From Hippopus hippopus (lineage: Eukaryota; Mollusca; Bivalvia; Cardiida; Cardiidae): 64,000 bases of DNA. Under the pieces are notes generated by a model, which saw only the letters and a program-made list of their open reading frames with translations, had not been told where the DNA came from and ran no database searches. The stretch spans positions 67,150,714 through 67,214,713 of the forward strand of contig OX328099.1 in the NCBI GenBank assembly GCA_946811185.2. Reading direction: 5' to 3'. Made by a program: the position numbers and the translations under genes. Of the stretch, positions 1-64,000 are shown piece by piece. Each line of letters opens with the position of its first letter. Position 1 is the stretch's first letter.

Positions 1-715
1 TGTGGTCACACCTTACGTAGTTGAACATGGTGAGGAATGACCGTAGATGCCCGCAGTTGAACATATTAAACGTAGCTGAACGTCGTTACACGTAGATAAG
101 CGTAGTTCAACGTAGTAATGAACGGAGTTAGAACTTATGATTTGCCCGTAGTAAGGCCATAATTTTTGAACATGTTCAAAAATTTGTTACTGTTAACTAC
201 GATGTTGTGACCCTACTGTTACCGTAGTTTGAACGAAGTTGACTACTTAACCGTAATTGACCTTAATTAACCGTAGTGTGTTTCATACGTTCAATTATGG
301 TCAACTACGGTAATTGCCTACTACGGTCAACTACGTAAGATGTGACAGCGGTTAAAAAGTACAATGACTGCAGCTTACCTGTACTGAGCAGGCACAACCA
401 CAACGTTTTACCATCGCTTAACGCAGCTGACCTTAATTTACCGTAGTTGTGTATACGTAGGTCGTAATTTATACGTAGTTTAACGTAGTTCGTCGTAGTT
501 AGACGTAGTAATACCCTAGTTAACCCTAGCCACTTTGCACGCAGTTGAATGTACTTAACCGTACTTACACGTAGTTCAACCTACTTAGACTTTCTCTTAT
601 TGCTAATTTTGAACATTCTTTGAACAACTTTAACCTAGTTGACCGTAGTTGGACTACGGCAGCCTACGTTTGAAATCAACTACGGACAACTACGTGCATT
701 ACCGTAAATGTGACC
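1..715. repeat. Degenerate short-motif repeat tract
   Basis: The motif CGTAGTTGAAC and close variants (CGTAGTTGACC, CGTAATTGACC) recur at irregular spacing of roughly 11-40 bp. The reverse complement (CAACTACGG) also occurs, for example around 300-340 and 650-690. No long open frame is present. It looks like a decayed minisatellite that continues beyond the window's left edge. Confidence 0.6.
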
Positions 716-755
716 ATGGCTTTAGCAACTTTCTATCGGATGTGTTTTAATTAAG

Positions 756-924
756 AAATAATCTTCTTTCTATCGTGGTTTATCGTTCAATAAACCACAG
801 TTTTGAGTTATGAGGCACAATAAATAATCCACGAGGGCGATAGCCCGAGTGGGTTATTCATTGCGCCTCATAACTCACAACGTGGTTTATTGAACGATAA
901 ACCACGATAGAAAGAAGATTATTT
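756..924. repeat. Foldback (long hairpin) element
   Basis: About 43 bp at 756-798 (starting AAATAATCTTCTTTC) return as the reverse complement at about 882-924. The inner arms (GAGTTATGAGG and its complement) also pair, leaving a small loop near 840. The whole 169 bp can fold into one hairpin, typical of a MITE or foldback element. Confidence 0.8.
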
Positions 925-1396
925 CGATTCTAACATGACCAACTCTTAATGAAACGAAAACAAGTTCATACTTAAGAGTAAAAACGCGGATGTAGATTAT
1001 CATCCTCGTTGACCCAGTTTCGATTCATTCTGTAATCGCATGGAGAGTAACGTAATGCTTAAACCTGGGTTCAGAGGATGGTAGATTATATTCCATTGAA
1101 TAACTTTCTTACTTACTTTATACAGAATGACGTCACTCTACATAGAATAACGTAGATTTTACCACACTTCCGTTGCACTGTGTTTATAGTGCCGCATTCA
1201 CGTGTCATGTTAGAATAGTATTTATTTGTCCCTTGTTACCCGTTAATAGCTATTCATGGCTAAACATACAAGTCTTTTCCCTCTTGTCACGGTTTTTTTA
1301 AAAGTAGTATTTTTTCAAGAAGCAAATTGTCGTCTGCAATAAGGTTACGCGTGAAGCATCATCAGATCAGATACGGGCATAGTCTACTTCATTCGA
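925..1396. other. Intergenic, no feature seen
   Basis: AT-rich sequence of about 470 bp with no long ORF, no splice-bounded exon I can support and no member of the repeat families found elsewhere. Confidence 0.4.
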
Positions 1397-1675
1397 GCCC
1401 GGTTTAGTCACGTAGGTAACGCACGAGAGGGTCATCGGTTCGATATTCCTCCTCGGCCAATTTCTTTCTAAGATTTTATGATTGTCATTCGGACAGGATT
1501 CAATCACCTCTCACCTCTGAACATTGTTTCGACGATGGTTATATGGAAAAGCAGCCAATGGTTTTGGAAAAAAATATCATAGGAAGTACTGGTAAACGGA
1601 ACTTCAGGAAAACATGGATAGGTGCAGTGTCCACCGCGCTGAAATTGTGAGTAAAATTATGGTGAAACGGCATTT
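1397..1675 (+). repeat. S1 tRNA-derived SINE, diverged copy
   Basis: The tRNA-like head is degenerate (box-B-like GGTTCGATATTCC near 1437). It is followed by the family body, including the TTGTTTCGACGATGGTTAT segment and the GGATAGGTGCA segment. It has more substitutions than the copies at 13860 and 58475, so it is an old insertion. Confidence 0.7.
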
Positions 1676-1765
1676 ACTATAAAAATAGGAATAAAACTAT
1701 TTGAGTCTAGTTTCGATCTTGTTTCATCAGGTAAAGTATAATAAACTGTCTGGTATTTCACCCTT

Positions 1766-1990
1766 CTCCTAACAATCCCACGTTTTAACAACCTTTAAGA
1801 AGAAGGCTTTAGAAAACATTGTGGGAAAAGGAGAAAATGCTGGTAATCACCATTTTCTCCTTTTCCCACATTTTCTACCTTTTCACTTGAAAAAAAAAAT
1901 CCCATCATTTGAGCAACATGTGAAAAAATACGTCTTCAGCAAATGCTTTAAATTTGGCCGAGTTTATCTTTATTACCTCCGGTAGAGCGT
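1766..1990 (+). repeat. Family A hairpin MITE
   Basis: The core reads GTGGGAAAAGGAGAAAATGC, then an imperfect centre and the reverse complement, at about 1821-1880. The usual right flank (GCAAATGCTTTAAATTTGG) follows. The ends are eroded. Confidence 0.75.
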
Positions 1991-2277
1991 TGAGGTATTC
2001 AGTTTCATTTCCGGGTCGATTAAACACAGCGGAAAAGGACAAAAAAAAAAGGACGAACAAAGACGGGTGAAAGGATTCAACTGTTCGAAAGGACGACACA
2101 AAGGAATACCCGAGTGATGCGATCAATTGCCATTCTCACAAGCGCGAACTTGAAACAACGACTAAAGTTAGGTCAACTTACCACAAAAATGTGGCATCTT
2201 TTGTCACACGGTTTTTCTCTTTTGACTCATCACCTCCTAAAGAGAATTTGAGTCAAACATCTTTGCGCACTGTAGGA

Positions 2278-2475
2278 GTCATGCTCTGACAAATGGGGGT
2301 TTAATGCATTTTCGTGATGCATTATACCAAGCAAGTCATCAAATAATTATAGATCCATAAGATCAATTTTGTTTAGCAAACGGCTGAATCCTGAAGTAGA
2401 ATGGTTCTTGGACATGCAGAAATTGACCAATAGGAGAAAATTTCGGACCAGGCCATGTATGGTCTCGGGACTGTA
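2278..2475 (+). repeat. Family C MITE, 3' truncated
   Basis: Starts with TCATGCTCTGACAAATGGGG and keeps the left two thirds of the family (GACATGCAGAAA at about 2414). The central CAGCCTGCGC palindrome is replaced by unrelated sequence and the right end is missing. Confidence 0.65.
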
Positions 2476-2560
2476 AATAGTTAAATAGATTTTTCTTGTT
2501 CAGCTAATGTTTTCAAAAATAGTCCCCCCCCATACCCATGTTATACAATGTATACATTAG

Positions 2561-2790
2561 CCCTGTACCAAACAATCCCTACTTTTCACGACTCTAAAAA
2601 AAATACTTTTGAAAACATTGTGTAAAAAGGAGAAAATGCTGGTAACCAGCATTTTCTTCCTTTTTCCACAAAGTTTTTTACCCTTCCAGAAGCAATTTTC
2701 GAATTTTGAGGTCTATTTATTTCGTCATCTGCAAATGCTTTCAATTTGAACAAGTCTAAAATTCTGTCGTTTGGTACTTGAAAGAGTTAA
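2561..2790 (+). repeat. Family A hairpin MITE
   Basis: Near full-length copy. CTGTACCAAACAATCCC at the left and the TTGGTA..AAAGAGTTAA end at the right bracket a core centred on GCTGGTAACCAGC at about 2638-2652. Confidence 0.8.
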
Positions 2791-3062
2791 ATGCAATTCG
2801 CTTATAAAACAAAGAAGAAATCGCGATTGTTACTCTATTTACTGATAAGGTCGCGATAATCTTAGAAATTCTGTTGCATCAAACGATACAAGTAAAAAAA
2901 AATGCTGTTAAGTCGGGGTGGAAAAAAGAAAACCTGCACATCCAAAAACAAACCGAAAAAAGGTGCAGCTGAAAGTCTGCTATTCACATTCGAGTAGTAT
3001 TGTCTGAGCACAATGTATAACTCTTTACCAGAAAACAAAACTTGCAGACTTGATTAAAAGGA

Positions 3063-3246
3063 CTCTCTCTCTCTCTCTCTCTCCCCCTCTCTCTCTCTCT
3101 CTCTCTGTCTCCCTCTCTCTCTCTCTTTTTCTCTCTCTCTCTCCTCATATGAGTTCCACCATGTATTAACAATAGTTTAGTCTCTCTCTTTGTCTCTGTC
3201 TCTCTGTCTCTCTCCCTCTCTCTCTGTCTTTCTCCCTGTCTCTGTC

Positions 3247-3281
<35 letters not shown>

Positions 3282-3300
3282 GTCTGTCTCTCTGTCTCTG

Positions 3301-3334
<34 letters not shown>

Positions 3335-3336
3335 AA
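3063..3336. repeat. CT-rich microsatellite
   Basis: Runs of (CT)n, (CTGT)n and (TCTG)n, broken by about 50 bp of unique sequence near 3145-3180. The 124-codon ORF across it on the minus strand (Arg/Glu/Thr runs) is only the repeat read in frame. Confidence 0.95.
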
Positions 3337-3490
3337 TGACTCCCAGCACGTATGACAACTAGCAGCTGTTACTGAGAGCGACTCGACACAAATAAGCCCA
3401 CGCTAATGATGCTGTATCCATGTGGAAACAGCTGGTCCCGTTATCTAATACAGAACACAGAATTTGTCAAACTGTCCACCTTAGCTACTA

Positions 3491-3710
3491 TTAACCCCTT
3501 TGGCCGTTAAGCGCGACTCACTGACCTTTTGCGGACAGCGTAGATCAAGATCAGACTGCACAGAACGTGCAGTCTGATCTTGGATCTACGCTGTCCGATT
3601 AGGAGATTTTTTTCCCTCCCAAGAATACCTTTGAAATAGAAAAAAGGAGTTTTTTTACTATTGGGTTAAAAGTTTTATTTTCACTTATTTAGCAGGAGAA
3701 GCGTTAACCC
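3491..3710 (+). repeat. Family B hairpin MITE
   Basis: TTAACCCC..TAAGCGCGACTCACTGACC leads into a palindrome near 3535-3600 whose arms are CGGACAGCGTAGATC and AGATCAGACTGCAC. The family tail (CTTTGAAATAG, then the TTTAGCAGG end) follows. Full-length copy. Confidence 0.8.
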
Positions 3711-3800
3711 TAAACCTACCAAATAAATGAAATGAAACTTTCAAGTGGATGATAAATAGCTATATATTTTTTTTATTTCAAACGTAGTCTTACGAGATAA

Positions 3801-4030
3801 GGGGTCCTGCGTGGCTCAGTGGTAAGGTGTAGGACTCGTTATCTAGAGGCCCTGGGTTCGAAGCCGCAGGGGATCCACTGGGTTTTTTGTGGGAGTGCCC
3901 ATGGGCAAGACACCTCGAAGCCCTAGCCTAGTACAGGTAAAACCCAGGAAAAACAAGAATATGTGGGCTGTCGCCGTGATATGACTGCAATAATGTTAAA
4001 AGTGGCGTAAAACAACATTCAATCGATCAA
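3801..4030 (+). repeat. S2 tRNA-derived SINE
   Basis: The head carries an A-box-like TGGCTCAGTGGTAAGG (about 3812) and a B-box GGGTTCGAAGCC (about 3855). A body follows with GGGAGTGCCCATGGGCAAGA and a tail ending in AATCGATCAA. The body and tail mark it as a SINE, not a working tRNA gene. Confidence 0.8.
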
Positions 4031-4031
4031 C

Positions 4032-4154
4032 TTAAGAGAAAAAAAAAATGTCTTCTTATCGGACAGTTTAGATCTGCACACGTTCTTTGAAGTCTGATCT
4101 TGATCTACACTTTCCGCAAAGAGTCCTTCAGTCCTGCTGAGCAGCCTAAGGGTA
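4032..4154 (-). repeat. Family B MITE, partial
   Basis: Reverse-orientation copy with TTATCGGACAGT at about 4057 and CTACACTTTCCGCAAAG at about 4107. The hairpin loop has decayed. It directly abuts the family A fragment to the right. Confidence 0.65.
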
Positions 4155-4157
4155 AAT

Positions 4158-4321
4158 TCAATATGGCTCAAATGGTGCAAGTTTTCTTTGATAGGGTATA
4201 AAACAATGTGGGAAAAGGAGAAAATGCTCGTCACAAGCACTTTCTCCTTTTTCCACAATGTTTTCAAAAGGCTTCTTTCCCAGGGTCGTTAAGAGTCGGC
4301 ATTGTGCAGTATAGGGTTAAC
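4158..4321 (-). repeat. Family A MITE, partial
   Basis: Core at about 4205-4262 (GTGGGAAAAGGAGAAAATGC and its imperfect complement), then TTCAAAAGGCTTCTTTCCCAGG, which is the family's left flank in reverse orientation. The far flank is truncated against the family B copy. Confidence 0.7.
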
Positions 4322-4426
4322 TGGGATAGATTATCCAAGACAGCATTACTGAAATGCCTCAAAGATAATTTGCATGCACGCGACAATTATTATTAATCCT
4401 CTACCCGCAAATTCCGTGATTTAACC

Positions 4427-4621
4427 GCTATGCGGAAGAAAGATATTGAAAACATTTTGGGAAAGGGAAAAAATACTGGTTACCAGCATTTTCTCTTTTT
4501 CCCACAATGTTTTCTGTTTCATCAAAGTCGATTCCAATCATTTAAGCGACAAGCAAATTATAACCTGAATAAGCTTTCAATATGCAAGAGTCTATAATCG
4601 TGTCTTATGGTAAAGACTTTT
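4427..4621 (+). repeat. Family A MITE
   Basis: Hairpin centred at about 4476 (ACTGGTTACCAG). The right flank is present in diverged form and ends TTATGGTAAAGACTT. The left terminus is lost. Confidence 0.65.
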
Positions 4622-4762
4622 TGTAATACTCATATATCAGACAAAATAAAGACCGCTGCGTGTTCATTGAATAAACGTGCGGATGCCACGTGTTGTTATT
4701 TATGCAGAGAGTAATTTCTAATGGGACCTATACAAAACCATCCCTTGTCTTAGAGAGACGAT

Positions 4763-5056
4763 TGGTTGATTGTGTTGTGTTTAATGCCGTTTTCAACATT
4801 AATTCAGTTCCAGTGCACCTATCCGTGCTTTCCTTGAGCTTCTTTTAAAAGTACTCCGCATAATATTTTCTCCAAACCACTGGCTGGTTTCCCACGTAAC
4901 TATCGTCGAAACAATGGTCAGCAGTGAGAGAGGACTGAATCCTATCGCAATGACTATCATCACTCCCCGGAAAGAAATTGGCCGAGCCAGGGATCGAACC
5001 AGGGACCTCCTCTTCTCAAGTCCTGTATGCTACCGACTGAGTTACTTGACCTCGGC
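4763..5056 (-). repeat. S1 tRNA-derived SINE
   Basis: Reverse-orientation copy. The 3' tail lies at about 4763-4800 (TTTAATGCCGTTTTCAACATT) and the tRNA-like head at about 4985-5055 (GGGATCGAACC box B; ACCGACTGAGTTAC box A). Nearly full length. Confidence 0.8.
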
Positions 5057-5222
5057 CCACTGTCCTAGAGAAACGGCCTCTAAAATCATTGTGGCAACAG
5101 GATTAAATGCTGGGGGTTGTTTTAGGCATGTCAGAGCGCCCGGTGAAAGTAACTATGCTTTCCTACAGTTTCGTTACTTATTCTGCGCATGTTGTACTCT
5201 TTTTCAGCGCTTGGCTCTGACC

Positions 5223-5241
5223 CAGAGAGAGAGAGACAGAG

Positions 5242-5282
<41 letters not shown>

Positions 5283-5306
5283 CAGAGAGACACAGAGAGA
5301 GAGAGA
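5223..5306. repeat. (GA)n/(GACA)n microsatellite
   Basis: Simple repeat of GAGA and GACA units. ORFs crossing it on both strands are repeat-encoded. Confidence 0.9.
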
Positions 5307-5411
5307 CGAGGGGAGGTAACCCTATCGTGACTTTCATCAGTCCCCGGAATCTTTTTTAACTTAGTCATTTCTCTAGTCACTTAATAGTTGAATAACTTGC
5401 GATCCAAAGGA

Positions 5412-5686
5412 AAAATGATCCATGCTCTGGTAAAAAAGAGGAGGTTAATGCAAATTCGTAACGCATGACACCAAGCATGTCATACCGTAATTTTGGATTC
5501 ATAACATCCATTTTGTATAAACAATCGACTGAATCAGGAGGTAGACTGGTTCTTTGACATACGGAAAATTGATTAATAGCAAAATGTTTCGACTCGGGTC
5601 AGCCTGCGCGGACTGCGCAGGCTGACCTGAGTAGAAACTTTTTTCCAGATGTATTAAACCCCTTTTCACAAATCACACCTCAGATC
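5412..5686 (+). repeat. Family C hairpin MITE
   Basis: ATCCATGCTCTGG at the left, a perfect palindrome TCAGCCTGCGCGGACTGCGC at about 5599 with its complement, and CCCCTTTTCACA near the right end. Confidence 0.75.
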
Positions 5687-6066
5687 TTTTAGGGAGGAGT
5701 AAATGTCTCCAGTGAAAGGCATGAAAAAATTGTCAGTATCAAAGCAAGTGCTTATAACAAGGGCAAGCAATGCCTCCTTCTCCAACAGCATTTTCGTACG
5801 CCAACTGCCACTGGGGCGTAAAGTAAATCTGCTGTAATGATTTTAGATGGCTAATAGTAGAAAATTATCCAAGATAAATGAGCAATTCCTAATGTCATTA
5901 CAAGTTGCCTACTGCATCTCATTACTAATATGCTGACTATTGAATTCAGTCAACTCCATAAAGATTTGCATTTTGATTGGTCGAGAGGTTAGCACTGGAT
6001 ACGTTTTGTAAGCAGGTGTTGGTGTATTAGGGCTGTGCGAAATTCGCAATAATTCCACTAGTTCCG
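5687..6066. other. Intergenic, no feature seen
   Basis: About 380 bp of unique-looking sequence without a supportable ORF, exon or repeat-family member. Confidence 0.4.
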
Positions 6067-6067
6067 A

Positions 6068-6357
6068 ACCCCGGTAGTGCAGTCGGTAGCGCGCAGGACT
6101 AAACACCAGGCGGTCACTGGTTCGAATCCCCAGCTCGACTCATTTTTTCCGAGGATTGATGATAGTAATTGCGACAGTATTCATTCCTCTCTCACCGCTG
6201 ATCATTGTTTCGACGATGGTCATGTAGGAAAGCAGTCAGTGGCTTGGGAAGAGTATTGTGCGAAGTACTGATAGCAGAAATTCCAGGAAAGGATGAATAG
6301 TTGCACTGGCTGCCGCGAAATAGCTGAAATAATGTTGAAACGGCGTCAAACACCATG
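6068..6357 (+). repeat. S1 tRNA-derived SINE
   Basis: Head CCCGGTAGTGCAGTCGGTAG (A box) and CTGGTTCGAATCCC (B box), followed by the complete body and the tail TTGAAACGGCGTCAAACACCAT. Confidence 0.8.
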
Positions 6358-6444
6358 GAAAACAAATCCACTTATAGCAGTTGTACTTCCATTACAATGT
6401 TTTCGAAGCTCGCCAAAACAAAGCAAGCCATTAATGTGTTAGCC

Positions 6445-6701
6445 CTCTAACATACAACCCCGAGTTTTGTAAGACCCCGAGGAAAACTGGTTTTTTTTCT
6501 TCAAATTGTGGAAAGAGGAGAAAATGCTTGTAACCAGCATTTTCTCCTTTTCCAGCAATGCTTTTTGTCCTTTCCAAGAGAAATTCTGTGTTCTTTTCTT
6601 TCTAAGAGAAATTCTGTCACTAGAATCACATTTAATTTGTCATCTGCAAGTGCTTTCAAACTGGACAAATCTAGAATTTTGTCGTTTGGTAAAAGATTTA
6701 A
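6445..6701 (+). repeat. Family A hairpin MITE
   Basis: Core at about 6506-6560 with centre GCTTGTAACCAGC. The TTCTGTGTTCTTTTCTTTCTAAGAGAAA stretch contains a short internal duplication of AGAGAAATTCTGT. The right end is GTCGTTTGGTAAAAGATTTAA. Confidence 0.75.
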
Positions 6702-6780
6702 AAGAAACAGTTAAAAACAAAGTCTGTTATACCAAACATCATTTATTTTCAATGTCAAAATCAAGTTCAGATACTATATA

Positions 6781-7043
6781 TGGCCTGCAACACGCGAAAA
6801 GGGACATTCGGACATTTGCGTAAAGTGTCGTCTCGGATCAACCTGCGCAGTCCGCGCAGGCTAATCCGAAACAACACTTTCCGTTTTTATGTAATTTTCT
6901 GTTTCACGCAAGTCTACTGTTAGACAAAATCTAATGTAGTCGTAAAGTGCCGTCTCGGATTAGCCTGCGCAGACTGCGCAGTCTGATCCGAGACGACACT
7001 TTAAGCAAATGTCTGAATGCCCCTTTTCGCGTGTTGCAAGCCA
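6781..7043. repeat. Family D double-palindrome MITE
   Basis: Ends GGCCTGCAACACGCGAAAA and the complementary TTTTCGCGTGTTGCAAGCC form terminal inverted repeats that continue for about 60 bp inward (ATTTGCGTAAAGTGTCGTC). Inside are two separate palindromes, each CGGAT..GCCTGCGCAG type, at about 6834-6876 and 6956-7000. Confidence 0.85.
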
Positions 7044-7049
7044 ATTATA

Positions 7050-7309
7050 TGAGACCCGCTCTGGAAAAAGGGGGTTTAATGCATCTCCGTGATGCATGAT
7101 ACCAAGCAAGTCATCACAGTGTTATGGATCCATAAAATCCATTTTGTATAGCAACCGAAGCATGAGGCACACTGGTCCTTTGACATGCAGAAAATTAACA
7201 AAAAGCAAAAGGTTTCGACACAGGTCAGCCTGCGAAGACTGCGCAGGCTGACCTGGGTCGATACTTTTTGTACATGTATAGAGCCCCCTTTTTCTCAGAG
7301 CACGGATCA
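7050..7309 (+). repeat. Family C hairpin MITE
   Basis: Full-length copy between CCGCTCTGGAAAAAGGGGG and CCCCCTTTTTCTCAGAGC, with its central CAGCCTGCG palindrome at about 7227-7250. It lies only a few bases after the family D copy. Confidence 0.8.
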
Positions 7310-7404
7310 TGTATATACACTTTCAAGAAACAACAAACTATATTTGTACTAATAGAATTTTTTCTAAACACAATTTGCAACAAAGACCAAAAGAGATCAA
7401 CCTT

Positions 7405-7622
7405 CTTCGACACAGTTCCGACTTTCAACGTCCCTGAGGAAGAAGCCTTTTAAAATGTTGTGAGTAGAGAAGAAAATGCCTGTAAACAGCATTTCCTCCT
7501 TTTCACACAATGTTTCTTTCCATTTAAAGGCGATTTTAATATTTGAACCACATTTAAATTGTTGTCTGCAAATGCTCTCAATTTGGACAAGTCTTACATT
7601 TAGTCGTCTGGTAAAGAGTTAA
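7405..7622 (+). repeat. Family A hairpin MITE
   Basis: Diverged core (GAGAAGAAAATGCCTGTAAACAGCATTTCC) centred near 7485. The right terminus GTCGTCTGGTAAAGAGTTAA is intact. Confidence 0.75.
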
Positions 7623-8706
7623 TCAGACAAATATGGCTAAGGCACCTGACTGTGGCATTGAATACTAACAAACTGACTAAGGCATCCAGTCTTTCAAAAG
7701 ATCGTTTTTGGCCTAGTTAAATAATCACCAAAAGCACTGCAACACTTGGATGAGCCTATCTCATTTGCATTGATTAAGGGGAGGTAATTTTTTTTTTTGA
7801 TAGTCAAAGAAATCATGAAATGATCACCTGCTGTAATAAATCTGCATCAATTGACTTTCAGAAGATGTTATTTTGTTTTTAATTAGGATAACCAGCATGA
7901 AATAGGATGAAATACATCGACACGTGTGAAAACATGTTGGCAAAAGCGGTTTGCTGATAGCCGCAAATATCGTCTGCATGTACATGTGGTATGTATCTAC
8001 ATTGTGTTGAAATTACAGTTGCAAATGGTCTGCGGCAAAGCATTTTTGTGTGTGTGAGTGTTTTTTCTTAATTCAGTATTCTGAACAAAAGCCCCAGCAA
8101 TGACTGAACGAGGATTTGGATGAATCTTGCTATCTATAAAAAATCACTAAAAAAACATTAACTAAATTATAAAATAAAACAAATAATGTCAATAAAACAA
8201 GGGTAACAGATTTTTCACTGATCGTTGTGAAATATGTACATATTATATGTGTCACTGTATCCCATACTCCTCATATATGCGTACATTATCTTTATCGTTA
8301 GTCAGTTTCACCTTGACCTTTGAAGCCCTCGACTGTCCTTCCAAATCTGCAAAATCATTCATAGGGAGCTTTTCACCGACAGAAAAGCGACACTCTAAAG
8401 TTTTTTATTCCCATCAAAATCAAGGGAGCATATACTGGTAGTTTAAATTTATCACGAGTGACGTCATCCCTATCATGTTCCTTTGTTCTGATCGTATCAT
8501 GTGACACAATCAGACGCAACTTCTCGTTTTTTTCTCAACATCTCGGATTGCATTCCGCAGGATATCGGGTTCCATTCGGTGACTCTTTTGTCTGTAATGA
8601 GCAATTTATTGAATACCGTTAGTCATAGCGATAAAAGATCTATACCCATTACGATAATTATACTCGTTACAACATTTTACCGCCTCTGCAATATACAGCT
8701 TAATTA
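7623..8706. other. Intergenic, no gene recognised
   Basis: About 1.1 kb. The 64- and 68-codon ORFs at 8247-8441 and 8501-8707 show no recognisable domain or plausible splice context. A CACCTTGACCTTTGAAG stretch near 8311 resembles common animal repeat sequence but cannot be classified. Confidence 0.4.
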
Positions 8707-8776
8707 AGAAAATATTGTGGAAAAAGAATCAACTGCTTTAAACAAGCAATTGCTTCTTTTCCCAAAATGTTTTCTA
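8707..8776. repeat. Family E MITE core
   Basis: ATATTGTGGAAAAAGAATCA and CAATTGCTTCTTTTCCCAAA form an imperfect hairpin related to the copy at 12461. The terminal inverted repeats are not recognisable. Confidence 0.55.
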
Positions 8777-9039
8777 TATCAATACCAACATTATTTTCTT
8801 TCATTCTAATATTTCTAATTCTTGTAAATTGTACCACTTGGTGGTGCAACTATGCCTGAAACCTGCTCGTGTGAAAATGGGTTGGACAAAAGATAATATT
8901 TATAAAAAGATAACAAAGAATGGCATTGTGTTCAATACGTGTTAAATTTCAGAGATAAGTGATCACAACGTTTAACTGTGTTTAATAGCTAATTGTACAT
9001 CGTCATGTGACTGATCGCGTTGGACTATGGTATGCAGAC

Positions 9040-9282
9040 AGTTTCTACTACTACTGGGTCTCACGTGGTTCTAGGAATAGGGCGTATATACATGATATTC
9101 AATCGGGATATCCTGGTTCGACGCTCCATTGGCCGTATCGATCACGTGGCGATATCCATAGGGTAGGAACCGCAGAATTCAAGCCTTGTGGCGGTGGAAC
9201 CAAGGAAAAGGCATGAATCGGTGAACTGTCACCGTGAAATGACTGAAATATTCTTATAAATGGCGTAAAACATCTTTTAAAT
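9040..9282 (+). repeat. S2-like SINE, degenerate
   Basis: The 3' part (AACTGTCACCGTGAAATGACTGAAATATTCTTATAAATGGCGTAAAACATC) follows the S2 body. The head is largely unrecognisable apart from a GGTTCGACGC B-box-like stretch at about 9116. Confidence 0.5.
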
Positions 9283-9300
9283 AAACATCACCTCCAATTA

Positions 9301-9493
9301 TGACATTCCTCTCTCACCGCTGATCATTGTTTCGACGATGGTTATGTGGGAAAGCAGCAAGTGGCTTGGAAAGAATATTGTGCATAGTACTGGTAAAAGA
9401 AACTCCAGGAAAGCATGGATAGGTGCACTGGTCGCCGAAATATAACTGAAATAGTGTTGAAAACAGCATTAAACACCATACAATCAATCAATC
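9301..9493 (+). repeat. S1 SINE, 5' truncated
   Basis: Begins within the body (GACATTCCTCTCTCACCGCTG) and runs through the tail to CAATCAATCAATCC. The tRNA-like head is missing, as expected from incomplete reverse transcription. Confidence 0.75.
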
Positions 9494-9683
9494 CAAAATA
9501 TGACTCTAACTTACCTCGAAGAGATTCGACGCCATAGCTTATTAAGCGTTTGACCTCTGCAGATAGACCCGTTGTGACTTCTCAGTGTATCGTCCTTCAC
9601 GGAGCGTTCCAAGTGTATCATTGTGTGTCTTTACTTCGGGTACTTTGGTGACCCTGAATTGAGATGGACATGATTGAGTTCAA

Positions 9684-9900
9684 ACCCTTTACGATGCTGT
9701 TCCGTGGTCTAACGACCCTGAAGAAGGTGGCTTCAGAAAACATTCTGAGAAAAGGAGAAAATGCTGGTAACCATCATTTTCTCGTTTTCCCACAATGTTT
9801 TCTACCAATTCAAAGACCAATACCACTATTTAAAAAGCTTTAATATGCAAATGCTTTGGATTTGGACTGCTTCAAAGTTTTTGTCGTTTGGTGAAGAGAA
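9684..9900 (+). repeat. Family A hairpin MITE
   Basis: Left flank AACGACCCTGAAGAAGG, core centred at about 9770 and right end TTGTCGTTTGGTGAAGAG. Paired head-to-head with the next copy. Confidence 0.8.
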
Positions 9901-9917
9901 CAATTACCTTCTCTACT

Positions 9918-10145
9918 TTAACTCTGTACCAAAATACAAAATTTTAGACTTGTCCAAATTGAAAGCATTTGCAGACGTCAAAATAAATGTGACTCAAAAA
10001 TTGAAACTTGACTTTAGAAGAGTTGAAAACATTGTGGGAAAAGGAGAAAATGCTGGTTACCAGCATTTTCTCCTTTTCCCACAATGTTTTCAGAAGGCTT
10101 CTTCCTCTTGGTCGTAAAACCAGGGATCGTTTGGTAAAGAGTTAA
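9918..10145 (-). repeat. Family A hairpin MITE, full length
   Basis: TTAACTCTGTACCAAAAT at one end and TTTGGTAAAGAGTTAA at the other, with a near-perfect hairpin at about 10033-10092 centred on GCTGGTTACCAGC. Flanking TTAA on both sides suggests a TTAA target site. Confidence 0.85.
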
Positions 10146-10301
10146 AGACATCAACATCAAAATAATTACAGAGTACTAACATGATAAAAGTTTTCACGCC
10201 TAAACCGTTATATAAATCTAAAAGAGGCCTTTCAATCCGAACTAAAGTAGCCGAAATATTGCGTTTTCAAATAGCTTTTTATGGAAAATGTCTCGCCATA
10301 T

Positions 10302-10345
10302 CGGACGGTGTAGATCTAAGATCAGACTGCACGTGAATGCATGAG
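10302..10345. repeat. Family B remnant
   Basis: Only one arm of the hairpin survives (GGACGGTGTAGATCTAAGAT, then CAGACTGCACGTG). Confidence 0.5.
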
Positions 10346-10410
10346 ACTAATACACGTGTGAATGAAAACACGTTTTAAGGTATGGTAAACTTCTTTTTTT
10401 GAATGTGCAG

Positions 10411-10477
10411 AAAATGTTGTGAGGAAAGAATTAACTGAAAACAATCAATTGGTCTTTTTCCACAATATTTTCAATAT
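10411..10477. repeat. Family E MITE core
   Basis: AATGTTGTGAGGAAAGAATT pairs imperfectly with CAATTGGTCTTTTTCCACAA. It lies in the region expected to hold the 3' UTR of the GADD45 gene. Confidence 0.5.
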
Positions 10478-10625
10478 GCTGTCAATCGCAAGGGCTTTTT
10501 TTTTTTTAAATCAGATGTGTCATTGTCGTAGGCTCACAGAATATTTAAATTTCCCTGTGCATAAAAACTTATTGCTTACCAAACTTTGATCCAAAGTCCA
10601 TTTCTATAAATAGACTTGTTTTTCT

Positions 10626-10832
10626 TTAGACTGGCAACTCAATATTTCCATGTGGGATGACGCCCCCAAGCATAAAATTTTCGCAGTAAGCAGTCACAAA
10701 TTCGTCTTCTTTACTCGGCTCATCCGGGTTCATGACCAGAACGCAGCTGAAGTCCGTGTTGTAGGTCCTTTCTTTCGTTTCCTTGGAAACATTAGACGTA
10801 TATATCGTAGATAGTTTAGTAGGACAGTCAAC
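10626..10832 (-). CDS. GADD45 exon 4 (terminal coding exon)
   Basis: Preceded by the acceptor CTCTCTCCAG (minus strand) and read in phase 0 from exon 3 to a TAA at 10628-10626. It encodes 68 residues, including SCVLVMNPDEPS and the C-terminal IPHGNIELPV. I could not place a polyadenylation signal with confidence in the roughly 500 bp downstream. Confidence 0.9.
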   Translation of the reverse strand, partial: VDCPTKLSTIYTSNVSKETKERTYNTDFSCVLVMNPDEPSKEDEFVTAYCENFMLGGVIPHGNIELPV

Positions 10833-13800
10833 CTGGAGAGAGAGGTGAATAAAAAATGTAACAGACTATGACGTGCAGAATTATATCACTTTACATGTCA
10901 CTGTCGTCTCAAAAAAAGTCATCCTGCTGAATTTTCATATACTTCACTGAAAGACCCTGACGAAGACACCTTTTGGAAACATTGTGGGAAAAGGAGAAAA
11001 TGCTGATAACCAGCATTTTCTCCTTTTCCAACAATGTTTTCTACCTTACCAAAAACAAATTCCAATTCTTTAAGCCACATTTATTTTGTCGTCTGCAAAT
11101 GCTTTGAATTTGGACTAGTCTAGGATTTTGTCGTTTGTTAATGATTCAAATGTACATTATAAAGCTGCATCAAACTGGTATCAAAAAGTGACCAGACATC
11201 AAAGACCGGACAACAAAATTTATGACACGACCAAACTGAAAGCACTTGCAGACAACCAATAAAATGTGGCTTAACCAGAACTCCAGATAGAGGGAGTGAT
11301 TTTGATTTCAAAATTGAGAAAAATTAATTATTCTCCACTATACCCTATGTTATGGGTACTCATTAGAATCGTCTCCTCGAGACGATTCTAATGAGTACCC
11401 ACAACATAGGGTTTGGAAGAGAAATAATGGATTTAGAATACCGTCACTCCCTCTTATCTGGAGCTCTGATTAACTCTTTCACTACTGAAGAAATCAGTTG
11501 CATTTTCTCAATGGCTACAGTTCTGCTGCTATATCAAGGGATAGTTCGGTCGAAAACTAGAATAATGCAGTAGAAAGTGGAGATCAGAGATCAGGCTGTA
11601 AGTTCTGTGCAGTCTGATCTTAATCTACACTGTCCACAGAAGCTTCTGGTGTCGTCCATGGTAAGGAAAGAGTTAACTGGTGGGATTTGTCTAAGAAAAG
11701 ATAGAAAGATAAAGAGAAAACGAGAAAATGCTGGTTACCAACATTTTCTCTGTTTTCCACAATATTTTCAAAAGACTCTCTTTCTCCAGGTTCGCTAAAA
11801 GCCTGAATTGTTTGGAAAAGTGTTAATCAAATAAATCATAATCTAATAGTCTTTTAGGATCGAAGCAAGATTTTAGTTGAAGATGGTAGACGACACAAAA
11901 AACAATATTACCAGAAAGAAATATTTCAGTTTAAAATAGAAGACAAAAAGAATCCAGAGAAAAGATTTCTATAGCCTCAAATGACAGCTTGAAGGTTAAA
12001 AAAAAAAACTCTAAAGCAATGGAAGATTATGAAAGGAAAATGTCAAACTTAGACACAAGATACACAAATGGCGCTCTATGTCTTCAGAGAGATTTGTATT
12101 CCCAAAGTGACATTTACGAAAAGTTTTTTTATGACCTTTTCGAGGAGAGTTGGCATTTCGAAACATATTTCTTTTTATCAATATTATTGAAAATCTCAGC
12201 GCGTTATGCCCATAACAGACGGTCCCGAGTTTTAACGACTCTGAGAAAACGGGCTTTAGAAAACATTATGGAAAAAAGGAGAAAATGCTATTAACCAACA
12301 TTTTCTCCGTTCCCCACTATCTTTTCTACCTTCTCAAAGACAGATCTTATCAATGCGCTCACATTTAGTTTGTCGTCTGTAAATGTTTTGAATTTGGGCA
12401 AGACTTAAAATTTTGTCGTCTGGTCGAGAGTTAAATTGGAATCTCTTGAGACAAACTTGCAGCAGACGACTCCGACAATATCCTTGTACATGTATAATAT
12501 GGAAATATTACTTGGGTGAAGCTAGGATCTTACAGGTTCTATACATAATTACACCTGCAAACATTGTGGAAAAAAGAAGAAATTGCTCGTTACGAGCAAT
12601 TTCTCCTTTTATCACAAAGTTTTCAAAAACGTTCTGTCGTCTGCTGGAAAGTAATAAAGCTCTGTGGTTTTTGGCCTTCCCCACGATGTTTTTACGTTAA
12701 CTGTAATTTAGTAAAATTTGTTTCCATAAACTCTAGACTTCATGGCAGCCATAACACTTGCTGGACTTTTTTTTTCCCCATTTCTCAAGGACATATAAAC
12801 GCCTCTAGGACATACAAACTTAACGCGCTCTTCGGTTCTTATCGGATCCGACGTTATCGCCTGTTACGATTAGCATTCGGTAAACTTCGGATGATCCGTT
12901 GATCAAATGCTAGATCTAGTTACGGAATAGGCCGAGTTGTGATGAGTGTAATGATCATATGACAGAGTATTGCTCAATGTCGTGTGGGCGTTTTGACCTT
13001 CTGAAAAAAATTATCTCGGGAATCAACACTTAAAGCGCCTCTGTAATTTGGGTTTTTCTCGTACATTAACGAGAACTTTCTCCATATGATTTCAGATATA
13101 ATATAGATTATCTCGTGACAAAACGAAGCTTTTATTGTCTCTGTCTGTTAAGTCTTGGATATATTTCTCCATTAGCGAATCTTTACTCAAAATGCCAATT
13201 CATTCGAGGTGTCGAAAATTTAAAACAGAACTCGCATTGCCACATTACCAAACAGTCCCGGAGTTTAGCAACCCCTAACTTTTGAAAAGATTGTGGAAAA
13301 ATGAGAAAAAGCTGGTTTCCAGCATTTTCTCCATTTCCCACGATATTTTCGTAACGACCCCTAGACAAAGACCATTTAAAAACATTATGGGAAAAGGAGA
13401 AAATGTAGGTAACCAGCATTTTCTCCTTTTTCCACAATGTTTTGGGCTCAATCAAAGGCAAGTTTATTCATTCCAGCCACCTTTGATTTCTCGTCTGCAA
13501 AATTTCTGAATTTGGACAAGTCTAAAATTTTGTCGTTTGGTTTTAAGAGTTATCGACCATTCTATCCTAGCACTGAGCGGTCGATGAAGAGACATGTATT
13601 AGAAAATGAGAGTCATGGGGTAAAATGATCGTTTGACATGCAGAAAATTTACCATCAACAAAAAGTTTCGACCCAGGACTGCGCAGGCTGACATGAGTCG
13701 ATACTCTTTGCAGTTGCATTCCACTATCTTCACACAACTGATAATACTACTCTGCTACTATAGCCACAGAACGCTACCCATCTTTTTCTCGTGTTTTGCA

Positions 13801-16800
13801 ATTTTGAGATTTCATATGGTAGGGATGGGATTCCGTACTTTCCTGAGACAAAAAAAAGGTCCCAATAGCTCAGGCGGTAGCGCACAGGACTTGACAACAG
13901 CGGTCGCTGATTCGATCCCCGGCTCGGCCAATTTCTTTTCGAGGATTGATGATAGTCAGTGCGACAGGATTCATTCCTCTCTCACCGCTGACCATTGTTC
14001 GACGATGGTTGTGTGGGAAAGCAGTCAGTGATTTGGAAAGAATATTGTGCGGAGTACTGGTAAAAGAAACTCCAGGAAAGCATGGATAGGTGCACTGGCC
14101 GCCGAAATATAACTGAAATAATGTTGAAAACGGCTTTAAACACCATACAATCGATCAATAAAAAAAAAAAGAATAAAAATTTACCTTGAGAACTTTGACC
14201 TCGTTTTCTCGACAGAAAGCCTCTATCAGAGTATGCTGTATTCGTAGGGAGATGTCCTGGGACTTTCCTTCCGGTAAAATGCATAACATCACCTTGTCTG
14301 TTTCACTGTTAAGTATAAACATAGAAAGAAATTATTTAAGAAATAGGAATTTTTTTTTTTTGTTTTAGTTGAGCCATGTTCTGTGAAAAGGGGGGAAGGG
14401 CATGCATCTGCAAAAAGTATCGACCCAGGTCAGCCTGCGCAGTATGCGCAGGCTGACCTAGGTCGAAACTTTATGCTACTTGTAAATTTTCTGCTTGTCA
14501 AAGGGCTGTTCTACCGCATGATTCAGTCGGTTGTTGGACAAAATGAATATCATGGATCCATCATTTATGAGATGACTTACTTGGTAGGATGCATCACAGA
14601 GATGCATTAAACGCCCTTTTTCCACAGCATGGCTCCTTTCTTTAACATGTTCATAGTCGATGAACGAACTGAATGATATGATCTTCGAGCGTGCTAGCGC
14701 AGTCCGTAACTCGCAACGCTTTATGCCAGGGGATCAATGGTTCGAATCCCCGGCTAGGCCCATTTCTTTCCGAGGATTAACAATAGTCACTGAGACAGGA
14801 TTCATTCCCCTCTCTCTCACTGCTGATCATTGTTTCGACGATGGTTACGCGGTAACTCTCAGCCAGTGGCGTGGGGAAAATATTTTGCGGTGATTGGTAA
14901 AACAAAAATCCAGCAAAAGTGTGAAAGGTGCAATTGCCGCAATGATATAACTTAAAGAATGTTGAAAAAGTCTTAAACACCATACAAACAAACAATCAAA
15001 TACGTGCAATTGCTGTCCTAATATAACTGAAGTAATGTTGAAAAAATCGTTTAACAACATCCATCCATTTATCCATCCATACATACATACGTACATACAT
15101 ACATACATACATACATACATACATACAATTCAGCATAATTGTTTACCTATCAAGAATATCGACGCAGTCGAACACGCCACAACTCACTCTGTCATCTTGA
15201 AATGCCTGAACCAACACAGATTTCAAAGCCTTGGCTATATTAGTCGGTGGTTTCCTGGAAAAAAAATGAGAAAAGAAACGTCAAAATCAAAGATAACGAA
15301 CAATGTGGTTTAACCATTTACCAGTCAATCCCGTGTTGTAACAACCCTGATGAAGAATACTTTTGAAAACAATGTGGCAAAAGGAGAAAATGCAGGTTAT
15401 CTTTTCTCAGCTTTCCCACAATGCTTTCTACCCTTTGTAAACTATAGGCCATTTGAGGCGCATTTATTTCGACATTTGCATGCTTTAGATTTAGAGAAAT
15501 CCTAAAGTAAAGAGTTAAAAGAATATCAAAGGGACAAAATTACCTACCATCGTCATACTTTGTGAAAAGGTGGTTAAATGCAACTGCACGGTAGTTTAAT
15601 GCACCTTGCACCAACAGCAAAGAGTTTCCACCCAGATCAGCCTGATCAGGCTGATCTGGGTCGAAACCTTTTGCTATTGATATACATGTAACTATTTTCT
15701 GCATGTCAAAGGACCAATCTACATCATGATTAAGCCAGTTTTTAGACAAAACGGATCGACATTCTGTAACGACTCACTAGATTTATAACTGGCTAAGTAT
15801 ATAGTGAAAGTGCATTAAAGGCCCTTTTCCAAGAGTGCCGCTCAGTCACATGGTCTGATGTAGATCATAAGTATATAAGAGAAATGAGGTCGTCGTCCTC
15901 ATATCACCAGGGTTACGGTCCATGTTTCCAAGAACCGAGTGGATATTATACACATGTTTAACAGAATGTTTTGTACAGTGAGTTTGGCTTTTGTTCAATT
16001 ACGAGCACTAACAGCGGTCTTTCCACAAAAAGCGAATTCCATTTTTTTTGAAAGGCACTCCATTGGTTAATAATGTATCAAAGCAAACGATCGAGTGATT
16101 ATACGACTCTGAGAAAGAAGAATTTTGAAAAAAATGTGTGGGGTAAGGTTAAAATGAAGTAACCAGGCTTTTCTCAACTTCTCCAAATTCATTCTTCCAT
16201 CCAAAACGCAAATCCAGACATTTCAATCAATTTAATTATCGTCTGCAAGCCCTTTTAATTATGATAAGTGTAATGTAACATTTCTTTTTCATCTGGTAAA
16301 ATGTAAAGATCTTCCAGTTACAGTTTTCGTTGATTGTTCTTGAATTTAATTGACTTACATGTACTTCTAAACGCGGAGGTACATTTTTTCGACGGTTATG
16401 TACCAAGCACTTCCGGCTGATCACTGTAACAATGCGCGAAAAAAGAACACAAACCAATCGCTTTGCATTATAACAGAGGATCGCAAAATGTTCACAATTA
16501 GATAAGAGTTTCTCCCCCAGCAGGTTGCCATGAATCATGGCTGTTGCCATTACATGTTAGATATTGCTCATTCATATCTTACTCAGCGTTTCCTCTATTC
16601 GTCTACTGCAGAGAGTGCAATAGTACAAAATGTACGAATGTACAAATGTACTTTCACTGTCCTACTTGAGTTTTGCTGGATAGGTTTCAACGGTTCGCAA
16701 CAATTTATCTCTGACAGATTTGCACAGGCACTCTTAACCAATTATCACACAATCCAGACCTTTAACCCTTTACAACACAACATAATTTAAGAGTTGTATT

Positions 16801-19800
16801 GCAGACCAAAAATTTGATGTGAGTGAAATAGTGAAATTTGTTTTTGAAAGCGTGAAAATCATTGCGGGAAAAGGATAAAATGCTGGTTAATTTTTGCGGG
16901 AAAACAGAAATTTCTCCTTTTCCCATATTGTTTTCTGCCCTTTTAAACACAAATTTCTTCTTTTTTTTCAATCTCATTTATTTCGTCGTCTGATGCAAAC
17001 GCTTTCAATTTGGACGAGTCTAAAAGTTTATCATGTGGTAAAGAGGAGTTAAACTTTCAGGACCCGAGAGAAAATTGGACAATCTAGGCCTGGCATAAAT
17101 TTGAAAGTGCGTAAAACGCTACCAAAAAAAAAAAGTTCAATCCAAAAGGCCTCGAATGATTCAACTGATTTATGGGTTGTACATCGTTGATGAAGAACAT
17201 CAACATAAAATGTTACTTCAAAGATCAGACGAACAGAAACAGCAATTAACTCGTTACCAAACGACAAAATTGTAGACTTGTCCAAATTGAAAGCAATTGC
17301 AGACGGCAAACAAAATGGTGGCTTAAATGATGAAATTTGTTCTAGAAAGGGTAGAAAACGTTGTGGGAAAAGGAGAAAATGCTGGTTACCAGCATTTTCT
17401 CCTTTTCTCACAATGTTTTCTAAAGGCTTCTTCCTCATGGTCGTTTAAACTTGGAACAGTTTGGTAAAGTGGCAACACATCAACAACGGCAAACAACTTT
17501 CTGCGTATTGCAAGCAGACACTACTCTCGAAAACATTGTGGCAAAAGTAGAAATTGCCAGTGACGAGCAATTTTTCCATTTGCCATCATATTTTACACGT
17601 AGTTTATACATGAAATTAATATCAGTGTTGACTATCTAAAATTTTCACTAATATTTTTTTTGAGTTGTCTGCATGAAGCAGACGACAAAACGAAGGATTT
17701 CCTTTCATGTGATGACGTGTTACAGCAGACGACTTGTTGCACTGGTGAACTTTGGCCTCGAGCAGACGAACAAAGACATTTGTACACCAGTCAATTTACT
17801 TCACTATTACAGATTCAATCATGCGTCCTGCAGATTTAGCTCTTTCACTACCAATTTCACTTTGAACAGCTTTTGCAAATGGCGTAGATCAAGATCAGAT
17901 TTCACAAAAGGTGCAGTCTGATCTTACAACTACACCATCCGCTACCTGATCGTGACTAATCTTTGACCGAAATCAGATTAAAAAGCAATGAAAAAAGACT
18001 GGGAATTTTGACTGATTAATTCTCTGGTGCCTAACGCCGTTTTTAACATTATTACATTTATATCGCTGCGGCAGGTGCACCTATCCATGCTTTCCTGCAG
18101 TTTCTTGTACTAGCATATCGCACAAATTTGAAACACTATTGGAAACAGCGTTAAACACCATACAATCAATCTGTCAGTCAGTCAGTCAATCAGTCAGTCA
18201 ATCAATCATCAATCAATCAATCAATCAATCATTCAATCAATCAATCGACAGACAATGCTATAATCTTGTTTCAGGAGATATCGAGTTCACGACACACTCA
18301 CTATATATTACACAGCAACAAGATAAATCAATTTTGTCCGCTCTGTTTACAGCGAATGATGAAATTGGATATCAAGTCCATGCTGTGACCATGCGCTCAC
18401 TCATAAGTTCATTGAGTTAACCGCTAAGCTACAAAGCGCAAATAATTGCGCTTTTGCAGACAGTGTAGATCAAGATCAGACTGCACAGAACGTGCAGTCT
18501 GATCCATGATCTACACAGTTCGACAGGGTGAGATTTTTTGGGGGGGAAAATGAACTTTGAATTCGAATTGAAGTTCTGGCTGGAAATTTCCTATCATTTT
18601 TCTTTTAACCGTTAACCCTTTCCAATCAATCACTTGTTATAAACATCCTGATGTGGATGGTGTTTGTGAATATTGTTGGAAAATGAGAAGATGTTTTTAA
18701 CTCTTTACCAAACAATCCCGAATTTTTACGACGTTGTAAAAGAAGCCTTTTGAAAACAGTGTGGGAAAAGGAGAAAATGCTGGTAACCAGCATTTTCTCC
18801 TTTTCCCACAATGTTTTCTACCCTTCCCAAAACAAATTTCAATTTTTGAGTCACTTTAAATTTGTTGTCTGCTAATGCTTTCAATTTGGACCAGTCTAAA
18901 ATTTTGTTTGGTAAAGAGTTAATCAGCTTTTTTTCTCCCGTTTCCCCTCCTTCTTTTCTATCCTTTCAAAGAAAAATCCTATATTTTGAGCAACATTATA
19001 TTCGTCGTCTGCAAATCCTTTGAATATGGACAAGTCTTGCTTTTTTCAGCTGGTAAAAAGTTAATGGTAAGGATAGCATTTTATCAGGTTTAGGTCCAAT
19101 TGCTAATTACAATGTATCTATCTTCTTCGAAGACAGGGGATCGGCGAATGATATCCACGCGGCTATACCTTCCCGCTTTCAACAGAAGAACTTAAACACC
19201 ATGACCTTTACTGAACATTACTGGAATCTGGGAAGCAGATATAGAGAAAAGAGCCGAGCGCTACTTCTACTAATCTACTTGAGCAGCACTCTGGTAAAAG
19301 GGGGCTTAATGCATCTCCGTGATGAACTATACCAAGGAAGACATCGCGTTTAATTATGGATCCATAAAATTCATTTTGTCTAAGAACTGACTGAATCATG
19401 AGACAAAATGATCCACTGACATGCAGAAAATTTACTAAGAGCAAAAGGTTTTGAACACGTCAGCCTTCGTGGACTTGTATCACGAAAAGGTTAAAATTCC
19501 CCTCCCCACCCCCACCCCCCCTGCGTTAAAGAGCAAGTGAAGTATTGCTATTATATGGTCCATTTTTTTAATTCAAAATTTTTATCTTAACAAAAATCGA
19601 AGGTCTGTGAGTAGATCGCAGGATTTTAACCAAGGTCAAGTTAGTGCAGCACCCATAGGGTAGAACAAATGCTGCCGCCAACGACTCAGTATGAGCAATT
19701 TTTGCATTCACAAAAATGTTTTCCAGACTCACCGCATATACATAATTGAGCCATGCTGTGGCAAAAGGGGGCTTAATGCATCTCCGTGATCCATGGTACC

Positions 19801-22800
19801 AAGCAAGCCATTTAATACTTATGGATCCATAACAGCCACTTCTTTTAATAACAGACTTAATCATGAGGTAGAATGGTCCTTGTACAAACAGAAAATTGAC
19901 CAATAGCGAAAAGTATCGGCCCAGGTCAGCCTGCGCGGACTGCGCAGGCTGACCTGGGTCGATACTTTTCGCAGATGCATTAAGCCCCCTTTTTACAGAG
20001 CATGGCTCAATTATACATGAACATGTACTATATCTAAATACTATATCTAAAAGTTGAACGGGGTCGGAAAGGATTGTAAACAGCGCAGCGAGAGTGCTGC
20101 TGCTATTTTACAAGACCACGTGTTAAACTTGGTCGACCCCTTTCCCTCTCGAAATGAACATGTACTAAATCTAAATGTTTCAATATTAACTATAAAGTTG
20201 AACGGGGTCGGAAAGGATTGTAAACAGCGCAGCGAGAGTGCTGCTCCTATTTTACAAGACCACGTGTTGAACTTGGTCGACCCCTTTCCCTCTCGAATAA
20301 CAAATTTCATCTTTTGTTAACTCATAAGCTCCAAAGTGCGACCCAGTGACCTTTTGCGAGCAGTGTCGATCAAGATCAGACTGCACAGAACATGCAGTCT
20401 GATATTGGATCTGCACTATCTGATAAGGAAATCCGCTCCTTCAAAAAAAAAAAATTTGAAATACCAAAATTTAGGTTTTTAACTTTTTACTATAGACTTA
20501 AAATTTTCATATCACTTATTTAGCAGGTTAAAGATTAAATGCTAAAAATACTTACTGGTATTAGAATTAGGAGGCGGACACTGTGGATCACAGATCAGAC
20601 GGCGCGTTATGTGCACTCTGATCTTTATCCACGCCGTCTGCAATGAGCAGCTTATGCTAATGCTGTATCCAACCCTGAAATGCTTAGTTTGAGCAATTTC
20701 TGCATTTTCAAAACTTAGCTATATTTACAAATACAATTTCAAAACACTCAACTGATTCACTAAAGTCTTTTCAAAATTAGCCATGTTCAAAATTGAACGG
20801 GGGCCGGGGATTGTAAACAGCGCAGCGGGTAAAGCTGCACCCATGAAAGGACCACGTGTTGGACTTGATCGACCGTTTAATCAATTTGTCTTTTCATGAA
20901 AAGCAAAACGAATAATTCCAACAGGAAAGTAATTAAATAACCACAGAAACTCTGTAGTCGACTGTTAGAACAAAACAGCGGAAGGTGTGGATCACAGATC
21001 AGACTGCACGTTCTGTGCAGTCTGATCTTGATCCACACCGTCCGCTAAAGCTTTCTTGCTTCACTCAAGAGAAATGAAAGCGTTGGGGCGATAGAGAGGG
21101 GTTAGATATTCCAGTCAGAATGTTCGACAGCGATCGAGGTCATGTCCCGACATGTTCGACCCTTCCCGAGTGGAGACTCTTCTTTAGAAAATCTCTGATG
21201 CGAGAAATCATCGTGAAGAAAGCGTTGTTTCACATCGCGATTTCTCTATTTCCTGCAACGTTTTACACGTGGAATACTCTTTATATCTCAGCAATACTCT
21301 CGCTACGTTTTTGGTTGTTGTCGTTTCTGTAGCCAGTGATTAGTTAATATCATTTACCATAAATGTTGGTTTTAAACAGATTATAATGCTCTTAGAAATC
21401 GCAACAAAGATTACATTCTTTAGTTGTGGGAGTGTAATTTTTTGTCTTAGCTCTGTACCAAAAGGCAAAATTTTAGACCTGTCAAAATCGAAAGCATTTG
21501 GAGACAACAAAGTAATTGTAACTCAAAAATTGAAATTTGTTTCGGGAAGAGACAACATGCTGACTATCAGCATTTTTCCCCTTTTCCCACAGTGTTTTCA
21601 AAGGCTTTCTTCTTTGTTTTCAAAGTCGGGATTGTGAGGTAAAGGGTTAATCTTTATACTTCAGCTACTGTCTGTGATCGTGCTACCGTAACACACGTGG
21701 TGTGGGCCATTTCCGCTTTTATGCCCAAGAAATGTAGGATTTAAATTTTTTTGGTAATCCGTCCTTTTGTTAAAATACTAGTTTGTAGTTTTATCCACTA
21801 ATAAACACTACCGAATAAAGCAGTAGTACACTTTCAGTCTTGAGAAAAAATTTAAAAAATATTTGCACATCAAGGTTGCTCTTCTCCGAAGCCTCGGTCC
21901 GTATTCACAAACTATTCTCAAGAATATTTTTCCTCTGACTCTAGATTTAAAATGTAACACAACTTCTGATTGGCTAAACCATTTAGTTTAGCCAATCAAA
22001 AGTCATGTTACTTTCAAATTTTAGAAAATTCTTGAGAATAAGATTAAGAATGTTCCAAAGAATGGTTGGTGAATACGGATCGAGGTTCGGCTGCAGCAGC
22101 TGGCAGGCTGCAGAATGTCTCTGCAAAGTGGACAGTGTAGATCAGAGATCAGACTGCACGTTTTGTGCAGTTTGATCTTGATCTACACTTGCCGCAAAGG
22201 CAACTTTGGTTGGGAAAGGTGCTTCAGAGATTAACATATTAACACAAGAATGTGCGCATAATGTATTCGTAACCTATCCTGCAAGAAACACAACCGTCTT
22301 ACTCAGCAAAATGCAAATGAAGCTTGCAGCGGGCCAAAACCTGTCTTACTGCAGAAATACGCTAAACGTCAGGTTATTCACAGTACAGAATGTGTGCTCG
22401 CTCACCAGCACCAATGTTCTGGGTGTTTTCTATTAGATCCATGCTCTGTGAAAAAGGGGTTAAACGCATTTGCAAAAAGTATCGACTAATGTCAGCCTGC
22501 GCAGTCTGCGCAGGCTGACATGAGTCGAAACTTTCTGTTATTTGCAAATTTTCTGCATGTCAAAGGACTATTCTACCTCATGACTATGCCGATTGTTAGA
22601 CAAAATGGGTCTGGGCAGGCTGACATAGGTAGAAACTTTTTGCTATTTGAAAATGTTCTACATGTCAAAGGAATATTCTACCTCATGAATGATTGAGCCG
22701 GTTGCAAGACAAAATGTATTGTATGGATCAAAAAATTACATGAGGACTTTCTAGGTACAATGCATCACGACAAAACTTTAGAAATGCCCAAACTGAAATT

Positions 22801-24054
22801 ATCTACAGATGAAAAAAAAAAAAAGGTGACCCCAAAATAGTAATTCACCTTTGAAAGTGTAGAAAACATTGCGGGAAAATGAGAAAAATGCTGGTTAACA
22901 GCATTTTCTCCTTTTCCCACAATGTTTTCAAAAGGCTTTCCCCTTCGGGTCGTTTAATCTCTCGATTATGTGGAAAAGGGTAAAAAATAGTCCCATATTA
23001 TCGGTCCCCTGGAGACAGAAAAGCAATATAACGATAGGCAAAGGTAGAGGGATGCAATAGGGCGGAAGGCAAATATGGCTAATGAATACGTCGATCGGTA
23101 CCATAAATAATTTACGTATTTTCATCTATTGTCGACTTTGGTCATCTTGTAGAAGACGCTCTATTGAAAACATTGTGACAGAAGAAATGGATCCTAACGA
23201 GCAATTTCTGCTTTTGCCAATATGTCTTCACATACATGTATACACATAATGCCCAATATGCAGCATATTTGGTTTTCGGGAGTAATGAGTGAAAAGCAGA
23301 CGAAATGTCAATACATTTCACTTACAGGTAACTGACCCAACCCGACCATATGGCCCGACAGAGATGTGCTTTAACTCTTAGTCTGCTAAGCGCGAGTCAA
23401 ATACCTTTAGCACACAGTGTAGATCAACATCAGACTGCACAGATCGTGTAGTCTGATCTTGAATCTACACTGTCCGATAAGAAGTTATCCCCCCCCCCCA
23501 AAAAAAAAACCTTTGAAATGGCAATTTACATGTAAATGACCCAACCCGACCATATGGCCCTTCACAGACACCCTCACGCTACTAAGCGCGACTCAACGAC
23601 CTTTAGCGGACAGTGCAGATTCAAGATCAGACTGCACGTTCTGTGCAGTCTGATCTTGAATCTACACAGTCCGATAAGGAGATATTTTTCCCCAAAAAAG
23701 TACCTTTGAAATACCAAATTGTGGGTTTTTACTATCGACTTAAAAGTTTTACTTCACTTATTTAACAGGTTAAGGGTTTAAGAAAATATTAAAGCTGAGC
23801 ACTGGATCCTAGTTTGCAACTAAGACTCGTATCTGATCCAACGCCATTGCTTAAACATACGCAATATGTTGCATAACAGCCCCGGATCCCACATTGCAGC
23901 TCACGGAAAACAGAAAAGGGAAACGGCGAACATGCAGGTGTCACACAAAGAAGTCATGCAGAAATGGTTTGCATCTACGCATTGAAAATATCAATAAAAT
24001 GGTTACTTACGGTTGAATTTCATCCATCTCGAATATGTTGTCTGTATATGTCAT
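10626..24054 (-). CDS. GADD45-family stress-response protein, spliced
   Basis: Coding segments on the minus strand: 24054-24011, 15254-15147, 14305-14185 and 10832-10626 (480 nt, 159 residues). Every junction has GT/AG borders and the phases agree (2, 2, 0). The protein shows the GADD45 signature: an N-terminal helix (IAKALKSVLVQAF), then GVFDCVDILD, DKVMLCILPEGKS, the helix IQHTLIEAFCRENEVKVLK and, in the last exon, the strand DFSCVLVMNP and a closing INLP-like IELP. Vertebrate GADD45 proteins have 159-165 residues and also four exons with a very short first coding exon. Family knowledge: small acidic nuclear or cytoplasmic proteins induced by DNA damage and stress. They bind MAP3K4 (MTK1), PCNA and CDK1 and assist active DNA demethylation. 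The introns (about 8.8, 0.8 and 3.4 kb) are full of MITEs and SINEs. I see no disabling mutation. Whether it is a GADD45 A, B or G equivalent cannot be told, since invertebrates usually have one ancestral type. Confidence 0.9.
10945..11149 (+). repeat. Family A MITE
   Basis: Lies in GADD45 intron 3. Core at about 10978-11036 with centre GCTGATAACCAGC and a diverged right end TTTGTTAATGATTCAA. About 60 bp of a second, reversed family A flank follow at 11210-11273. Confidence 0.75.
11276..11468. repeat. Foldback element with perfect central palindrome
   Basis: The outer arms CAGAACTCCAGATAGAGGGA (11276) and TCCCTCTTATCTGGAGCTCTG (to 11468) pair imperfectly. The inner 50 bp around 11350-11402 (GGGTACTCATTAGAATCGTC and its complement) are a perfect palindrome centred on CTCGAG-like sequence. 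It abuts a family B copy with only 1 bp between them. Confidence 0.85.
11470..11676 (-). repeat. Family B subfamily with TTAA ends
   Basis: TTAACTCTTTCACTACTGAA at the left and GGTAAGGAAAGAGTTAA at the right form the terminal inverted repeats. The hairpin lies at about 11580-11635 (AGATCAGGCTG..CAGTCTGATCTTAATCTACACTGTCC). 207 bp in all. Confidence 0.8.
11700..11826 (-). repeat. Family A MITE, half copy
   Basis: Core GAAAACGAGAAAATGCTGGT plus complement at about 11714-11765, then only the reversed left flank to GGAAAAGTGTTAA. The other half is missing. Confidence 0.7.
12216..12435 (+). repeat. Family A MITE
   Basis: GGTCCCGAGTTTTAACGACT at the left, a diverged hairpin centred at about 12292 and GTCGTCTGGTCGAGAGTTAA at the right. 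Confidence 0.75.
12461..12645. repeat. Family E MITE with intact termini
   Basis: Perfect 10-bp terminal inverted repeats AGCAGACGAC and GTCGTCTGCT. The central hairpin at about 12561-12620 reads GAAATTGCTCGTTACGAGC followed by its complement. This is the best-preserved copy of the family in the window (185 bp). Confidence 0.8.
12646..13242. other. GADD45 intron 3, unclassified stretch
   Basis: About 600 bp in which I see no repeat family, exon or regulatory site I can support. Confidence 0.4.
13243..13551 (+). repeat. Composite family A element, two hairpins
   Basis: Two family A cores in succession (about 13290-13350 and 13388-13442) share one left flank (ACCAAACAGTCCCGGAGTTT) and one right flank (GTCGTTTGGTTTTAAGAGTT). 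This suggests either insertion of one copy into another or an internal duplication. Confidence 0.75.
13627..13714 (+). repeat. Family C fragment
   Basis: Retains GACATGCAGAAAATTTACCA, a shortened palindrome and GAGTCGATACTCTTTGCAG. Both ends are missing. Confidence 0.6.
13860..14160 (+). repeat. S1 SINE, near-complete copy
   Basis: A box AATAGCTCAGGCGGTAGCGC, B box CTGATTCGATCCCC, full body and the tail ACACCATACAATCGATCAATA followed by poly(A). Its tail ends just 24 bp downstream of exon 3 of the GADD45 gene (minus-strand sense). Confidence 0.85.
14185..14305 (-). CDS. GADD45 exon 3
   Basis: Acceptor ACTTAACAG and donor GTAAAT (minus strand). The 121 nt complete the split serine codon from exon 2 and encode the family core, with DKVMLCILPEG and LIEAFCRENEVKVLK, which aligns with the VVLCLL..LIQAFC block of vertebrate GADD45. 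Confidence 0.92.
14371..14635. repeat. Family C hairpin MITE
   Basis: Full-length copy from GAGCCATGTTCTGTG to CAGCATGGCTC. Palindrome GGTCAGCCTGCGCAG..CTGCGCAGGCTGACC centred near 14440. Confidence 0.85.
14692..15000 (+). repeat. S1 SINE
   Basis: Diverged head with a good B box (GGTTCGAATCCCC) at about 14740. The body and tail run to AAACAATCAAA. A second copy of the tail motif (TATAACTGAAGTAATGTTGAAAA) follows at about 15019. Confidence 0.75.
15059..15126. repeat. (CATA)n microsatellite
   Basis: CATC units grading into CATA tetranucleotides. It lies 20 bp beyond the donor site of GADD45 exon 2, within intron 2. Confidence 0.9.
15147..15254 (-). CDS. GADD45 exon 2
   Basis: The acceptor is a strong pyrimidine run ending TTTTCCAG, the donor GTAAAC. 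108 nt encode 35 whole codons plus split codons at both ends. The content (NIAKALKSVLVQAF, then GVFDCVDILD) matches the first helix and strand of GADD45. Confidence 0.92.
15312..15501 (+). repeat. Family A MITE
   Basis: AATCCCGTGTTGTAACAACCCTG at the left. The hairpin is damaged on its right arm (ATGCAGGTTATCTTTTCTCAG) and the right end is shortened to AAAGTAAAGAGTTAA. Confidence 0.65.
15557..15840. repeat. Family C MITE, diverged
   Basis: The central palindrome is reduced to CAGATCAGCCTGATCAGGCTGATCTG at about 15636-15661. Flanks run from TACTTTGTGAAAAGG to GGCCCTTTTCCAAGAG. Confidence 0.65.
16085..16300 (+). repeat. Family A MITE, highly degenerate
   Basis: ACGACTCTGAGAAAGAAGAATTTTGAAAA, a broken core near 16140-16190 and CATCTGGTAAAATG near the right end. 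An old copy. Confidence 0.5.
16301..16761. other. GADD45 intron 1, unclassified stretch
   Basis: About 460 bp. ORFs on both strands (86 and 104 codons) show no recognisable domain. No repeat family seen. Confidence 0.35.
16762..17053. repeat. Symmetrical family A derivative
   Basis: Both flanks of the core resemble the family's right flank, one reversed (GTGAAATTTGTTTTTGAAAGCG) and one direct (CGTCGTCTGATGCAAACGC). The element therefore looks like an inverted duplication of one half. The core is interrupted by TTTTTGCGGGAAAACAG. Confidence 0.6.
17249..17468 (-). repeat. Family A hairpin MITE
   Basis: TTAACTCGTTACCAAACGAC to AACAGTTTGGTAAAGTG, with an almost perfect hairpin at about 17360-17420. 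Confidence 0.85.
17524..17600. repeat. Family E MITE core
   Basis: GAAAACATTGTGGCAAAAGT..GAAATTGCC and GAGCAATTTTTCCATTTGCC pair imperfectly. GCAGACGAC-like sequence occurs at about 17689 and 17734 but not as a clean terminal pair. Confidence 0.55.
17836..17960 (+). repeat. Family B (TTAA subfamily), partial
   Basis: TAGCTCTTTCACTACCAATT at the left, then the hairpin AGATCAGATTTCAC..GTGCAGTCTGATCTTAC. The right end is lost. Confidence 0.65.
18024..18244. repeat. Two S1 SINE fragments plus (AATC)n tail
   Basis: A reversed S1 tail (CTAACGCCGTTTTTAACATT, 18029-18120) meets a forward S1 tail (AACAGCGTTAAACACCATAC) whose 3' end has expanded into CAGT/AATC tetranucleotides (18168-18244). Confidence 0.7.
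18416..18617 (+). repeat. Family B hairpin MITE
   Basis: GTTAACCGCTAAGC at the left, hairpin at about 18455-18520 (AGATCAAGATCAGACTGCAC and complement) and TTTTAACCGTTAACCC at the right. Confidence 0.75.
18607..19064 (+). repeat. Family A copy split by a younger copy
   Basis: The older copy's left half (18607-18696, ending GAAAATGAGAAGATGTTT) and right half (18923-19064, starting TCAGCTTTTTTTCTCCC) lie either side of the complete element at 18697-18922. The break falls at the centre of the older hairpin. Confidence 0.8.
18697..18922 (+). repeat. Family A MITE, reference full-length copy
   Basis: 226 bp from TTAACTCTTTACCAAAC to GTTTGGTAAAGAGTTAA, so the termini are perfect inverted repeats next to TTAA. 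The hairpin at 18760-18812 is perfect and centred on GCTGGTAACCAGC. TTAA duplication would fit a piggyBac-type transposase acting in trans (inference). Confidence 0.9.
19293..19500 (+). repeat. Family C MITE, 3' truncated
   Basis: GGTAAAAGGGGGCTTAATGC to about GAACACGTCAGCC. The right half is replaced by a C-rich stretch at 19498-19520. Confidence 0.7.
19748..20008 (+). repeat. Family C MITE, full length
   Basis: TGAGCCATGCTGTGGCAAAA to TTTTTACAGAGCATGGCTCA, central palindrome GGTCAGCCTGCGCGGACTGC at about 19923. Confidence 0.88.
20053..20300. repeat. 144-bp tandem duplication
   Basis: The block GTTGAACGGGGTCGGAAAGG..GACCCCTTTCCCTCTCGAA occurs at 20053 and again at 20197, nearly identical over about 100 bp. 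The outer parts (GGGGTCG..CGACCCC) are complementary, so each unit can form a hairpin. ORFs on both strands here are repeat-encoded. Confidence 0.85.
20317..20538 (+). repeat. Family B hairpin MITE
   Basis: TTAACTCATAAGCTCC at the left, hairpin at about 20358-20420 and TTTAGCAGGTTAAAGATTAA at the right. Confidence 0.8.
20568..20650. repeat. Family B-like hairpin only
   Basis: GGCGGACACTGTGGATCACA..AGATCAGAC pairs with CTGATCTTTATCCACGCCGTC. The family flanks are absent. Confidence 0.6.
20775..20880. repeat. Third, diverged copy of the 20053 repeat
   Basis: ATTGAACGGGGGCCGGGGAT..GACCACGTGTTGGACTTGATCGACC matches the tandem units with deletions and about a quarter of positions changed. Confidence 0.7.
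20976..21048. repeat. Family B-like hairpin
   Basis: GCGGAAGGTGTGGATCACAG..TGCACGTTCTGTGCAGTCT and its complement, a near-perfect hairpin of about 70 bp. Confidence 0.65.
21049..21447. other. GADD45 intron 1, no feature seen
   Basis: A 70-codon ORF at 21120-21332 lacks recognisable motifs. A faint family E-like hairpin (GAGAAATC..GATTTCTC) lies at about 21203-21250. Confidence 0.35.
21448..21650 (-). repeat. Family A MITE
   Basis: CTCTGTACCAAAAGGCAAAA to TTGTGAGGTAAAGGGTTAA. The core is diverged (ACATGCTGACTATCAGCATT). Confidence 0.75.
21893..22090. repeat. Foldback family F, copy 1
   Basis: GGTCCGTATTCACAAACTAT and TGGTTGGTGAATACGGATCG form the outer arms. The inner arms TGATTGGCTAAACC and GGTTTAGCCAATCA meet at about 21978. 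Two more copies occur at 29799 and 36150. Confidence 0.8.
22124..22200. repeat. Family B-like hairpin
   Basis: GGACAGTGTAGATCAGAGAT..GCACGTTTTGTGCAGTTTGA and complement. Flanks not conserved. Confidence 0.65.
22437..22760. repeat. Family C MITE with internal duplication
   Basis: After the normal palindrome (about 22490-22520) and right flank, about 110 bp of that flank are repeated (GGCAGGCTGACATAGGTAGA onward). The right terminus is eroded. Confidence 0.7.
22768..22983 (-). repeat. Family A MITE
   Basis: Reversed right flank from CGACAAAACTTTAGAAATGCC, core at about 22868-22925 and end ATTATGTGGAAAAGGGTAA. Confidence 0.75.
23163..23232. repeat. Family E MITE core
   Basis: TGAAAACATTGTGACAGAAG..and GAGCAATTTCTGCTTTTGCC form a weak hairpin. 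AGAAGACGCT precedes it in place of the terminal AGCAGACGAC. Confidence 0.5.
23371..23512 (+). repeat. Family B MITE, 3' truncated
   Basis: TTAACTCTTAGTCTGCTAAG, hairpin at about 23415-23475, ending in an A/C-rich run. Confidence 0.7.
23572..23780 (+). repeat. Family B MITE, full length
   Basis: GCTACTAAGCGCGACTCAAC, a perfect hairpin at about 23606-23672 and the tail TTTAACAGGTTAAGGGTTTA. The sequence just before (TGACCCAACCCGACCATATG) repeats that before the preceding copy, so the pair may be a duplication. Confidence 0.8.
24011..24054 (-). CDS. GADD45 exon 1 (initiator coding exon)
   Basis: The ATG at 24054-24052 opens 14 codons plus two bases (MTYTDNIFEMDEIQ, then CC) before a consensus donor GTAAGT. 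The leftover CC joins the first G of exon 2 as a proline codon. The 44-nt length and phase match short GADD45 first exons known from vertebrates. The rival first exon at 34565 has the same phase but lacks a nearby TATA box. Confidence 0.8.
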
Positions 24055-24192
24055 AATAACTTAAATCCAATCAAATTTAAAAAATATTTTTGCAATTCTT
24101 TGTTTTAGCTGCAGAAACTGTTGTAACACGTTTCTACTGCTCTCAGCGCGTGACCTGACAGCTTACTACGATCAGCTGTTAGCTAGACGCTC

Positions 24193-24240
24193 TTTATATA
24201 AAGAAGGTGGGGCTTATTTGTTACGAGTGTTCTGATTGGT
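24193..24240 (-). promoter_or_regulatory. GADD45 core promoter (CCAAT + TATA)
   Basis: On the minus strand an ACCAATCAGA box (24240-24231) lies about 35 bp upstream of CTTTATATAAAG (24203-24192). Transcription would be expected to start about 30 bp further on, near 24165. That gives a 5' leader of about 110 nt before the ATG at 24054. The layout fits a stress-inducible gene. Confidence 0.7.
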
Positions 24241-24371
24241 TAATGCTTTAACTTTGTTCTCGTCACGAGTTCAATACATTAGACAGTCTTTTTGTCGAGA
24301 TATCGTTCTTTGTATTAAATCTCTCGATACACTTAGTAACCCTTTTGCTTCATCATCATCTTAGGGAAAGG

Positions 24372-24600
24372 TTTAAATCTTTTCCAAACGGCAAACTTTT
24401 AGACTTACCCAAATTCTAAGCATTTGCAGACGACAAATTAAATTTAGCTGAAAGGATTGCAATCCTCCGTGAAAGTGCAGAAAACCCAGTGGGAAAAGGA
24501 GAAAATGCTGGTTACCAGCATTTTCTCCTTTTCCCACAAGGTTGTTAAACCGCTTTTTGTTCAGGGTCGTTAAAACTAGGTTTTGAATGGTAAAGGGTAA
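24372..24600 (-). repeat. Family A MITE
   Basis: Hairpin at about 24487-24540 is nearly perfect. Ends CTTTTCCAAACGGCAAACTT and GAATGGTAAAGGGTAA. It lies about 130 bp upstream of the GADD45 CCAAT box, so it may sit within its regulatory region. Confidence 0.8.
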
Positions 24601-24900
24601 AACTGGACGAAAAACTAAGGATGCTCTTTGCGATAGGCATTGCATTGGTTTTTCGAGGAATTTAAACCTGGACTGGCTATATGCAAACAAGCTTCTTGTT
24701 AACTCTCACAACGGTCAGTCAGAGGCTCTGGGATCGATCCGGTTGGCAGCGAAGGTCGCGTAGATAGTTCTTAGGCTAGGCATTGCAGGTCTCGAGCTCT
24801 CTCGAGATATCTAAAATTTTGTTGTGTGTTAAAGAGTTAAGTTAGATGTTACTCACAAATCTGGTTGAAAACGGAAGAATTGCTCATTTTTGTTTGTTTT

Positions 24901-25148
24901 GGAGTTTAACGCCGTTTTAACAGCTTAGGTCATATCACAGCGGTCAGTGCAACTACGTATGTATTTCCTGGCTTTCTCACACCAGTACTGACACAACTTT
25001 CTATCTAATCTACTGACTACTTATCTCACATGCATCAGAGGTGAGAGGTGAGAATCGCTGGATAGAAAGTTTGCCTCAACCGGGTATAAGACCCACAACT
25101 ACCAGATCACGATTCAGATATGCTAATCGCCGAGCTACCCGGCTGGGC
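24901..25148 (-). repeat. S3 tRNA-derived SINE
   Basis: Reversed: tail TTTAACGCCGTTTTAACAGC at 24906, body CTATGTATTTCCTGGC-like and head near 25090-25145. The B box is degenerate but AATCGCCGAGCTACC (A-box complement) is clear. Confidence 0.75.
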
Positions 25149-25386
25149 TTAGAATTGCTCTTTAAGGGGCTTTTTTTGTCACAACCTTTTCATGCAGGGT
25201 CTGTTACAAGACAATAAAAGCTGCATCCAGGTGGTAACCTAATGATAAGTGATAATCAGGCAATTCTGATCTGATCCTCGGCACTCTTTTACCCAAGTTG
25301 GTAGTTCGAAACATGTGCTGGCGCTTATCACACGAAGCAGGGATCGTGCCCTGCTGGCTTCCCTGATTGTCAGCTGGTAAAAATTA

Positions 25387-25552
25387 GCAGCAGGCGACTT
25401 TGAAAACGCGCTACTATTTCTTATTCCATATGAGTTGCAGTTTGATATGTGAATGCTAGTGAAAACATTGTGACCAAAAAAAAAAAATGTTGCCGTTTCG
25501 GTGCAATTTTTCCCGTTGTTTCAGTATTTTTTTTTTTCATGTCGTATGCTGC
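25387..25552. repeat. Family E MITE
   Basis: GCAGCAGGCGACTT at the left and GTCGTATGCTGC at the right, with a decayed core (AAAACATTGTGACC..GGTGCAATTTTTCCCG). Confidence 0.6.
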
Positions 25553-25596
25553 ACCATCTGAGGTCAGCATGATCAAATTGAAACAAAAGTTTTAAA

Positions 25597-25772
25597 ACTT
25601 AACCTGCAAAAAAAGTTAGATAAAACTTTTGAGCCATTTTTTTTTTTTAGAAAAACATCTCCTTATCGGACAGTGTAGATCCAAGATCAGACTGCACACT
25701 CTGTGCAGTCTGATCGTGATCTACACTGTCCGCAAAAGGTCATTGGGTCGCGTTTAGCGGCCTATGGGTTTA
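25597..25772 (-). repeat. Family B MITE
   Basis: AACTTAACCTGCAAAAAAAG, hairpin GATCCAAGATCAGACTGCAC..at about 25676 and TCGCGTTTAGCGGCCTATGG at the far end. Confidence 0.75.
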
Positions 25773-25854
25773 TAAAAGACTGTGATAAATGACAATGTTA
25801 CCCTCTTTATAGTCAACTTCTGTATTTGGTTTTATATTTTCTTAACGCCTCATC

Positions 25855-26057
25855 ATTAAAAAACAGCTCTGGGGAAACCAATTTTGAAAACATCGTGGAA
25901 CGTGGAGTAAACGCCAGCAGCTAGCGTTTTCTCCTTTTCCCTAAACGCTTTCTGTCCTTTCACAGACAAGTCCCTTCATTGGAGCCATATTCAAATCAGT
26001 TTGCAAATGCTTTAAATTTGGACAAGTCTAAAGTCTTATAGCCCGGTAAATAAGTAA
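25855..26057 (+). repeat. Family A MITE, diverged
   Basis: Core changed to GTAAACGCCAGCAGCTAGCG. The right flank GCAAATGCTTTAAATTTGGA and a shortened end CCCGGTAAATAAG remain. Confidence 0.65.
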
Positions 26058-26108
26058 GGCAACGTATCTATTTGTCATGATGTTTTAAAGACGACAAAAA
26101 GCGAATGC

Positions 26109-26372
26109 ATTTGTGCCATGATGCTCTGTTAAACGGAGGCTTAATTCATCTGCAAAAAGTATCGACCCATTTCAGCCTGCGAAGACCTGCAGGGAACGAA
26201 ACGTTTTGCTTTTGGTAAACTTTCTGCATGTTAAAGGACCATTCTACCTTAGGATTCAGGCGAATGTGAGATAAAATGGGCTCCATGGATCCATGATCAT
26301 AATTATGATGACTTGCTTGGTATCATGTATCACAGACATGCATTAAATTCCCCTTTGCGAGAGCATGACTCA
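26109..26372. repeat. Family C MITE
   Basis: GATGCTCTGTTAAACGGAGG to TTGCGAGAGCATGACTCA. The palindrome is reduced (CAGCCTGCGAAGACCTGCAGG). Confidence 0.7.
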
Positions 26373-26616
26373 TTTATAAAAAATGGAAAATGTTGGATGA
26401 GAAGCCCAGACTCAGTAATAGGAAAAAAACCAGTACAACAACTTTGTATTTTCCCGTTGTTATTTACAGTCTGTCTAACGGCATGACGCCTCTGTCTTGT
26501 TGCCATCTGTTACCAGTAGACTAGCACGTTCCTTCACACAGCTGTAGTTTGTATTCTGTTTCGTTTGCCTTTTGTTTTTTTTTTCCCCTCTATTTACGAT
26601 TGTCAACTAAGTTTTC

Positions 26617-26836
26617 CCTTTACCACATGGTACCGAGTTTTAACGATCCTGGGGAGGAAAAATTTTGAAAACATTGTTGGAAAAAGGAGAAAATGCTGGT
26701 AACCAGCATTTTCTCCTTTTCCAACAATGTTTTCTATCCTTTTAGAGACAAATTTCATTCATTTGAGCCAGTTTTGACTTGTCTGCAAATGCTTTCAATT
26801 TGGACTTGACCAAGATATGCCTTTTTGTAAAGTTAA
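26617..26836 (+). repeat. Family A MITE
   Basis: CTTTACCACATGGTACCGAG, perfect hairpin at about 26675-26730, right end TTTTTGTAAAGTTAA. Confidence 0.8.
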
Positions 26837-26879
26837 CTTTTGTCTTGCCACACGAGACAATATGGATGGTGTTTTTACG

Positions 26880-26940
26880 GTGAGTAAAGACTAAGATCAG
26901 CCTACACTTATGCGCAGTCTGATCATGGTCTCTATCCTCA
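26880..26940. repeat. Family B remnant
   Basis: AAGACTAAGATCAGCCTACA..GCGCAGTCTGATCATGGTCT keeps only the hairpin outline. Confidence 0.45.
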
Positions 26941-27146
26941 TATACTCTTTTATTCTTTCAAACCGTATTGATACCAATAAACTTGACAAAAGTGTTCTCT
27001 TAAGTGTCATCAATATAAGCTTGGCTGTAATGGTTGAAAAAAATCAAAGTTCTGAAAGTACAGTACTAGACAGAGCGAGATGTTAGCGAAGTTTAGGATA
27101 CCAAACCAAATATAGAACGGCTTAGCAGGGACTAGCCCAGAGAATT

Positions 27147-27375
27147 GACTTTTTACAAAAATGACAAAATTTTAGACCTGGTCAAATTCAAAGCTTTTGC
27201 AGACGACAAGTTAAATGTGTTGCAAACGATGCAGTTCTTTTCCAGGTTGAAAGAGTAGAAAACATTGTGGGAAAAGGAGAAAATGCTGGTTACCAGCATT
27301 TTCTCCATTTCTCACAATGTTTCAATAGTCATTTTCAGAAAGTTCTGTAAAACTCGGGGTTGTGTGGGAAAGGGT
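27147..27375 (-). repeat. Family A MITE
   Basis: ACTTTTTACAAAAATGACAA, core at about 27263-27317 and GTGTGGGAAAGGGTAAAAC. Confidence 0.75.
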
Positions 27376-28159
27376 AAAACAAGTATGAAAGCTTAAATGT
27401 CAGGAGCAGTGGACACTAAAGTTAATATTGGATTGCACAGCAAGCAATACGATAAGGAACTACTATGATAGATTACAGTAACTTTTAATGTCAGACTTGA
27501 AAGGAAATCAGATCGGTGGCTTTCGAATTGTTACATTTAAAAAAGGGCAAAATGATAACTGATAACTACAAACATGAAAATAAACGATGCCAGCTGAGTA
27601 AATGACCTATTTCTGTAGAACAGGCATCAAAAATATCCGTTCAACTTCTTTTTCTTCTCGTTTACTTATATATGTAAGTAATACGATGACCGGAATTATT
27701 TTATTCATATTTTCTGTGTAGTTTTAAGTATAAACAGAATCACGGCTTTGGGGGAAAAAGACGATAACGTAATGATATTGATAATAATCTTTCAAACCTC
27801 GTTCATTCGAGCCATCTGGGCAGATTTCTCTTGTGCCGGAAGTTCCCTGGAAATTCTGTCCAGCAGCGTGACGCCATTTAAAGTTTTATACCACCGGTTT
27901 TTCGCTACATTGAAAACAACATGGTTGTGCTTTGGTGTTCGTTTCGAAGAATATCCATAATAATTAATTAATGATAATTAATAATAACGTACAAAGGCCT
28001 CCATGTAAAAGGTTTATTTGTTTTCTGAAGCACCTTGATCGATTTCGTTTAATGCTCTTTTATCGAAAAAGCTCCTTTATATACTTATAGACATCAAAAT
28101 TACAAATTGTCGAACATTTCGCATCATCATCGTCATATAATCAACATCAGGAACACGTG
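27376..28159. other. Intergenic, no gene recognised
   Basis: About 780 bp. A 70-codon ORF at 27748-27960 (plus) shows no family resemblance. An AT-rich run of TAATTAATTAATGATAATTAATAAT lies at 27958-27985. Confidence 0.35.
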
Positions 28160-28320
28160 TAACCCTTAACCTGCCAAATAAGTAAAATGAAACTTTCAAG
28201 CCAGAAGAAAAAAAACCTAAACTTTTCTATTTCAAAGGAATTTTTGGGGGGAAATATACATATCTTCTTGTCGGACAAGATCAGACTGCTAAAAGGTCCT
28301 CGAGTCGCGTAGGCTTAACA
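28160..28320 (-). repeat. Family B MITE with deleted hairpin
   Basis: Both flanks are recognisable (AACCTGCCAAATAAGTAAAA; GAGTCGCGTAGGCTTAAC) but the hairpin is cut to GTCGGACAAGATCAGACTGC, consistent with deletion of one arm. Confidence 0.7.
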
Positions 28321-28571
28321 GTGAAGTAGGAGTGTTCTTTGTTAATGTTTCAAAAGGGAATACTTTTGACTACTACGAACTTAAAAAATTCAAAAGTAGC
28401 AACTTTCTGCAACTTACTGCAGGTCACTTCTTACAACACTTCGACAAAAGAAGAACTTCTCCGACACGAGTAAATTTTCCCATTGTTCCAACGTTTTCAT
28501 TGCATCCAGGCATCAAATACATTGTATGATCTGTATTTTACATCGATGTTTTCGAGCTCGCCTGCTTCAAA

Positions 28572-29352
28572 GTTTGTTTCACACACTCCCGAGTTTTAAC
28601 GACCCTGCCTGAGAAAGAAAGCTTTTGAAACCATTATGGAAAAAGAAGAAAATGCTGGTAACAAGCAATTCTTTTTTCCCACTATGTTTTCTACACGTTT
28701 AATCATATATCGCATTATTTTAGCCACTTTTAATTTGTCGACTGCAAGTGCTTTCATTGCTGACGAGTCTAAAATCTTCTTGTCTAAGAAAGCTTTTGAA
28801 AACATTGTGGGAAAAAGAGAAAATGCCAGTAACCAGCATTTTCTCCTTTTTCCACCCTGTTTTCTACCCTTTTAATAGACATATCTCATAACTTGAGCCA
28901 CGTTTAATTTGTCGACTGCAAGTGTTTCATTGCAGATGAGTCTAAAATTTTCTTGTCTGAGAAGGCTTTTGAAAACATTGTGGGAAAAAGAGAAAATGCT
29001 GGTATCAGCATTTTCTCCTTTTTTCACAATGTTTTTCACCCTTTCACGAACGTATCTCTTTATATGTCTCTCACCTCTGATGTATGTGAGAAAGTAGCGG
29101 CTTGGAAAGAAAACTGTGTCAATACCGGTGTGAGAAAGCTAGGAAACATGCGTAGGTGTACTTACCGCCGCGATATGACCTAAGCTGTTAAAACAGCCAA
29201 ATTCAATCAATCAGTCAGTCAATCAATCAGTCAGTCAGTCAGTCAGTCAGTCAGTTAGTCAATCAATCAATCAATCAATCAACTAAATTAGTCGACTGCA
29301 AGTGTTTTCAATGCTGACGAGTCTAAAATTTTCTTGTCTGGTAACGAATTTA
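28572..29352 (+). repeat. Three family A units in tandem, third split by a SINE
   Basis: Cores at about 28635, 28808 and 28988 share joints in which GAGTCTAAAATTTTCTTGTC runs straight into AAGCTTTTGAAAACATTG. This gives a period of about 170-180 bp with no terminal sequence between units. The third unit is interrupted at about 29063 and resumes at 29287 (GTCGACTGCAAGTGTTTTCA), ending at about 29350. Confidence 0.8.
29063..29286 (+). repeat. S3 SINE fragment with (CAGT/AATC)n tail
   Basis: Starts inside the S3 body (GTCTCTCACCTCTGATGTATGTGAG), contains CGTAGGTGTACTTACCGCCG and ends in tetranucleotide repeats at 29205-29283. It interrupts a family A unit and so is younger than it. Confidence 0.75.
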
Positions 29353-29639
29353 CGGTCTTTCACACAGTTTAGCCTTATCCACAGATCTTCGACTGAAAGA
29401 CAGGTGTCAAAAGCAGATTGACTCATTGTCTTAGAAAGAATTAACAATAGTGTGAATGACCGGATGATCTGTATCTATTGGGTCGAATAAAGATGAAACC
29501 ACTTTACCGATTATACACGGTGGTGAACAACCCTTCTTGGTCTTCAAGGCGTTTTTAATGAATCACTGATTAGATCTATTTTTGTTCTAGTACTATTTTA
29601 TGCGCGTAAGACAAAGTAGGGCGAAAGAGAAACCATTTC

Positions 29640-29798
29640 ACTCAGTACCAGATGACGAAATTTTAGACTTTTCCAAATCGGATGTAGATAACTGCTTGAC
29701 TGTGGCTTATATGATTTTAAATTTGTCTTTGAAAAAGAGGAAGACATTGTGGGAGAAGGATTAAATGCTCGTTACCAGTATTTTCTACTTTTCCCACA
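29640..29798 (-). repeat. Family A MITE, truncated
   Basis: CACTCAGTACCAGATGACGA through the core GTGGGAGAAGGATTAAATGC to TTTCCCACA, then cut off by the foldback element that follows. Confidence 0.7.
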
Positions 29799-29966
29799 TT
29801 CTAGGTCTTATTCTCAGGAATTTTCAAAATTTGGAAGTCGTAACACAACTTGTTACTTCTGATTGAATGAACCATTTGGTTTAGCCAATCAGAAATTGTG
29901 TTTCTTTCTAAATCTAGACCAAGACCATATATGAAACTAATAATGGCTGGTGAATATGGGCCATGG
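29799..29966. repeat. Foldback family F, copy 2
   Basis: TCTGATTGAATGAACCATTT and GGTTTAGCCAATCAGAAATT form the inner arms. AATGGCTGGTGAATATGGGCC is the right end. The left outer arm is missing at the junction with family A. Confidence 0.7.
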
Positions 29967-30540
29967 AACCTTTAAAAAGTGTAATGTTTAGCTGCAGACC
30001 AACTTGTTGTTTATCATAATTTTGAAACGGTAAATCATAAAAAAAAAAACTTTATTTCTTTCTCTCCTGTCAACATTTCGTGAGCGACCTACTGCAAGAC
30101 AGGCGAATGCGAGTTATGCAGGAATAGCTCTGTTTCCCAGACATTGACTTCTAGCCTAGATGTACGGCCTCAAACGTCCAGACCCACAGTCAGAACTTCC
30201 GGTTTCGACAGTTGGACACTTCCATTGAGTTATTAGGAATTATGTTAAGTAGACGACCCTTCTGTATATATAAAAAAAAAAACTTTATCTTTTTCTTTGT
30301 ACTTTCTCGGCCTATAAGTCATCAGTTTCTGATAAGTGTTATCTAAATAAATTCTTCTTGAGTCTCGCTTTTTTTTCAGAATTTCAGCACTTTGATTTTA
30401 TTTTCATCAATTTCCGGTAAGAAATCAACGGTTGAAATCGGGATCGGTGAAATGCAGGAAATAATTCGGAGACTATTTCAGAAACTGATGCAAGTTTTGA
30501 ATATATTATCATCCGATTTGTTACGTAAGAGAAGAATGTG
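29967..30540. other. Intergenic, no feature seen
   Basis: About 570 bp with several poly(A) or poly(T) runs, no ORF above 60 codons and no recognised repeat family. Confidence 0.4.
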
Positions 30541-30735
30541 AATCCTTAGGCTGCTAAGCGCGACTCACTGACCTTTTGCGGACAGTGTAGATCAAGATCA
30601 GACTGCACAGAACGTGCAGTCTGATCTTTGATCTACACTGTCCGACATGGAGATCATTCTCCGCCTAAAACAAGATTGAAATAGCAACATTTCGGTCTTA
30701 ACTATCGACTTGAAGGGTTTTTTTTTTAACTTATA
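30541..30735 (+). repeat. Family B MITE
   Basis: TCCTTAGGCTGCTAAGCGCG, a perfect hairpin at about 30582-30646, then a shortened tail that runs into a poly(T) and G-rich stretch. Confidence 0.8.
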
Positions 30736-31023
30736 GGGGGAAAGGGGGAAAGGGGATACTGATCTTTGAATAGGAATTCAGCCACTTTATACCGAAGAAA
30801 ATCAATATTTAAACGGGCCCGGATTCAATGCCATGTCACGGTGTTTGTTTTCATGTTTATTTTTTCCATCGTCAAATCTGATTGGTCGAGCCATGTATCC
30901 AGGCACGCGACAGATGGCAAGTTCCGTTAACGGAGAAGCGTGCCCCGGCCACCGAAAACAAAGAAGAGTACCGTTGTATCTGCGTACTGATAATGGGCTT
31001 AAAACGGGATCTAACCTTTCGAA

Positions 31024-31134
31024 ATGGCGAAGGCCTGGCGAGGAATGTGTAAATTACTGTTAAAAAGAGGATTTCGACAGTGCCCAACACCTGTCACCGT
31101 ATCTGACGCTGTGAAACTTTGCCGAAATGTATAG
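31024..31134 (+). CDS. Candidate first coding exon, unknown gene
   Basis: An ATG opens 36 codons with a strongly basic, acid-poor start (MAKAWRGMCKLLLKRGFRQC) that resembles a mitochondrial targeting peptide. A CCAAT-type GATTGG lies about 140 bp upstream. The frame ends at TAG 31132-31134, but a GTATAG donor-like site overlaps this stop, so the exon could splice out just before it. No downstream exon was found. It could be a chance ORF. Confidence 0.2.
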   Translation: MAKAWRGMCKLLLKRGFRQCPTPVTVSDAVKLCRNV

Positions 31135-31258
31135 AACCGCAAACATACCCTTCACGAACATTACCATCCTATATGAGACTTTTTGCGTTCGACAACTGGC
31201 TTTGCAGAGACACAACGAGCGATTTATCCCTCCCCCCCCCCCCCAAAAAAAAAAAAAA

Positions 31259-31483
31259 CTTGTTACCACACAATCCCGACTTTTAACGACCCTGCGAAAG
31301 AAAGCTTTTGAAAACATTGTAGGAAAAGGAGAAAATGCTGGAAACCAGCATTTTCTCCTTTTCCCACAATGTTTTCTACCCTGCTCAAAACAAATTTCGA
31401 TTTTTGAGTTACGTTTATTTTGTCTTCTGCAAGTGCTTTCAATCTGGACAGGTATAAAATTTTGTCGTTTGGTAAAGACTTAA
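31259..31483 (+). repeat. Family A MITE, full length
   Basis: TTGTTACCACACAATCCCGA, a hairpin at about 31320-31378, right end GTCGTTTGGTAAAGACTTAA. Preceded by a C9/A13 run at about 31232-31258. Confidence 0.8.
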
Positions 31484-31528
31484 ACAATTATTTACTTTTT
31501 TTTCATCTAGTCAAGGTGATTGATATTT

Positions 31529-31790
31529 GGCTTGCAACACGCGAAAACGGGCATTCGGACATTTGCGTAAAGTGTCGTCTCGGATCAGCCTGCTCAGTCC
31601 GCGCAGGCTAATCCGAGACGGCACTTTAAGACTACATTAGATTTTGTGCAAAAGTAAATATGCGCAATACAGAAAATTACATAAAAACGGAAAGTGTCGT
31701 TTAGGATTAGCCTGTGCGGACTGCGCAGGCTGATCCGAGAAGACACTTTACGCAAATGTCCGAATGCCCCTTTTCGCATGTTGCAGGCCA
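31529..31790. repeat. Family D MITE
   Basis: GGCTTGCAACACGCGAAAAC to TTTTCGCATGTTGCAGGCC, palindromes at about 31583-31622 and 31703-31745. Within each palindrome one strand has a G where the other lacks its C, so they are slightly imperfect. Confidence 0.85.
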
Positions 31791-31859
31791 ATTTACAAGT
31801 TTTTTTTTAAACGCCACAGGCTGCTAAGCGCGCCCTCGAGGTGCTTTTGCGGAAAGTCG

Positions 31860-32119
31860 AGTCCCGTAGCTCAAACGGTAGCGTGCAGGACTTGAGAAGA
31901 GAGGGTCGCTGGTTCGATTCCCGGCTCGGCCAATGATGATAATCATTGCGACAGTATTCATTCCTCCCTTATCGCTGACCGTTGTTTCGATGGCAGGTAT
32001 ACGGGAAAGCAGCCAGTGGCTTGGAAAGAATATTGAAAAACTCCAGGAAAGCATAGATAGGTACACTGGCCGCCGTGATATAACTGAAATGATGTTGAAA
32101 ACGGCGTTAAACACCATTA
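31860..32119 (+). repeat. S1 SINE
   Basis: A box CCGTAGCTCAAACGGTAGCG, B box GCTGGTTCGATTCCC. The body has lost about 25 bp after AGGATTGATGATAG-type sequence and about 20 bp near 32035. The tail is GGCGTTAAACACCATTATC. Confidence 0.8.
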
Positions 32120-32194
32120 TCAACAGAAATCTTCTGGTTCAAATACCAAGTGAAAACCTGATTCTGATCTTGGGTCTACGCTGTCTGGTATTTA

Positions 32195-32406
32195 TTAACT
32201 CTTTACCAGACGATAAAAAAATGTAGATTTGGTCTAAATTGAAAGCATTTGCAGACGATAATTTAAATGCTGCTGAAATAATGGAGTTGTCTTCGATAGG
32301 GTGCATGAGAGGGACAAGCAGAAAATGCTGGTTACCAGCGTATTTTCCTCTTCCTACGATGTTCTTTCACAGGGTCTTTAAAAGCGGGATGTGTGGTGAA
32401 GGGTTT
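32195..32406 (-). repeat. Family A MITE
   Basis: TTAACTCTTTACCAGACGAT at the left. Core diverged (GCAGAAAATGCTGGTTACCA then CGTATTTTCCTC). Right end GTGTGGTGAAGGGTTTT. Confidence 0.7.
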
Positions 32407-32451
32407 TGAGATATTGTAACGAAAATGGCATCGTAAATGCAACAACTGGGC

Positions 32452-32510
32452 AAGGTTGTTGTTTTTGTTGTTGTTGTTGTTGTCGTCGTCGTCATCATCA
32501 TTTTTTTTCC
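32452..32510. repeat. (TTG)n(TCG)n microsatellite
   Basis: TTG units change to GTC/ATC units at about 32480. ORFs here read as valine, asparagine or aspartate runs. Confidence 0.85.
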
Positions 32511-32659
32511 ATTCTTCATTATGACAATTACTAGCCTGGGCTCCTGTCCGATCATTTTCCTCTTTATATACTCGGAAGAGAATATTTACGGAGCCGATAA
32601 ACAGTTTTGCAACAAATCTGTACAGATCGCAAAAGAAGACCAAAATAAGAAGTGATTTC

Positions 32660-32794
32660 CCGCATTTTCTACTTTTCCCACAGTGTTTTCACCCTGTCAA
32701 AGACATTTCCACCAGTTGAGCCACATTTATTTGTCGTCTGCAAACGCTTTCAATTCGGGCAAGTCTAAAATTTTGTCGTTTGGTAAAGAGTTAA
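32660..32794 (+). repeat. Family A MITE, right half
   Basis: Starts within the hairpin (GCATTTTCTACTTTTCCCAC) and runs to TGTCGTTTGGTAAAGAGTTAA. Confidence 0.7.
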
Positions 32795-32921
32795 AAAGTC
32801 TGTATGGGTTAGCTCATCTCTTTTTATTCTCTTGCGTAGAAAACAAGATTTTAGACTGGTTCTGCAAAATTTAAAGTATCTGCAGATCACAAATTATTTT
32901 GAAGCATGAATTATAAAATTT

Positions 32922-33193
32922 GAGCCATGCTCTGGCAAAAGGGGGCTTAATGCATCTCCGTGATCCATGGAACAAAGTAAGCTATCACATACTTATGGAT
33001 TCATAATATCCACGTTTTAAAAAAAAAAAAAAAAAACGACTAAATCATGAGGTAGAATGGTCCTTGGACATACAAAAAAATTGACCCATAGCGAAAAGTT
33101 TCGGCCCAGGTCAGCCTGCGCGGACTGCGCAGGCTGACTTGGGTCGATACTTTTCGCCGATGCATTAAGCCCCCTTTTCACATAGCATGGCTC
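32922..33193 (+). repeat. Family C MITE, full length
   Basis: GAGCCATGCTCTGGCAAAAG to TTTTCACATAGCATGGCTC, with the palindrome at about 33108-33140. A poly(A) run has expanded at 33017-33034. Confidence 0.85.
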
Positions 33194-33217
33194 ATTTGTA
33201 TTAGTAAACATATGTAA

Positions 33218-33342
33218 GGGTAGAAGGCATTATGGGAGAGGGAGGAAATGCTAGTTACCGGCATTTTCTCCTTTTCCACAATGTTTTCAGAAGCCTTTTC
33301 CTTGGGGTCGTTAAAACTTGGAATTGTGTGGTAAAAGGTTTA
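33218..33342 (-). repeat. Family A MITE, half copy
   Basis: From GGGTAGAAGGCATTATGGGA through the hairpin to GTGTGGTAAAAGGTTT. The reversed right flank is absent. Confidence 0.65.
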
Positions 33343-33410
33343 AAGACAAAGTCGCCACTGAGGACTTTTAAAACAGTTTTCTAAAAATCTAAAGAACATG
33401 GATTATAATT

Positions 33411-33673
33411 GGCTTGCAACACGGGAAAAGAGACATTCAGACATTTGCGTAAAGTGTCGTCTCGGATCAGCCTGCGCAGTCCGCGCAGGCTAATCCGAGA
33501 CGGCACTTTCCGTTTTTGTGCAATTTTCTGTTTTGCGCAAGTCTACCGTAGCACAAAATCTAATGTAGTCGTAAAGTGTCGTCTCGGATTAGCCTGCGCG
33601 CACTGCGCAGGCTGATCTGAGGTGACACTTTACGCAAATGTCCGAATTTCCCTTTTCGCGTGTTGCAAGCCAA
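33411..33673. repeat. Family D MITE
   Basis: GGCTTGCAACACGGGAAAAG to CCCTTTTCGCGTGTTGCAAGCC with two palindromes at about 33463-33506 and 33585-33625. Confidence 0.85.
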
Positions 33674-33678
33674 TTATA

Positions 33679-33954
33679 TGAGCCGTGCCCAGAGAAAAGG
33701 GGGATTATTGCATTTGTAAAAAAAGTATTGCCCCAGGTCAGCCTGGGTCAGTACGCGCAGGCTTACCTGTGTCGAAACTACTAGTGTTTCGTTTTCGTCA
33801 ATTTTCTGCTTGCATGTCAAAGGACCAGTGTACCTCATGATTAAGTCGGTTGTTATACAAAATAGATTTTATGAACCCATAATTATGTAATAGCTTGTTT
33901 GGTATTATGCATCACGGAGATGCGTTAAGCCCTCTTTTGCCAGAGCATGGCTCA
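33679..33954. repeat. Family C MITE
   Basis: GAGCCGTGCCCAGAGAAAAG to TTTTGCCAGAGCATGGCTC. The palindrome is partly decayed (GGTCAGCCTGGGTCAGTACG). It follows the family D copy after 5 bp, as also seen at 7043-7050. Confidence 0.75.
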
Positions 33955-34564
33955 TATAAAGATTTAACTAGTACGTGAAAAAATGTGAAACAAATTTATG
34001 ACGAAATGGGAAAAACTGTTTATGAGCAACTGCTTAATTTGTCTTGACATTTTCAATTTCAATTGGATAGGTGAATTTTTGTAAGGACAGCCTTGCATCG
34101 TAATGTTTCTTGTCCAATCAAGCATGATAACATGACGTAATGTTATGTTCAATATTCTATTTACAATTTCATAATCATTAAAAATACACCATGTCGTTTT
34201 AACTCAGGGATTTTAAATTTATTGTCTGCTTATATATCAAGACACTTTAAAAGATCAAAACTCAGAGAGCTTGCGTGTCGAGATAAATTAGTTCAAGTTA
34301 CGGCTCCCTGGGAGTTCTCCAGTGTTCGTCAGATTTATACAAAGCGTGAAATTTAGAATGACTCATCACCTGTAGCAGAAGACTGTTTTCGTCTTTTAGC
34401 TAAGGTCAACCCACGCCACAAATGATTCAGACAACATCGTACACTAGTTACAACTTTCCGTAATGTTGAAAACACGTTGAAAGACCAGAGCATTGCATGA
34501 CATTCTCCTTTTTTAGAATTTCAAAGACATAAGAACACGTGATTACAAATAATGACAAGCTTAC
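33955..34564. other. Intergenic, no repeat family recognised
   Basis: About 600 bp. If the exon at 34565 is real this is the start of its first intron on the minus strand. No acceptor-bounded exon is apparent. Confidence 0.35.
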
Positions 34565-34638
34565 CTGTTTTTAGGTTGTTTTTCAGCCGACATCTTCAGA
34601 AACGGAAGACCAACACAACATTTTCTCGTCAGAGCCAT
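34565..34638 (-). CDS. Candidate alternative or separate first exon
   Basis: On the minus strand an ATG at 34638, and a second in-frame ATG at 34593, read to a strong donor GTAAGC. The 24 codons (start MALTRKCCVGLPFLK) are basic and lack acidic residues until after the second Met. The exon ends in phase 2 (AG), so it could splice onto GADD45 exon 2 (AG+G) about 19 kb away. It could equally be the first exon of another minus-strand gene whose later exons I did not find. An ETS-type CCGGAAGT about 90 bp upstream supports a real TATA-less promoter. Confidence 0.35.
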
Positions 34639-34727
34639 TGGCTCTGAATATGAAGTTTCCTACCCGTGTTGGAGTTCTACATTTAATCGCGGCAACACAC
34701 TTTGTTTAAACTGTAATGTACCCGTAC

Positions 34728-34757
34728 ACTTCCGGTTGAGTACTTTCACAATATTGG
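34728..34757 (-). promoter_or_regulatory. ETS-type site and CCAAT box
   Basis: The minus strand carries ACCGGAAGTG (34736-34727) and CCTCCAAT (34760-34753), about 90-120 bp upstream of the candidate exon's first ATG. There is no TATA box between them and the ATG. Confidence 0.4.
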
Positions 34758-34984
34758 AGGCAAGCCAATAAGATGTGTTGTTTCTAGGCGCATTCACACA
34801 TAGCAACAGCCAACTAATATGTCTGTAATGAGATTTTTTTCCGATTTTAGAACTTTTTACCAATTTAAACTCATTGCTTTATAATTTATGCCTTTTTTCG
34901 AATATAGAGGAAAATTGGACCACTTGAATTCGGATGATGTACTTGATAAGAAGACGTTCATAATTGTCTGCTTGAAATTAATAT

Positions 34985-35243
34985 GAGCCATGCTCTGGCA
35001 AAGGCGGGTTTAATGCAACTCCGTGGTGTGCTGCAACAAGGAAGTCATCACATAATTATTGATCAATAAAATCTGTTTAGTGTATTAATCAACTGAATCA
35101 TGAGGTAGAATGGCCTTTGGACATACAAAATAATTACAAATATCAAAAAGTATCAACTCATGTCAGCCTGCGCGGACTGCGCAGGCTGACATTAGTCGAT
35201 ACTTTTTGTAGATGCATTAAACATCCTTTTCGCGGAGCATGTT
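34985..35243 (+). repeat. Family C MITE
   Basis: GAGCCATGCTCTGGCAAAGG to TTTTCGCGGAGCATG, palindrome GTCAGCCTGCGCGGACTGCG at about 35162. Confidence 0.82.
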
Positions 35244-35424
35244 TATTATGAAGGGGAAAAAAGGTTAAAATCGGTTCAGTCAATCATTAAAAACCACATC
35301 GAATAATTTTGTTGGCAGGGAATAATGGTCGAGGTGTTATTGGACCGTATTGTCCCGTAGCAAGGCCTCGTTACTAGGGGTACATTCAATGATTGACAAT
35401 GTTTCGCTGATTTCCTCTTTATTG

Positions 35425-35636
35425 TTAACTCTTTCCTTACTGTGGACGACACAAGAAGCTTTTGTGGACAGTGTAGATCAAGATCAGACTGCACAGAACG
35501 TGCAGTCTGATCTTTGATCTACACTGTCCACTACTTTATTGTAGATTATGACCAGAGTGGTTCTTCGTCTTGTAGTAAAATTGTATTAATGGCCTTTAAA
35601 AAAGTTAGCTTATGTACCTAGTAGTGAAAGAGTTAA
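35425..35636 (+). repeat. Family B, TTAA subfamily, full length
   Basis: TTAACTCTTTCCTTACTGTG to TAGTAGTGAAAGAGTTAA (212 bp), with a perfect hairpin at about 35466-35529. With the copy at 11470 it defines termini different from those of ordinary family B. Confidence 0.85.
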
Positions 35637-36149
35637 GTGAGTCAGCATCTAAAATAGAGTCCAAATAAACTATCAGAGGTATTGTATTGTTCATTATCGC
35701 CGAGTTAATTTGACCGTAAAAAAGCTTGCGTCTTTTTTTTTTGAGCGTGGGACATTGACCATCTTCGTACAGATTTGGTAATTTAATCAATTAGATCAAA
35801 GAAATTAGACAATGGTACAAAGTTAGATATTTTCATTCCATTTATTTGTAACACTTGAGGGCCAAGTTTCTGTAACAAGATCAGGTGCCCGAATGCCGCT
35901 GACCCGGGGTAACATGTTCGTACTATAGTCGACCCCCCCCCCTCGGAAAAAACCTGACTACTAGTTATTATGCAAGAAAGTTCGGGGGGGGTATGCATTT
36001 GCTAAACGTTTCGTTCAAGGTCAGCTTGCAGTCCGCAAAACCCATCTTGCCTTTCAAAACATCTGGAAAAGCGTGTGTCTAAGGCATTGTCGAATGAAAG
36101 AGAAATACATGCACTTTGTTCTTCCCTAGACTGTTGGATGCTGAAGTCG
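35637..36149. other. Intergenic, no gene recognised
   Basis: About 510 bp with C8 and G8 runs at 35933 and 35984. A C-family-like fragment (TTCAAGGTCAGCTTGCAGTCCGC) lies at about 36012. Confidence 0.35.
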
Positions 36150-36335
36150 GTATGAATTCACCAACTATTCGAAATTGCTTTCCAAGTCTTACTCTAGATT
36201 TCAAATGTAAGGTAATTTCTGATTAGCTCAACCAAATGACATTTATTTTACCCAATTACAGGCTTTGTTACCATGATTTTTTTTTGAAAAATTAGACTAA
36301 GAATGCTTTGAATAATGGTTGGCAAATACGAGCCC
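36150..36335. repeat. Foldback family F, copy 3
   Basis: TATGAATTCACCAACTATTC and TAATGGTTGGCAAATACGAG are the outer arms. The inner arms (TTCTGATTAGCTCAACC; TTTTACCCAATTACAGG) have drifted. Confidence 0.65.
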
Positions 36336-36339
36336 AAGA

Positions 36340-36715
36340 AGCCAGGTTTCATGACATCAACAGCACTATGTATCAAACTGATTGTCGATGGAAGAGGAAA
36401 TTGGTGCACGTTGTCCTTCGATGCACATGGCGGAAGCCGGGTAACCCTGTTTCCATGACATCAAGAACTACAAGAGACATCACAAACAGCATGCATCAAA
36501 CTGATTGTCGATGGAAAGGGAGACTGGTGCATACTGTACCACAAGGTACTTTGTCAGGGGGAGGCCGAGCAATCTTTTTTCCATGACATCAATAACCAAA
36601 TGGGACATTAAGAACGAAATGTATGAAATTGATTGTCGATTGGAGGAGTGATTGGTGTATGTGCCACCAGGAACTTTGTCAGGCGGAAGCATACAAATTG
36701 ATTGTCAATGGTGGC
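36340..36715. repeat. Short tandem repeat, about 120-130 bp units
   Basis: TTGATTGTCGATGG-type blocks recur at about 36378, 36500, 36629 and 36697. Each of the first three is preceded by CCATGACATCAA..and followed by GGTGCA or GGTGTA. The units are about 70-80% alike. Confidence 0.65.
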
Positions 36716-37059
36716 GGTGGGGGGTGGGGCAGGGGTGGGGATGCGGGTTGATATATGTTGTAGCACGCTATGTGTATCTTCCAGAAGCCTTGAAGCCCGA
36801 ATTTATCATCAGTAGCCAATTGTCACTGTTACCTATTCTTGGGGAATTAAGTGAAAGAAAGCCAAACACGTGCAGCCATGTCCCACGTTTTCTGCATCAT
36901 CTTCATCTATCCTACAATACCTGACCACATGGTAGGCTTTCATCGATTTTGTCCAGTATGATCATCAGGCATTTCGGATTGATCCTTAGCTCATTATGGC
37001 AAAATGTGACTCATGAACTGAAAAATTGTTTTTGGACGGATGGAAAACGTTGAAAAATT
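36716..37059. other. Intergenic, G-rich then plain sequence
   Basis: A run GGTGGCGGTGGGGGGTGGGG starts at 36709. Beyond it I see no gene or repeat. Confidence 0.35.
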
Positions 37060-37222
37060 GTATTTGGGCAGATAGAAAACGTTGTGGCAAAAGGACAAAA
37101 TCCTGATCACCAGTTTTCTATTATCTAGCATCATTTTAGCCAAATACTAGTATAATTTGTAGTCTGTAAATCCTTTCAATTTGGACCAGTCTAAGATTTT
37201 GCCGTTTTGGTAAACAGTTAAA
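37060..37222 (+). repeat. Family A MITE, diverged
   Basis: GATAGAAAACGTTGTGGCAA, a decayed core and the right end TTTTGGTAAACAGTTAA. Confidence 0.6.
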
Positions 37223-37230
37223 AGGAATTT

Positions 37231-37335
37231 GCAGCAAACGTTTATAAGAAAAAAAAACCACTGTGGCAACAGGAGAAATTGCTCGTAATAAGGAAATTCT
37301 CCTGTTATCACGGTGTTTTCATATGTCGTCTGCTA
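37231..37335. repeat. Family E MITE, short
   Basis: GCAGCAAACG to GTCGTCTGCT with hairpin GAGAAATTGCTCGTAATAAGGAAATTCTCC centred near 37287. Confidence 0.65.
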
Positions 37336-37379
37336 TAAGCCGAAGAAATGCGTCCGCAGGTATTAATGATTATGATATT

Positions 37380-37642
37380 GAGCCATGCTCTGGCGTTAGT
37401 GGGGTTAAATGCATCTCCGTGATTCATTCAACCAAGGAAGTCATCACATAATTATGGATCCATAATACCTTTCAGTTTAGCAATCGACTGGATCTGGAGG
37501 TGGAACGGTCCTTGTACATGCAGAAAATTTACAAATGGCAAAAAAGTATCGACTCATGTCAGCCTGCGCGAACTGCGCAGGCTGACATGGGTCGATACTT
37601 TTTGCAGAGGCATAAAGCCCCCATTTCACAGAGCATGACTCA
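37380..37642 (+). repeat. Family C MITE, full length
   Basis: GAGCCATGCTCTGGCGTTAG to TTTCACAGAGCATGACTCA, palindrome at about 37558-37590. Confidence 0.82.
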
Positions 37643-37815
37643 ATTACGAAGCAGGTGTAGAAGAAAATGGCCGGTAATAAAACAACGGCCAAACTACGAG
37701 GCGGTTTGGTTTCGCGAGAAAACTAATGACCGATTTCTAACAATATACACCCACGCGTACCAACCTCTTTATCTTGACCCTGAAAAGAAATTGACATTTT
37801 TAACACTTTACCGCC

Positions 37816-37936
37816 AAGCCCCAGTAGCTCAGTCGATAGCGTACAGGACTTGAGAACACGAGGTCGCTGGTTCGATTCCCGGCTTGGTCAACTTCTTTCC
37901 CAGGATTGATGATAGCCTTTGTGAAAGGATTCATTC
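37816..37936 (+). repeat. S1 SINE, truncated by family A
   Basis: Good A box (CAGTAGCTCAGTCGATAGCG) and B box (GCTGGTTCGATTCCC). The body stops after GGATTCATTCCT and passes directly into a family A left flank. Confidence 0.75.
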
Positions 37937-38130
37937 CTGAAGACCCTGAAAAAGAGGACTTTTGAAAACATTATGGAAAAAAGCAGCATTTTCTCCTATT
38001 TCCACAATGTTTTTTACCTTTCACAAAACAAACTGCAATCATTTTTTAGACGGGCTTATTTTGTGGTCTCCAACGCTTTCTATTTCGAAAAGTCAAAAAT
38101 GTTTTTGTGTGATAAAGAGTTGATTGATTT
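37937..38130 (+). repeat. Family A MITE
   Basis: GAAGACCCTGAAAAAGAGGA. The left arm of the hairpin is deleted (GGAAAAAAGCAGCATTTTCTCC). Right end TGTGTGATAAAGAGTTGA appears twice. Confidence 0.65.
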
Positions 38131-38149
38131 TGTGTGATAAAGAGTTGAA

Positions 38150-38373
38150 TGATTGATTGAACGATCGATTGTATGGTGTTTAATGCCGTTTCAACATTAT
38201 TTAAGTTGTATCGCGGCGGCCGGTGCACCTATCCATGCTTTCCTGGAGTTTCTTTTACCAGTTTCTTTTACTCCCCACAATATTCTTTTCAAGCAACTGG
38301 CTGCTTTCCCATATAACCGCCTTCGATCAGCAGTGAGAGAGGAATGAATTCTGTCACAATGACTATCATCAAT
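38150..38373 (-). repeat. S1 SINE, left part (split by the Polinton)
   Basis: Reversed SINE from tail (GTATGGTGTTTAATGCCG) into the body as far as GACTATCATCAAT. The rest continues at 55919 after the 17.5-kb insertion. Confidence 0.9.
38368..38373. repeat. Left target-site duplication ATCAAT
   Basis: ATCAAT here and again at 55913-55918. Six-bp duplications are characteristic of Maverick/Polinton integration. Confidence 0.9.
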
Positions 38374-38774
38374 AGTAGTAATTATGGCACTATGCAGGTC
38401 AAATTGCCTGCGGCACTATAGGGGCCAGGCCTTTGTCTTTGACAGTTCAGACTATTGTTAGAGGCCTTTGTCTGTTGGAGGTCAGACTGTCTGTGGCAAT
38501 ATGACGTAATCTTGCATACCTTTTGTCTGGCTTTCGTTGCCTCCCACCTGCCGAGGCTAGATGACAATTCCAAGCGTGTTTTGGCGCGTTTTGACCGATC
38601 AGGCCGGCGCCCGATTGTATAGAACCGAAAATTCAGCCAAAGCATTCGCCATTGAAAATGCATGAGAACTTTCTCTCAAAGAGGTTGCTCTACTAAAAAT
38701 GCTTTTGTCTGTGAACGCTTTTACCCCCCTTACCATTCAAAGTCTAGGTTTTGTATTGACTTTAATGAATAAAA

Positions 38775-39030
38775 TCGTATGGTGTTTAACGCCGTTTTCA
38801 ACATTTTTGTTGCACTTAAGTCGCTGCGGCCAGTGCACCTATACATGCTTTCCAGCAGTATCTTTTACCAGGGCATCATTTTCTTTCCAAGTCACTGACT
38901 GCTGTCTCACATAACCATTATTACGGTCAGCTGTGGTAGAGAAATAAATGGTTTCACAATTTTCAGTCCTCGACCTAGCCAGGGATCGAAGCCACGACCC
39001 ATCTCAAGTCCTGCACGCTAGCTATTTAAG
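38775..39030 (-). repeat. S1-type SINE carried inside the left TIR
   Basis: GTATGGTGTTTAACGCCGTT (tail) through GGGATCGAAGCC (B-box complement) to CCTGCACGCTAGC. The same copy, with the same truncated head, lies in the right TIR. Confidence 0.85.
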
Positions 39031-39260
39031 AGCTCAGCTTTTAGGTCCTCGCTTCTACATGGAAAAGTTTGCGAAAAACTTACTACGATCCCCAAATAGC
39101 GGTGGCATAATATAAAATTCCCTGTTGGTTTGATCATTAGCTTTCTTAGAAATTCTGATTTTTTTTTTTTTTATAATTCATGAGACCTTTCGATACTCTC
39201 CTGACAGAGTCGCATATCAAAATGATTTAATGTTTGAGAAATGTCGACACTCTTCCACGT

Positions 39261-39437
39261 GATGTCTGGCGCGATTGTATAATATCGTCTGCAAAAATTC
39301 AGACAAAGCATTCGCCTCTCATTAAAAATGCATGAGAAAATGTCGATATTCTTACAAAATAGGTCGCTTTCCGCTGATTAAAATGCGTGATGTCTGGCGC
39401 GATTGTATAATATCGTCTGCAAAAATTCAGACAAAGC
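39261..39437. repeat. 128-bp subterminal repeat, left (about 1.4 units)
   Basis: GATGTCTGGCGCGATTGTAT at 39261 and again at 39389. Each unit holds GGCGCGATTGTATAATATCG. A TATA-like TATAAT about 150 bp before the first gene could act as its promoter (inference). Confidence 0.85.
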
Positions 39438-39558
39438 GAATAATCAATTGGTCAGATGGAAAAAACAAACTGACCAATCAGAAGAGACTTTGTGACTATA
39501 TTAGAAAGCTGAATTTCGTGTTTGGAGTCATAAGAGTTTTGACACTCGAATCAGCAAC

Positions 39559-40044
39559 ATGGTTAGATGTAAATTTAGTCTCGGTAACGAACGCTACGTA
39601 CAGGTCAGTGAATGGAGGGGTGAACTGAGAGTCGATATCAGGGAATGGCAGGAAGACATACCTACTAAGAAAGGCATTAGTCTTACGCTTATGAGATGGA
39701 AGAATTTGGTAGATGCCTCTGAGTTTGTTGATCAAGCATTACACGGTAAAAAAGCATACAGCGCTCACCTAGGAGGAAACGTTTATTGCAGTATCGGTGA
39801 AAACAGCGTTTGTGTAGATATAAGACAGTATTGGAAACCAGACAATGAAGTGGTACCGACCAAAAAGGGTATCTGCTTAAGACCCGCTGAATATAACTCT
39901 CTTAAAAAACACGTGTCAGAGATTGGTAGGAATCTACCCGAGTTGGACGCTGTCATTCCCTGTTACCTTCAAAGTGATCATATGAACCAGTTAGGGGCGT
40001 TGCGGTGTTCTGAATGTAACCCTAACGATAACGGAAACTGGTAA
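39559..40044 (+). CDS. Tandem PC4-like ssDNA-binding protein
   Basis: 161 residues containing two copies of a PC4 (p15/SUB1) type fold. Repeat 1 covers about residues 6-60, with RYVQVSEWRGELRVDIREW and PTKKGISL. Repeat 2 covers about 70-125, with VYCSIGENSVCVDIRQYW and PTKKGICL. The hallmark is the β-strand run, D-I-R-x-(Y/W) and then the K-K-G-I-x-L turn before an α-helix. Host PC4 binds ssDNA and acts as a cofactor at RNA polymerase II promoters. PC4-like proteins can also protect ssDNA during replication. Two fused domains in one chain would form an intramolecular dimer (inference). First gene inside the left TIR, transcribed inward. It ends with a Cys-containing tail (RCSECNPN). I know no host family with this exact arrangement. 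Confidence 0.75.
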   Translation: MVRCKFSLGNERYVQVSEWRGELRVDIREWQEDIPTKKGISLTLMRWKNLVDASEFVDQALHGKKAYSAHLGGNVYCSIGENSVCVDIRQYWKPDNEVVPTKKGICLRPAEYNSLKKHVSEIGRNLPELDAVIPCYLQSDHMNQLGALRCSECNPNDNGNW

Positions 40045-40086
40045 ATAGGCGCGATTGACAGAATTAACATCACATTAATAAGCACC

Positions 40087-40476
40087 ATGTTCAAAGATTC
40101 TACAAAAGTGACTGCATATTCGAAGCCAGCCTTGATGTTATGTGAAGATAGACTACAAACGTATGAGCACTGGTCGAAGCAAATAAAGCCTGAGAAATGG
40201 TCATTAGCAAAAGCGGGCTTCTTTTACACCGGTACTGCGGATAAAGTGACGTGTTTTGCCTGTGGTGTCAACATAATGTCATGGGAGGAAAAGGACGATC
40301 CTTGGGAAGAGCACGAGAAATGGTCTCCGTCCTGTATATATTTGAAAATGACGGGATACACGAGTCAAATCACTTCAAGGTGTGATACACAACGAAACGC
40401 GTCTGTTACCAATGGAAGATTGTCCCGTGACGGTTCTACATATAACTGGAGTGCTTTGAATTCAGCCTTTTTCTAA
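40087..40476 (+). CDS. BIR-domain (IAP-like) protein
   Basis: 129 residues with one BIR domain at about residues 19-87. RLQTYEHW opens the domain, then the zinc ligands follow in the exact BIR spacing C-x2-C-x16-H-x6-C (CFAC..H..C, about residues 56-82). The W-x5-A-x-AGF-type segment (WSLAKAGFFYTG) is also present. BIR domains of inhibitor-of-apoptosis proteins bind caspases or IAP antagonists. Here there is no RING or second BIR, as in small virus-borne IAPs. An anti-apoptotic role during element replication is an inference. It could instead be a survivin-like mitotic protein, but it lacks survivin's long C-terminal helix. It follows the PC4 gene by 42 bp. A GGCGCGATTG motif shared with the TIR repeat lies about 38 bp upstream of the ATG. 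Confidence 0.85.
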   Translation: MFKDSTKVTAYSKPALMLCEDRLQTYEHWSKQIKPEKWSLAKAGFFYTGTADKVTCFACGVNIMSWEEKDDPWEEHEKWSPSCIYLKMTGYTSQITSRCDTQRNASVTNGRLSRDGSTYNWSALNSAFF

Positions 40477-40489
40477 AACCGATGTGAAC

Positions 40490-40654
40490 ATGTTCGGACT
40501 CATTCTTATATTTGTGACAACAATGAATGACTTCGAATTGTGGTTGAAATACAGACAATTGCGAAGAGACGCCGCGGAGGGTGTTGAAAGGCTCGTTGGC
40601 TTGTATATAGAAAACGAAAGAAACCTCTCTATTTACTATTTCTATTTGATGTAG
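40490..40654 (+). CDS. Small hypothetical protein
   Basis: 54 codons (ATG at 40490, TAG at 40652) between the BIR and integrase genes. The N-terminus is hydrophobic (FGLILIFVTT) and the rest is charged and probably helical. No family recognised. Its placement and lack of overlap with neighbours make it plausible, but it may be non-coding. Confidence 0.3.
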   Translation: MFGLILIFVTTMNDFELWLKYRQLRRDAAEGVERLVGLYIENERNLSIYYFYLM

Positions 40655-40688
40655 TAAGAATGTATGGATGTCTATGTAATAAATAAAC

Positions 40689-41801
40689 ATGTCTGACTGG
40701 CAACAGTATTTGTCTTCTTTGTATTTTGACTTAAAATCTCCCGCTAGCTATGGTGGTCCTGAAAAACTCTATCAACATGTTAAAGACGAGGGTAAATACA
40801 AAATTGGCAGGCACAGAATACGCCAATGGTTGCAGAATCAAGAAGCGTATTCTCTGACCAGGGGTGCTAGACGCCGCTTTAAACGTTCCAGGGTGATTGT
40901 AAATGGCATCGACAGTCAATGGGACATGGATCTTATGGACATGGCCAATTTACAGAAGCATAACGAAGGTGTGAAATACATTTTGATTGTTATCGATGTA
41001 TTTTCTCGTTTTCTTTATGCTCAACCTGTTAAGAGTAAGCGAGGCGCTGATGTAGTCATGGCATTGAAACGTATACTGACAGGCCCCAAAAAGCCAAACA
41101 CAATTCGTACGGACAGAGGAATGGAATTTAGAAGTAAAGAAGTAAATAAATATTTAAATAGTCAAAGTATACATCATATGTACGCATATAATACGGAAAC
41201 AAAAGCAAATTACGCGGAAAGAGTTATTAAAACGCTAAAACACAAGATTTTTCGATACCTGCTCAAAAACAGAACTAGTAGATACATTGACATTTTACAG
41301 GATTTTGTACATAGTTACAATCACACTCACCACAGGAGTCTTGGAGAAAACCCAGCAGCAATTTCCGTGAAAAATGAAGGGGAAAGTCGTCTTCAACAGT
41401 ATCTCATTAGAACCAAAGGAAGCAAAGGGGAAAAGCCCGTTATAAAAAAATTCAAATATAAAATCGGCCAGACTGTACGATTGTCACACATCAGGTCCGT
41501 ATTTGACAGAGAATACTCGCAAAAATGGACAGGGGAGATTTTCAAAATCAGATCACGTTTCAAAAGACAAGGACTTCCAATTTACACGTTAGTAGACTGG
41601 GACAACGATGAAATTGATGGTACATTTTACGAACAAGAATTACAAGCCATAAACGTTGACGACGGTACCGACTTTAGCATCGAAAAAATTTTGAAAAGAA
41701 GGACACGCAATAAGAAACAGGAAGTCCTGGTGCGCTGGTTACACTGGCCAAAAAAGTATGACAGCTGGATACCGGAAACTGATATTAAGCAATACTCGTA
41801 A
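40689..41801 (+). CDS. Polinton integrase (DDE, RVE type) with chromodomain
   Basis: 370 residues. The N-terminus (about 20-65) has a basic helix-turn-helix-like region rather than the HHCC zinc finger of retroviruses. The RVE core (about 72-230) carries the catalytic triad D81 (WDMDLMD), D142 (RTDRGMEF) and E177 (YAERVIK). An SH3-like region follows at about 255-320, and a C-terminal chromodomain at about 328-368 (IEKILKRR..VLVRWLHWPKKYDSWIPE). Polinton integrases join the element's ends to host DNA with a 6-bp stagger, which matches the ATCAAT duplication. The chromodomain may direct insertion to particular chromatin. The frame is complete with the catalytic residues intact, so it could still be active. 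Confidence 0.96.
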   Translation: MSDWQQYLSSLYFDLKSPASYGGPEKLYQHVKDEGKYKIGRHRIRQWLQNQEAYSLTRGARRRFKRSRVIVNGIDSQWDMDLMDMANLQKHNEGVKYILIVIDVFSRFLYAQPVKSKRGADVVMALKRILTGPKKPNTIRTDRGMEFRSKEVNKYLNSQSIHHMYAYNTETKANYAERVIKTLKHKIFRYLLKNRTSRYIDILQDFVHSYNHTHHRSLGENPAAISVKNEGESRLQQYLIRTKGSKGEKPVIKKFKYKIGQTVRLSHIRSVFDREYSQKWTGEIFKIRSRFKRQGLPIYTLVDWDNDEIDGTFYEQELQAINVDDGTDFSIEKILKRRTRNKKQEVLVRWLHWPKKYDSWIPETDIKQYS

Positions 41802-41812
41802 ACAACCGAGAA

Positions 41813-41820
41813 TATAAAAA
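41813..41820 (+). promoter_or_regulatory. TATA box before the TBP gene
   Basis: TATAAAAA followed by GAGG, 18-25 bp before the ATG at 41838. This spacing would leave almost no 5' leader. It probably drives the TBP-to-capsid block. Confidence 0.5.
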
Positions 41821-41837
41821 GAGGCTGAAAACTAGCA

Positions 41838-42401
41838 ATGTTCTATCATTTATGTCTAGACAGTCAAACGATCATGATCATCACAAACGTGCTTTACAGC
41901 GCTCAACTCAACTGTCCTATTGATTTAAGACAACTCTGCTCCAAAATAACGAATGTACGGTATGATCCAGCACGATTTCCCGGACTGATATGGCAACACA
42001 GAAAAGCTGGAGGAAACTGTTTAGTGTTTTCTAACGGTATTATCAACTGTAACGGCAAAGTTTCGAGTAAAAGAGAGGGGTACGAACGAATACGGAAATA
42101 TGCGAGACTGATACAGAATTGTGGATATCCAGTGAATTTATCGGACGTGAAACTTTTAACCATGTCTATGAGCCATACCCTCAGTTCGGATTTGGATTTG
42201 AAGCGTTTGTCTGTCGATAAAGATGTCGTATACGAACCCCAGTTATTTCCTTCTCTTAACTTTAAAAGGGAAGGGGTGCATTTTTGTTGTTTTCATACAG
42301 GGAAAGTGGTCATAACGGGTGTAACCTCTTCACAAAAAGAGGACGAGATTGTTTGTCCCACACTAATTGAACTCGAACTCTATACGCGTAAGAAGGAATG
42401 A
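41838..42401 (+). CDS. TATA-binding protein homologue
   Basis: 187 residues that follow the TBP core through two saddle repeats. Repeat 1 (about residues 13-97) has ITNVLYSAQLNCPIDLRQLC, then YDPARFPGLIWQHR, CLVFSNGIINCNG and RKYARLIQNCGYP. Repeat 2 (about 105-187) has YEPQLFPSLNFKREG and CCFHTGKVVITG. The four phenylalanines that TBP wedges into the TATA box have clear counterparts: F47, F64, F137 and F152. Family role: binds TATA DNA, bends it and nucleates the transcription pre-initiation complex. In an element whose genes carry TATA boxes it may favour element promoters or replace host TBP (inference). It lacks TBP's variable N-terminal region. Repeat 2 is divergent at its C-terminal helix. 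The stop overlaps the next start (ATGA). Its own TATA box lies just upstream. Confidence 0.85.
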   Translation: MFYHLCLDSQTIMIITNVLYSAQLNCPIDLRQLCSKITNVRYDPARFPGLIWQHRKAGGNCLVFSNGIINCNGKVSSKREGYERIRKYARLIQNCGYPVNLSDVKLLTMSMSHTLSSDLDLKRLSVDKDVVYEPQLFPSLNFKREGVHFCCFHTGKVVITGVTSSQKEDEIVCPTLIELELYTRKKE

Positions 42402-42769
42402 GTATTTTAACCGATTCAATCATGGAACACTCTACAGTCTATTTACAAATCGCTTATTTACTTCACCTACAAGAGACCGAAACAACGGTAAGGAAGAATT
42501 TACTGCAGAATTTAACGAATCGTCAACTAAAGGCTATCATCGAGGTGGCAAAACGTATACTTAATGGAGTCATTAATCCAATGAGAAGAGATGTTCAAGT
42601 TTTTGAAAGAAGGAGACTATTGTTACGCACACTATGCTCAAATAACGTTTCATCAACCCGTAAGAAGACTTTACTTCGACGATTTCATTCATTTATACCC
42701 ATTTTATTACGCCCAGTTTATCTCATTCCTACTATACTAGACCAATTGAGAACAAGGAGAGAAGAATGA
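42398..42769 (+). CDS. Small helical basic protein, copy 1
   Basis: 123 residues, mostly α-helical by composition, ending strongly basic. The segment VRKNLLQNLTNRQLKAIIEVAKRIL followed by a basic RRRLLLRTL-type block aligns with the minus-strand protein at 45107-45430 (RKALLKTITRQQLRALSQIA), so the two are paralogues. Related small proteins are common in animal Polintons. A virion core or DNA-condensing role is plausible but unproven. ATGA overlaps connect it with the genes on both sides. Confidence 0.75.
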   Translation: MSILTDSIMEHSTVYLQIAYLLHLQETETTVRKNLLQNLTNRQLKAIIEVAKRILNGVINPMRRDVQVFERRRLLLRTLCSNNVSSTRKKTLLRRFHSFIPILLRPVYLIPTILDQLRTRREE

Positions 42770-43191
42770 CAGAGTTTTACTTGTATTTAAATTCCGCAGA
42801 ATCTATCGATATACGTAAGAATAACGCAGATTTCTTGTTCCAGTTTTCTAAGGACTATATTTTAGAAGGAAGTTGGTTATGTGCTCTGGTAGAATCGTCA
42901 TTGACCTGCGACTTTACACCTCAAAGTAAGCGGTTGTATTTGAATTGTGACATTATAGAGGAAACGTTTGTCAGGAATAAGTTACAACCCGTTCTCACCA
43001 ATATAGAAATCGAAACAAGATAAAAGAAATTTAAATTTACGGAATGTCTTCATCGACGTTATAGACCCGTGAGTGTCAAGAAATTTAACACTATTAGGCT
43101 GTCGTTAAAAGGCGAAGATTTAAAACCGATTGATTTGAATTCGAACGATTTTCACTGTGTCCTTCATTTCAAGAAATCATGGGTTCCATAG
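42766..43191 (+). pseudogene. Minor capsid (penton-like) candidate with in-frame stop
   Basis: The frame runs 85 codons from the ATG at 42766 to TAA at 43021-43023. It then stays open in the same frame for another 55 codons to TAG at 43189, giving about 140 codons. The N-terminal part (FYLYLNSAESIDI, WLCALVESSL) and the part after the stop (KKFNTIRLSL, DFHCVLHFKK) both look like β-strands of the single-jelly-roll protein that accompanies Polinton major capsid genes. The likeliest explanation is a nonsense mutation; programmed readthrough is less likely. No frameshift is involved. The start overlaps the previous stop (ATGA) and the end overlaps the next gene by 13 bp. Confidence 0.7.
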
Positions 43192-43523
43192 ACGTCTTTG
43201 ATTCAAAACTACAGAAGTGGGTTCCGTACAAAGAAGATGTGGAGTATTGGATTGATTATTTTAAACCGAAAGACCACATCCCAGATCAAATAAGGAATTT
43301 GGAGAAAATACTAGAAGAAAAGAATAAACTGCTGCGAGATATGGAAGAAAAACTTGAAAAAGTCAAAACTCCTCAGGTAAAAATGGTGAGCCCATTAGCC
43401 GAAGTAGTTGATAGGGCAAAATCTCAAATAAAACGTAAGAACGGTGTTGACGAAGATCGTAAGAATATCAAGCGTAAGAAGACTCACAAAACGTATCGCA
43501 AAGATCCCGACTGGGCGTTTTGA
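43179..43523 (+). CDS. Coiled-coil basic protein, possible virion component
   Basis: 114 residues: an aromatic N-terminus (WVPYKEDVEYWIDYF), a coiled coil at about residues 40-67 (leucine/lysine/glutamate heptads), then MVSPLAEVVDRAKSQIKRK and a very basic tail (about 85-110). The SP-x-A-x-x-x-D-x-A-K motif recurs in small Polinton proteins next to capsid genes (from memory). A role like adenovirus cement or core proteins is an inference. Stop is 9 bp before the capsid gene. Confidence 0.65.
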   Translation: MGSIDVFDSKLQKWVPYKEDVEYWIDYFKPKDHIPDQIRNLEKILEEKNKLLRDMEEKLEKVKTPQVKMVSPLAEVVDRAKSQIKRKNGVDEDRKNIKRKKTHKTYRKDPDWAF

Positions 43524-43532
43524 AAAATTAGC

Positions 43533-44795
43533 ATGAATAGTAAAATTCAGCACAGTGAAGAATTATCGTTATTTAATCCGATCCCAAAAGATTCGTCCTT
43601 GTTATCGAAAGATTGGATCGAATTCCGACCCATTAATCCGGTAACCGATTCTTCATCGAGCTTGGAATTTAATATACCGCCACAGGCCAGCGCCTACATC
43701 AACTTGAAGGAATGTAAATTGAGGGTGAAATTGAGACTCGCTTTACAAGACGGTACACCCGTGTCAGAAGATGATACGCTGGGACTTATCAATTTACCTT
43801 TGCACACCATTTTCAGACAGCTGGACATTCATTTACAACAAAAACCACTCCCGAATAGCGGAACCACGCATCCGTATAAGACCTACATTGACACCTTATT
43901 AAATACCAATCAATCTATACAGGAAGCTTTTCTGACCAGTCAATTATTCTACAAGGATTATCGGAATCTGGACGATAGCGACCCCAAAACTGGATCAAAT
44001 ACCGGTTTATTCCAAAGATATGAAAAGACCAAGGGTGGTAAAATTATAGATCTGGAAGGAAGTATCCCGATGGACTTGTTTCAACAACCCAAGTTGCTTA
44101 TTAACGGAGTGCAAATGGGGCTTAAATTTTGGCAAGCATCCGATGCCTTTCGAATCATTACAGATGCGTTTACTCCGAATTACAAGGTGCAAATCGTTGA
44201 CGCCCGTTTCAAGCTCTGTATTCAGCGGTTACAGAACGATTTGCTTCTGGCTCACGACAAAATGATTCAGGACACTCCCGCTATGTACCCATATTTCCGC
44301 TCAGAGATAAAAACAACCTCGATAGCGCAAGGACAATATAGTTTTCACGCAGACGATATATTTCAAGGTAGGGTGCCAAACAAAATCATCATAGGGACGG
44401 TTGCGAGCGTTTCATATAACGGAGACTACAAAACAAACCCATTCAACCTGAAACATTACGACTGCAGTTACCTCGGTTTCTTCGTTGATGGCCAATCCGT
44501 ACCATCGCAACCTTTGCAACCTAATTTTGAAGGAAATCATTTCACCGACTGTTATCAGACCCTCACTTCCTGTAGAAATGATATCAACATCACATACAAA
44601 GAGTACAAGCAAGGATACTGCCTATATGTGCTGGATATCGATCCCTACTATTCTTTCAACACAAAAAGAAGAGGTCTTTGCCGTTTGGAAATCAAATTTG
44701 CTAAACCTTTACCAGAGAGTGTGACATTGTTGCTGTACGCTACCTTTCCAGAAATACTTACAATCGATAAAGCGAGAAATGTGTATATACAATAA
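43533..44795 (+). CDS. Major capsid protein (double jelly-roll, hexon-like)
   Basis: 420 residues. The N-terminal portion shows the conserved block of animal Polinton capsid proteins: LEFNIPPQASAYINL at about residue 49, then INLPLHTIFRQLDIHLQQK and YKTYIDTLLN. The middle has LEGSIPMDLFQQPKLLINGV followed by KFWQASDAF. Family: two vertical jelly rolls per chain forming pseudo-hexameric trimers that tile an icosahedral shell. The frame is intact with no premature stop. The AATAAA overlapping the stop codon could serve as its poly(A) signal. Confidence 0.93.
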   Translation: MNSKIQHSEELSLFNPIPKDSSLLSKDWIEFRPINPVTDSSSSLEFNIPPQASAYINLKECKLRVKLRLALQDGTPVSEDDTLGLINLPLHTIFRQLDIHLQQKPLPNSGTTHPYKTYIDTLLNTNQSIQEAFLTSQLFYKDYRNLDDSDPKTGSNTGLFQRYEKTKGGKIIDLEGSIPMDLFQQPKLLINGVQMGLKFWQASDAFRIITDAFTPNYKVQIVDARFKLCIQRLQNDLLLAHDKMIQDTPAMYPYFRSEIKTTSIAQGQYSFHADDIFQGRVPNKIIIGTVASVSYNGDYKTNPFNLKHYDCSYLGFFVDGQSVPSQPLQPNFEGNHFTDCYQTLTSCRNDINITYKEYKQGYCLYVLDIDPYYSFNTKRRGLCRLEIKFAKPLPESVTLLLYATFPEILTIDKARNVYIQ

Positions 44796-44918
44796 ATACG
44801 GAGGGAAATAATAAAAAAAAAAAACCACACACACACAATGACTCATGCCTTCTTTTATACTTTTATTGTATTATTCTGTTAATAAAAATATAAAATCATG
44901 AAATTGTCGAGTCGTTAT
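44793..44918. terminator. Convergent polyadenylation region
   Basis: Plus-strand AATAAA overlaps the capsid stop (CAATAAATACGG) and another AATAA lies at 44808. On the minus strand AATAAAAG (complement of ACTTTTATTG at about 44860) and TTTTTATT signals lie just beyond the last minus-strand gene. The 120-bp interval between convergent genes also has A11 and (CA)n runs. Confidence 0.6.
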
Positions 44919-45107
44919 TCAATAAGAAATCCAGTCTATATCTTTCTTTCGTTTCTTCTCTCTAAGTCCCGGAGGAAATAGTGTTAATTTCTTATTCTTC
45001 TTTTTCGAGGTATCTTCCCTTTCCTCTCTCTGCTGATCATCTTGTCTCCCAGATAGTTTTTTCAATCGCTCAAACTTTTCGAAAGGCACTAATACATATT
45101 TCTCCAT
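44919..45107 (-). CDS. Small basic protein
   Basis: 62 residues: MEKYVLVPFEKFERLKKL, then a lysine/arginine-rich middle and tail. The opening M-E-K-(Y/F)-V-L-V-P is, from memory, common to small Polinton proteins near the ATPase. The function is unknown, perhaps nucleic-acid binding. The ATG overlaps the previous gene's stop (TAATG). Confidence 0.6.
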   Translation of the reverse strand: MEKYVLVPFEKFERLKKLSGRQDDQQREEREDTSKKKNKKLTLFPPGLREKKRKKDIDWISY

Positions 45108-45430
45108 TACTGTAATACGGGTTGTAAGTAGGCTGAAGCAATCTTCACCAATGTATGGATAATACGTTGTTTATGTTGGATAGCTTCCTTCTTTTTAACA
45201 AACCCCGTGTTACGATCTCCAAGCAAGTAAATAAAGCGTCTCTGCCTCTTTAAGGTGGCTTTTTCCGTAAGTGTCAATCTACCTTTGAACCGCATAATGT
45301 TGTACGCAATTTGACTAAGCGCCCTTAGCTGTTGACGGGTAATAGTTTTTAAAAGCGCTTTTCTCTGGTCGGCTGTAGTGTTGGCCACTAAATATAAAAA
45401 GTGACGTTGCTGTTTAATTAGTTCTACCAT
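45107..45430 (-). CDS. Small helical basic protein, copy 2
   Basis: 107 residues, paralogous to the plus-strand protein at 42398. Shared features are R-K-x-L-L-x-x-(I/L)-T-x-(R/Q)-Q-L-(K/R)-A, a central R-R-x-x-x-L-L block and a terminal L-x-P-V. Isoelectric character is strongly basic. It lies between the ATPase (32 bp upstream) and the small basic protein (overlapping TAATG). Confidence 0.75.
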   Translation of the reverse strand: MVELIKQQRHFLYLVANTTADQRKALLKTITRQQLRALSQIAYNIMRFKGRLTLTEKATLKRQRRFIYLLGDRNTGFVKKKEAIQHKQRIIHTLVKIASAYLQPVLQ

Positions 45431-45462
45431 ATTGTATTCTTATAAGCTATTTATTTCCATTC

Positions 45463-46116
45463 TTACGTCAAACGGTACACAATAGGATCTTCGTTGGGAA
45501 ATATACGAGTCCTTAAACGGTACTTGTCGTCGGAGTAAGGGGACATGTCCACTATGAAATAACCGTGTCTCGTATTAAGGGCATCTTCGTAAGCCTTCAT
45601 AAACACTCCGGATTTACCGGGATAAAGCTGCCGTCCTAGCACTCCTACTTGAGATATGTCACGAATATTTTTCATAAGCACCAGATACCATGTATTCAAA
45701 GCTATAGTTCTGGCATGTTTACCCCCAGGGTATAAGTTTTGTGTGATCATAATCACCGATACTTTTCTGTGATGGCAGCCTTGGGTGAACAGTAACTCCA
45801 TTTCTTTACTCCGCATGACCTCGTGCATTAGGTCGTCTAAAATGATTAACTTGTGTTTTTTGTCTCTTGTGAAGTCATCCAATTCTTCTGCAGTAGGTAG
45901 TCCTTGCTTACTGTCAAAGTTTGGAATGGAACTCTCCATGACATCAAACAAGTCTTGGTGGATACCGTAGCAATAGAGAATATGAGAAGGGGGGTCCCGT
46001 CCGTACATGAGGTTTACTTGTTTCAAAAAGCGGTACACCCATTGGGTTTTACCACTACCAGTTTGTCCGCTAATACACATACTAGAACATGGTTCGAATG
46101 GAAGAGGGACGGCCAT
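45463..46116 (-). CDS. DNA-packaging ATPase (FtsK/HerA-like)
   Basis: 217 residues. Walker A is GQTGSGKT (17-24) and Walker B LIILDD (90-95). A sensor-like ITQN lies at 124-127, followed by the conserved LNTWYLVLMKN and QLYPGKSGVFM regions of viral packaging ATPases. It should power DNA entry into the capsid. The length is typical of Polinton and adenovirus-like ATPases and no lesion is visible. The start codon overlaps the upstream gene's stop (TAATG). Confidence 0.94.
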   Translation of the reverse strand: MAVPLPFEPCSSMCISGQTGSGKTQWVYRFLKQVNLMYGRDPPSHILYCYGIHQDLFDVMESSIPNFDSKQGLPTAEELDDFTRDKKHKLIILDDLMHEVMRSKEMELLFTQGCHHRKVSVIMITQNLYPGGKHARTIALNTWYLVLMKNIRDISQVGVLGRQLYPGKSGVFMKAYEDALNTRHGYFIVDMSPYSDDKYRLRTRIFPNEDPIVYRLT

Positions 46117-46376
46117 TATTTTTTAAGTCTAGGGTTAGGCAAAGCGTACCCGATACTGCTACTCAAGAGTGATACCCAAAGCTCGGTCGACCCGTTTTGC
46201 ACTGATAGGTTAATGATGGACGTAATAATAATGATGTACACTATGATCATCTGACAAAAGTAGACAATCTCTGCTTGGGGGACACGGGTGCCCAGTAAAT
46301 GCCACTTGTCACTATGGCTTTCTTCGTCAGGTTTAGGGAAACGTAAAAACGTTTCTTTTTCGGGAGTTTCTGTCAT
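46116..46376 (-). CDS. Small membrane protein
   Basis: 86 residues: a polar head (1-35) with KWHLLGTRVPQAE, one clear transmembrane segment at about 36-57 (IVYFCQMIIVYIIIITSIIN) and a second hydrophobic stretch ending SSSIGYALPNPRL. From memory, proteins with this I-G-Y-x-L-P-N-P ending sit beside the ATPase in many animal Polintons. It may be a virion membrane or exit factor (inference). First gene of the minus-strand packaging block. Confidence 0.7.
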   Translation of the reverse strand: MTETPEKETFLRFPKPDEESHSDKWHLLGTRVPQAEIVYFCQMIIVYIIIITSIINLSVQNGSTELWVSLLSSSIGYALPNPRLKK

Positions 46377-46431
46377 ATTCTTACATTAGATTAACTCAAA
46401 ACACAAAAAGAAACTCATTCTTACAATTTTT

Positions 46432-46439
46432 TATTTATA
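46432..46439 (-). promoter_or_regulatory. TATA box for the ATPase block
   Basis: Minus strand TATAAATA, a full consensus match, about 60 bp upstream of the membrane-protein ATG at 46376. It would drive membrane protein, ATPase, helical protein and small basic protein as one unit. Confidence 0.5.
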
Positions 46440-46491
46440 AGCAATACAATTATCACGTTAACAAATAAAATAAACAACAGTTGGTATCTAG

Positions 46492-46698
46492 AAAAATAAG
46501 CGACACTTTTAAGAAAATGAGTGACACTTTTTTGAAAATGAGTGACACTTTTAGGAAAATGAGTGACACTTTTTGAAACAGACCCTATGGGAATTTACCT
46601 GTAAAAGTATAAAAACGTAAAAACGAGTGACACTTTTTGAAAAATGAGTGACACTTTTTGAAAAATGACTAACACCTTTTTTTGAAAAATGATTGACA
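46492..46698. repeat. Iterated GAGTGACACTTTTT motif
   Basis: At least six copies of (A)AATGAGTGACACTTTTT(G) or close variants occur at about 46498, 46518, 46539, 46560, 46625 and 46645, with two weaker ones after. Spacing is about 20-21 bp within each of two clusters. They occupy the gap between the polymerase stop and the ATPase-block promoter. Confidence 0.8.
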
Positions 46699-46733
46699 TT
46701 GAACAACCCACGAACAAAAAAAAAAAAATTACA

Positions 46734-49700
46734 TCAGTCATATCCATATGGTACAGTGTCATAATTGTCTAGTTTCCTTCGCTTTGTATACACCAATTGA
46801 TAACTTTTCTTTTCTTCTCTATTATACAATTTCCTCTTTCTTTTGTCTCTACATATTTTACATGGGTTGGTTACAACAATATTTGAACTACTTTTTGAAT
46901 CTGTTACTATAGCTTTCACGGCTTCAAAATTGATTAGTTTGCTATTAGTGTAGTTCAAAGTAAACCCTCTGACCTTACATGTTTCCTCGTTGGTACTGGT
47001 CTTATATGCGTAATTCTTTGGACCTCCTGACACAAATTCTACAATATGCTCTCCTTGCTCCAGTTCATCCGTCAACTCACCCAAGTAGTCCCCTAAGGGA
47101 GGATCAAACTCTCCGGGTCTACTCACGTAAATGACAGAGTCCGTGTCGTAGTACAACACTCTTTTATTCAACTTTTCGAGCACACTGTACAATTTTAATC
47201 GGGCCCAACATGTTGTAAAGGTCGCCAAGTAAATGTTTGTTTCGTTGTCTTCGGGGTGAAAGTCATGTTTATAAATCCACTCTATTTGTATCATATCATT
47301 TGAGAGTATATGAAAGTTCAGAGGCTCTTTTGTAGGATCAGAAAATACTTGAAAAAATAAGTTTGCTTGACTCTCGTGATATATTTTGGTTTGACGCATA
47401 TTGAGTCTCTGTCCAAACTTACCCCAAAAGCTATTGAGACAAAGTTTGGCCAGAGCTCTTTTGCCAGGGTTTTTTACAATGCTGTTTTGATCCAGCAATA
47501 CACCCTCTTTTTTATGATAATCTTCCATGTATTTTGTCATGTCTTGTTTCGTTTTGACCCAATCAGGAGGGCCACTCGCCTCTTGCTTAAATTTCAAAAA
47601 CGTGTTGATATACTTGGCGAATAACCCCCCATCACCCGTCTCAGGATTATACTGTGTTGTTTCCTCCCAGTGGTATACTTCATATATTTTTTCTAGTGTG
47701 TAACCCAGTCTTAGAGCCGTTTTTATCTCGGGGATGCACCACGTGCCAATTAAAACCCTGTCTTCAGAAGAACATGTACATGAATCTTGATTCTCGGTAT
47801 CCGCACAGGTACGACATAGAGGAAATTTCAGTTTGCCATTTGATCTATAGGGGAGGACTGGATGATACAGCCCTCTCGGGGGTAATGTCTTTATTTTGGC
47901 AATACCAAAATACTCCTCAAGCTTCCCGAAGTCTTTGGTCAAGATTTTGGGGTGACCTACGGGATACCGACACTACTTGTTCACCCAAGGGTACAAACTT
48001 GTAAAGTCTACGTATTTGACCTGTTCATGTTCTTTGGTTTTGTAATAGAGTTGACTGGCATTAGTGCGCCCTCCGAAGAAACTCTCTCTTGGATCTAATC
48101 GGTCAGCTACATCTAATTGTGCAATGCATTCTTTGAGTTCTTCATTTTCGTCCTTTAATTTTTTGAAGTCATGGTCCCAAATACACACATACTTCATGCC
48201 TAATTGCTCGAGGTATGCTTTCTTTTTTAGAGTCAGAGCATACAATTCATTCAGTGATTGATTGGTGAGGGGGTGATACGTGTCCTCTCGTTTGTCTGGG
48301 AAACACACAGGGCATCCGTGAAACACACATCCGTGGTACTCGTATGCTGTGTGTGTTTCTTCACAATATCCATCTAATTTGTATCGTGTTCCTGGTATCT
48401 TTTTTTCACCTTCATTCAGTGCATGCTGAATGTGTACATGGTCTGTAAGCGCTCGCCACTCTAACCACTGAATTGACACCTTACTGTATTGTTCTTTGTA
48501 TCCACTGGGAGGAATCTTTGCTATCGGGGTGCTTACAAATTCTTTACCCTTGACTTTCAATTTTGCTGCACTCACCCATTCATCTTTCACCAGTACATAC
48601 AATACTCCCTCACATAGTTTGGCTGGGATCCATTCATCAGTGTCATACAATTGTACCTTCCACTTTTCTTCTAGAAATTTACTTCTAAACACATTCATGC
48701 ATACTGATGCAATCGTAACACTGTCGAAAGGATCTACGGCCCCAAACCACCTTTTTTCAGTCTTTCCCTTTCCATTTATGACCTCTTTTTCTTCTCCCGT
48801 TGCATTCATTAACAAATATCTAAATTTCAAACATGCTTGTCTCAATATATCAACATCACTTCTACAATATTCTAACATCTCTTTTCTAAAATCAAAAACT
48901 TCACACTATCTCTGTTTCAACCACTCTTCTAACTCGCTTCTTTCTTTCTCACCCATGAAATCGTAACCATAATCTTTAGCATCAGGGTAGGGCCCAACAT
49001 AATTTTGATTCTCTCTGGTATTAAAATAATGTGGGAACCACCCTTTTTTCAATTCATGTAAACCAAATGCTTTGGGTAATGCTGACAGTTTCATGGGTAA
49101 GAAGTTAAGACTGTCTATTACCTTGATATGTAAGTCTCGCTCTACTGTCATGTACATTATCTTGGACCCGTTGTAAATAATTTTGTCTGGCCGTAATGAC
49201 TGATCAACGAGGTACTCTAGCAGAAAGTAACCGTCATAACCTTTCATGTTATGAGCAACCACCTTGCAGTACTCGTGTTGTTCCGTAAATAACCATTGCC
49301 CAAACTGTTCAGCAGTATCATGTCCCTGGAAAGTGACTTCTCTAAAGCCACATGTCCCTGGACAAGGTCCCAAATCTTTCTCATCCAGATTTTTTTGACA
49401 TTTTTTACAACGGCTACCGCATCTCTTACATACTGATTTGGCAGTCAATTCATTGTCAATACATTTTGGGCATACCGAATGAGCTAAGACAAAGTTGGGA
49501 CGATGCGTAGTTCTACCGCACCATGACGTGTTGCAGTTTTTACACTTAGAACAAGACTTACATACCTGTGATGGTTGACAATCTGCGCATTCTATTTTCT
49601 TTTGCGGTATGTATCCATTCTCGCACTCACTCATATCATCCTGACTACACTCAAAATCAAAAAATATATATTTAGGTATAAACTTGTCCTTACATTCTTT

Positions 49701-51509
49701 CGCTCTTAAATAACACTGATGATCGTCCAACACATACTTTTTACAAGTCTTACAAAAGTATTCCCCACACACATGGTCCTCCTTCTTCCTTATGTCCGTC
49801 CTTAGTACCTTGTAACACCTGAAACACCTCCACCACTTTTCACACTGGGAAGGCCCACTGGGTTGACCTTTTCTCCTTCCATTTTTGTGTAAGGGTACTT
49901 TCTTGTGTTGTTTGTAACAATCATCTGACCTACAGTCCATGTTACAATCTGTGCACCTCAGAGTCTTGTTCGTTTTAGGGCAGTGGTCCCTCTTGCACAC
50001 TATACATTTTTCTGCACACTGGTGATATTCCCTATTACTATAGTGTTTGAGACATTTTTCACAAAAATAGGAGTCGCTAAAAAACCCAGTGATGTTTGTT
50101 ATGGCATGAAAGTGGTCGTCGTCCACCAAGTACACGTAGATACAGGGACGCCCGTCACTGCTAGGACCAGTAATAAATTTATTGCCTAGGCGAGCGCTGA
50201 TGACCATCACGCGTACTCCTAGGATTTCCTCAAATGCCTCCACATCGTTGAGACTAGCTGTTCGGTCTATGGGTACGCCTGCCATCTTACACAGAGCCCT
50301 TGCCAGCTGTCCTTGGTGTTTCTTCTTCTTTTTGACAAGGTCGTTATAGTAAGACAAGGGGACTTTTTGATATTCTAAAACCAACTCCAAGCTACTTTTT
50401 CCCTGTCTGTTTTTCGTTACCTCCTCCCATTCTTCCTTGGTACACCTCTTTAATTTTGCCCAGCTGACTCCAATGGCCCTTGCCATACACATTTTATCTT
50501 CATTCTCAATAGTCACTACCGAGCGTTTTAAATCCAATGAAGTGTTTTCACCTTTAATACGCATGATATGTTTTCGCTTGCCTCCTTTAGGTAGGTCAAT
50601 GGTCCCTATTATTATATCAAAGGTCTCATCGATCGAAAGTTCCTGGTTACTATTGAGTACCTTTTCGAGGATCTCCATAACTCTATTAGCGTCAAGGGTA
50701 TCCCACTTCTGTAAAGGGACGACAACAGGGTTGTGCAAAGCATCGTGATATATCACGACACGACCTAGATCATTCCCCTGTAGGTGTCCTCGGGCCTCGT
50801 TAAGGGCTGCCTGGATCATGTCATGAAGTCCCTGCCTCACGTCTATTAACCGCTGACCATTGTACCGCTCATCCAATTTTACTTGATATGTTGTATCTAT
50901 TGCTGCATTTTTGGCATATGTGCGGGTGTCCTTCTTTCTCATTGTGTATTTCAGTTTGTTGTCGTTCTGTAGACCGGAGGGTCCCGCCCGTGGCTCTTCC
51001 CCTTCCCCTGTCTGAACAAATGGATCGTCCCAATCACCATCTTCCAAACACAACCTTGCTGTCTCGTTCATATCGTCATCAAAAAGATCGTTCTGTAGAC
51101 CGGAGGGTCCCGCCCGTGGCTCTTCCCCTCCCCCTGTCTGAACAAATGGATCGTCCCAATCACCATCTTCCAAACACAACCTTGCTGTCTCGTTCATATC
51201 GTCATCAAAAAGAAGGGCTTTGACAGCTCCATCAATTTCCTCCTGTATTTGTACATACTCTAGCGATACGACCATGTCCTCCTCGTTAAAAGTAACCGGA
51301 GTCTGGATACGTCCACCTAGGGTTTGCAGCACCAAGTCCATTTGTTCTTCGATAAACTCATTATCATATTCCTGTTGTCTCAGCTGGAAAAGTCTAAGTC
51401 TTACAGACACGGAATCCTGGATCCCCATGGTCGTTGCAAAGTCCATAAGCTCATCCGGATCCGTATAAGAGTTTATCATAACGTCCATTATTTCAGCCAC
51501 AGCGTCCAT
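46734..51509 (-). pseudogene. Protein-primed family-B DNA polymerase, two amber codons
   Basis: One frame of 1591 codons from the ATG at 51509 to TGA at 46734, broken only by TAG at 48908-48906 (codon 868) and TAG at 47975-47973 (codon 1179). The N-terminal region (about 1-470) includes an acidic duplicated stretch. Two cysteine-rich zinc clusters lie at about 480-600 and 640-720. Exonuclease motifs: FFDFE (D618, E620), HNMKGYD (754-759) and YCRSD (881-885). Polymerase motif A is DFTSLYP (from 1168), motif B KLCLNSFWG (about 1355) and motif C YYDTDS (about 1454-1458). The first amber falls between exonuclease motifs II and III; the second lies just after motif A. Every catalytic motif survives, so decay is recent or the stops are read through. 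Family role: replication primed by a terminal protein at the TIR ends. Confidence 0.93.
50962..51213. repeat. 126-bp in-frame tandem duplication inside polymerase
   Basis: Two adjacent 126-bp units (50962-51087, 51088-51213), nearly identical, encode a repeated 42-residue acidic module (LFDDDMNETARLCLEDGDWD..). One base differs visibly (GGTGGGGG versus GGTGAGGG sense), so the duplication is recent. Confidence 0.95.
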
Positions 51510-51561
51510 GTTGCTCGATTGAAATCTGAAAACAGAATAGGTATGTTACCGAGTGTGTCTT

Positions 51562-51569
51562 CTTATATA
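51562..51569 (-). promoter_or_regulatory. TATA box of the polymerase gene
   Basis: Minus strand GTATATAAGA, about 55 bp upstream of the ATG at 51509. A start site 30 bp downstream would leave a leader of about 20-25 nt. Confidence 0.55.
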
Positions 51570-51632
51570 CTCTCCATTAGCCTCGTTTTGAGAAAGAGCT
51601 ATTTTTAGATATACTAATTTAATACAGGCATA

Positions 51633-52915
51633 CAATATATGAAATCGGGGTAAAAGGCACCCGCTGAATTCATTTCTTTAGTCAGAAAATGGATTTTATC
51701 GTGTTTTAAGTGAAATTTACTTTCGAATTTGATCATAGATGATAAGAACAGCCTCAATGACATTTTATCTAACAAGTTATCTCCAATACCTTCATACCTA
51801 ATTTGAAAATTTTTATTTCTTGATTTAAAATGAAATATAGCGACAGTAGTATGTAATGTAATATATGAAATCGGGGTAAAAGACATCCGCTGAAGTCATT
51901 TCTGTAGTCAGAAAATGGATTTTGTCGTGTTTTAAACGAAATTTACTTTCGAATTTGATCATAGATGATAAGAACAGGCTCAATGACATTTTATCTAACA
52001 AGTGATCTCCAATACCTTTATACCTAATTTGAAAATTTTTATTTCTTGATTTAAAATGAAATATAGCGACAGCAGTATGTAATGTAATATATGGAATCGG
52101 GGTAAAAGGCACCCGCTGAAGTCATTTCTGTAGTCAGAAAATGGATTTTGTCGTGTTTTAAACGAAATTCACTTTCGAATTTGATCATAGATGATAAGAA
52201 CAGGCTCAATGACATTTTATCTGACAAGTGATCTCCAATACCTTTATACTTAATTTGAAAATTTTTATTTCTTGATTTAAAATGAAATATAGCGACAGCA
52301 GTATGTAATGTAATATATGGAATCGGGGTAAAAGAAATCAGCTGAAGTCATTTCTGTAGTCAGAAAATGGATTTTGTCGTGTTTTAAACGAAATTTACTT
52401 TCGAATTTGATCATAGATGATAAGAACAGGCTCAATGACATTTTATCTGACAAGTGATCTCCAATACCTTTATACCTAATTTGAATTTTTTTATTTCTTG
52501 ATTTAAAATGAAATATAGCGACAGCAGTATGTAATGTAATATATGAAATCGGGGTAAAAGACACCCGCTGAAGTCATTTCTGTAGTCAGAAAATGGATTT
52601 TGTCGTGTTTTAAACGAAATTCACTTTCGAATTTGATCATAGATGATAAGAACAGGCTCAATGACATTTTATCTGACAAGTGATCTCTAATACCTTTATA
52701 CCTAATTTTTTTTTTCTTAATTTAAAATGACATACAGCAACACTTGTATGGAATGCAATATATGAAATCGGGGTAAAAGGCATCCGCTAAAGTCATTTCT
52801 TTGGTCAAAAAATGGATGTTTTTCTCGCTTTTTAAACGAAATTCATGTTAGAATTTGATCATAGATGATAAGAACATGCTCAATGACATTTTATCTGACA
52901 AATTATCTCATATAG
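51633..52915. repeat. 226-bp satellite array, about six units
   Basis: Units starting GAAATCGGGGTAAAA (or GGAATCGGGG) lie at 51641, 51867, 52093, 52319, 52545 and 52764. The first four steps are exactly 226 bp and the fifth is 219. Inner units are 95% or more alike; the outer two are more diverged, as expected for unequal exchange. The period is not a multiple of three. The overlapping 95-codon minus-strand ORFs are therefore a by-product, not a protein array. Confidence 0.95.
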
Positions 52916-53247
52916 AGATAAAAGTTGAAAATCGACGTTCGGCGTAAATTCAAAAAGATTTTATCACTCAAAACTTGATTGCAATTTGTAACATTAGGTA
53001 AACAATTGTTACAAATTAGACTTACACGTTCATATATATGCAAAAATTAAAAGCCAGGTGTTTTTCTGCAGATGTTTTAAATTTTTCAAAACGGAAAAGT
53101 CACTTTAGATTTAATATCAAACAGTGTCTGGTTGCACAAAAGTAGCACATTGTTAAATCGAGGATTTCGAAAAGAAAAATTGACGAAGTTTGTTTCAGCA
53201 TATTTATTTCAATTTTGGGCACCTCTTCTTTTTACTGAAACTGAAGG
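52916..53247. other. AT-rich leader between satellite and zincin gene
   Basis: About 330 bp. A weak CATATTTATTTC lies about 50 bp before the zincin ATG. No other feature is seen. Confidence 0.4.
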
Positions 53248-53886
53248 ATGGATATTCTAAATTTACTGGAAATTATAGTTATGTTTCATGCGATAGACAT
53301 TAACCTTATAGAAGCTTTACGTTTTCTTTTAACAACAGGGATAGGACCATTCAAGTGCAAAGAGATGCGAGTCTCTTTATTTCACTTTTCAGGGTCACAA
53401 TGGGTGAAAGAAGACATCACCTACCAACCACCCAAGTTCACTGATAAACGATGCCAAGTAATGATCTGTAGGGTTAATTCTTTTTTCGATGCTTTAATTG
53501 AACAGAACTCCTATGATGCGTTTGTAAAATATAGCAAAGAACTTATAGCTCAATTAATGTTCTGTCTACATACAAGAAGTACAGATAAAAAACAATTACA
53601 CATTTATTTACACCCTGAAAAAGATTCGAATGATAATGGCTTCACAAAGTATGCTGGTCCTGAATTTAATGAAATACACATTTTTTGTGGCAATATGAAC
53701 TCAAAAAGACAGTGTGCCGGAACAATTATACACGAGATGGGACATGCAATATTGCCAATTGGGAATGGACATAACAATTTTTGGTTCACAACAACCGCAT
53801 GTCTCATGGCTGCTGCAAACTTATTTGTCACAAATAGATCAAAAGAAATGCCCGTGGTTTCAATCACGGGATCAAATATACAATAA
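53248..53886 (+). CDS. Zincin metalloprotease-like protein
   Basis: 212 residues. The motif HEMGH at 162-166 with a third histidine at 175 (HExxH-x8-H), followed by NNFWFTTTACLM, matches the zinc-binding layout of minimal zincins. The H-x-x-x-F-W-x(n)-A arrangement after it recalls the SprT/Spartan and Wss1 families, which cut proteins crosslinked to DNA. The N-terminal 150 residues are not recognised but look α/β folded. No signal peptide, so probably intracellular. In this element no adenovirus-like protease was found. The zincin may take over capsid maturation or remove terminal protein from DNA ends (both inference). It lies alone between the satellite and the right TIR. Confidence 0.65.
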   Translation: MDILNLLEIIVMFHAIDINLIEALRFLLTTGIGPFKCKEMRVSLFHFSGSQWVKEDITYQPPKFTDKRCQVMICRVNSFFDALIEQNSYDAFVKYSKELIAQLMFCLHTRSTDKKQLHIYLHPEKDSNDNGFTKYAGPEFNEIHIFCGNMNSKRQCAGTIIHEMGHAILPIGNGHNNFWFTTTACLMAAANLFVTNRSKEMPVVSITGSNIQ

Positions 53887-54285
53887 TTCAAGTGTAGGTC
53901 AAAATGTGAAATTGTGTTAATACATGTATGTATGTAAAAAGAAAATCCTGTAATTCGCTAAAATAGTGTTTATGTGTGTTTGTGTGGGTGTGTGTCGGGA
54001 AAACTGTGTATATGTTTTTATATTGTAAAAAGGAATAGATTACAACGCTTTAAAGGTAGGTCGATTCATATTTTACTATCATATTTACTGCAGATTTTCA
54101 TTGTGCACATTGAGAACCTTTCTTCTTTTCCCCCTGTACGCTTTCATTTTCTCCCCGTTCCGGTTAAATTTTCAGTCTTTTACCTCACTACCGTAAAAAC
54201 CAGGGTTTGTATGGTAACGAGTTATAAGCGTTTACAAACAAGTGAAGTAAAACGGACTTACCTTTCTATAATCGAGGTTCCAACA
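53887..54285. other. Non-coding interval near the right end
   Basis: Contains a (TG)n-like stretch at about 53968-53998. CCGTAAAAACCAGGGTTTGTATGGTAACGAGTTA (two pieces, about 54190-54224) may be a faint family A end. The 129-codon plus-strand ORF at 53974-54363 has no supporting feature. Confidence 0.35.
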
Positions 54286-54630
54286 TCAATGATCTGGAAA
54301 CGCTGTTACAACAATAAACTTTGTGCCATTTCTAACGCACACAACTTTTACTTTATTACTTAATTGTTTATTGATACCTAGAACCCCTATGTAAAAACTA
54401 AATTGCTTTAGAAAATATACTCTTCTTCCAACAGTATATTGCCTGTCAGGAGAATCCAAACACAGCTGAACTGCATTAAGCAAGACAGTTTTACTGAAAA
54501 AAAAAGAAACTCCTGTATAGGATATGTTATACAAATGCTTTTCATAAGTATGATCTGATATTAAAATGTTCATTTTGAAAATAACTATCACATAACAGAC
54601 TCTCACATTCCTCCGAAAATGTACATTCAT
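54286..54630 (-). CDS. Hypothetical protein next to right TIR
   Basis: 114 codons reading inward from the right TIR, mirroring the PC4 gene at the left. The product is rich in V, F, Y and C and ends KFIVVTAFPDH. A short β-hairpin with T-A-F-P is common at the end of small RNase-fold domains, but I cannot assign a family. A strong TATA box (CTATATAAAAGG) lies 15-27 bp upstream of the ATG. A typical start site would therefore fall at or after this ATG, and translation may begin at the internal Met codon at 54573. Confidence 0.35.
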   Translation of the reverse strand: MNVHFRRNVRVCYVIVIFKMNILISDHTYEKHLYNISYTGVSFFFSKTVLLNAVQLCLDSPDRQYTVGRRVYFLKQFSFYIGVLGINKQLSNKVKVVCVRNGTKFIVVTAFPDH

Positions 54631-54644
54631 CTACAAAACGTTTG

Positions 54645-54656
54645 CCTTTTATATAG
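54645..54656 (-). promoter_or_regulatory. TATA box facing inward from right TIR
   Basis: Minus strand CTATATAAAAGG, the best TATA consensus in the element, just inside the right TIR boundary at 54697. Confidence 0.55.
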
Positions 54657-54696
54657 TTAACAGACAAAAGCGTTTGATAAAGTGTTTATAAATTCC

Positions 54697-55035
54697 ATGC
54701 ATTTTTAATGAGAGGCGAATGCTTTGTCTGAATTTCTGCAGACGATTCTATACAATCGCGCCAGACATCACGCATTTTAATCAGCGGAAAGCGACCTATT
54801 TTGTAAGAATATCGACATTTTCTCATGCATTTTTAATGAGAGGCGAATGCTTTGTCTGAATTTTTGCAGACGATATTATACAATCGCGCCAGACATCACG
54901 CATTTTAATCAGCGGAAAGCGACCTATTTTGTAAGAATATCGACATTTTCTCATGCATTTTTAATGAGAGGCGAATGCTTTGTCTGAATTTTTGCAGACG
55001 ATATTATACAATCGCGCCAGACATCACGTGGAAGA
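54697..55035. repeat. 128-bp subterminal repeat, right (about 2.6 units)
   Basis: ATGCATTTTTAATGAGAGGC starts units at 54697, 54825 and 54953 (exact 128-bp steps). The outermost unit breaks off after GCCAGACATCACG. A distant fourth relative (ATGCATTTTCAATGGCGAAT) lies at 55623. Confidence 0.9.
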
Positions 55036-55254
55036 GTGTCGACATTTCTCAAACATTAAATCATTTTGATATGCGACTCTGTCAGGAGAGTATCGAAAGG
55101 TCTCATGAATTATAAAAAAAAAAAAATCAGAATTTCTAAGAAAGCTAATGATCAAACCAACAGGGAATTTTATATTATGCCACCGCTATTTGGGGATCGT
55201 AGTAAGTTTTTCGCAAACTTTTCCATGTAGAAGCGAGGACCTAAAAGCTGAGCT

Positions 55255-55512
55255 CTTAAATAGCTAGCGTGCAGGACTTGAGATGGGTCGTGGCTTCGAT
55301 CCCTGGCTAGGTCGAGGACTGAAAATTGTGAAACCATTTATTTCTCTACCACAGCTGACCGTAATAATGGTTATGTGAGACAGCAGTCAGTGACTTGGAA
55401 AGAAAATGATGCCCTGGTAAAAGATACTGCTGGAAAGCATGTATAGGTGCACTGGCCGCAGCGACTTAAGTGCAACAAAAATGTTGAAAACGGCGTTAAA
55501 CACCATACGATT
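55255..55512 (+). repeat. S1-type SINE carried inside the right TIR
   Basis: Mirror image of 38775-39030: GCTAGCGTGCAGGACTTGAG, GGCTTCGATCCCTGGC (B box) and a body to GGCGTTAAACACCATACG. The first half of the tRNA head is replaced by TIR sequence. Confidence 0.85.
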
Positions 55513-55912
55513 TTATTCATTAAAGTCAATACAAAACCTAGACTTTGAATGGTAAGGGGGGGTAAAAGCGTTCACAGACAAAAGCATTTTTAGTAGAGCA
55601 ACCTCTTTGAGAGAAAGTTCTCATGCATTTTCAATGGCGAATGCTTTGGCTGAATTTTCGGTTCTATACAATCGGGCGCCGGCCTGATCGGTCAAAACGC
55701 GCCAAAACACGCTTGGAATTGTCATCTAGCCTCGGCAGGTGGGAGGCAACGAAAGCCAGACAAAAGGTATGCAAGATTACGTCATATTGCCACAGACAGT
55801 CTGACCTCCAACAGACAAAGGCCTCTAACAATAGTCTGAACTGTCAAAGACAAAGGCCTGGCCCCTATAGTGCCGCAGGCAATTTGACCTGCATAGTGCC
55901 ATAATTACTACT

Positions 55913-55918
55913 ATCAAT
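55913..55918. repeat. Right target-site duplication ATCAAT
   Basis: Directly follows ..ACTACT at the element's right end and matches 38368-38373. Confidence 0.9.
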
Positions 55919-56010
55919 CCTCGATAAAAATTGAGCGAGCCGAGGATCGAACTTGTGACCCCATGTTCTCAAGTCCTGTACGCTACCGACTGAGCTACCG
56001 TGGCTCGACG
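55919..56010 (-). repeat. S1 SINE, right part (split by the Polinton)
   Basis: CCTCGATAAAAATTGAGCGAGCC continues the body from 38373 and leads into the reversed head (GGATCGAACTTGTGACC B box, ACCGACTGAGCTACCG A box). Confidence 0.9.
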
Positions 56011-56847
56011 TGATGAAGAGTTAAGAGAGAAATACACAACCATTGCAGTCCTAAAGCTATTTTGCGTCAGAATACGTTTACGAAAATAGAAAAATCGGGC
56101 AGTGTAGATTAAGATCAGAATGTAGGTAATGTGGATTTTTTTTCCGTCTTTTGATTTCATTCTAAGCTTATGAACAAGATGTTTCCATTAATAGACCAGT
56201 TATGCAGTATCTCACAAATAGGAACGGGATGTTGAAATTAAAACCCGGACGCTAACACCGATTTCCATGTCATTTAAAGGTGATCCACCCACTGAAACAA
56301 TAAAAAACTTTCAAATACCGGTACCATCCGGTTTATTTGAACTGCACTCTGGGAAAGGGGGGGGAGTTATGCATCTTTGCAAATCATTACGAGCACAATG
56401 GCTTACCAAGCAAATCGTCCCATGATATTTATATAAGAAATATAATCCTTTTCACTGAACATAACTCAATTTTGCTTGTTTGAAAGTGGTTTTGACCAGC
56501 TTTGAACAGTATTTCATCACAGAGAGAGTTTACGAATTTACGGCTTCATTGCTTTCAGATTCTGAAGTGTCATGCCAAAGGGCACTTTTACTTGAACAGC
56601 CTTGCCAGCGAGGACAGACCTTATATTTCTAGATTACAAATTATCAAGGTCAACAGATAAACCATTATTCGACGGAGGACTTCCCAGGTTTAATGAATAT
56701 CAATGTCATCTTTCCGTTATAAGCGCTTAGACAAATTGAATCAAAGTACTGATAATTTCTTTTTTTGTTTTCTTCATACGTTGGAAAATGCATTTTAGAT
56801 CTCAGCTGTTAAAGAAATTGATTTATTTTATATAACATTTCACCTCG
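56011..56847. other. Intergenic, no gene recognised
   Basis: A family B remnant lies at 56095-56130 (GGGCAGTGTAGATTAAGATC) and a family C start at about 56343 (GCACTCTGGGAAAGGGGGGG). Otherwise no feature in about 840 bp. Confidence 0.4.
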
Positions 56848-56980
56848 GTTAATGCGTTCCGTTTGAACGACCTTGTGGAAAAGAATTTTTTGAAACAGTG
56901 TGGGAAAAGGAGAAAATGCTTGTACTTAGCACGTTCTCTGTTTCCCACAATATTTTCTGCCCTTTCAAAGATGACTCCTA
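56848..56980 (+). repeat. Family A MITE, partial
   Basis: GCGTTCCGTTTGAACGACCT to the core (GTGGGAAAAGGAGAAAATGC, right arm diverged) and TTTTCTGCCCTTTCAAAGA. The right flank is missing. Confidence 0.65.
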
Positions 56981-57050
56981 CGGGTTGGTTAACAATTTGT
57001 TGGCCAACAATCTTCATTAAACAACGAATCAATTCAAAGCTGTGTTTCGT

Positions 57051-57273
57051 TTAACACCTTAACAAACAATCCCGTGTTTTAACGATCCTGGGATAGAAAA
57101 CTTTTGAAAACATTGTGGAAAAAGGAGAAAATGCTGGTAACCAGCATTTTCTCCTTTTCCCACAATGTTTTCTACCTCTCCGAAGACAACCCGACCATTT
57201 GAGTCACATTTAATTCGTCGTGTGCAAATGCTTTCGAAAAGTCTAAAATTTTATCGTCTAGTTAAGAATTTAA
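57051..57273 (+). repeat. Family A MITE, full length
   Basis: TTAACACCTTAACAAACAAT to TATCGTCTAGTTAAGAATTTAA, with a perfect hairpin at about 57116-57172. Confidence 0.82.
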
Positions 57274-57609
57274 AGAAAACAAAATCGTTGGCATCCTTGT
57301 CAAAAATGAACCGCCACCTCGTGCCGTATTGTCTTACAGCCAGTTATAACAATAAGAGAAAAAAAATAAGAGAGCTAAAATATGCTGTCTACGTCTTAAG
57401 TTGGATGCATAAAGACAAAAATCCGCATTTCTGTCCATAAATAGATGTCAAATACTTCATGCTTACTACCATAGTATTAAATCGGTATATAATATCAAAT
57501 TTAATCTGAAATAACAAACCAGCGCCTGTAACAGACACGTGTATCAGGTATATTTAACAGCTCTGTAAGAGGCTACAGTACCGGCTCACTACACACTAAA
57601 ATCTAAAAT
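57274..57609. other. Intergenic, no feature seen
   Basis: About 335 bp. The 91-codon ORF that crosses it starts inside the MITE and has no recognisable domain. Confidence 0.4.
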
Positions 57610-57716
57610 TGGTTGGTTGGTTGGTCGGTCGGTCGATTGAGTGAGTGAGTGAGTGACTGACTGACTGACTGACGTACAGACTGATTGACTGACCGACCGA
57701 CCGACCGATCGATTGC
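57610..57716. repeat. Compound tetranucleotide microsatellite
   Basis: GGTT/GGTC units, then GTGA, ACTG and ACCG units in succession. Confidence 0.9.
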
Positions 57717-57958
57717 AGTAGGCAAATGTTTTTCTAATAATGGACAATATTGGTTTAAGATTAGATTGTATAAGGCTCCACCAGAGAATCCATGTTTGTC
57801 AATTCATTGTATTTGGAAGGGTCCTTGGGCAAGGCACCACAATGCCAAAGCTCTATTTCGAAAATAATTTGAAAAGAATCCAAATACAAGGTTAAGCAAC
57901 TTTTCGCTGTGTTACGACTGACAATTTGTTGAAACGGTAACTGTGTTAAAGTGTAAAC

Positions 57959-58213
57959 GAATCATTCTCCGGCAAAAGAGGGCTTAATGCATCTCCGTGA
58001 TGCATTAAACTAAGCAAGTCGTTACATAATTACGGATCCATAAAATCCATGTTGTCAAACAACCGACTGAATCATGAGGTAGAATAATCCTTAGACATGC
58101 AGAAAATTGGAAGATAGCGAAAAGATTCGGCTCATGTCAGCCTGCGCGGACTGCGCAGGCTGACATGAGTCGATACTTTTCGCAAATTAAACCTCTTTGC
58201 ACATAGCAAAGTT
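57959..58213 (+). repeat. Family C MITE
   Basis: CTCCGGCAAAAGAGGGCTTA to CTCTTTGCACATAGCAAAG. Perfect palindrome at about 58134-58168. Confidence 0.8.
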
Positions 58214-58474
58214 CAAATAAAACTTTTTACGCCCACTCACTTTTTGTGTGGTCACATCTTACAGTCATCAAACGATATAATTGTTATTTGAAACGAAATT
58301 TTCTTAACGAGATGTTAACAGCCTGTTACGAAAAGGTAAGAGTTACAAAGGTAAGCAAAAGTTCACTGTTCCACATAACGATCATAATGTATTTATACGT
58401 TGAAACAGGTTGTTAATGGTACGGTATGACTGAATTACTATCGGGTGGGAGTGTTTCTTCTTTTGTATGGGCCG

Positions 58475-58780
58475 AGTCCCGGTAGTTCAGTCGGCAGCGT
58501 ACAGGACTTGAGAACAGGAGGTTGCTTGTTCGATCCCCGGCTCGGCCAATTACCTTCCGAGGATTAATGATAGTCATTGTGACAGGATTCATTCCTCTCT
58601 CACCGCTGACCATTGTTTCGACAATGGTTATGTGCGAAAGCAGCCAGTCGCTTGGAAAGAATATTGTGCGGAGTACTGGTAAAAGAAACTCCAGGAAAGC
58701 ATGGATGGGTGCACTGGCCGCTGCGTTATAACTGAAATAATATTGAAAACGGCATTAAACACCATACAATCAATTAATCA
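58475..58780 (+). repeat. S1 SINE, best-preserved copy
   Basis: A box CGGTAGTTCAGTCGGCAGCG, B box CTTGTTCGATCCCC, complete body and the tail ACACCATACAATCAATTAATC. Useful as the family reference. Confidence 0.88.
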
Positions 58781-58788
58781 ACTTTCTG

Positions 58789-59090
58789 TGTAGTGTTTAA
58801 CGCCCATTTCAACATTTTTGTTTTCACTCACATCGCGTTTGCCAGTACAGCTATTCATGCTTTCTTGGAATTTCTTATTCCAGTGCTTCACACAATATTC
58901 TTCTCAAGCCACTGGTTGCTTTCCCACATAATCGTCGTCGAAACAATGATTAGCGGTGAGAGAGGAGCAAATCCTGTCGCAATGGCCATTATCAGTTATC
59001 TGAAAGAAATTTGCCGAGCTGGGGAATCGAACAAGCAACCTCCTGATTTCAAGCCCTGTTCGTTACTAAGTGAGCTAGCAGGCTGGGCTA
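58789..59090 (-). repeat. S1 SINE
   Basis: Tail-to-tail with the preceding copy. GTAGTGTTTAACGCCC to GGGAATCGAACAAGC and CTAAGTGAGCTAGC. The pair forms a large inverted repeat of about 300-bp arms. Confidence 0.8.
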
Positions 59091-59139
59091 CGGTAAAGTA
59101 GGAGATGCTCATAAGTCATCTTCTTAACAGGTACTTTGC

Positions 59140-59250
59140 TAGGGGCGGCTCTTTGCGTTTTTGCTGACAGTGTAGATCCAATTTCAGAATGCAAATAATG
59201 TGCAGTCTAACTTTAGATCTATACACGGTCCGATACGGAGACGTTTTGCT
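59140..59250 (+). repeat. Family B MITE fragment
   Basis: GCTGACAGTGTAGATCCAAT..CTTTAGATCTATACACGGTCC, a decayed hairpin. An S3 SINE follows immediately. Confidence 0.6.
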
Positions 59251-59256
59251 GTCGAG

Positions 59257-59472
59257 GCCCGTCCGGCTAGCTCAGCGGTTAGCGTATCTGACTCGTGGCC
59301 TGGTGGTTGCGAGTTCGATATCCGGTTGAGGAAAACTTTCTCTCTGGCAAATTTTTCGCCTCTCACCACTGATACATGTGAGAGAAAAGTTGTCAGTGAC
59401 TTGGACAGAAAACCAGAAAATACATGCGTAGATGTACTGACGGCCGTGATATGACCTAAGCTGTTAAAAAGG
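59257..59472 (+). repeat. S3 tRNA-derived SINE, best copy
   Basis: Head CCGGCTAGCTCAGCGGTTAG (A box) and GCGAGTTCGATATCC (B box). Body CCTCTCACCACTGATACATG and end GATATGACCTAAGCTGTTAA. The anticodon-loop region CTGACTCGTGG hints at a tRNA source with CGA/ACG-type loops, not assigned. Confidence 0.82.
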
Positions 59473-59476
59473 CTGT

Positions 59477-59660
59477 TGAGGGCGACTCTATGTGCTTCTG
59501 CGGACAGTGTAGATCCAGATCAGACTGCACAGGTTGTGCAGTCTGATCTCAGATCTACACTATCCGACACGGTGAGATATTTCCGGCAAAGGAACGTTCA
59601 AATCGCAAAGGTAGCGGTTTGCTATCGGCTAAAACTTCACCGTACATCTTCAATCTTTGA
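59477..59660 (+). repeat. Family B MITE
   Basis: GGGCGACTCTATGTGCTTCTG, a near-perfect hairpin at about 59502-59568, then a diverged tail. Confidence 0.72.
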
Positions 59661-60069
59661 TTCTAAGATAAAACATTGATAAACTTAAAAATCGCACAAT
59701 TTAAGTACATGTATTCTATCTCTTTGCCTCAATATTTTTTTTTTCAAACAATTTTAGCAATAGCGTAACGTTTTCTCAAAAAGGTGGTAAGAGATTAAAT
59801 GCGAGCGAAAGTTGGACTTTGTAGCCTACTAATAATGACTTTGCGGTTTATTTTATCTTCTTTGTGTAACTGCCGATGATTCGACTAGCTTTAAAGATTT
59901 AAATCAAATCTATTAACGCTCAGCGTGTTTGTGGCGAGACTTGGACCTGATATGAGTGTATTGACCCAGATCAGGCTACACAGAGCTTACAGTCTGACCA
60001 GTCGGATACTAGTAGTTGTCCGACTTTCACTTTTTTCTGACTAGATCACCAATAGAGTCATTATCTGTA
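59661..60069. other. Intergenic, no feature seen
   Basis: About 400 bp of AT-rich sequence. A TTGACCCAGATCAGGCTACACAG fragment at about 59961 may be a decayed hairpin element. Confidence 0.4.
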
Positions 60070-60332
60070 TAGCCATGCTCTGTGAAAAGGGGGCTTAATG
60101 CATCTGCAAACAAAGTTTCGACCTCAGGTCAGCCTGCGCAGTCCGCGCAGGCTGACCTCGGTCGAAATTTTTGGCTTTGGTTCAATTTTCTGCATGTCAA
60201 AGGACCAGTGTAATTCATGATACAGTCGGTTGTTATTAAAAATGGATTTTATGGATCTATACTTGTGATGACTTGCTTTGTATCATGAATTACGGGTATG
60301 CATTAAACCCTCTTTTCCCAGAACATGTTTCA
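60070..60332. repeat. Family C MITE
   Basis: TAGCCATGCTCTGTGAAAAG to TTTTCCCAGAACATGTTTC. Palindrome GGTCAGCCTGCGCAGTCCGC at about 60127. Confidence 0.82.
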
Positions 60333-60453
60333 TATCGATTTCTATTGATTGAGATGTCGATTACGTCGTTTAAGCCTTAGTGCGCCGACTTTACCCGACA
60401 GACATTTCTACATTAGAAATAAGACAAGAATAATTGCAGTCGCGGATTGTATA

Positions 60454-60714
60454 TGGCATGCAACACACGAAAAGGAGCATTCGGACATTTGCGTAAAGTG
60501 TCGTCTCGGATCAGCCTGCGCAGTCCGCGCAGACTGATCCGAGACGACACTTTCCGATCGTGTGTGATTTTCTATTTCACGCAAGTCTACTGTAGGACAA
60601 AATTTAATGTTGACGTAAAGTGCCTTCTCGGATTAGCCTGCGCGGAGTGCGCAGGCTGATCCGAGACGACACTTTACGCAAATGTCCGAAAGCCCTTTTT
60701 CGCATGTTGCAGAC
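60454..60714. repeat. Family D MITE
   Basis: TGGCATGCAACACACGAAAA to TTTTTCGCATGTTGCAGACC, with palindromes at about 60506-60548 and 60627-60668. Confidence 0.83.
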
Positions 60715-60904
60715 CATATTATACTGTGTAATGCTCATGTATCTTTTGTTGTAAAGATTTGAGCTCAATAAAGTATTTTGAATTGAATTAAAATTGATGG
60801 CGACGTAAAATTTCCATCCAGTCAATCATTTAAGTTAAAATACGAATAAGTTCAGGAGATTTGTATATTTGAAATCGACTCTCCTGACTCGGCATTTTAG
60901 TTGA

Positions 60905-61128
60905 TTGATTGAATAGTGTTTTACACCGCTTTCAATAATTTTTCAGTCATATCACGGCGACAGCTCACATATTCATGTATTTCTGGGTTCCACCAGTACT
61001 AGGCTTGGGCTCTGAAGTGTCTTGCCCATTGACACTCCCACGAAAAGCCTAGTGGATCTAGTGAGGCTCGAACCCGGGGCCTCAAGGTCAAGAATCCTAC
61101 ACTTTACCACTGAGCCACTCAGGATCCC
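60905..61128 (-). repeat. S2 tRNA-derived SINE
   Basis: Reversed: tail TTTTACACCGCTTTCAATAA, body CTTGCCCATTGACACTCCCA, head GGCTCGAACCCGGGGCC (B box) and TTACCACTGAGCCA (A box). Confidence 0.8.
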
Positions 61129-61487
61129 AAGGCATTCGGAGTTTTACCAGTGGACATAAAAAGAGGTGAGGTTGACGAGTTTAGTATTAAACTTGACAAA
61201 AAGATATTAATCTTCTGATCTCGCAAAAAACATGTCGCCAAAGAAAAGTAAATAATTATTACTTAATTCTCTCTCGTTTGATGTATGTTTTCCTTTTTTC
61301 CACACAAAACTCGGTTTCTTATATTCAAGATCAAAGAATGGTAGTTTTGATTCAATCTTTTTTCAGTCTTCAAACGGATTTAGGAATATTAAATATTTAG
61401 GTAACTTTGTCAGTTGAAGTTTTTAGTTTGTGGTTTCCGCCATATAGGATAAAAAAGGCGCGAAGTACGACATACAACCCGAATTGA
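61129..61487. other. Intergenic, no feature seen
   Basis: About 360 bp without a repeat family member or supportable exon. Confidence 0.4.
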
Positions 61488-61625
61488 CCCTTTAAAAAGT
61501 AATTCCGAGTTTTAACGAATTAACGTGAAAGAAAGGCCTTTTGAAAACATTGTGGAAAAAGCAGAAAATGCTGGTAACCAGCATTTTCTCCTTTTTACAC
61601 AATGTTTTCTACCCTTTAGAAGACA
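61488..61625 (+). repeat. Family A MITE, left half
   Basis: ACCCTTTAAAAAGTAATTCC to TTCTACCCTTTAGAAGACAG. Cut short by family B sequence. Confidence 0.7.
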
Positions 61626-61639
61626 GCTTGTATTATTTA

Positions 61640-61851
61640 AACTTTATCCTTCTAATTAAGTGAAATAAAACTTTCAAACCCGATATAGTAAAATTTTAAA
61701 TTTTGCTATTTCAAAGGTATAATTGGGAACATGATATCTCCTTATCAGACAGTGAAGATCCAAGATCAGACTGCACGTTCTGTGCAGTCTGATCTCGATC
61801 TACATTGTCCTTGAAAGGTCCTTGAGTCTCGCTTAGTAGCCTAAGGGTTAG
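61640..61851 (-). repeat. Family B MITE, full length
   Basis: TTTATCCTTCTAATTAAGTG to TCGCTTAGTAGCCTAAGGG with a near-perfect hairpin at about 61747-61812. Its end touches the next family A copy. Confidence 0.8.
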
Positions 61852-62076
61852 CACTTTACCAAAAAATCCCTGGTTTCCACGACCCTGAGAAAGAAGCCTT
61901 TTGAAAACATTGAGGGAAAAGAAGAAAATGCTGGTAACCAGCATTTTCTCCTTTTCCCACAATGTTTTCTACCCGTCCCAAAACAAATGTCAATTTGTGA
62001 GTCACTTTAATTTTGTCGTCTGCAAATGCTCTCAATTTGGACCAGTCTAAAATGTTGTCGTTTGGTAAAGAGTTAA
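61851..62076 (+). repeat. Family A MITE, full length
   Basis: TTAGCACTTTACCAAAAAAT to GTCGTTTGGTAAAGAGTTAA, 226 bp as in the reference copy at 18697. About 80 bp of a second right flank follow (to 62154). Confidence 0.85.
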
Positions 62077-62299
62077 GACACCTTTAATTTCTCATGTGCA
62101 AATTCTTTCACTTTGGACGAGTCTAAAATTTTGTTCTGTGGTGAAGAGATAAATCTTAGTTTGTCAAACACGACATGCTTGGGGTTTTTTTTTATTGTGT
62201 AAATCAAGATGAGACTGCACATACGATACATGGCGTTAGAGGTTCTGGAATATGAATATTGAAACACTTTTGATGCTCAATATGACGAGGTTGTATTTG

Positions 62300-62557
62300 A
62301 TTGTATTGGAGTTTAACGCCGTTTTAACAGCTTAGGTCTTATCACGGCGGTCAGTGCACCTACGCATGTGTTTCCTGACTTTTTCACACCAGTATTGACA
62401 CAACTTCCTTTCCAAGCCACTGACTACTTTTCTCACATTCATCAGAGGTGAGAGGCGAAAAATCACCGGAAAGAAAGTTTGTCTCAAACGGGTATCGAAC
62501 TTACAACCACCACGTCACGAGTCGGATAAGCTAACCACTAAACTACCCGGCCGGGAC
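62300..62557 (-). repeat. S3 tRNA-derived SINE
   Basis: Reversed: tail TTGTATTGGAGTTTAACGCC, body GTGCACCTACGCATGTGTTT, head TATCGAACTTACAACC (B box) and GCTAACCACTAAACTACC (A box). Confidence 0.8.
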
Positions 62558-63214
62558 AATATGACGAGAAATACATGTAATGAGAGGTAACCCTCACCAG
62601 CAATAGCCTCGTTTTCCTCGTTGTTTTGTAAATCGATCAAAAGTGAAACTTTCAAATTGATGTCTTTTTCATGAATGCATGTTAATCCAACTCATCGGTG
62701 AAAAAGGAGTAGTCTCGCAAATAAAACCGCAGAGGCCCGCAAAATAAACATGTCTACATTTTTTTTTAACCAATCGCAACTTCCCATTTATTCATTTTCA
62801 AGAGGTAGGTCAAAAGCCTGCTAAAATACAGCTACGTTGAAAAACAACTTTTTTTCGGCTGCTCATGATGATGTCATGGGAATCTGTTATTTCCTTATCA
62901 GGCTGGAGTTTTATTGCTTATCCTGAAATTTGCTCTATCTTCACTCGGCAGTGAGGAAAAAATGTCAAAGATTAAAATCTCAAGTACCAATTAAAGTTTC
63001 TTTATTCTTTGTTCTGAAAGCGGAACTAGATCGTTTCTCTGACGTATAAACTCGACTGTTTTTACGAAAACAATTAGATCTATAACTTTTGTCTCATGAA
63101 ACAAATTTGAATCAAAATGCCGACTTCAGACGAAATCTTAGTTGTAACAACTGCGATCAGTGCACCCATCCGTGCGTTCCTGATTTGTTTGATCGTTTGT
63201 TCGTATGTTTAAAG
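62558..63214. other. Intergenic, no gene recognised
   Basis: About 650 bp. Nothing beyond poly(T) runs and short chance ORFs. Confidence 0.4.
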
Positions 63215-63430
63215 TTTGGGTTTTTTTTTTTTTACATCGTTTCAGTTGTCATAGTTGACAATGCGCCTACCCATGTGGCTTTTTCTGCAGTTTCTTTTAC
63301 CAGTACTTCGCCCCTGGAGTTTCATTATTATCATTGCGGACAACACCCTACCAAACTACTGGCAGCTTGGAATCTAACATAATCACACTCAAAACAACAT
63401 TCGCAATGGAGAGAAGAATGAATAGTTGAA
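63215..63430 (-). repeat. S1 SINE, degenerate
   Basis: CAATGCGCCTACCCATGTGG, GCAGTTTCTTTTACCAGTAC and GCAATGGAGAGAAGAATGAA follow the reversed S1 body with many changes. The head is missing. Confidence 0.55.
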
Positions 63431-63449
63431 CAATGACATAACTTGATTG

Positions 63450-63612
63450 AAAGAGTTTCCAGACAACAATTTAAATGTGGCTTAAATGATGGAATATGAC
63501 TTTGATAGGATAGAAAACATTGTGGAAAAAGGAGAAAATGCTGCTTACCAGAATAATTTCAATGGGCTTTTTTTCAGGGTCGTTAGAAATCGTCATTGTG
63601 TGGTAAAGGGTA
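63450..63612 (-). repeat. Family A MITE with deletion in hairpin
   Basis: GACAACAATTTAAATGTGGC, core GAAAATGCTGCTTACCAG with its right arm deleted, and GTGTGGTAAAGGGTAA. Confidence 0.7.
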
Positions 63613-63639
63613 AGACGAGAAAATTTCAGATTTATCAAT

Positions 63640-63780
63640 ATTGTTCATTAAAAGTCGACATTTAAATGTTACACAAAAAATTGAAACTGTCTTTGAAAGG
63701 ATAGAAAAATTGTTGGAAAATGAGAAAATGCTGGTCACCTGTATTTTCTCCTTTTCCAACAATGCTTTCTATCAGTAGTA
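63640..63780 (-). repeat. Family A MITE, partial
   Basis: AAAGTCGACATTTAAATGTT through an almost complete hairpin (about 63711-63765) to TGCTTTCTATCA. Confidence 0.7.
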
Positions 63781-63810
63781 ATAGCGTCTCTTTGCTTGTA
63801 AACAAACGGG

Positions 63811-63995
63811 CGCCATCTTGGATGACCTAGTTACTATTTTTAGTAACTCATTTACATATAAGGATGTTTAGACCAGCGGCCATCTCAGATGACCTATTTT
63901 TTTTTGGCAGAATTTGACGTGCTTTTTGGACAGCCATTTTGGATGACCTAATTTTTATTTTAGACCAGTAGCCATTTTGGATGACCTATTTTCTT
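63811..63995. repeat. Dispersed GCCAT..GGATGACCTA direct repeats
   Basis: GCCATCTTGGATGACCTA (63812), GCCATCTCAGATGACCTA (63879), GCCATTTTGGATGACCTA (63932) and the same again (63970), with GACCAG before two of them. The window ends within the array. Confidence 0.7.
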
Positions 63996-64000
63996 TTTTA

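What the first reader, a model, noticed from the sequence alone, without database searches (positions are those of the whole stretch)
41838..42401. A TATA-binding protein homologue encoded by a Polinton
The product follows the TBP core through both saddle repeats and keeps counterparts of all four DNA-kinking phenylalanines (F47, F64, F137, F152). TBP homologues are known in some large DNA viruses, but I do not recall one as a standard Polinton gene. Its position between integrase and capsid genes, with stop/start overlap to the next gene, shows it belongs to the element and is not a host exon.
Basis: partly seen in the sequence, partly recalled or inferred. Interest (0 to 1): 0.9.

Follow-up and report, generated by a model that had tools for sequence, protein, structure and literature searches.

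The report
Polinton carrying its own TATA-binding protein
A virus-like mobile element (a Polinton), whose TBP gene is matched at 150 or more places in one animal genome, carries its own gene for a TATA-binding protein, the protein cells use to mark where transcription starts, plus a second transcription-factor gene (PC4), and it likely uses them to steer the host's transcription machinery to its own genes.

The parts
38374..55912 (.). Polinton element, 17,539 bp, ends AGTAGT...ACTACT
38374..39437 (+). left terminal inverted repeat, 1,064 bp
   Evidence: matches the right one except for two single-base differences in homopolymer length
54849..55912 (-). right terminal inverted repeat, 1,064 bp
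38368..38373 (.). target site duplication ATCAAT (left)
   Evidence: read
55913..55918 (.). target site duplication ATCAAT (right)
   Evidence: read
41874..42401 (+).
41838..41873 (+).
41813..41820 (+). TATA box (TATAAAAA), 61 bp upstream of the conserved TBP start
39559..40044 (+). PC4/p15 transcriptional coactivator gene, 161 aa, two PC4 stretches
   Evidence: PF02229 E=2.7e-27; PDB PC4 E=1.5e-8
40087..40476 (+). BIR (IAP) domain gene
   Evidence: PF00653 E=8.7e-25
40689..41801 (+). RVE integrase with C-terminal chromodomain
   Evidence: PF00665 E=5.6e-14, PF00385 E=3.2e-9
42398..42769 (+). gene X, function unknown, overlaps the TBP stop
42766..43179 (+). putative minor capsid gene (by position and relatives, fold not tested); in-frame stop in this copy, open copies exist
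43179..43523 (+). 114-aa ORF, function unknown
43533..44795 (+). double-jelly-roll major capsid protein
   Evidence: AF2 pLDDT 90; Foldseek to iridovirus, Sputnik, mavirus and PBCV-1 capsid proteins, best E=8e-15
45107..45430 (-). gene Y, 107 aa, unknown
45463..46116 (-). A32-like packaging ATPase
   Evidence: PF04665 E=1.5e-6, 28.3 bits vs cut-off 22.8
46119..46376 (-). p90, small ORF shared with the L035 family
46734..51509 (-). family B DNA polymerase region, three ORFs in this copy
   Evidence: PF03175 in each of the three
51562..51569 (-). TATA box (TATATAAG), -60 of the polB ATG
40654..40660 (+). GTAAGAA word, -35 of the integrase ATG
42388..42394 (+). GTAAGAA word, -10 of the gene X ATG
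42660..42666 (+). GTAAGAA word inside gene X, -106 of the minor capsid ATG
43435..43480 (+). three GTAAGAA words, -98, -74 and -59 of the capsid ATG (inside the 43179 ORF)
45460..45466 (-). GTAAGAA word, -36 of the gene Y ATG
46378..46424 (-). two GTAAGAA words, -48 and -8 of the p90 ATG at 46376
   Evidence: one search counted from 46367; re-read by hand

Best explanation
The ORF is a TATA-binding-protein gene of a Polinton, and its product likely bends and marks the element's own promoters and would recruit host TFIIA, TFIIB and RNA polymerase II to them, probably helped by the PC4 coactivator gene that the same element carries. Shown by sequence or prediction: the two-repeat TBP fold (high-confidence model), its place in the element, presence of both TBP and PC4 in two distant Polinton families, purifying selection on the protein, retention of the kinking phenylalanines and of most TFIIA/TFIIB-contact positions, and replacement of base-reading residues. 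Inferred: DNA binding, recruitment of host factors, and use on the element's own genes. The more specific reading, that it serves a late box GTAAGAA on virion genes while TATA boxes serve early genes, is given in the section on the most novel reading.
Against: No binding or expression data. TATA[AT]A is not enriched ahead of element genes as a set (3 of 11, expected 1.64, p=0.20; second family 2 of 12, expected 1.36, p=0.42). L034 and L040 have CATTTAAG instead of a TATA box at the TBP gene, and L035 and L033 show none. The base-reading changes could mean weak or lost sequence-specific binding. F284 is replaced in 9 of 63 relatives and F301 in 6 of 63. The TBP frame is broken in 4 of the 13 fetched copies: L031, L032 and L033 are split between frames and L034 has an internal stop. 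All dN/dS values come from integrated copies in one genome.
Confidence: 0.62

Rival explanations
1. The protein acts on the host: it is a decoy or competitor of cellular TBP that sequesters TFIIA/TFIIB or blocks host promoters, shutting host transcription down while the element replicates.
For: TFIIA/TFIIB-contact positions are mostly kept while base-reading residues are changed, as a sequestering decoy would need; the element also carries a BIR/IAP gene.
Against: All four kinking phenylalanines are kept in the window protein and in most relatives, which a pure decoy would not need; PC4 travels with it; a TATA box stands ahead of TBP and of polB.
Confidence: 0.15
2. It handles DNA rather than promoters: a TBP-fold minor-groove bender used in replication initiation, packaging or target-site choice of the element.
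Against: Conservation of eukaryote-type TFIIA and TFIIB contact positions (Y in 63/63, E/D in 62/63) and the presence of PC4 have no reason under this reading.
Confidence: 0.1
3. It is a recently captured or domesticated host gene: a host TBP paralogue that happens to lie in the element.
For: NCBI names a close relative 'TATA-box-binding protein-like 1' of Mercenaria (P0040).
Against: One uninterrupted frame, 33% identical to human TBP in the aligned core, while the host TBP is 89% identical and in at least four exon pieces; 22 of 22 Polinton rows form one clade apart from 4 of 4 eukaryotic TBPs, 100/100; 150 scored matches, 76 with identical protein.
Confidence: 0.03
4. Rival for the late word only: GTAAGAA is a 5' splice site rather than a promoter word, and late genes are expressed from spliced transcripts.
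For: GTAAG matches the donor consensus (recalled); virion ORFs overlap, which suits shared transcripts.
Against: Other donor words are less common on the same strands: GTAAGT 2 and 0, GTGAGT 5 and 2, against GTAAGAA 10 and 9; the word sits at -32 to -36 of the ATG of INT and Y in the window and of X, minor and Y in the second family.
Confidence: 0.3

Closest known systems
Cellular eukaryotic TBP (TFIID subunit, PF00352)
   Same: Two-repeat saddle, all four kinking Phe, most TFIIA/TFIIB-contact positions, size of the core
   Different: 33% identity to human TBP over the aligned core, no N-terminal domain, one uninterrupted frame, base-reading positions V216, T218, N253, V255 and L299 changed
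Beta/gamma-herpesvirus TBP mimic (KSHV ORF24, EBV BcRF1, HCMV UL87)
   Same: Virus-coded TBP-like factor working with host Pol II; late promoters carry a modified box, TATTWAA (PMC7498053 abstract, PMC6541308 passages)
   Different: The herpes protein has an N-terminal domain that binds the Pol II CTD and works in a six-protein complex; here the protein is the bare TBP core, beside a PC4 gene
Mirusvirus and giant-virus TBPs
   Same: TBP gene in large DNA viruses: 59% of mirusvirus genomes, though 0% of Nucleocytoviricota in the same gene-cluster comparison (PMC10132985 passages); TBP in a megavirus and in CpV-BQ1 (PMC11464507, PMC12085832 passages); structural matches among viral proteins
   Different: Best viral structural match (an unnamed record) TM 0.76 and 22% identity, against 0.86 for cellular TBP; no giant-virus or mirusvirus rows were available for the tree
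Polintons/Mavericks and adintoviruses
   Same: TIR, 6-bp TSD, (AGT)2 ends, PolB, RVE integrase with chromodomain, DJR capsid, ATPase
   Different: TATA and TBP do not occur in the main text of four Polinton/Maverick/adintovirus papers searched by word (PMC4028283, PMC8097293, PMC11071308, PMC11071296), nor PC4
TLP/TRF2 (TBPL1)
   Same: Divergent TBP paralogue, the name NCBI gives to P0040
   Different: TLP (letters recalled) has V, W and H at three of the four Phe positions; the Polinton protein keeps all four

Membership tests
TBP superfamily (PF00352) | Two matched TBP repeats above the curated cut-off | tested here: met
   92.1 bits vs 22.9, 2 stretches
TBP superfamily (PF00352) | Saddle fold with both repeats | tested here: met
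   predicted model
TBP superfamily (PF00352) | Two pairs of DNA-kinking phenylalanines | tested here: met
   F47, F64, F137, F152
Cellular general TBP (orthologue) | Base-reading set V216, T218, N253, V255 | tested here: not met
   N70, N72, T108, S110; 80/80 archaeal rows, human, Arabidopsis, clam-host and nematode TBP and recalled yeast TBP keep the standard set
Cellular general TBP (orthologue) | Groups with eukaryotic TBPs in a tree | tested here: not met
   separate clade, 100/100, stem 1.68 changes per column
TBP function | Binds and bends TATA DNA, binds TFIIA and TFIIB | not testable with these tools
   needs binding assays
TLP/TRF2 | Loss of most kinking Phe | tested here: not met
   (human TLP letters recalled)
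Herpesvirus vTBP (ORF24/BcRF1/UL87) | N-terminal Pol II-CTD-binding domain | tested here: not met
   the 175-aa protein is a TBP core only
Polinton/Maverick | Terminal inverted repeats, (AGT)2 ends, 6-bp target duplication | tested here: met
   features as given in PMC8097293 passages
Polinton/Maverick | Protein-primed PolB | tested here: met
   PF03175 (organellar and viral PolB) in three ORFs; priming itself not tested
Polinton/Maverick | RVE integrase | tested here: met
Polinton/Maverick | Double-jelly-roll major capsid protein | tested here: met
   predicted fold
Polinton/Maverick | Packaging ATPase | tested here: met
   PF04665 above cut-off
Polinton/Maverick | Adenovirus-like protease | tested here: inconclusive
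   none found in the window with one query, the putative protease of L035; PRO was identifiable in 74% of Polintons (PMC4028283 passage)
PC4/p15 | PC4 domain | tested here: met

The most novel reading that the evidence does not exclude
A 17.5-kb animal Polinton runs a two-class promoter programme with its own re-specified initiation factors: early genes (polB, TBP or PC4) carry TATA boxes, virion genes carry a late box ([CT]GTAAGAA[TGC]) that shares TAAGAA with the element's own TATATAAGAAG and differs in the 5' half, and the element's TBP, whose base-reading residues have been replaced family-wide by small or polar ones (V216N, T218N, N253T, V255S, L299C/S/N) while the kinking phenylalanines stay, reads that box and with the element's PC4 hands it to host TFIIA/TFIIB/Pol II: a convergent, far smaller counterpart of the herpesvirus TATT system.
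Probability: 0.33. Interest if true: 0.93.

Novelty: new variant of a known kind. Interest (0 to 1): 0.82.

Why it matters
Polintons have been proposed as ancestors of many eukaryotic DNA viruses (abstract of PMC7805220, listed), yet how they control transcription is, as far as I recall, hardly known. An element-coded TBP with a PC4 gene indicates that even a 17-kb element can bring its own core-promoter factors. It makes three questions testable: how Polintons separate early from late genes, how TBP specificity can be rewritten (a natural experiment in a protein otherwise highly conserved across archaea and eukaryotes), and whether virus TBPs (herpes, mirus, giant viruses, Polintons) are separate captures.

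Tried and rejected
Viral-contig scans with the protein, with alignments A1 and A2 (17, 54) and with the capsid alignment A4 (89), phage records (10), and genome contigs with A2 (52) confirmed no relative; so free viral genomes with this TBP were not seen.

A general TATA-box enrichment ahead of element genes was tested and not found. PHROGs has no match for the TBP or capsid protein (68). NCBIfam lists only archaeal-type TBP models below their cut-offs (69). Rfam finds nothing in the element (112). The sigma-70 scan is not applicable to an animal element (111).

The first dN/dS run (48) gave wrong rows where a copy holds an internal stop (the aligner drops the sign): L034 TBP, L039 X and MCP, L040 INT, MCP and ATP, L031 INT and MCP. 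It was redone without that fault (105), and only one search is used. The first divergence run (99) mixed strands; redone. A count on the minor capsid frame used a wrong offset and strand and is void; one search replaces it. The -57/-17 distances of p90 are from the start of an alignment; from the ATG at 46376 they are -48/-8.

The GTAAGAA word was noticed by eye in both families before it was tested, so its p-values are post hoc. By raw count it is only ninth among the 15 listed 7-mers of the window's coding strands (A-rich words lead), and it does not appear among the 15 listed for the second family, where its count of 9 ties with the last. What stands out is the excess over shuffles, the strand bias and the placing. 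One of the 10 window words (42815) lies inside the minor capsid frame and within 120 bp of no start. The element has four more hits outside the counted strands: 49097 (antisense in polB), 54803, and a TIR pair at 39355/54931.

A host TLP search did not complete; the place of TLP in the tree rests on one recalled sequence with a very long branch. A search meant to find TBP-less Polintons as a control for the word (110, 113) returned 97 capsid matches of 42-43% identity, consistent with the families already known; I did not check each for a neighbouring TBP, and that control is missing.

Paper searches listed only part of what matched: 18 of 19, 25 of 358, 15 of 147, 12 of 166, 12 of 116, 20 of 88; 3 of 3. 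PMC4602308 (listed) was not opened.

Full report

START CODON. Relatives begin at the equivalent of residue 13. Of 11 copies compared at this spot, seven (L034, L036, L037, L038, L040, L042, L044) lack the ATG at 41838, while 11 of 11 keep the one at 41874; L031 and L032 are frameshifted just after it. A TATA box at 41813-41820 would put the transcription start at or after about 41838, so 41874 is the likely start (inference). In L037, L038, L042 and L044 about 340 extra bases lie between integrase and TBP (gap about 380 against about 36), yet a TATATAAGG stands within 2 bp of the same offset. L034 and L040 have CATTTAAG there, and L033 and L035 no TATA box.

THE ELEMENT. TIRs of 1,064 bp match except for two single-base differences in homopolymer length; the ends read AGTAGT and ACTACT, flanked by ATCAAT on both sides, the end motif and 6-bp duplication described for Mavericks (PMC8097293, passages). 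It encodes an integrase with chromodomain, an A32-like ATPase, a BIR protein, PolB in three ORFs and a capsid protein whose model (pLDDT 90) matches iridovirus, Sputnik, mavirus and PBCV-1 double-jelly-roll capsids, best E 8e-15. No protease was found in this copy with one query. In the genome (1.07 Gb, unnamed) 150 TBP matches were scored of 217 candidates, 76 of the 150 with identical protein (a lower bound). Thirty identical-protein copies, the window's own among them, differ by a median of 0.14% over the 3.5-kb pieces: a recent burst.

CONTEXT IN OTHER COPIES. I fetched 13 further element regions (plus one host TBP region), chosen for divergence. Gene X and the capsid gene follow TBP in 13 of 13 (only the first 63 capsid residues in L033); the integrase precedes it in 12 of 13 (not in L033). 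A PC4 gene is in the fetched piece of 11 and, for L035, in the adjacent piece L125. The TBP frame itself is broken in four of the 13 (L031, L032, L033, L034). L035 is a separate family (TBP 50%, capsid 57%, integrase 67%, PC4 68% identical to the window's), with at least three copies in this genome. Elsewhere, TBP and capsid relatives share the same source and contig length in nine cases (4308, 4455, 6138, 6227, 9321, 9776, 13318, 3825 and 3585465 bases), two of them with close locus tags in MAGs of clam symbionts (ABW072_02025/02035; N0E59_22775/22760), most likely animal or viral DNA binned with the bacterium (inference).

SELECTION. dN/dS of TBP against eight copies is 0.18-0.27, like integrase (0.12-0.32 in the six measurable) and capsid (0.10-0.34 in the seven measurable).

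PHYLOGENY. In a 42-row tree, 22 of 22 Polinton rows form one clade (100/100) on a stem of 1.68 changes per column, apart from 4 eukaryotic TBPs, 15 archaeal ones and one TLP. One origin is therefore likely and a recent host capture unlikely; the host's own TBP is in at least four exon pieces and 89% identical to human. Yeast TBP and human TLP letters in that tree are recalled. Giant-virus and mirusvirus TBPs could not be fetched and are missing, so a viral source is open.

RESIDUES. Residue roles are recalled from the TBP literature; columns are. Kinking Phe: F193 63/63, F210 63/63, F284 54/63, F301 57/63; the window protein has all four. TFIIA contact Y233: Y in 63/63, V/I/L in 80/80 archaea; K232 is K or R in 43/63. 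TFIIB contacts: E280 is E in 53/63, E282 in 58/63 plus 4 D (the window has Q), L283 is L in 44 and I in 14 (archaea Q in 80/80). Base-reading: N163 kept in 62/63 (one gap); V165 is V, I or L in 62; V216 is N, Q or H in 58/63; T218 is kept in 2/63; N253 is T or S in 63/63; V255 is S, T or A in 63/63; L299 is C, S or N in 59/63; T309 is kept in 61/63. The 80 archaeal rows, the best 80 of 546 candidates by likeness to human TBP and so a biased sample, keep V216, T218, N253 and V255 without exception. So the bending apparatus and the eukaryotic docking surfaces are largely kept, and part of the reading surface has been rewritten.

SECOND FACTOR. ORF 39559-40044 holds two PC4 stretches (PF02229 E=2.7e-27; PDB PC4 E=1.5e-8). 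PC4 is a Pol II coactivator (abstracts listed). Its synonymous distance to L037 and L039 is far larger than TBP's (2.1 and 2.5 against 0.23 and 0.12), so the left end has probably been exchanged between lineages.

PROMOTER WORDS. TATA[AT]A is not enriched overall, but TATATAAGAAG stands ahead of polB in both families, a TATA box ahead of TBP in the window, and TATATATAAATA ahead of PC4 in L035. On the coding strands GTAAGAA occurs 10 times in the window element (expected 1.85, maximum 7 in 200 shuffles) and 9 times in the L035 family (expected 1.35, maximum 6); on the opposite strand of the same blocks 1 and 0 times. It lies within 120 bp ahead of INT, X, minor, capsid, Y and p90 in the window and of X, minor, the 43179-type gene, capsid, Y and p90 in L035; the exact word is not ahead of PC4, TBP, ATPase or polB in either, nor of BIR (window), INT or PRO (L035), where one-mismatch forms stand ahead of polB, INT and PRO. 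With proteins held constant and codons redrawn, all genes together have 6 against 1.64 expected (p=0.0035) and 3 against 0.82 in L035 (p=0.0375); the TBP-to-43179 block has 6 against 0.63 (p=0.0005) and 3 against 0.42 (p=0.0025). At the end of TBP the word is kept in both families although it encodes R-K in one and contains the stop codon in the other. In nine other copies of the window's kin, 69 of 71 aligned instances of eight words are intact; ahead of integrase it is kept in 8 of 9 (L040 gave no alignment), seven of the eight at 73-77% flank identity, though four of those (L037, L038, L042, L044) are near-copies of one another; the two p90 words lay outside the pieces. Donor words in general are lower: GTAAGT 2 and 0, GTGAGT 5 and 2. 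Against it: some words sit 6-10 bases before or on the ATG, too near for a TATA-like role, several lie in upstream ORFs, the test is post hoc, and there are no RNA data.

MECHANISM. The simplest reading is that the element supplies a promoter-marking factor and a cofactor and borrows TFIIA, TFIIB and Pol II. The herpesvirus system is the functional parallel: its TBP mimic binds the Pol II CTD through an N-terminal domain (PMC7498053, abstract) and late promoters carry TATTWAA about 30 bp above the start (PMC6541308, passages). Here the protein is the bare core, so recruitment would go through TFIIA/TFIIB and perhaps PC4 (inference).

NOVELTY. Three papers in the open-access library hold both 'TATA-binding protein' and 'polinton'; in passages none reports a Polinton TBP. 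Wider searches and searches for PC4 (76, 80) were seen only as partial listings. Word searches of the main text found no TATA or TBP in PMC11071308, PMC11071296, PMC8097293, PMC10294476 and PMC4028283, no TATA in PMC8905726, and no PC4 in PMC11071296, PMC8097293, PMC10294476 and PMC4028283 or, by the count in the listing, PMC11071308. Subscription papers and other preprints were not searched. TBP in larger viruses is known: mirusviruses (59% of genomes, PMC10132985, passages), a megavirus and CpV-BQ1, and structural matches. A Polinton with TBP and PC4 is the new variant.

Noticed in passing
40087-40476: BIR/IAP gene in the window's subfamily (also L031, L032, L041); not found in the fetched pieces of L033-L040, L042 and L044, so it looks like a recent cargo gene.
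   Followed up: partly
42766-43179: Putative minor capsid gene has an in-frame stop in the window copy; of 30 near-identical copies, the window's among them, 27 are open there and 3 are not.
   Followed up: partly
46734-51509: PolB lies in three ORFs in the window copy; whether these are frameshifts or introns was not settled.
   Followed up: no
53248-53886: 212-aa ORF with an HEMGH zincin-like stretch near the right end; no Pfam match at E<=0.01.
   Followed up: no
51614-52620: Repeated minus-strand ORFs of about 95 aa that look like a tandem repeat between polB and the right TIR.
   Followed up: no
39559-40044 vs L037, L039: PC4 synonymous distance (2.1, 2.5) greatly exceeds that of TBP (0.23, 0.12) between the same copies: the left end of the element was probably swapped between lineages.
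   Followed up: partly
L035:186-677 (-): 164-aa ORF in the second family that looks by eye like an adenovirus-type cysteine protease; no counterpart found in the window copy.
   Followed up: partly
P0123, P0130, P0132, P0167, P0209, P0229, P0250: TBP and capsid relatives named as proteins of Sedimenticola and Thiodiazotropha MAGs, most likely clam or Polinton DNA binned with gill symbionts.
   Followed up: no
P0033, P0040: Mercenaria gene models, one called 'TATA-box-binding protein-like 1', are probably Polinton genes annotated as host genes.
   Followed up: no
54696-54900: Extra partial copies of the inner TIR segment 39258-39437 beside the right TIR.
   Followed up: no
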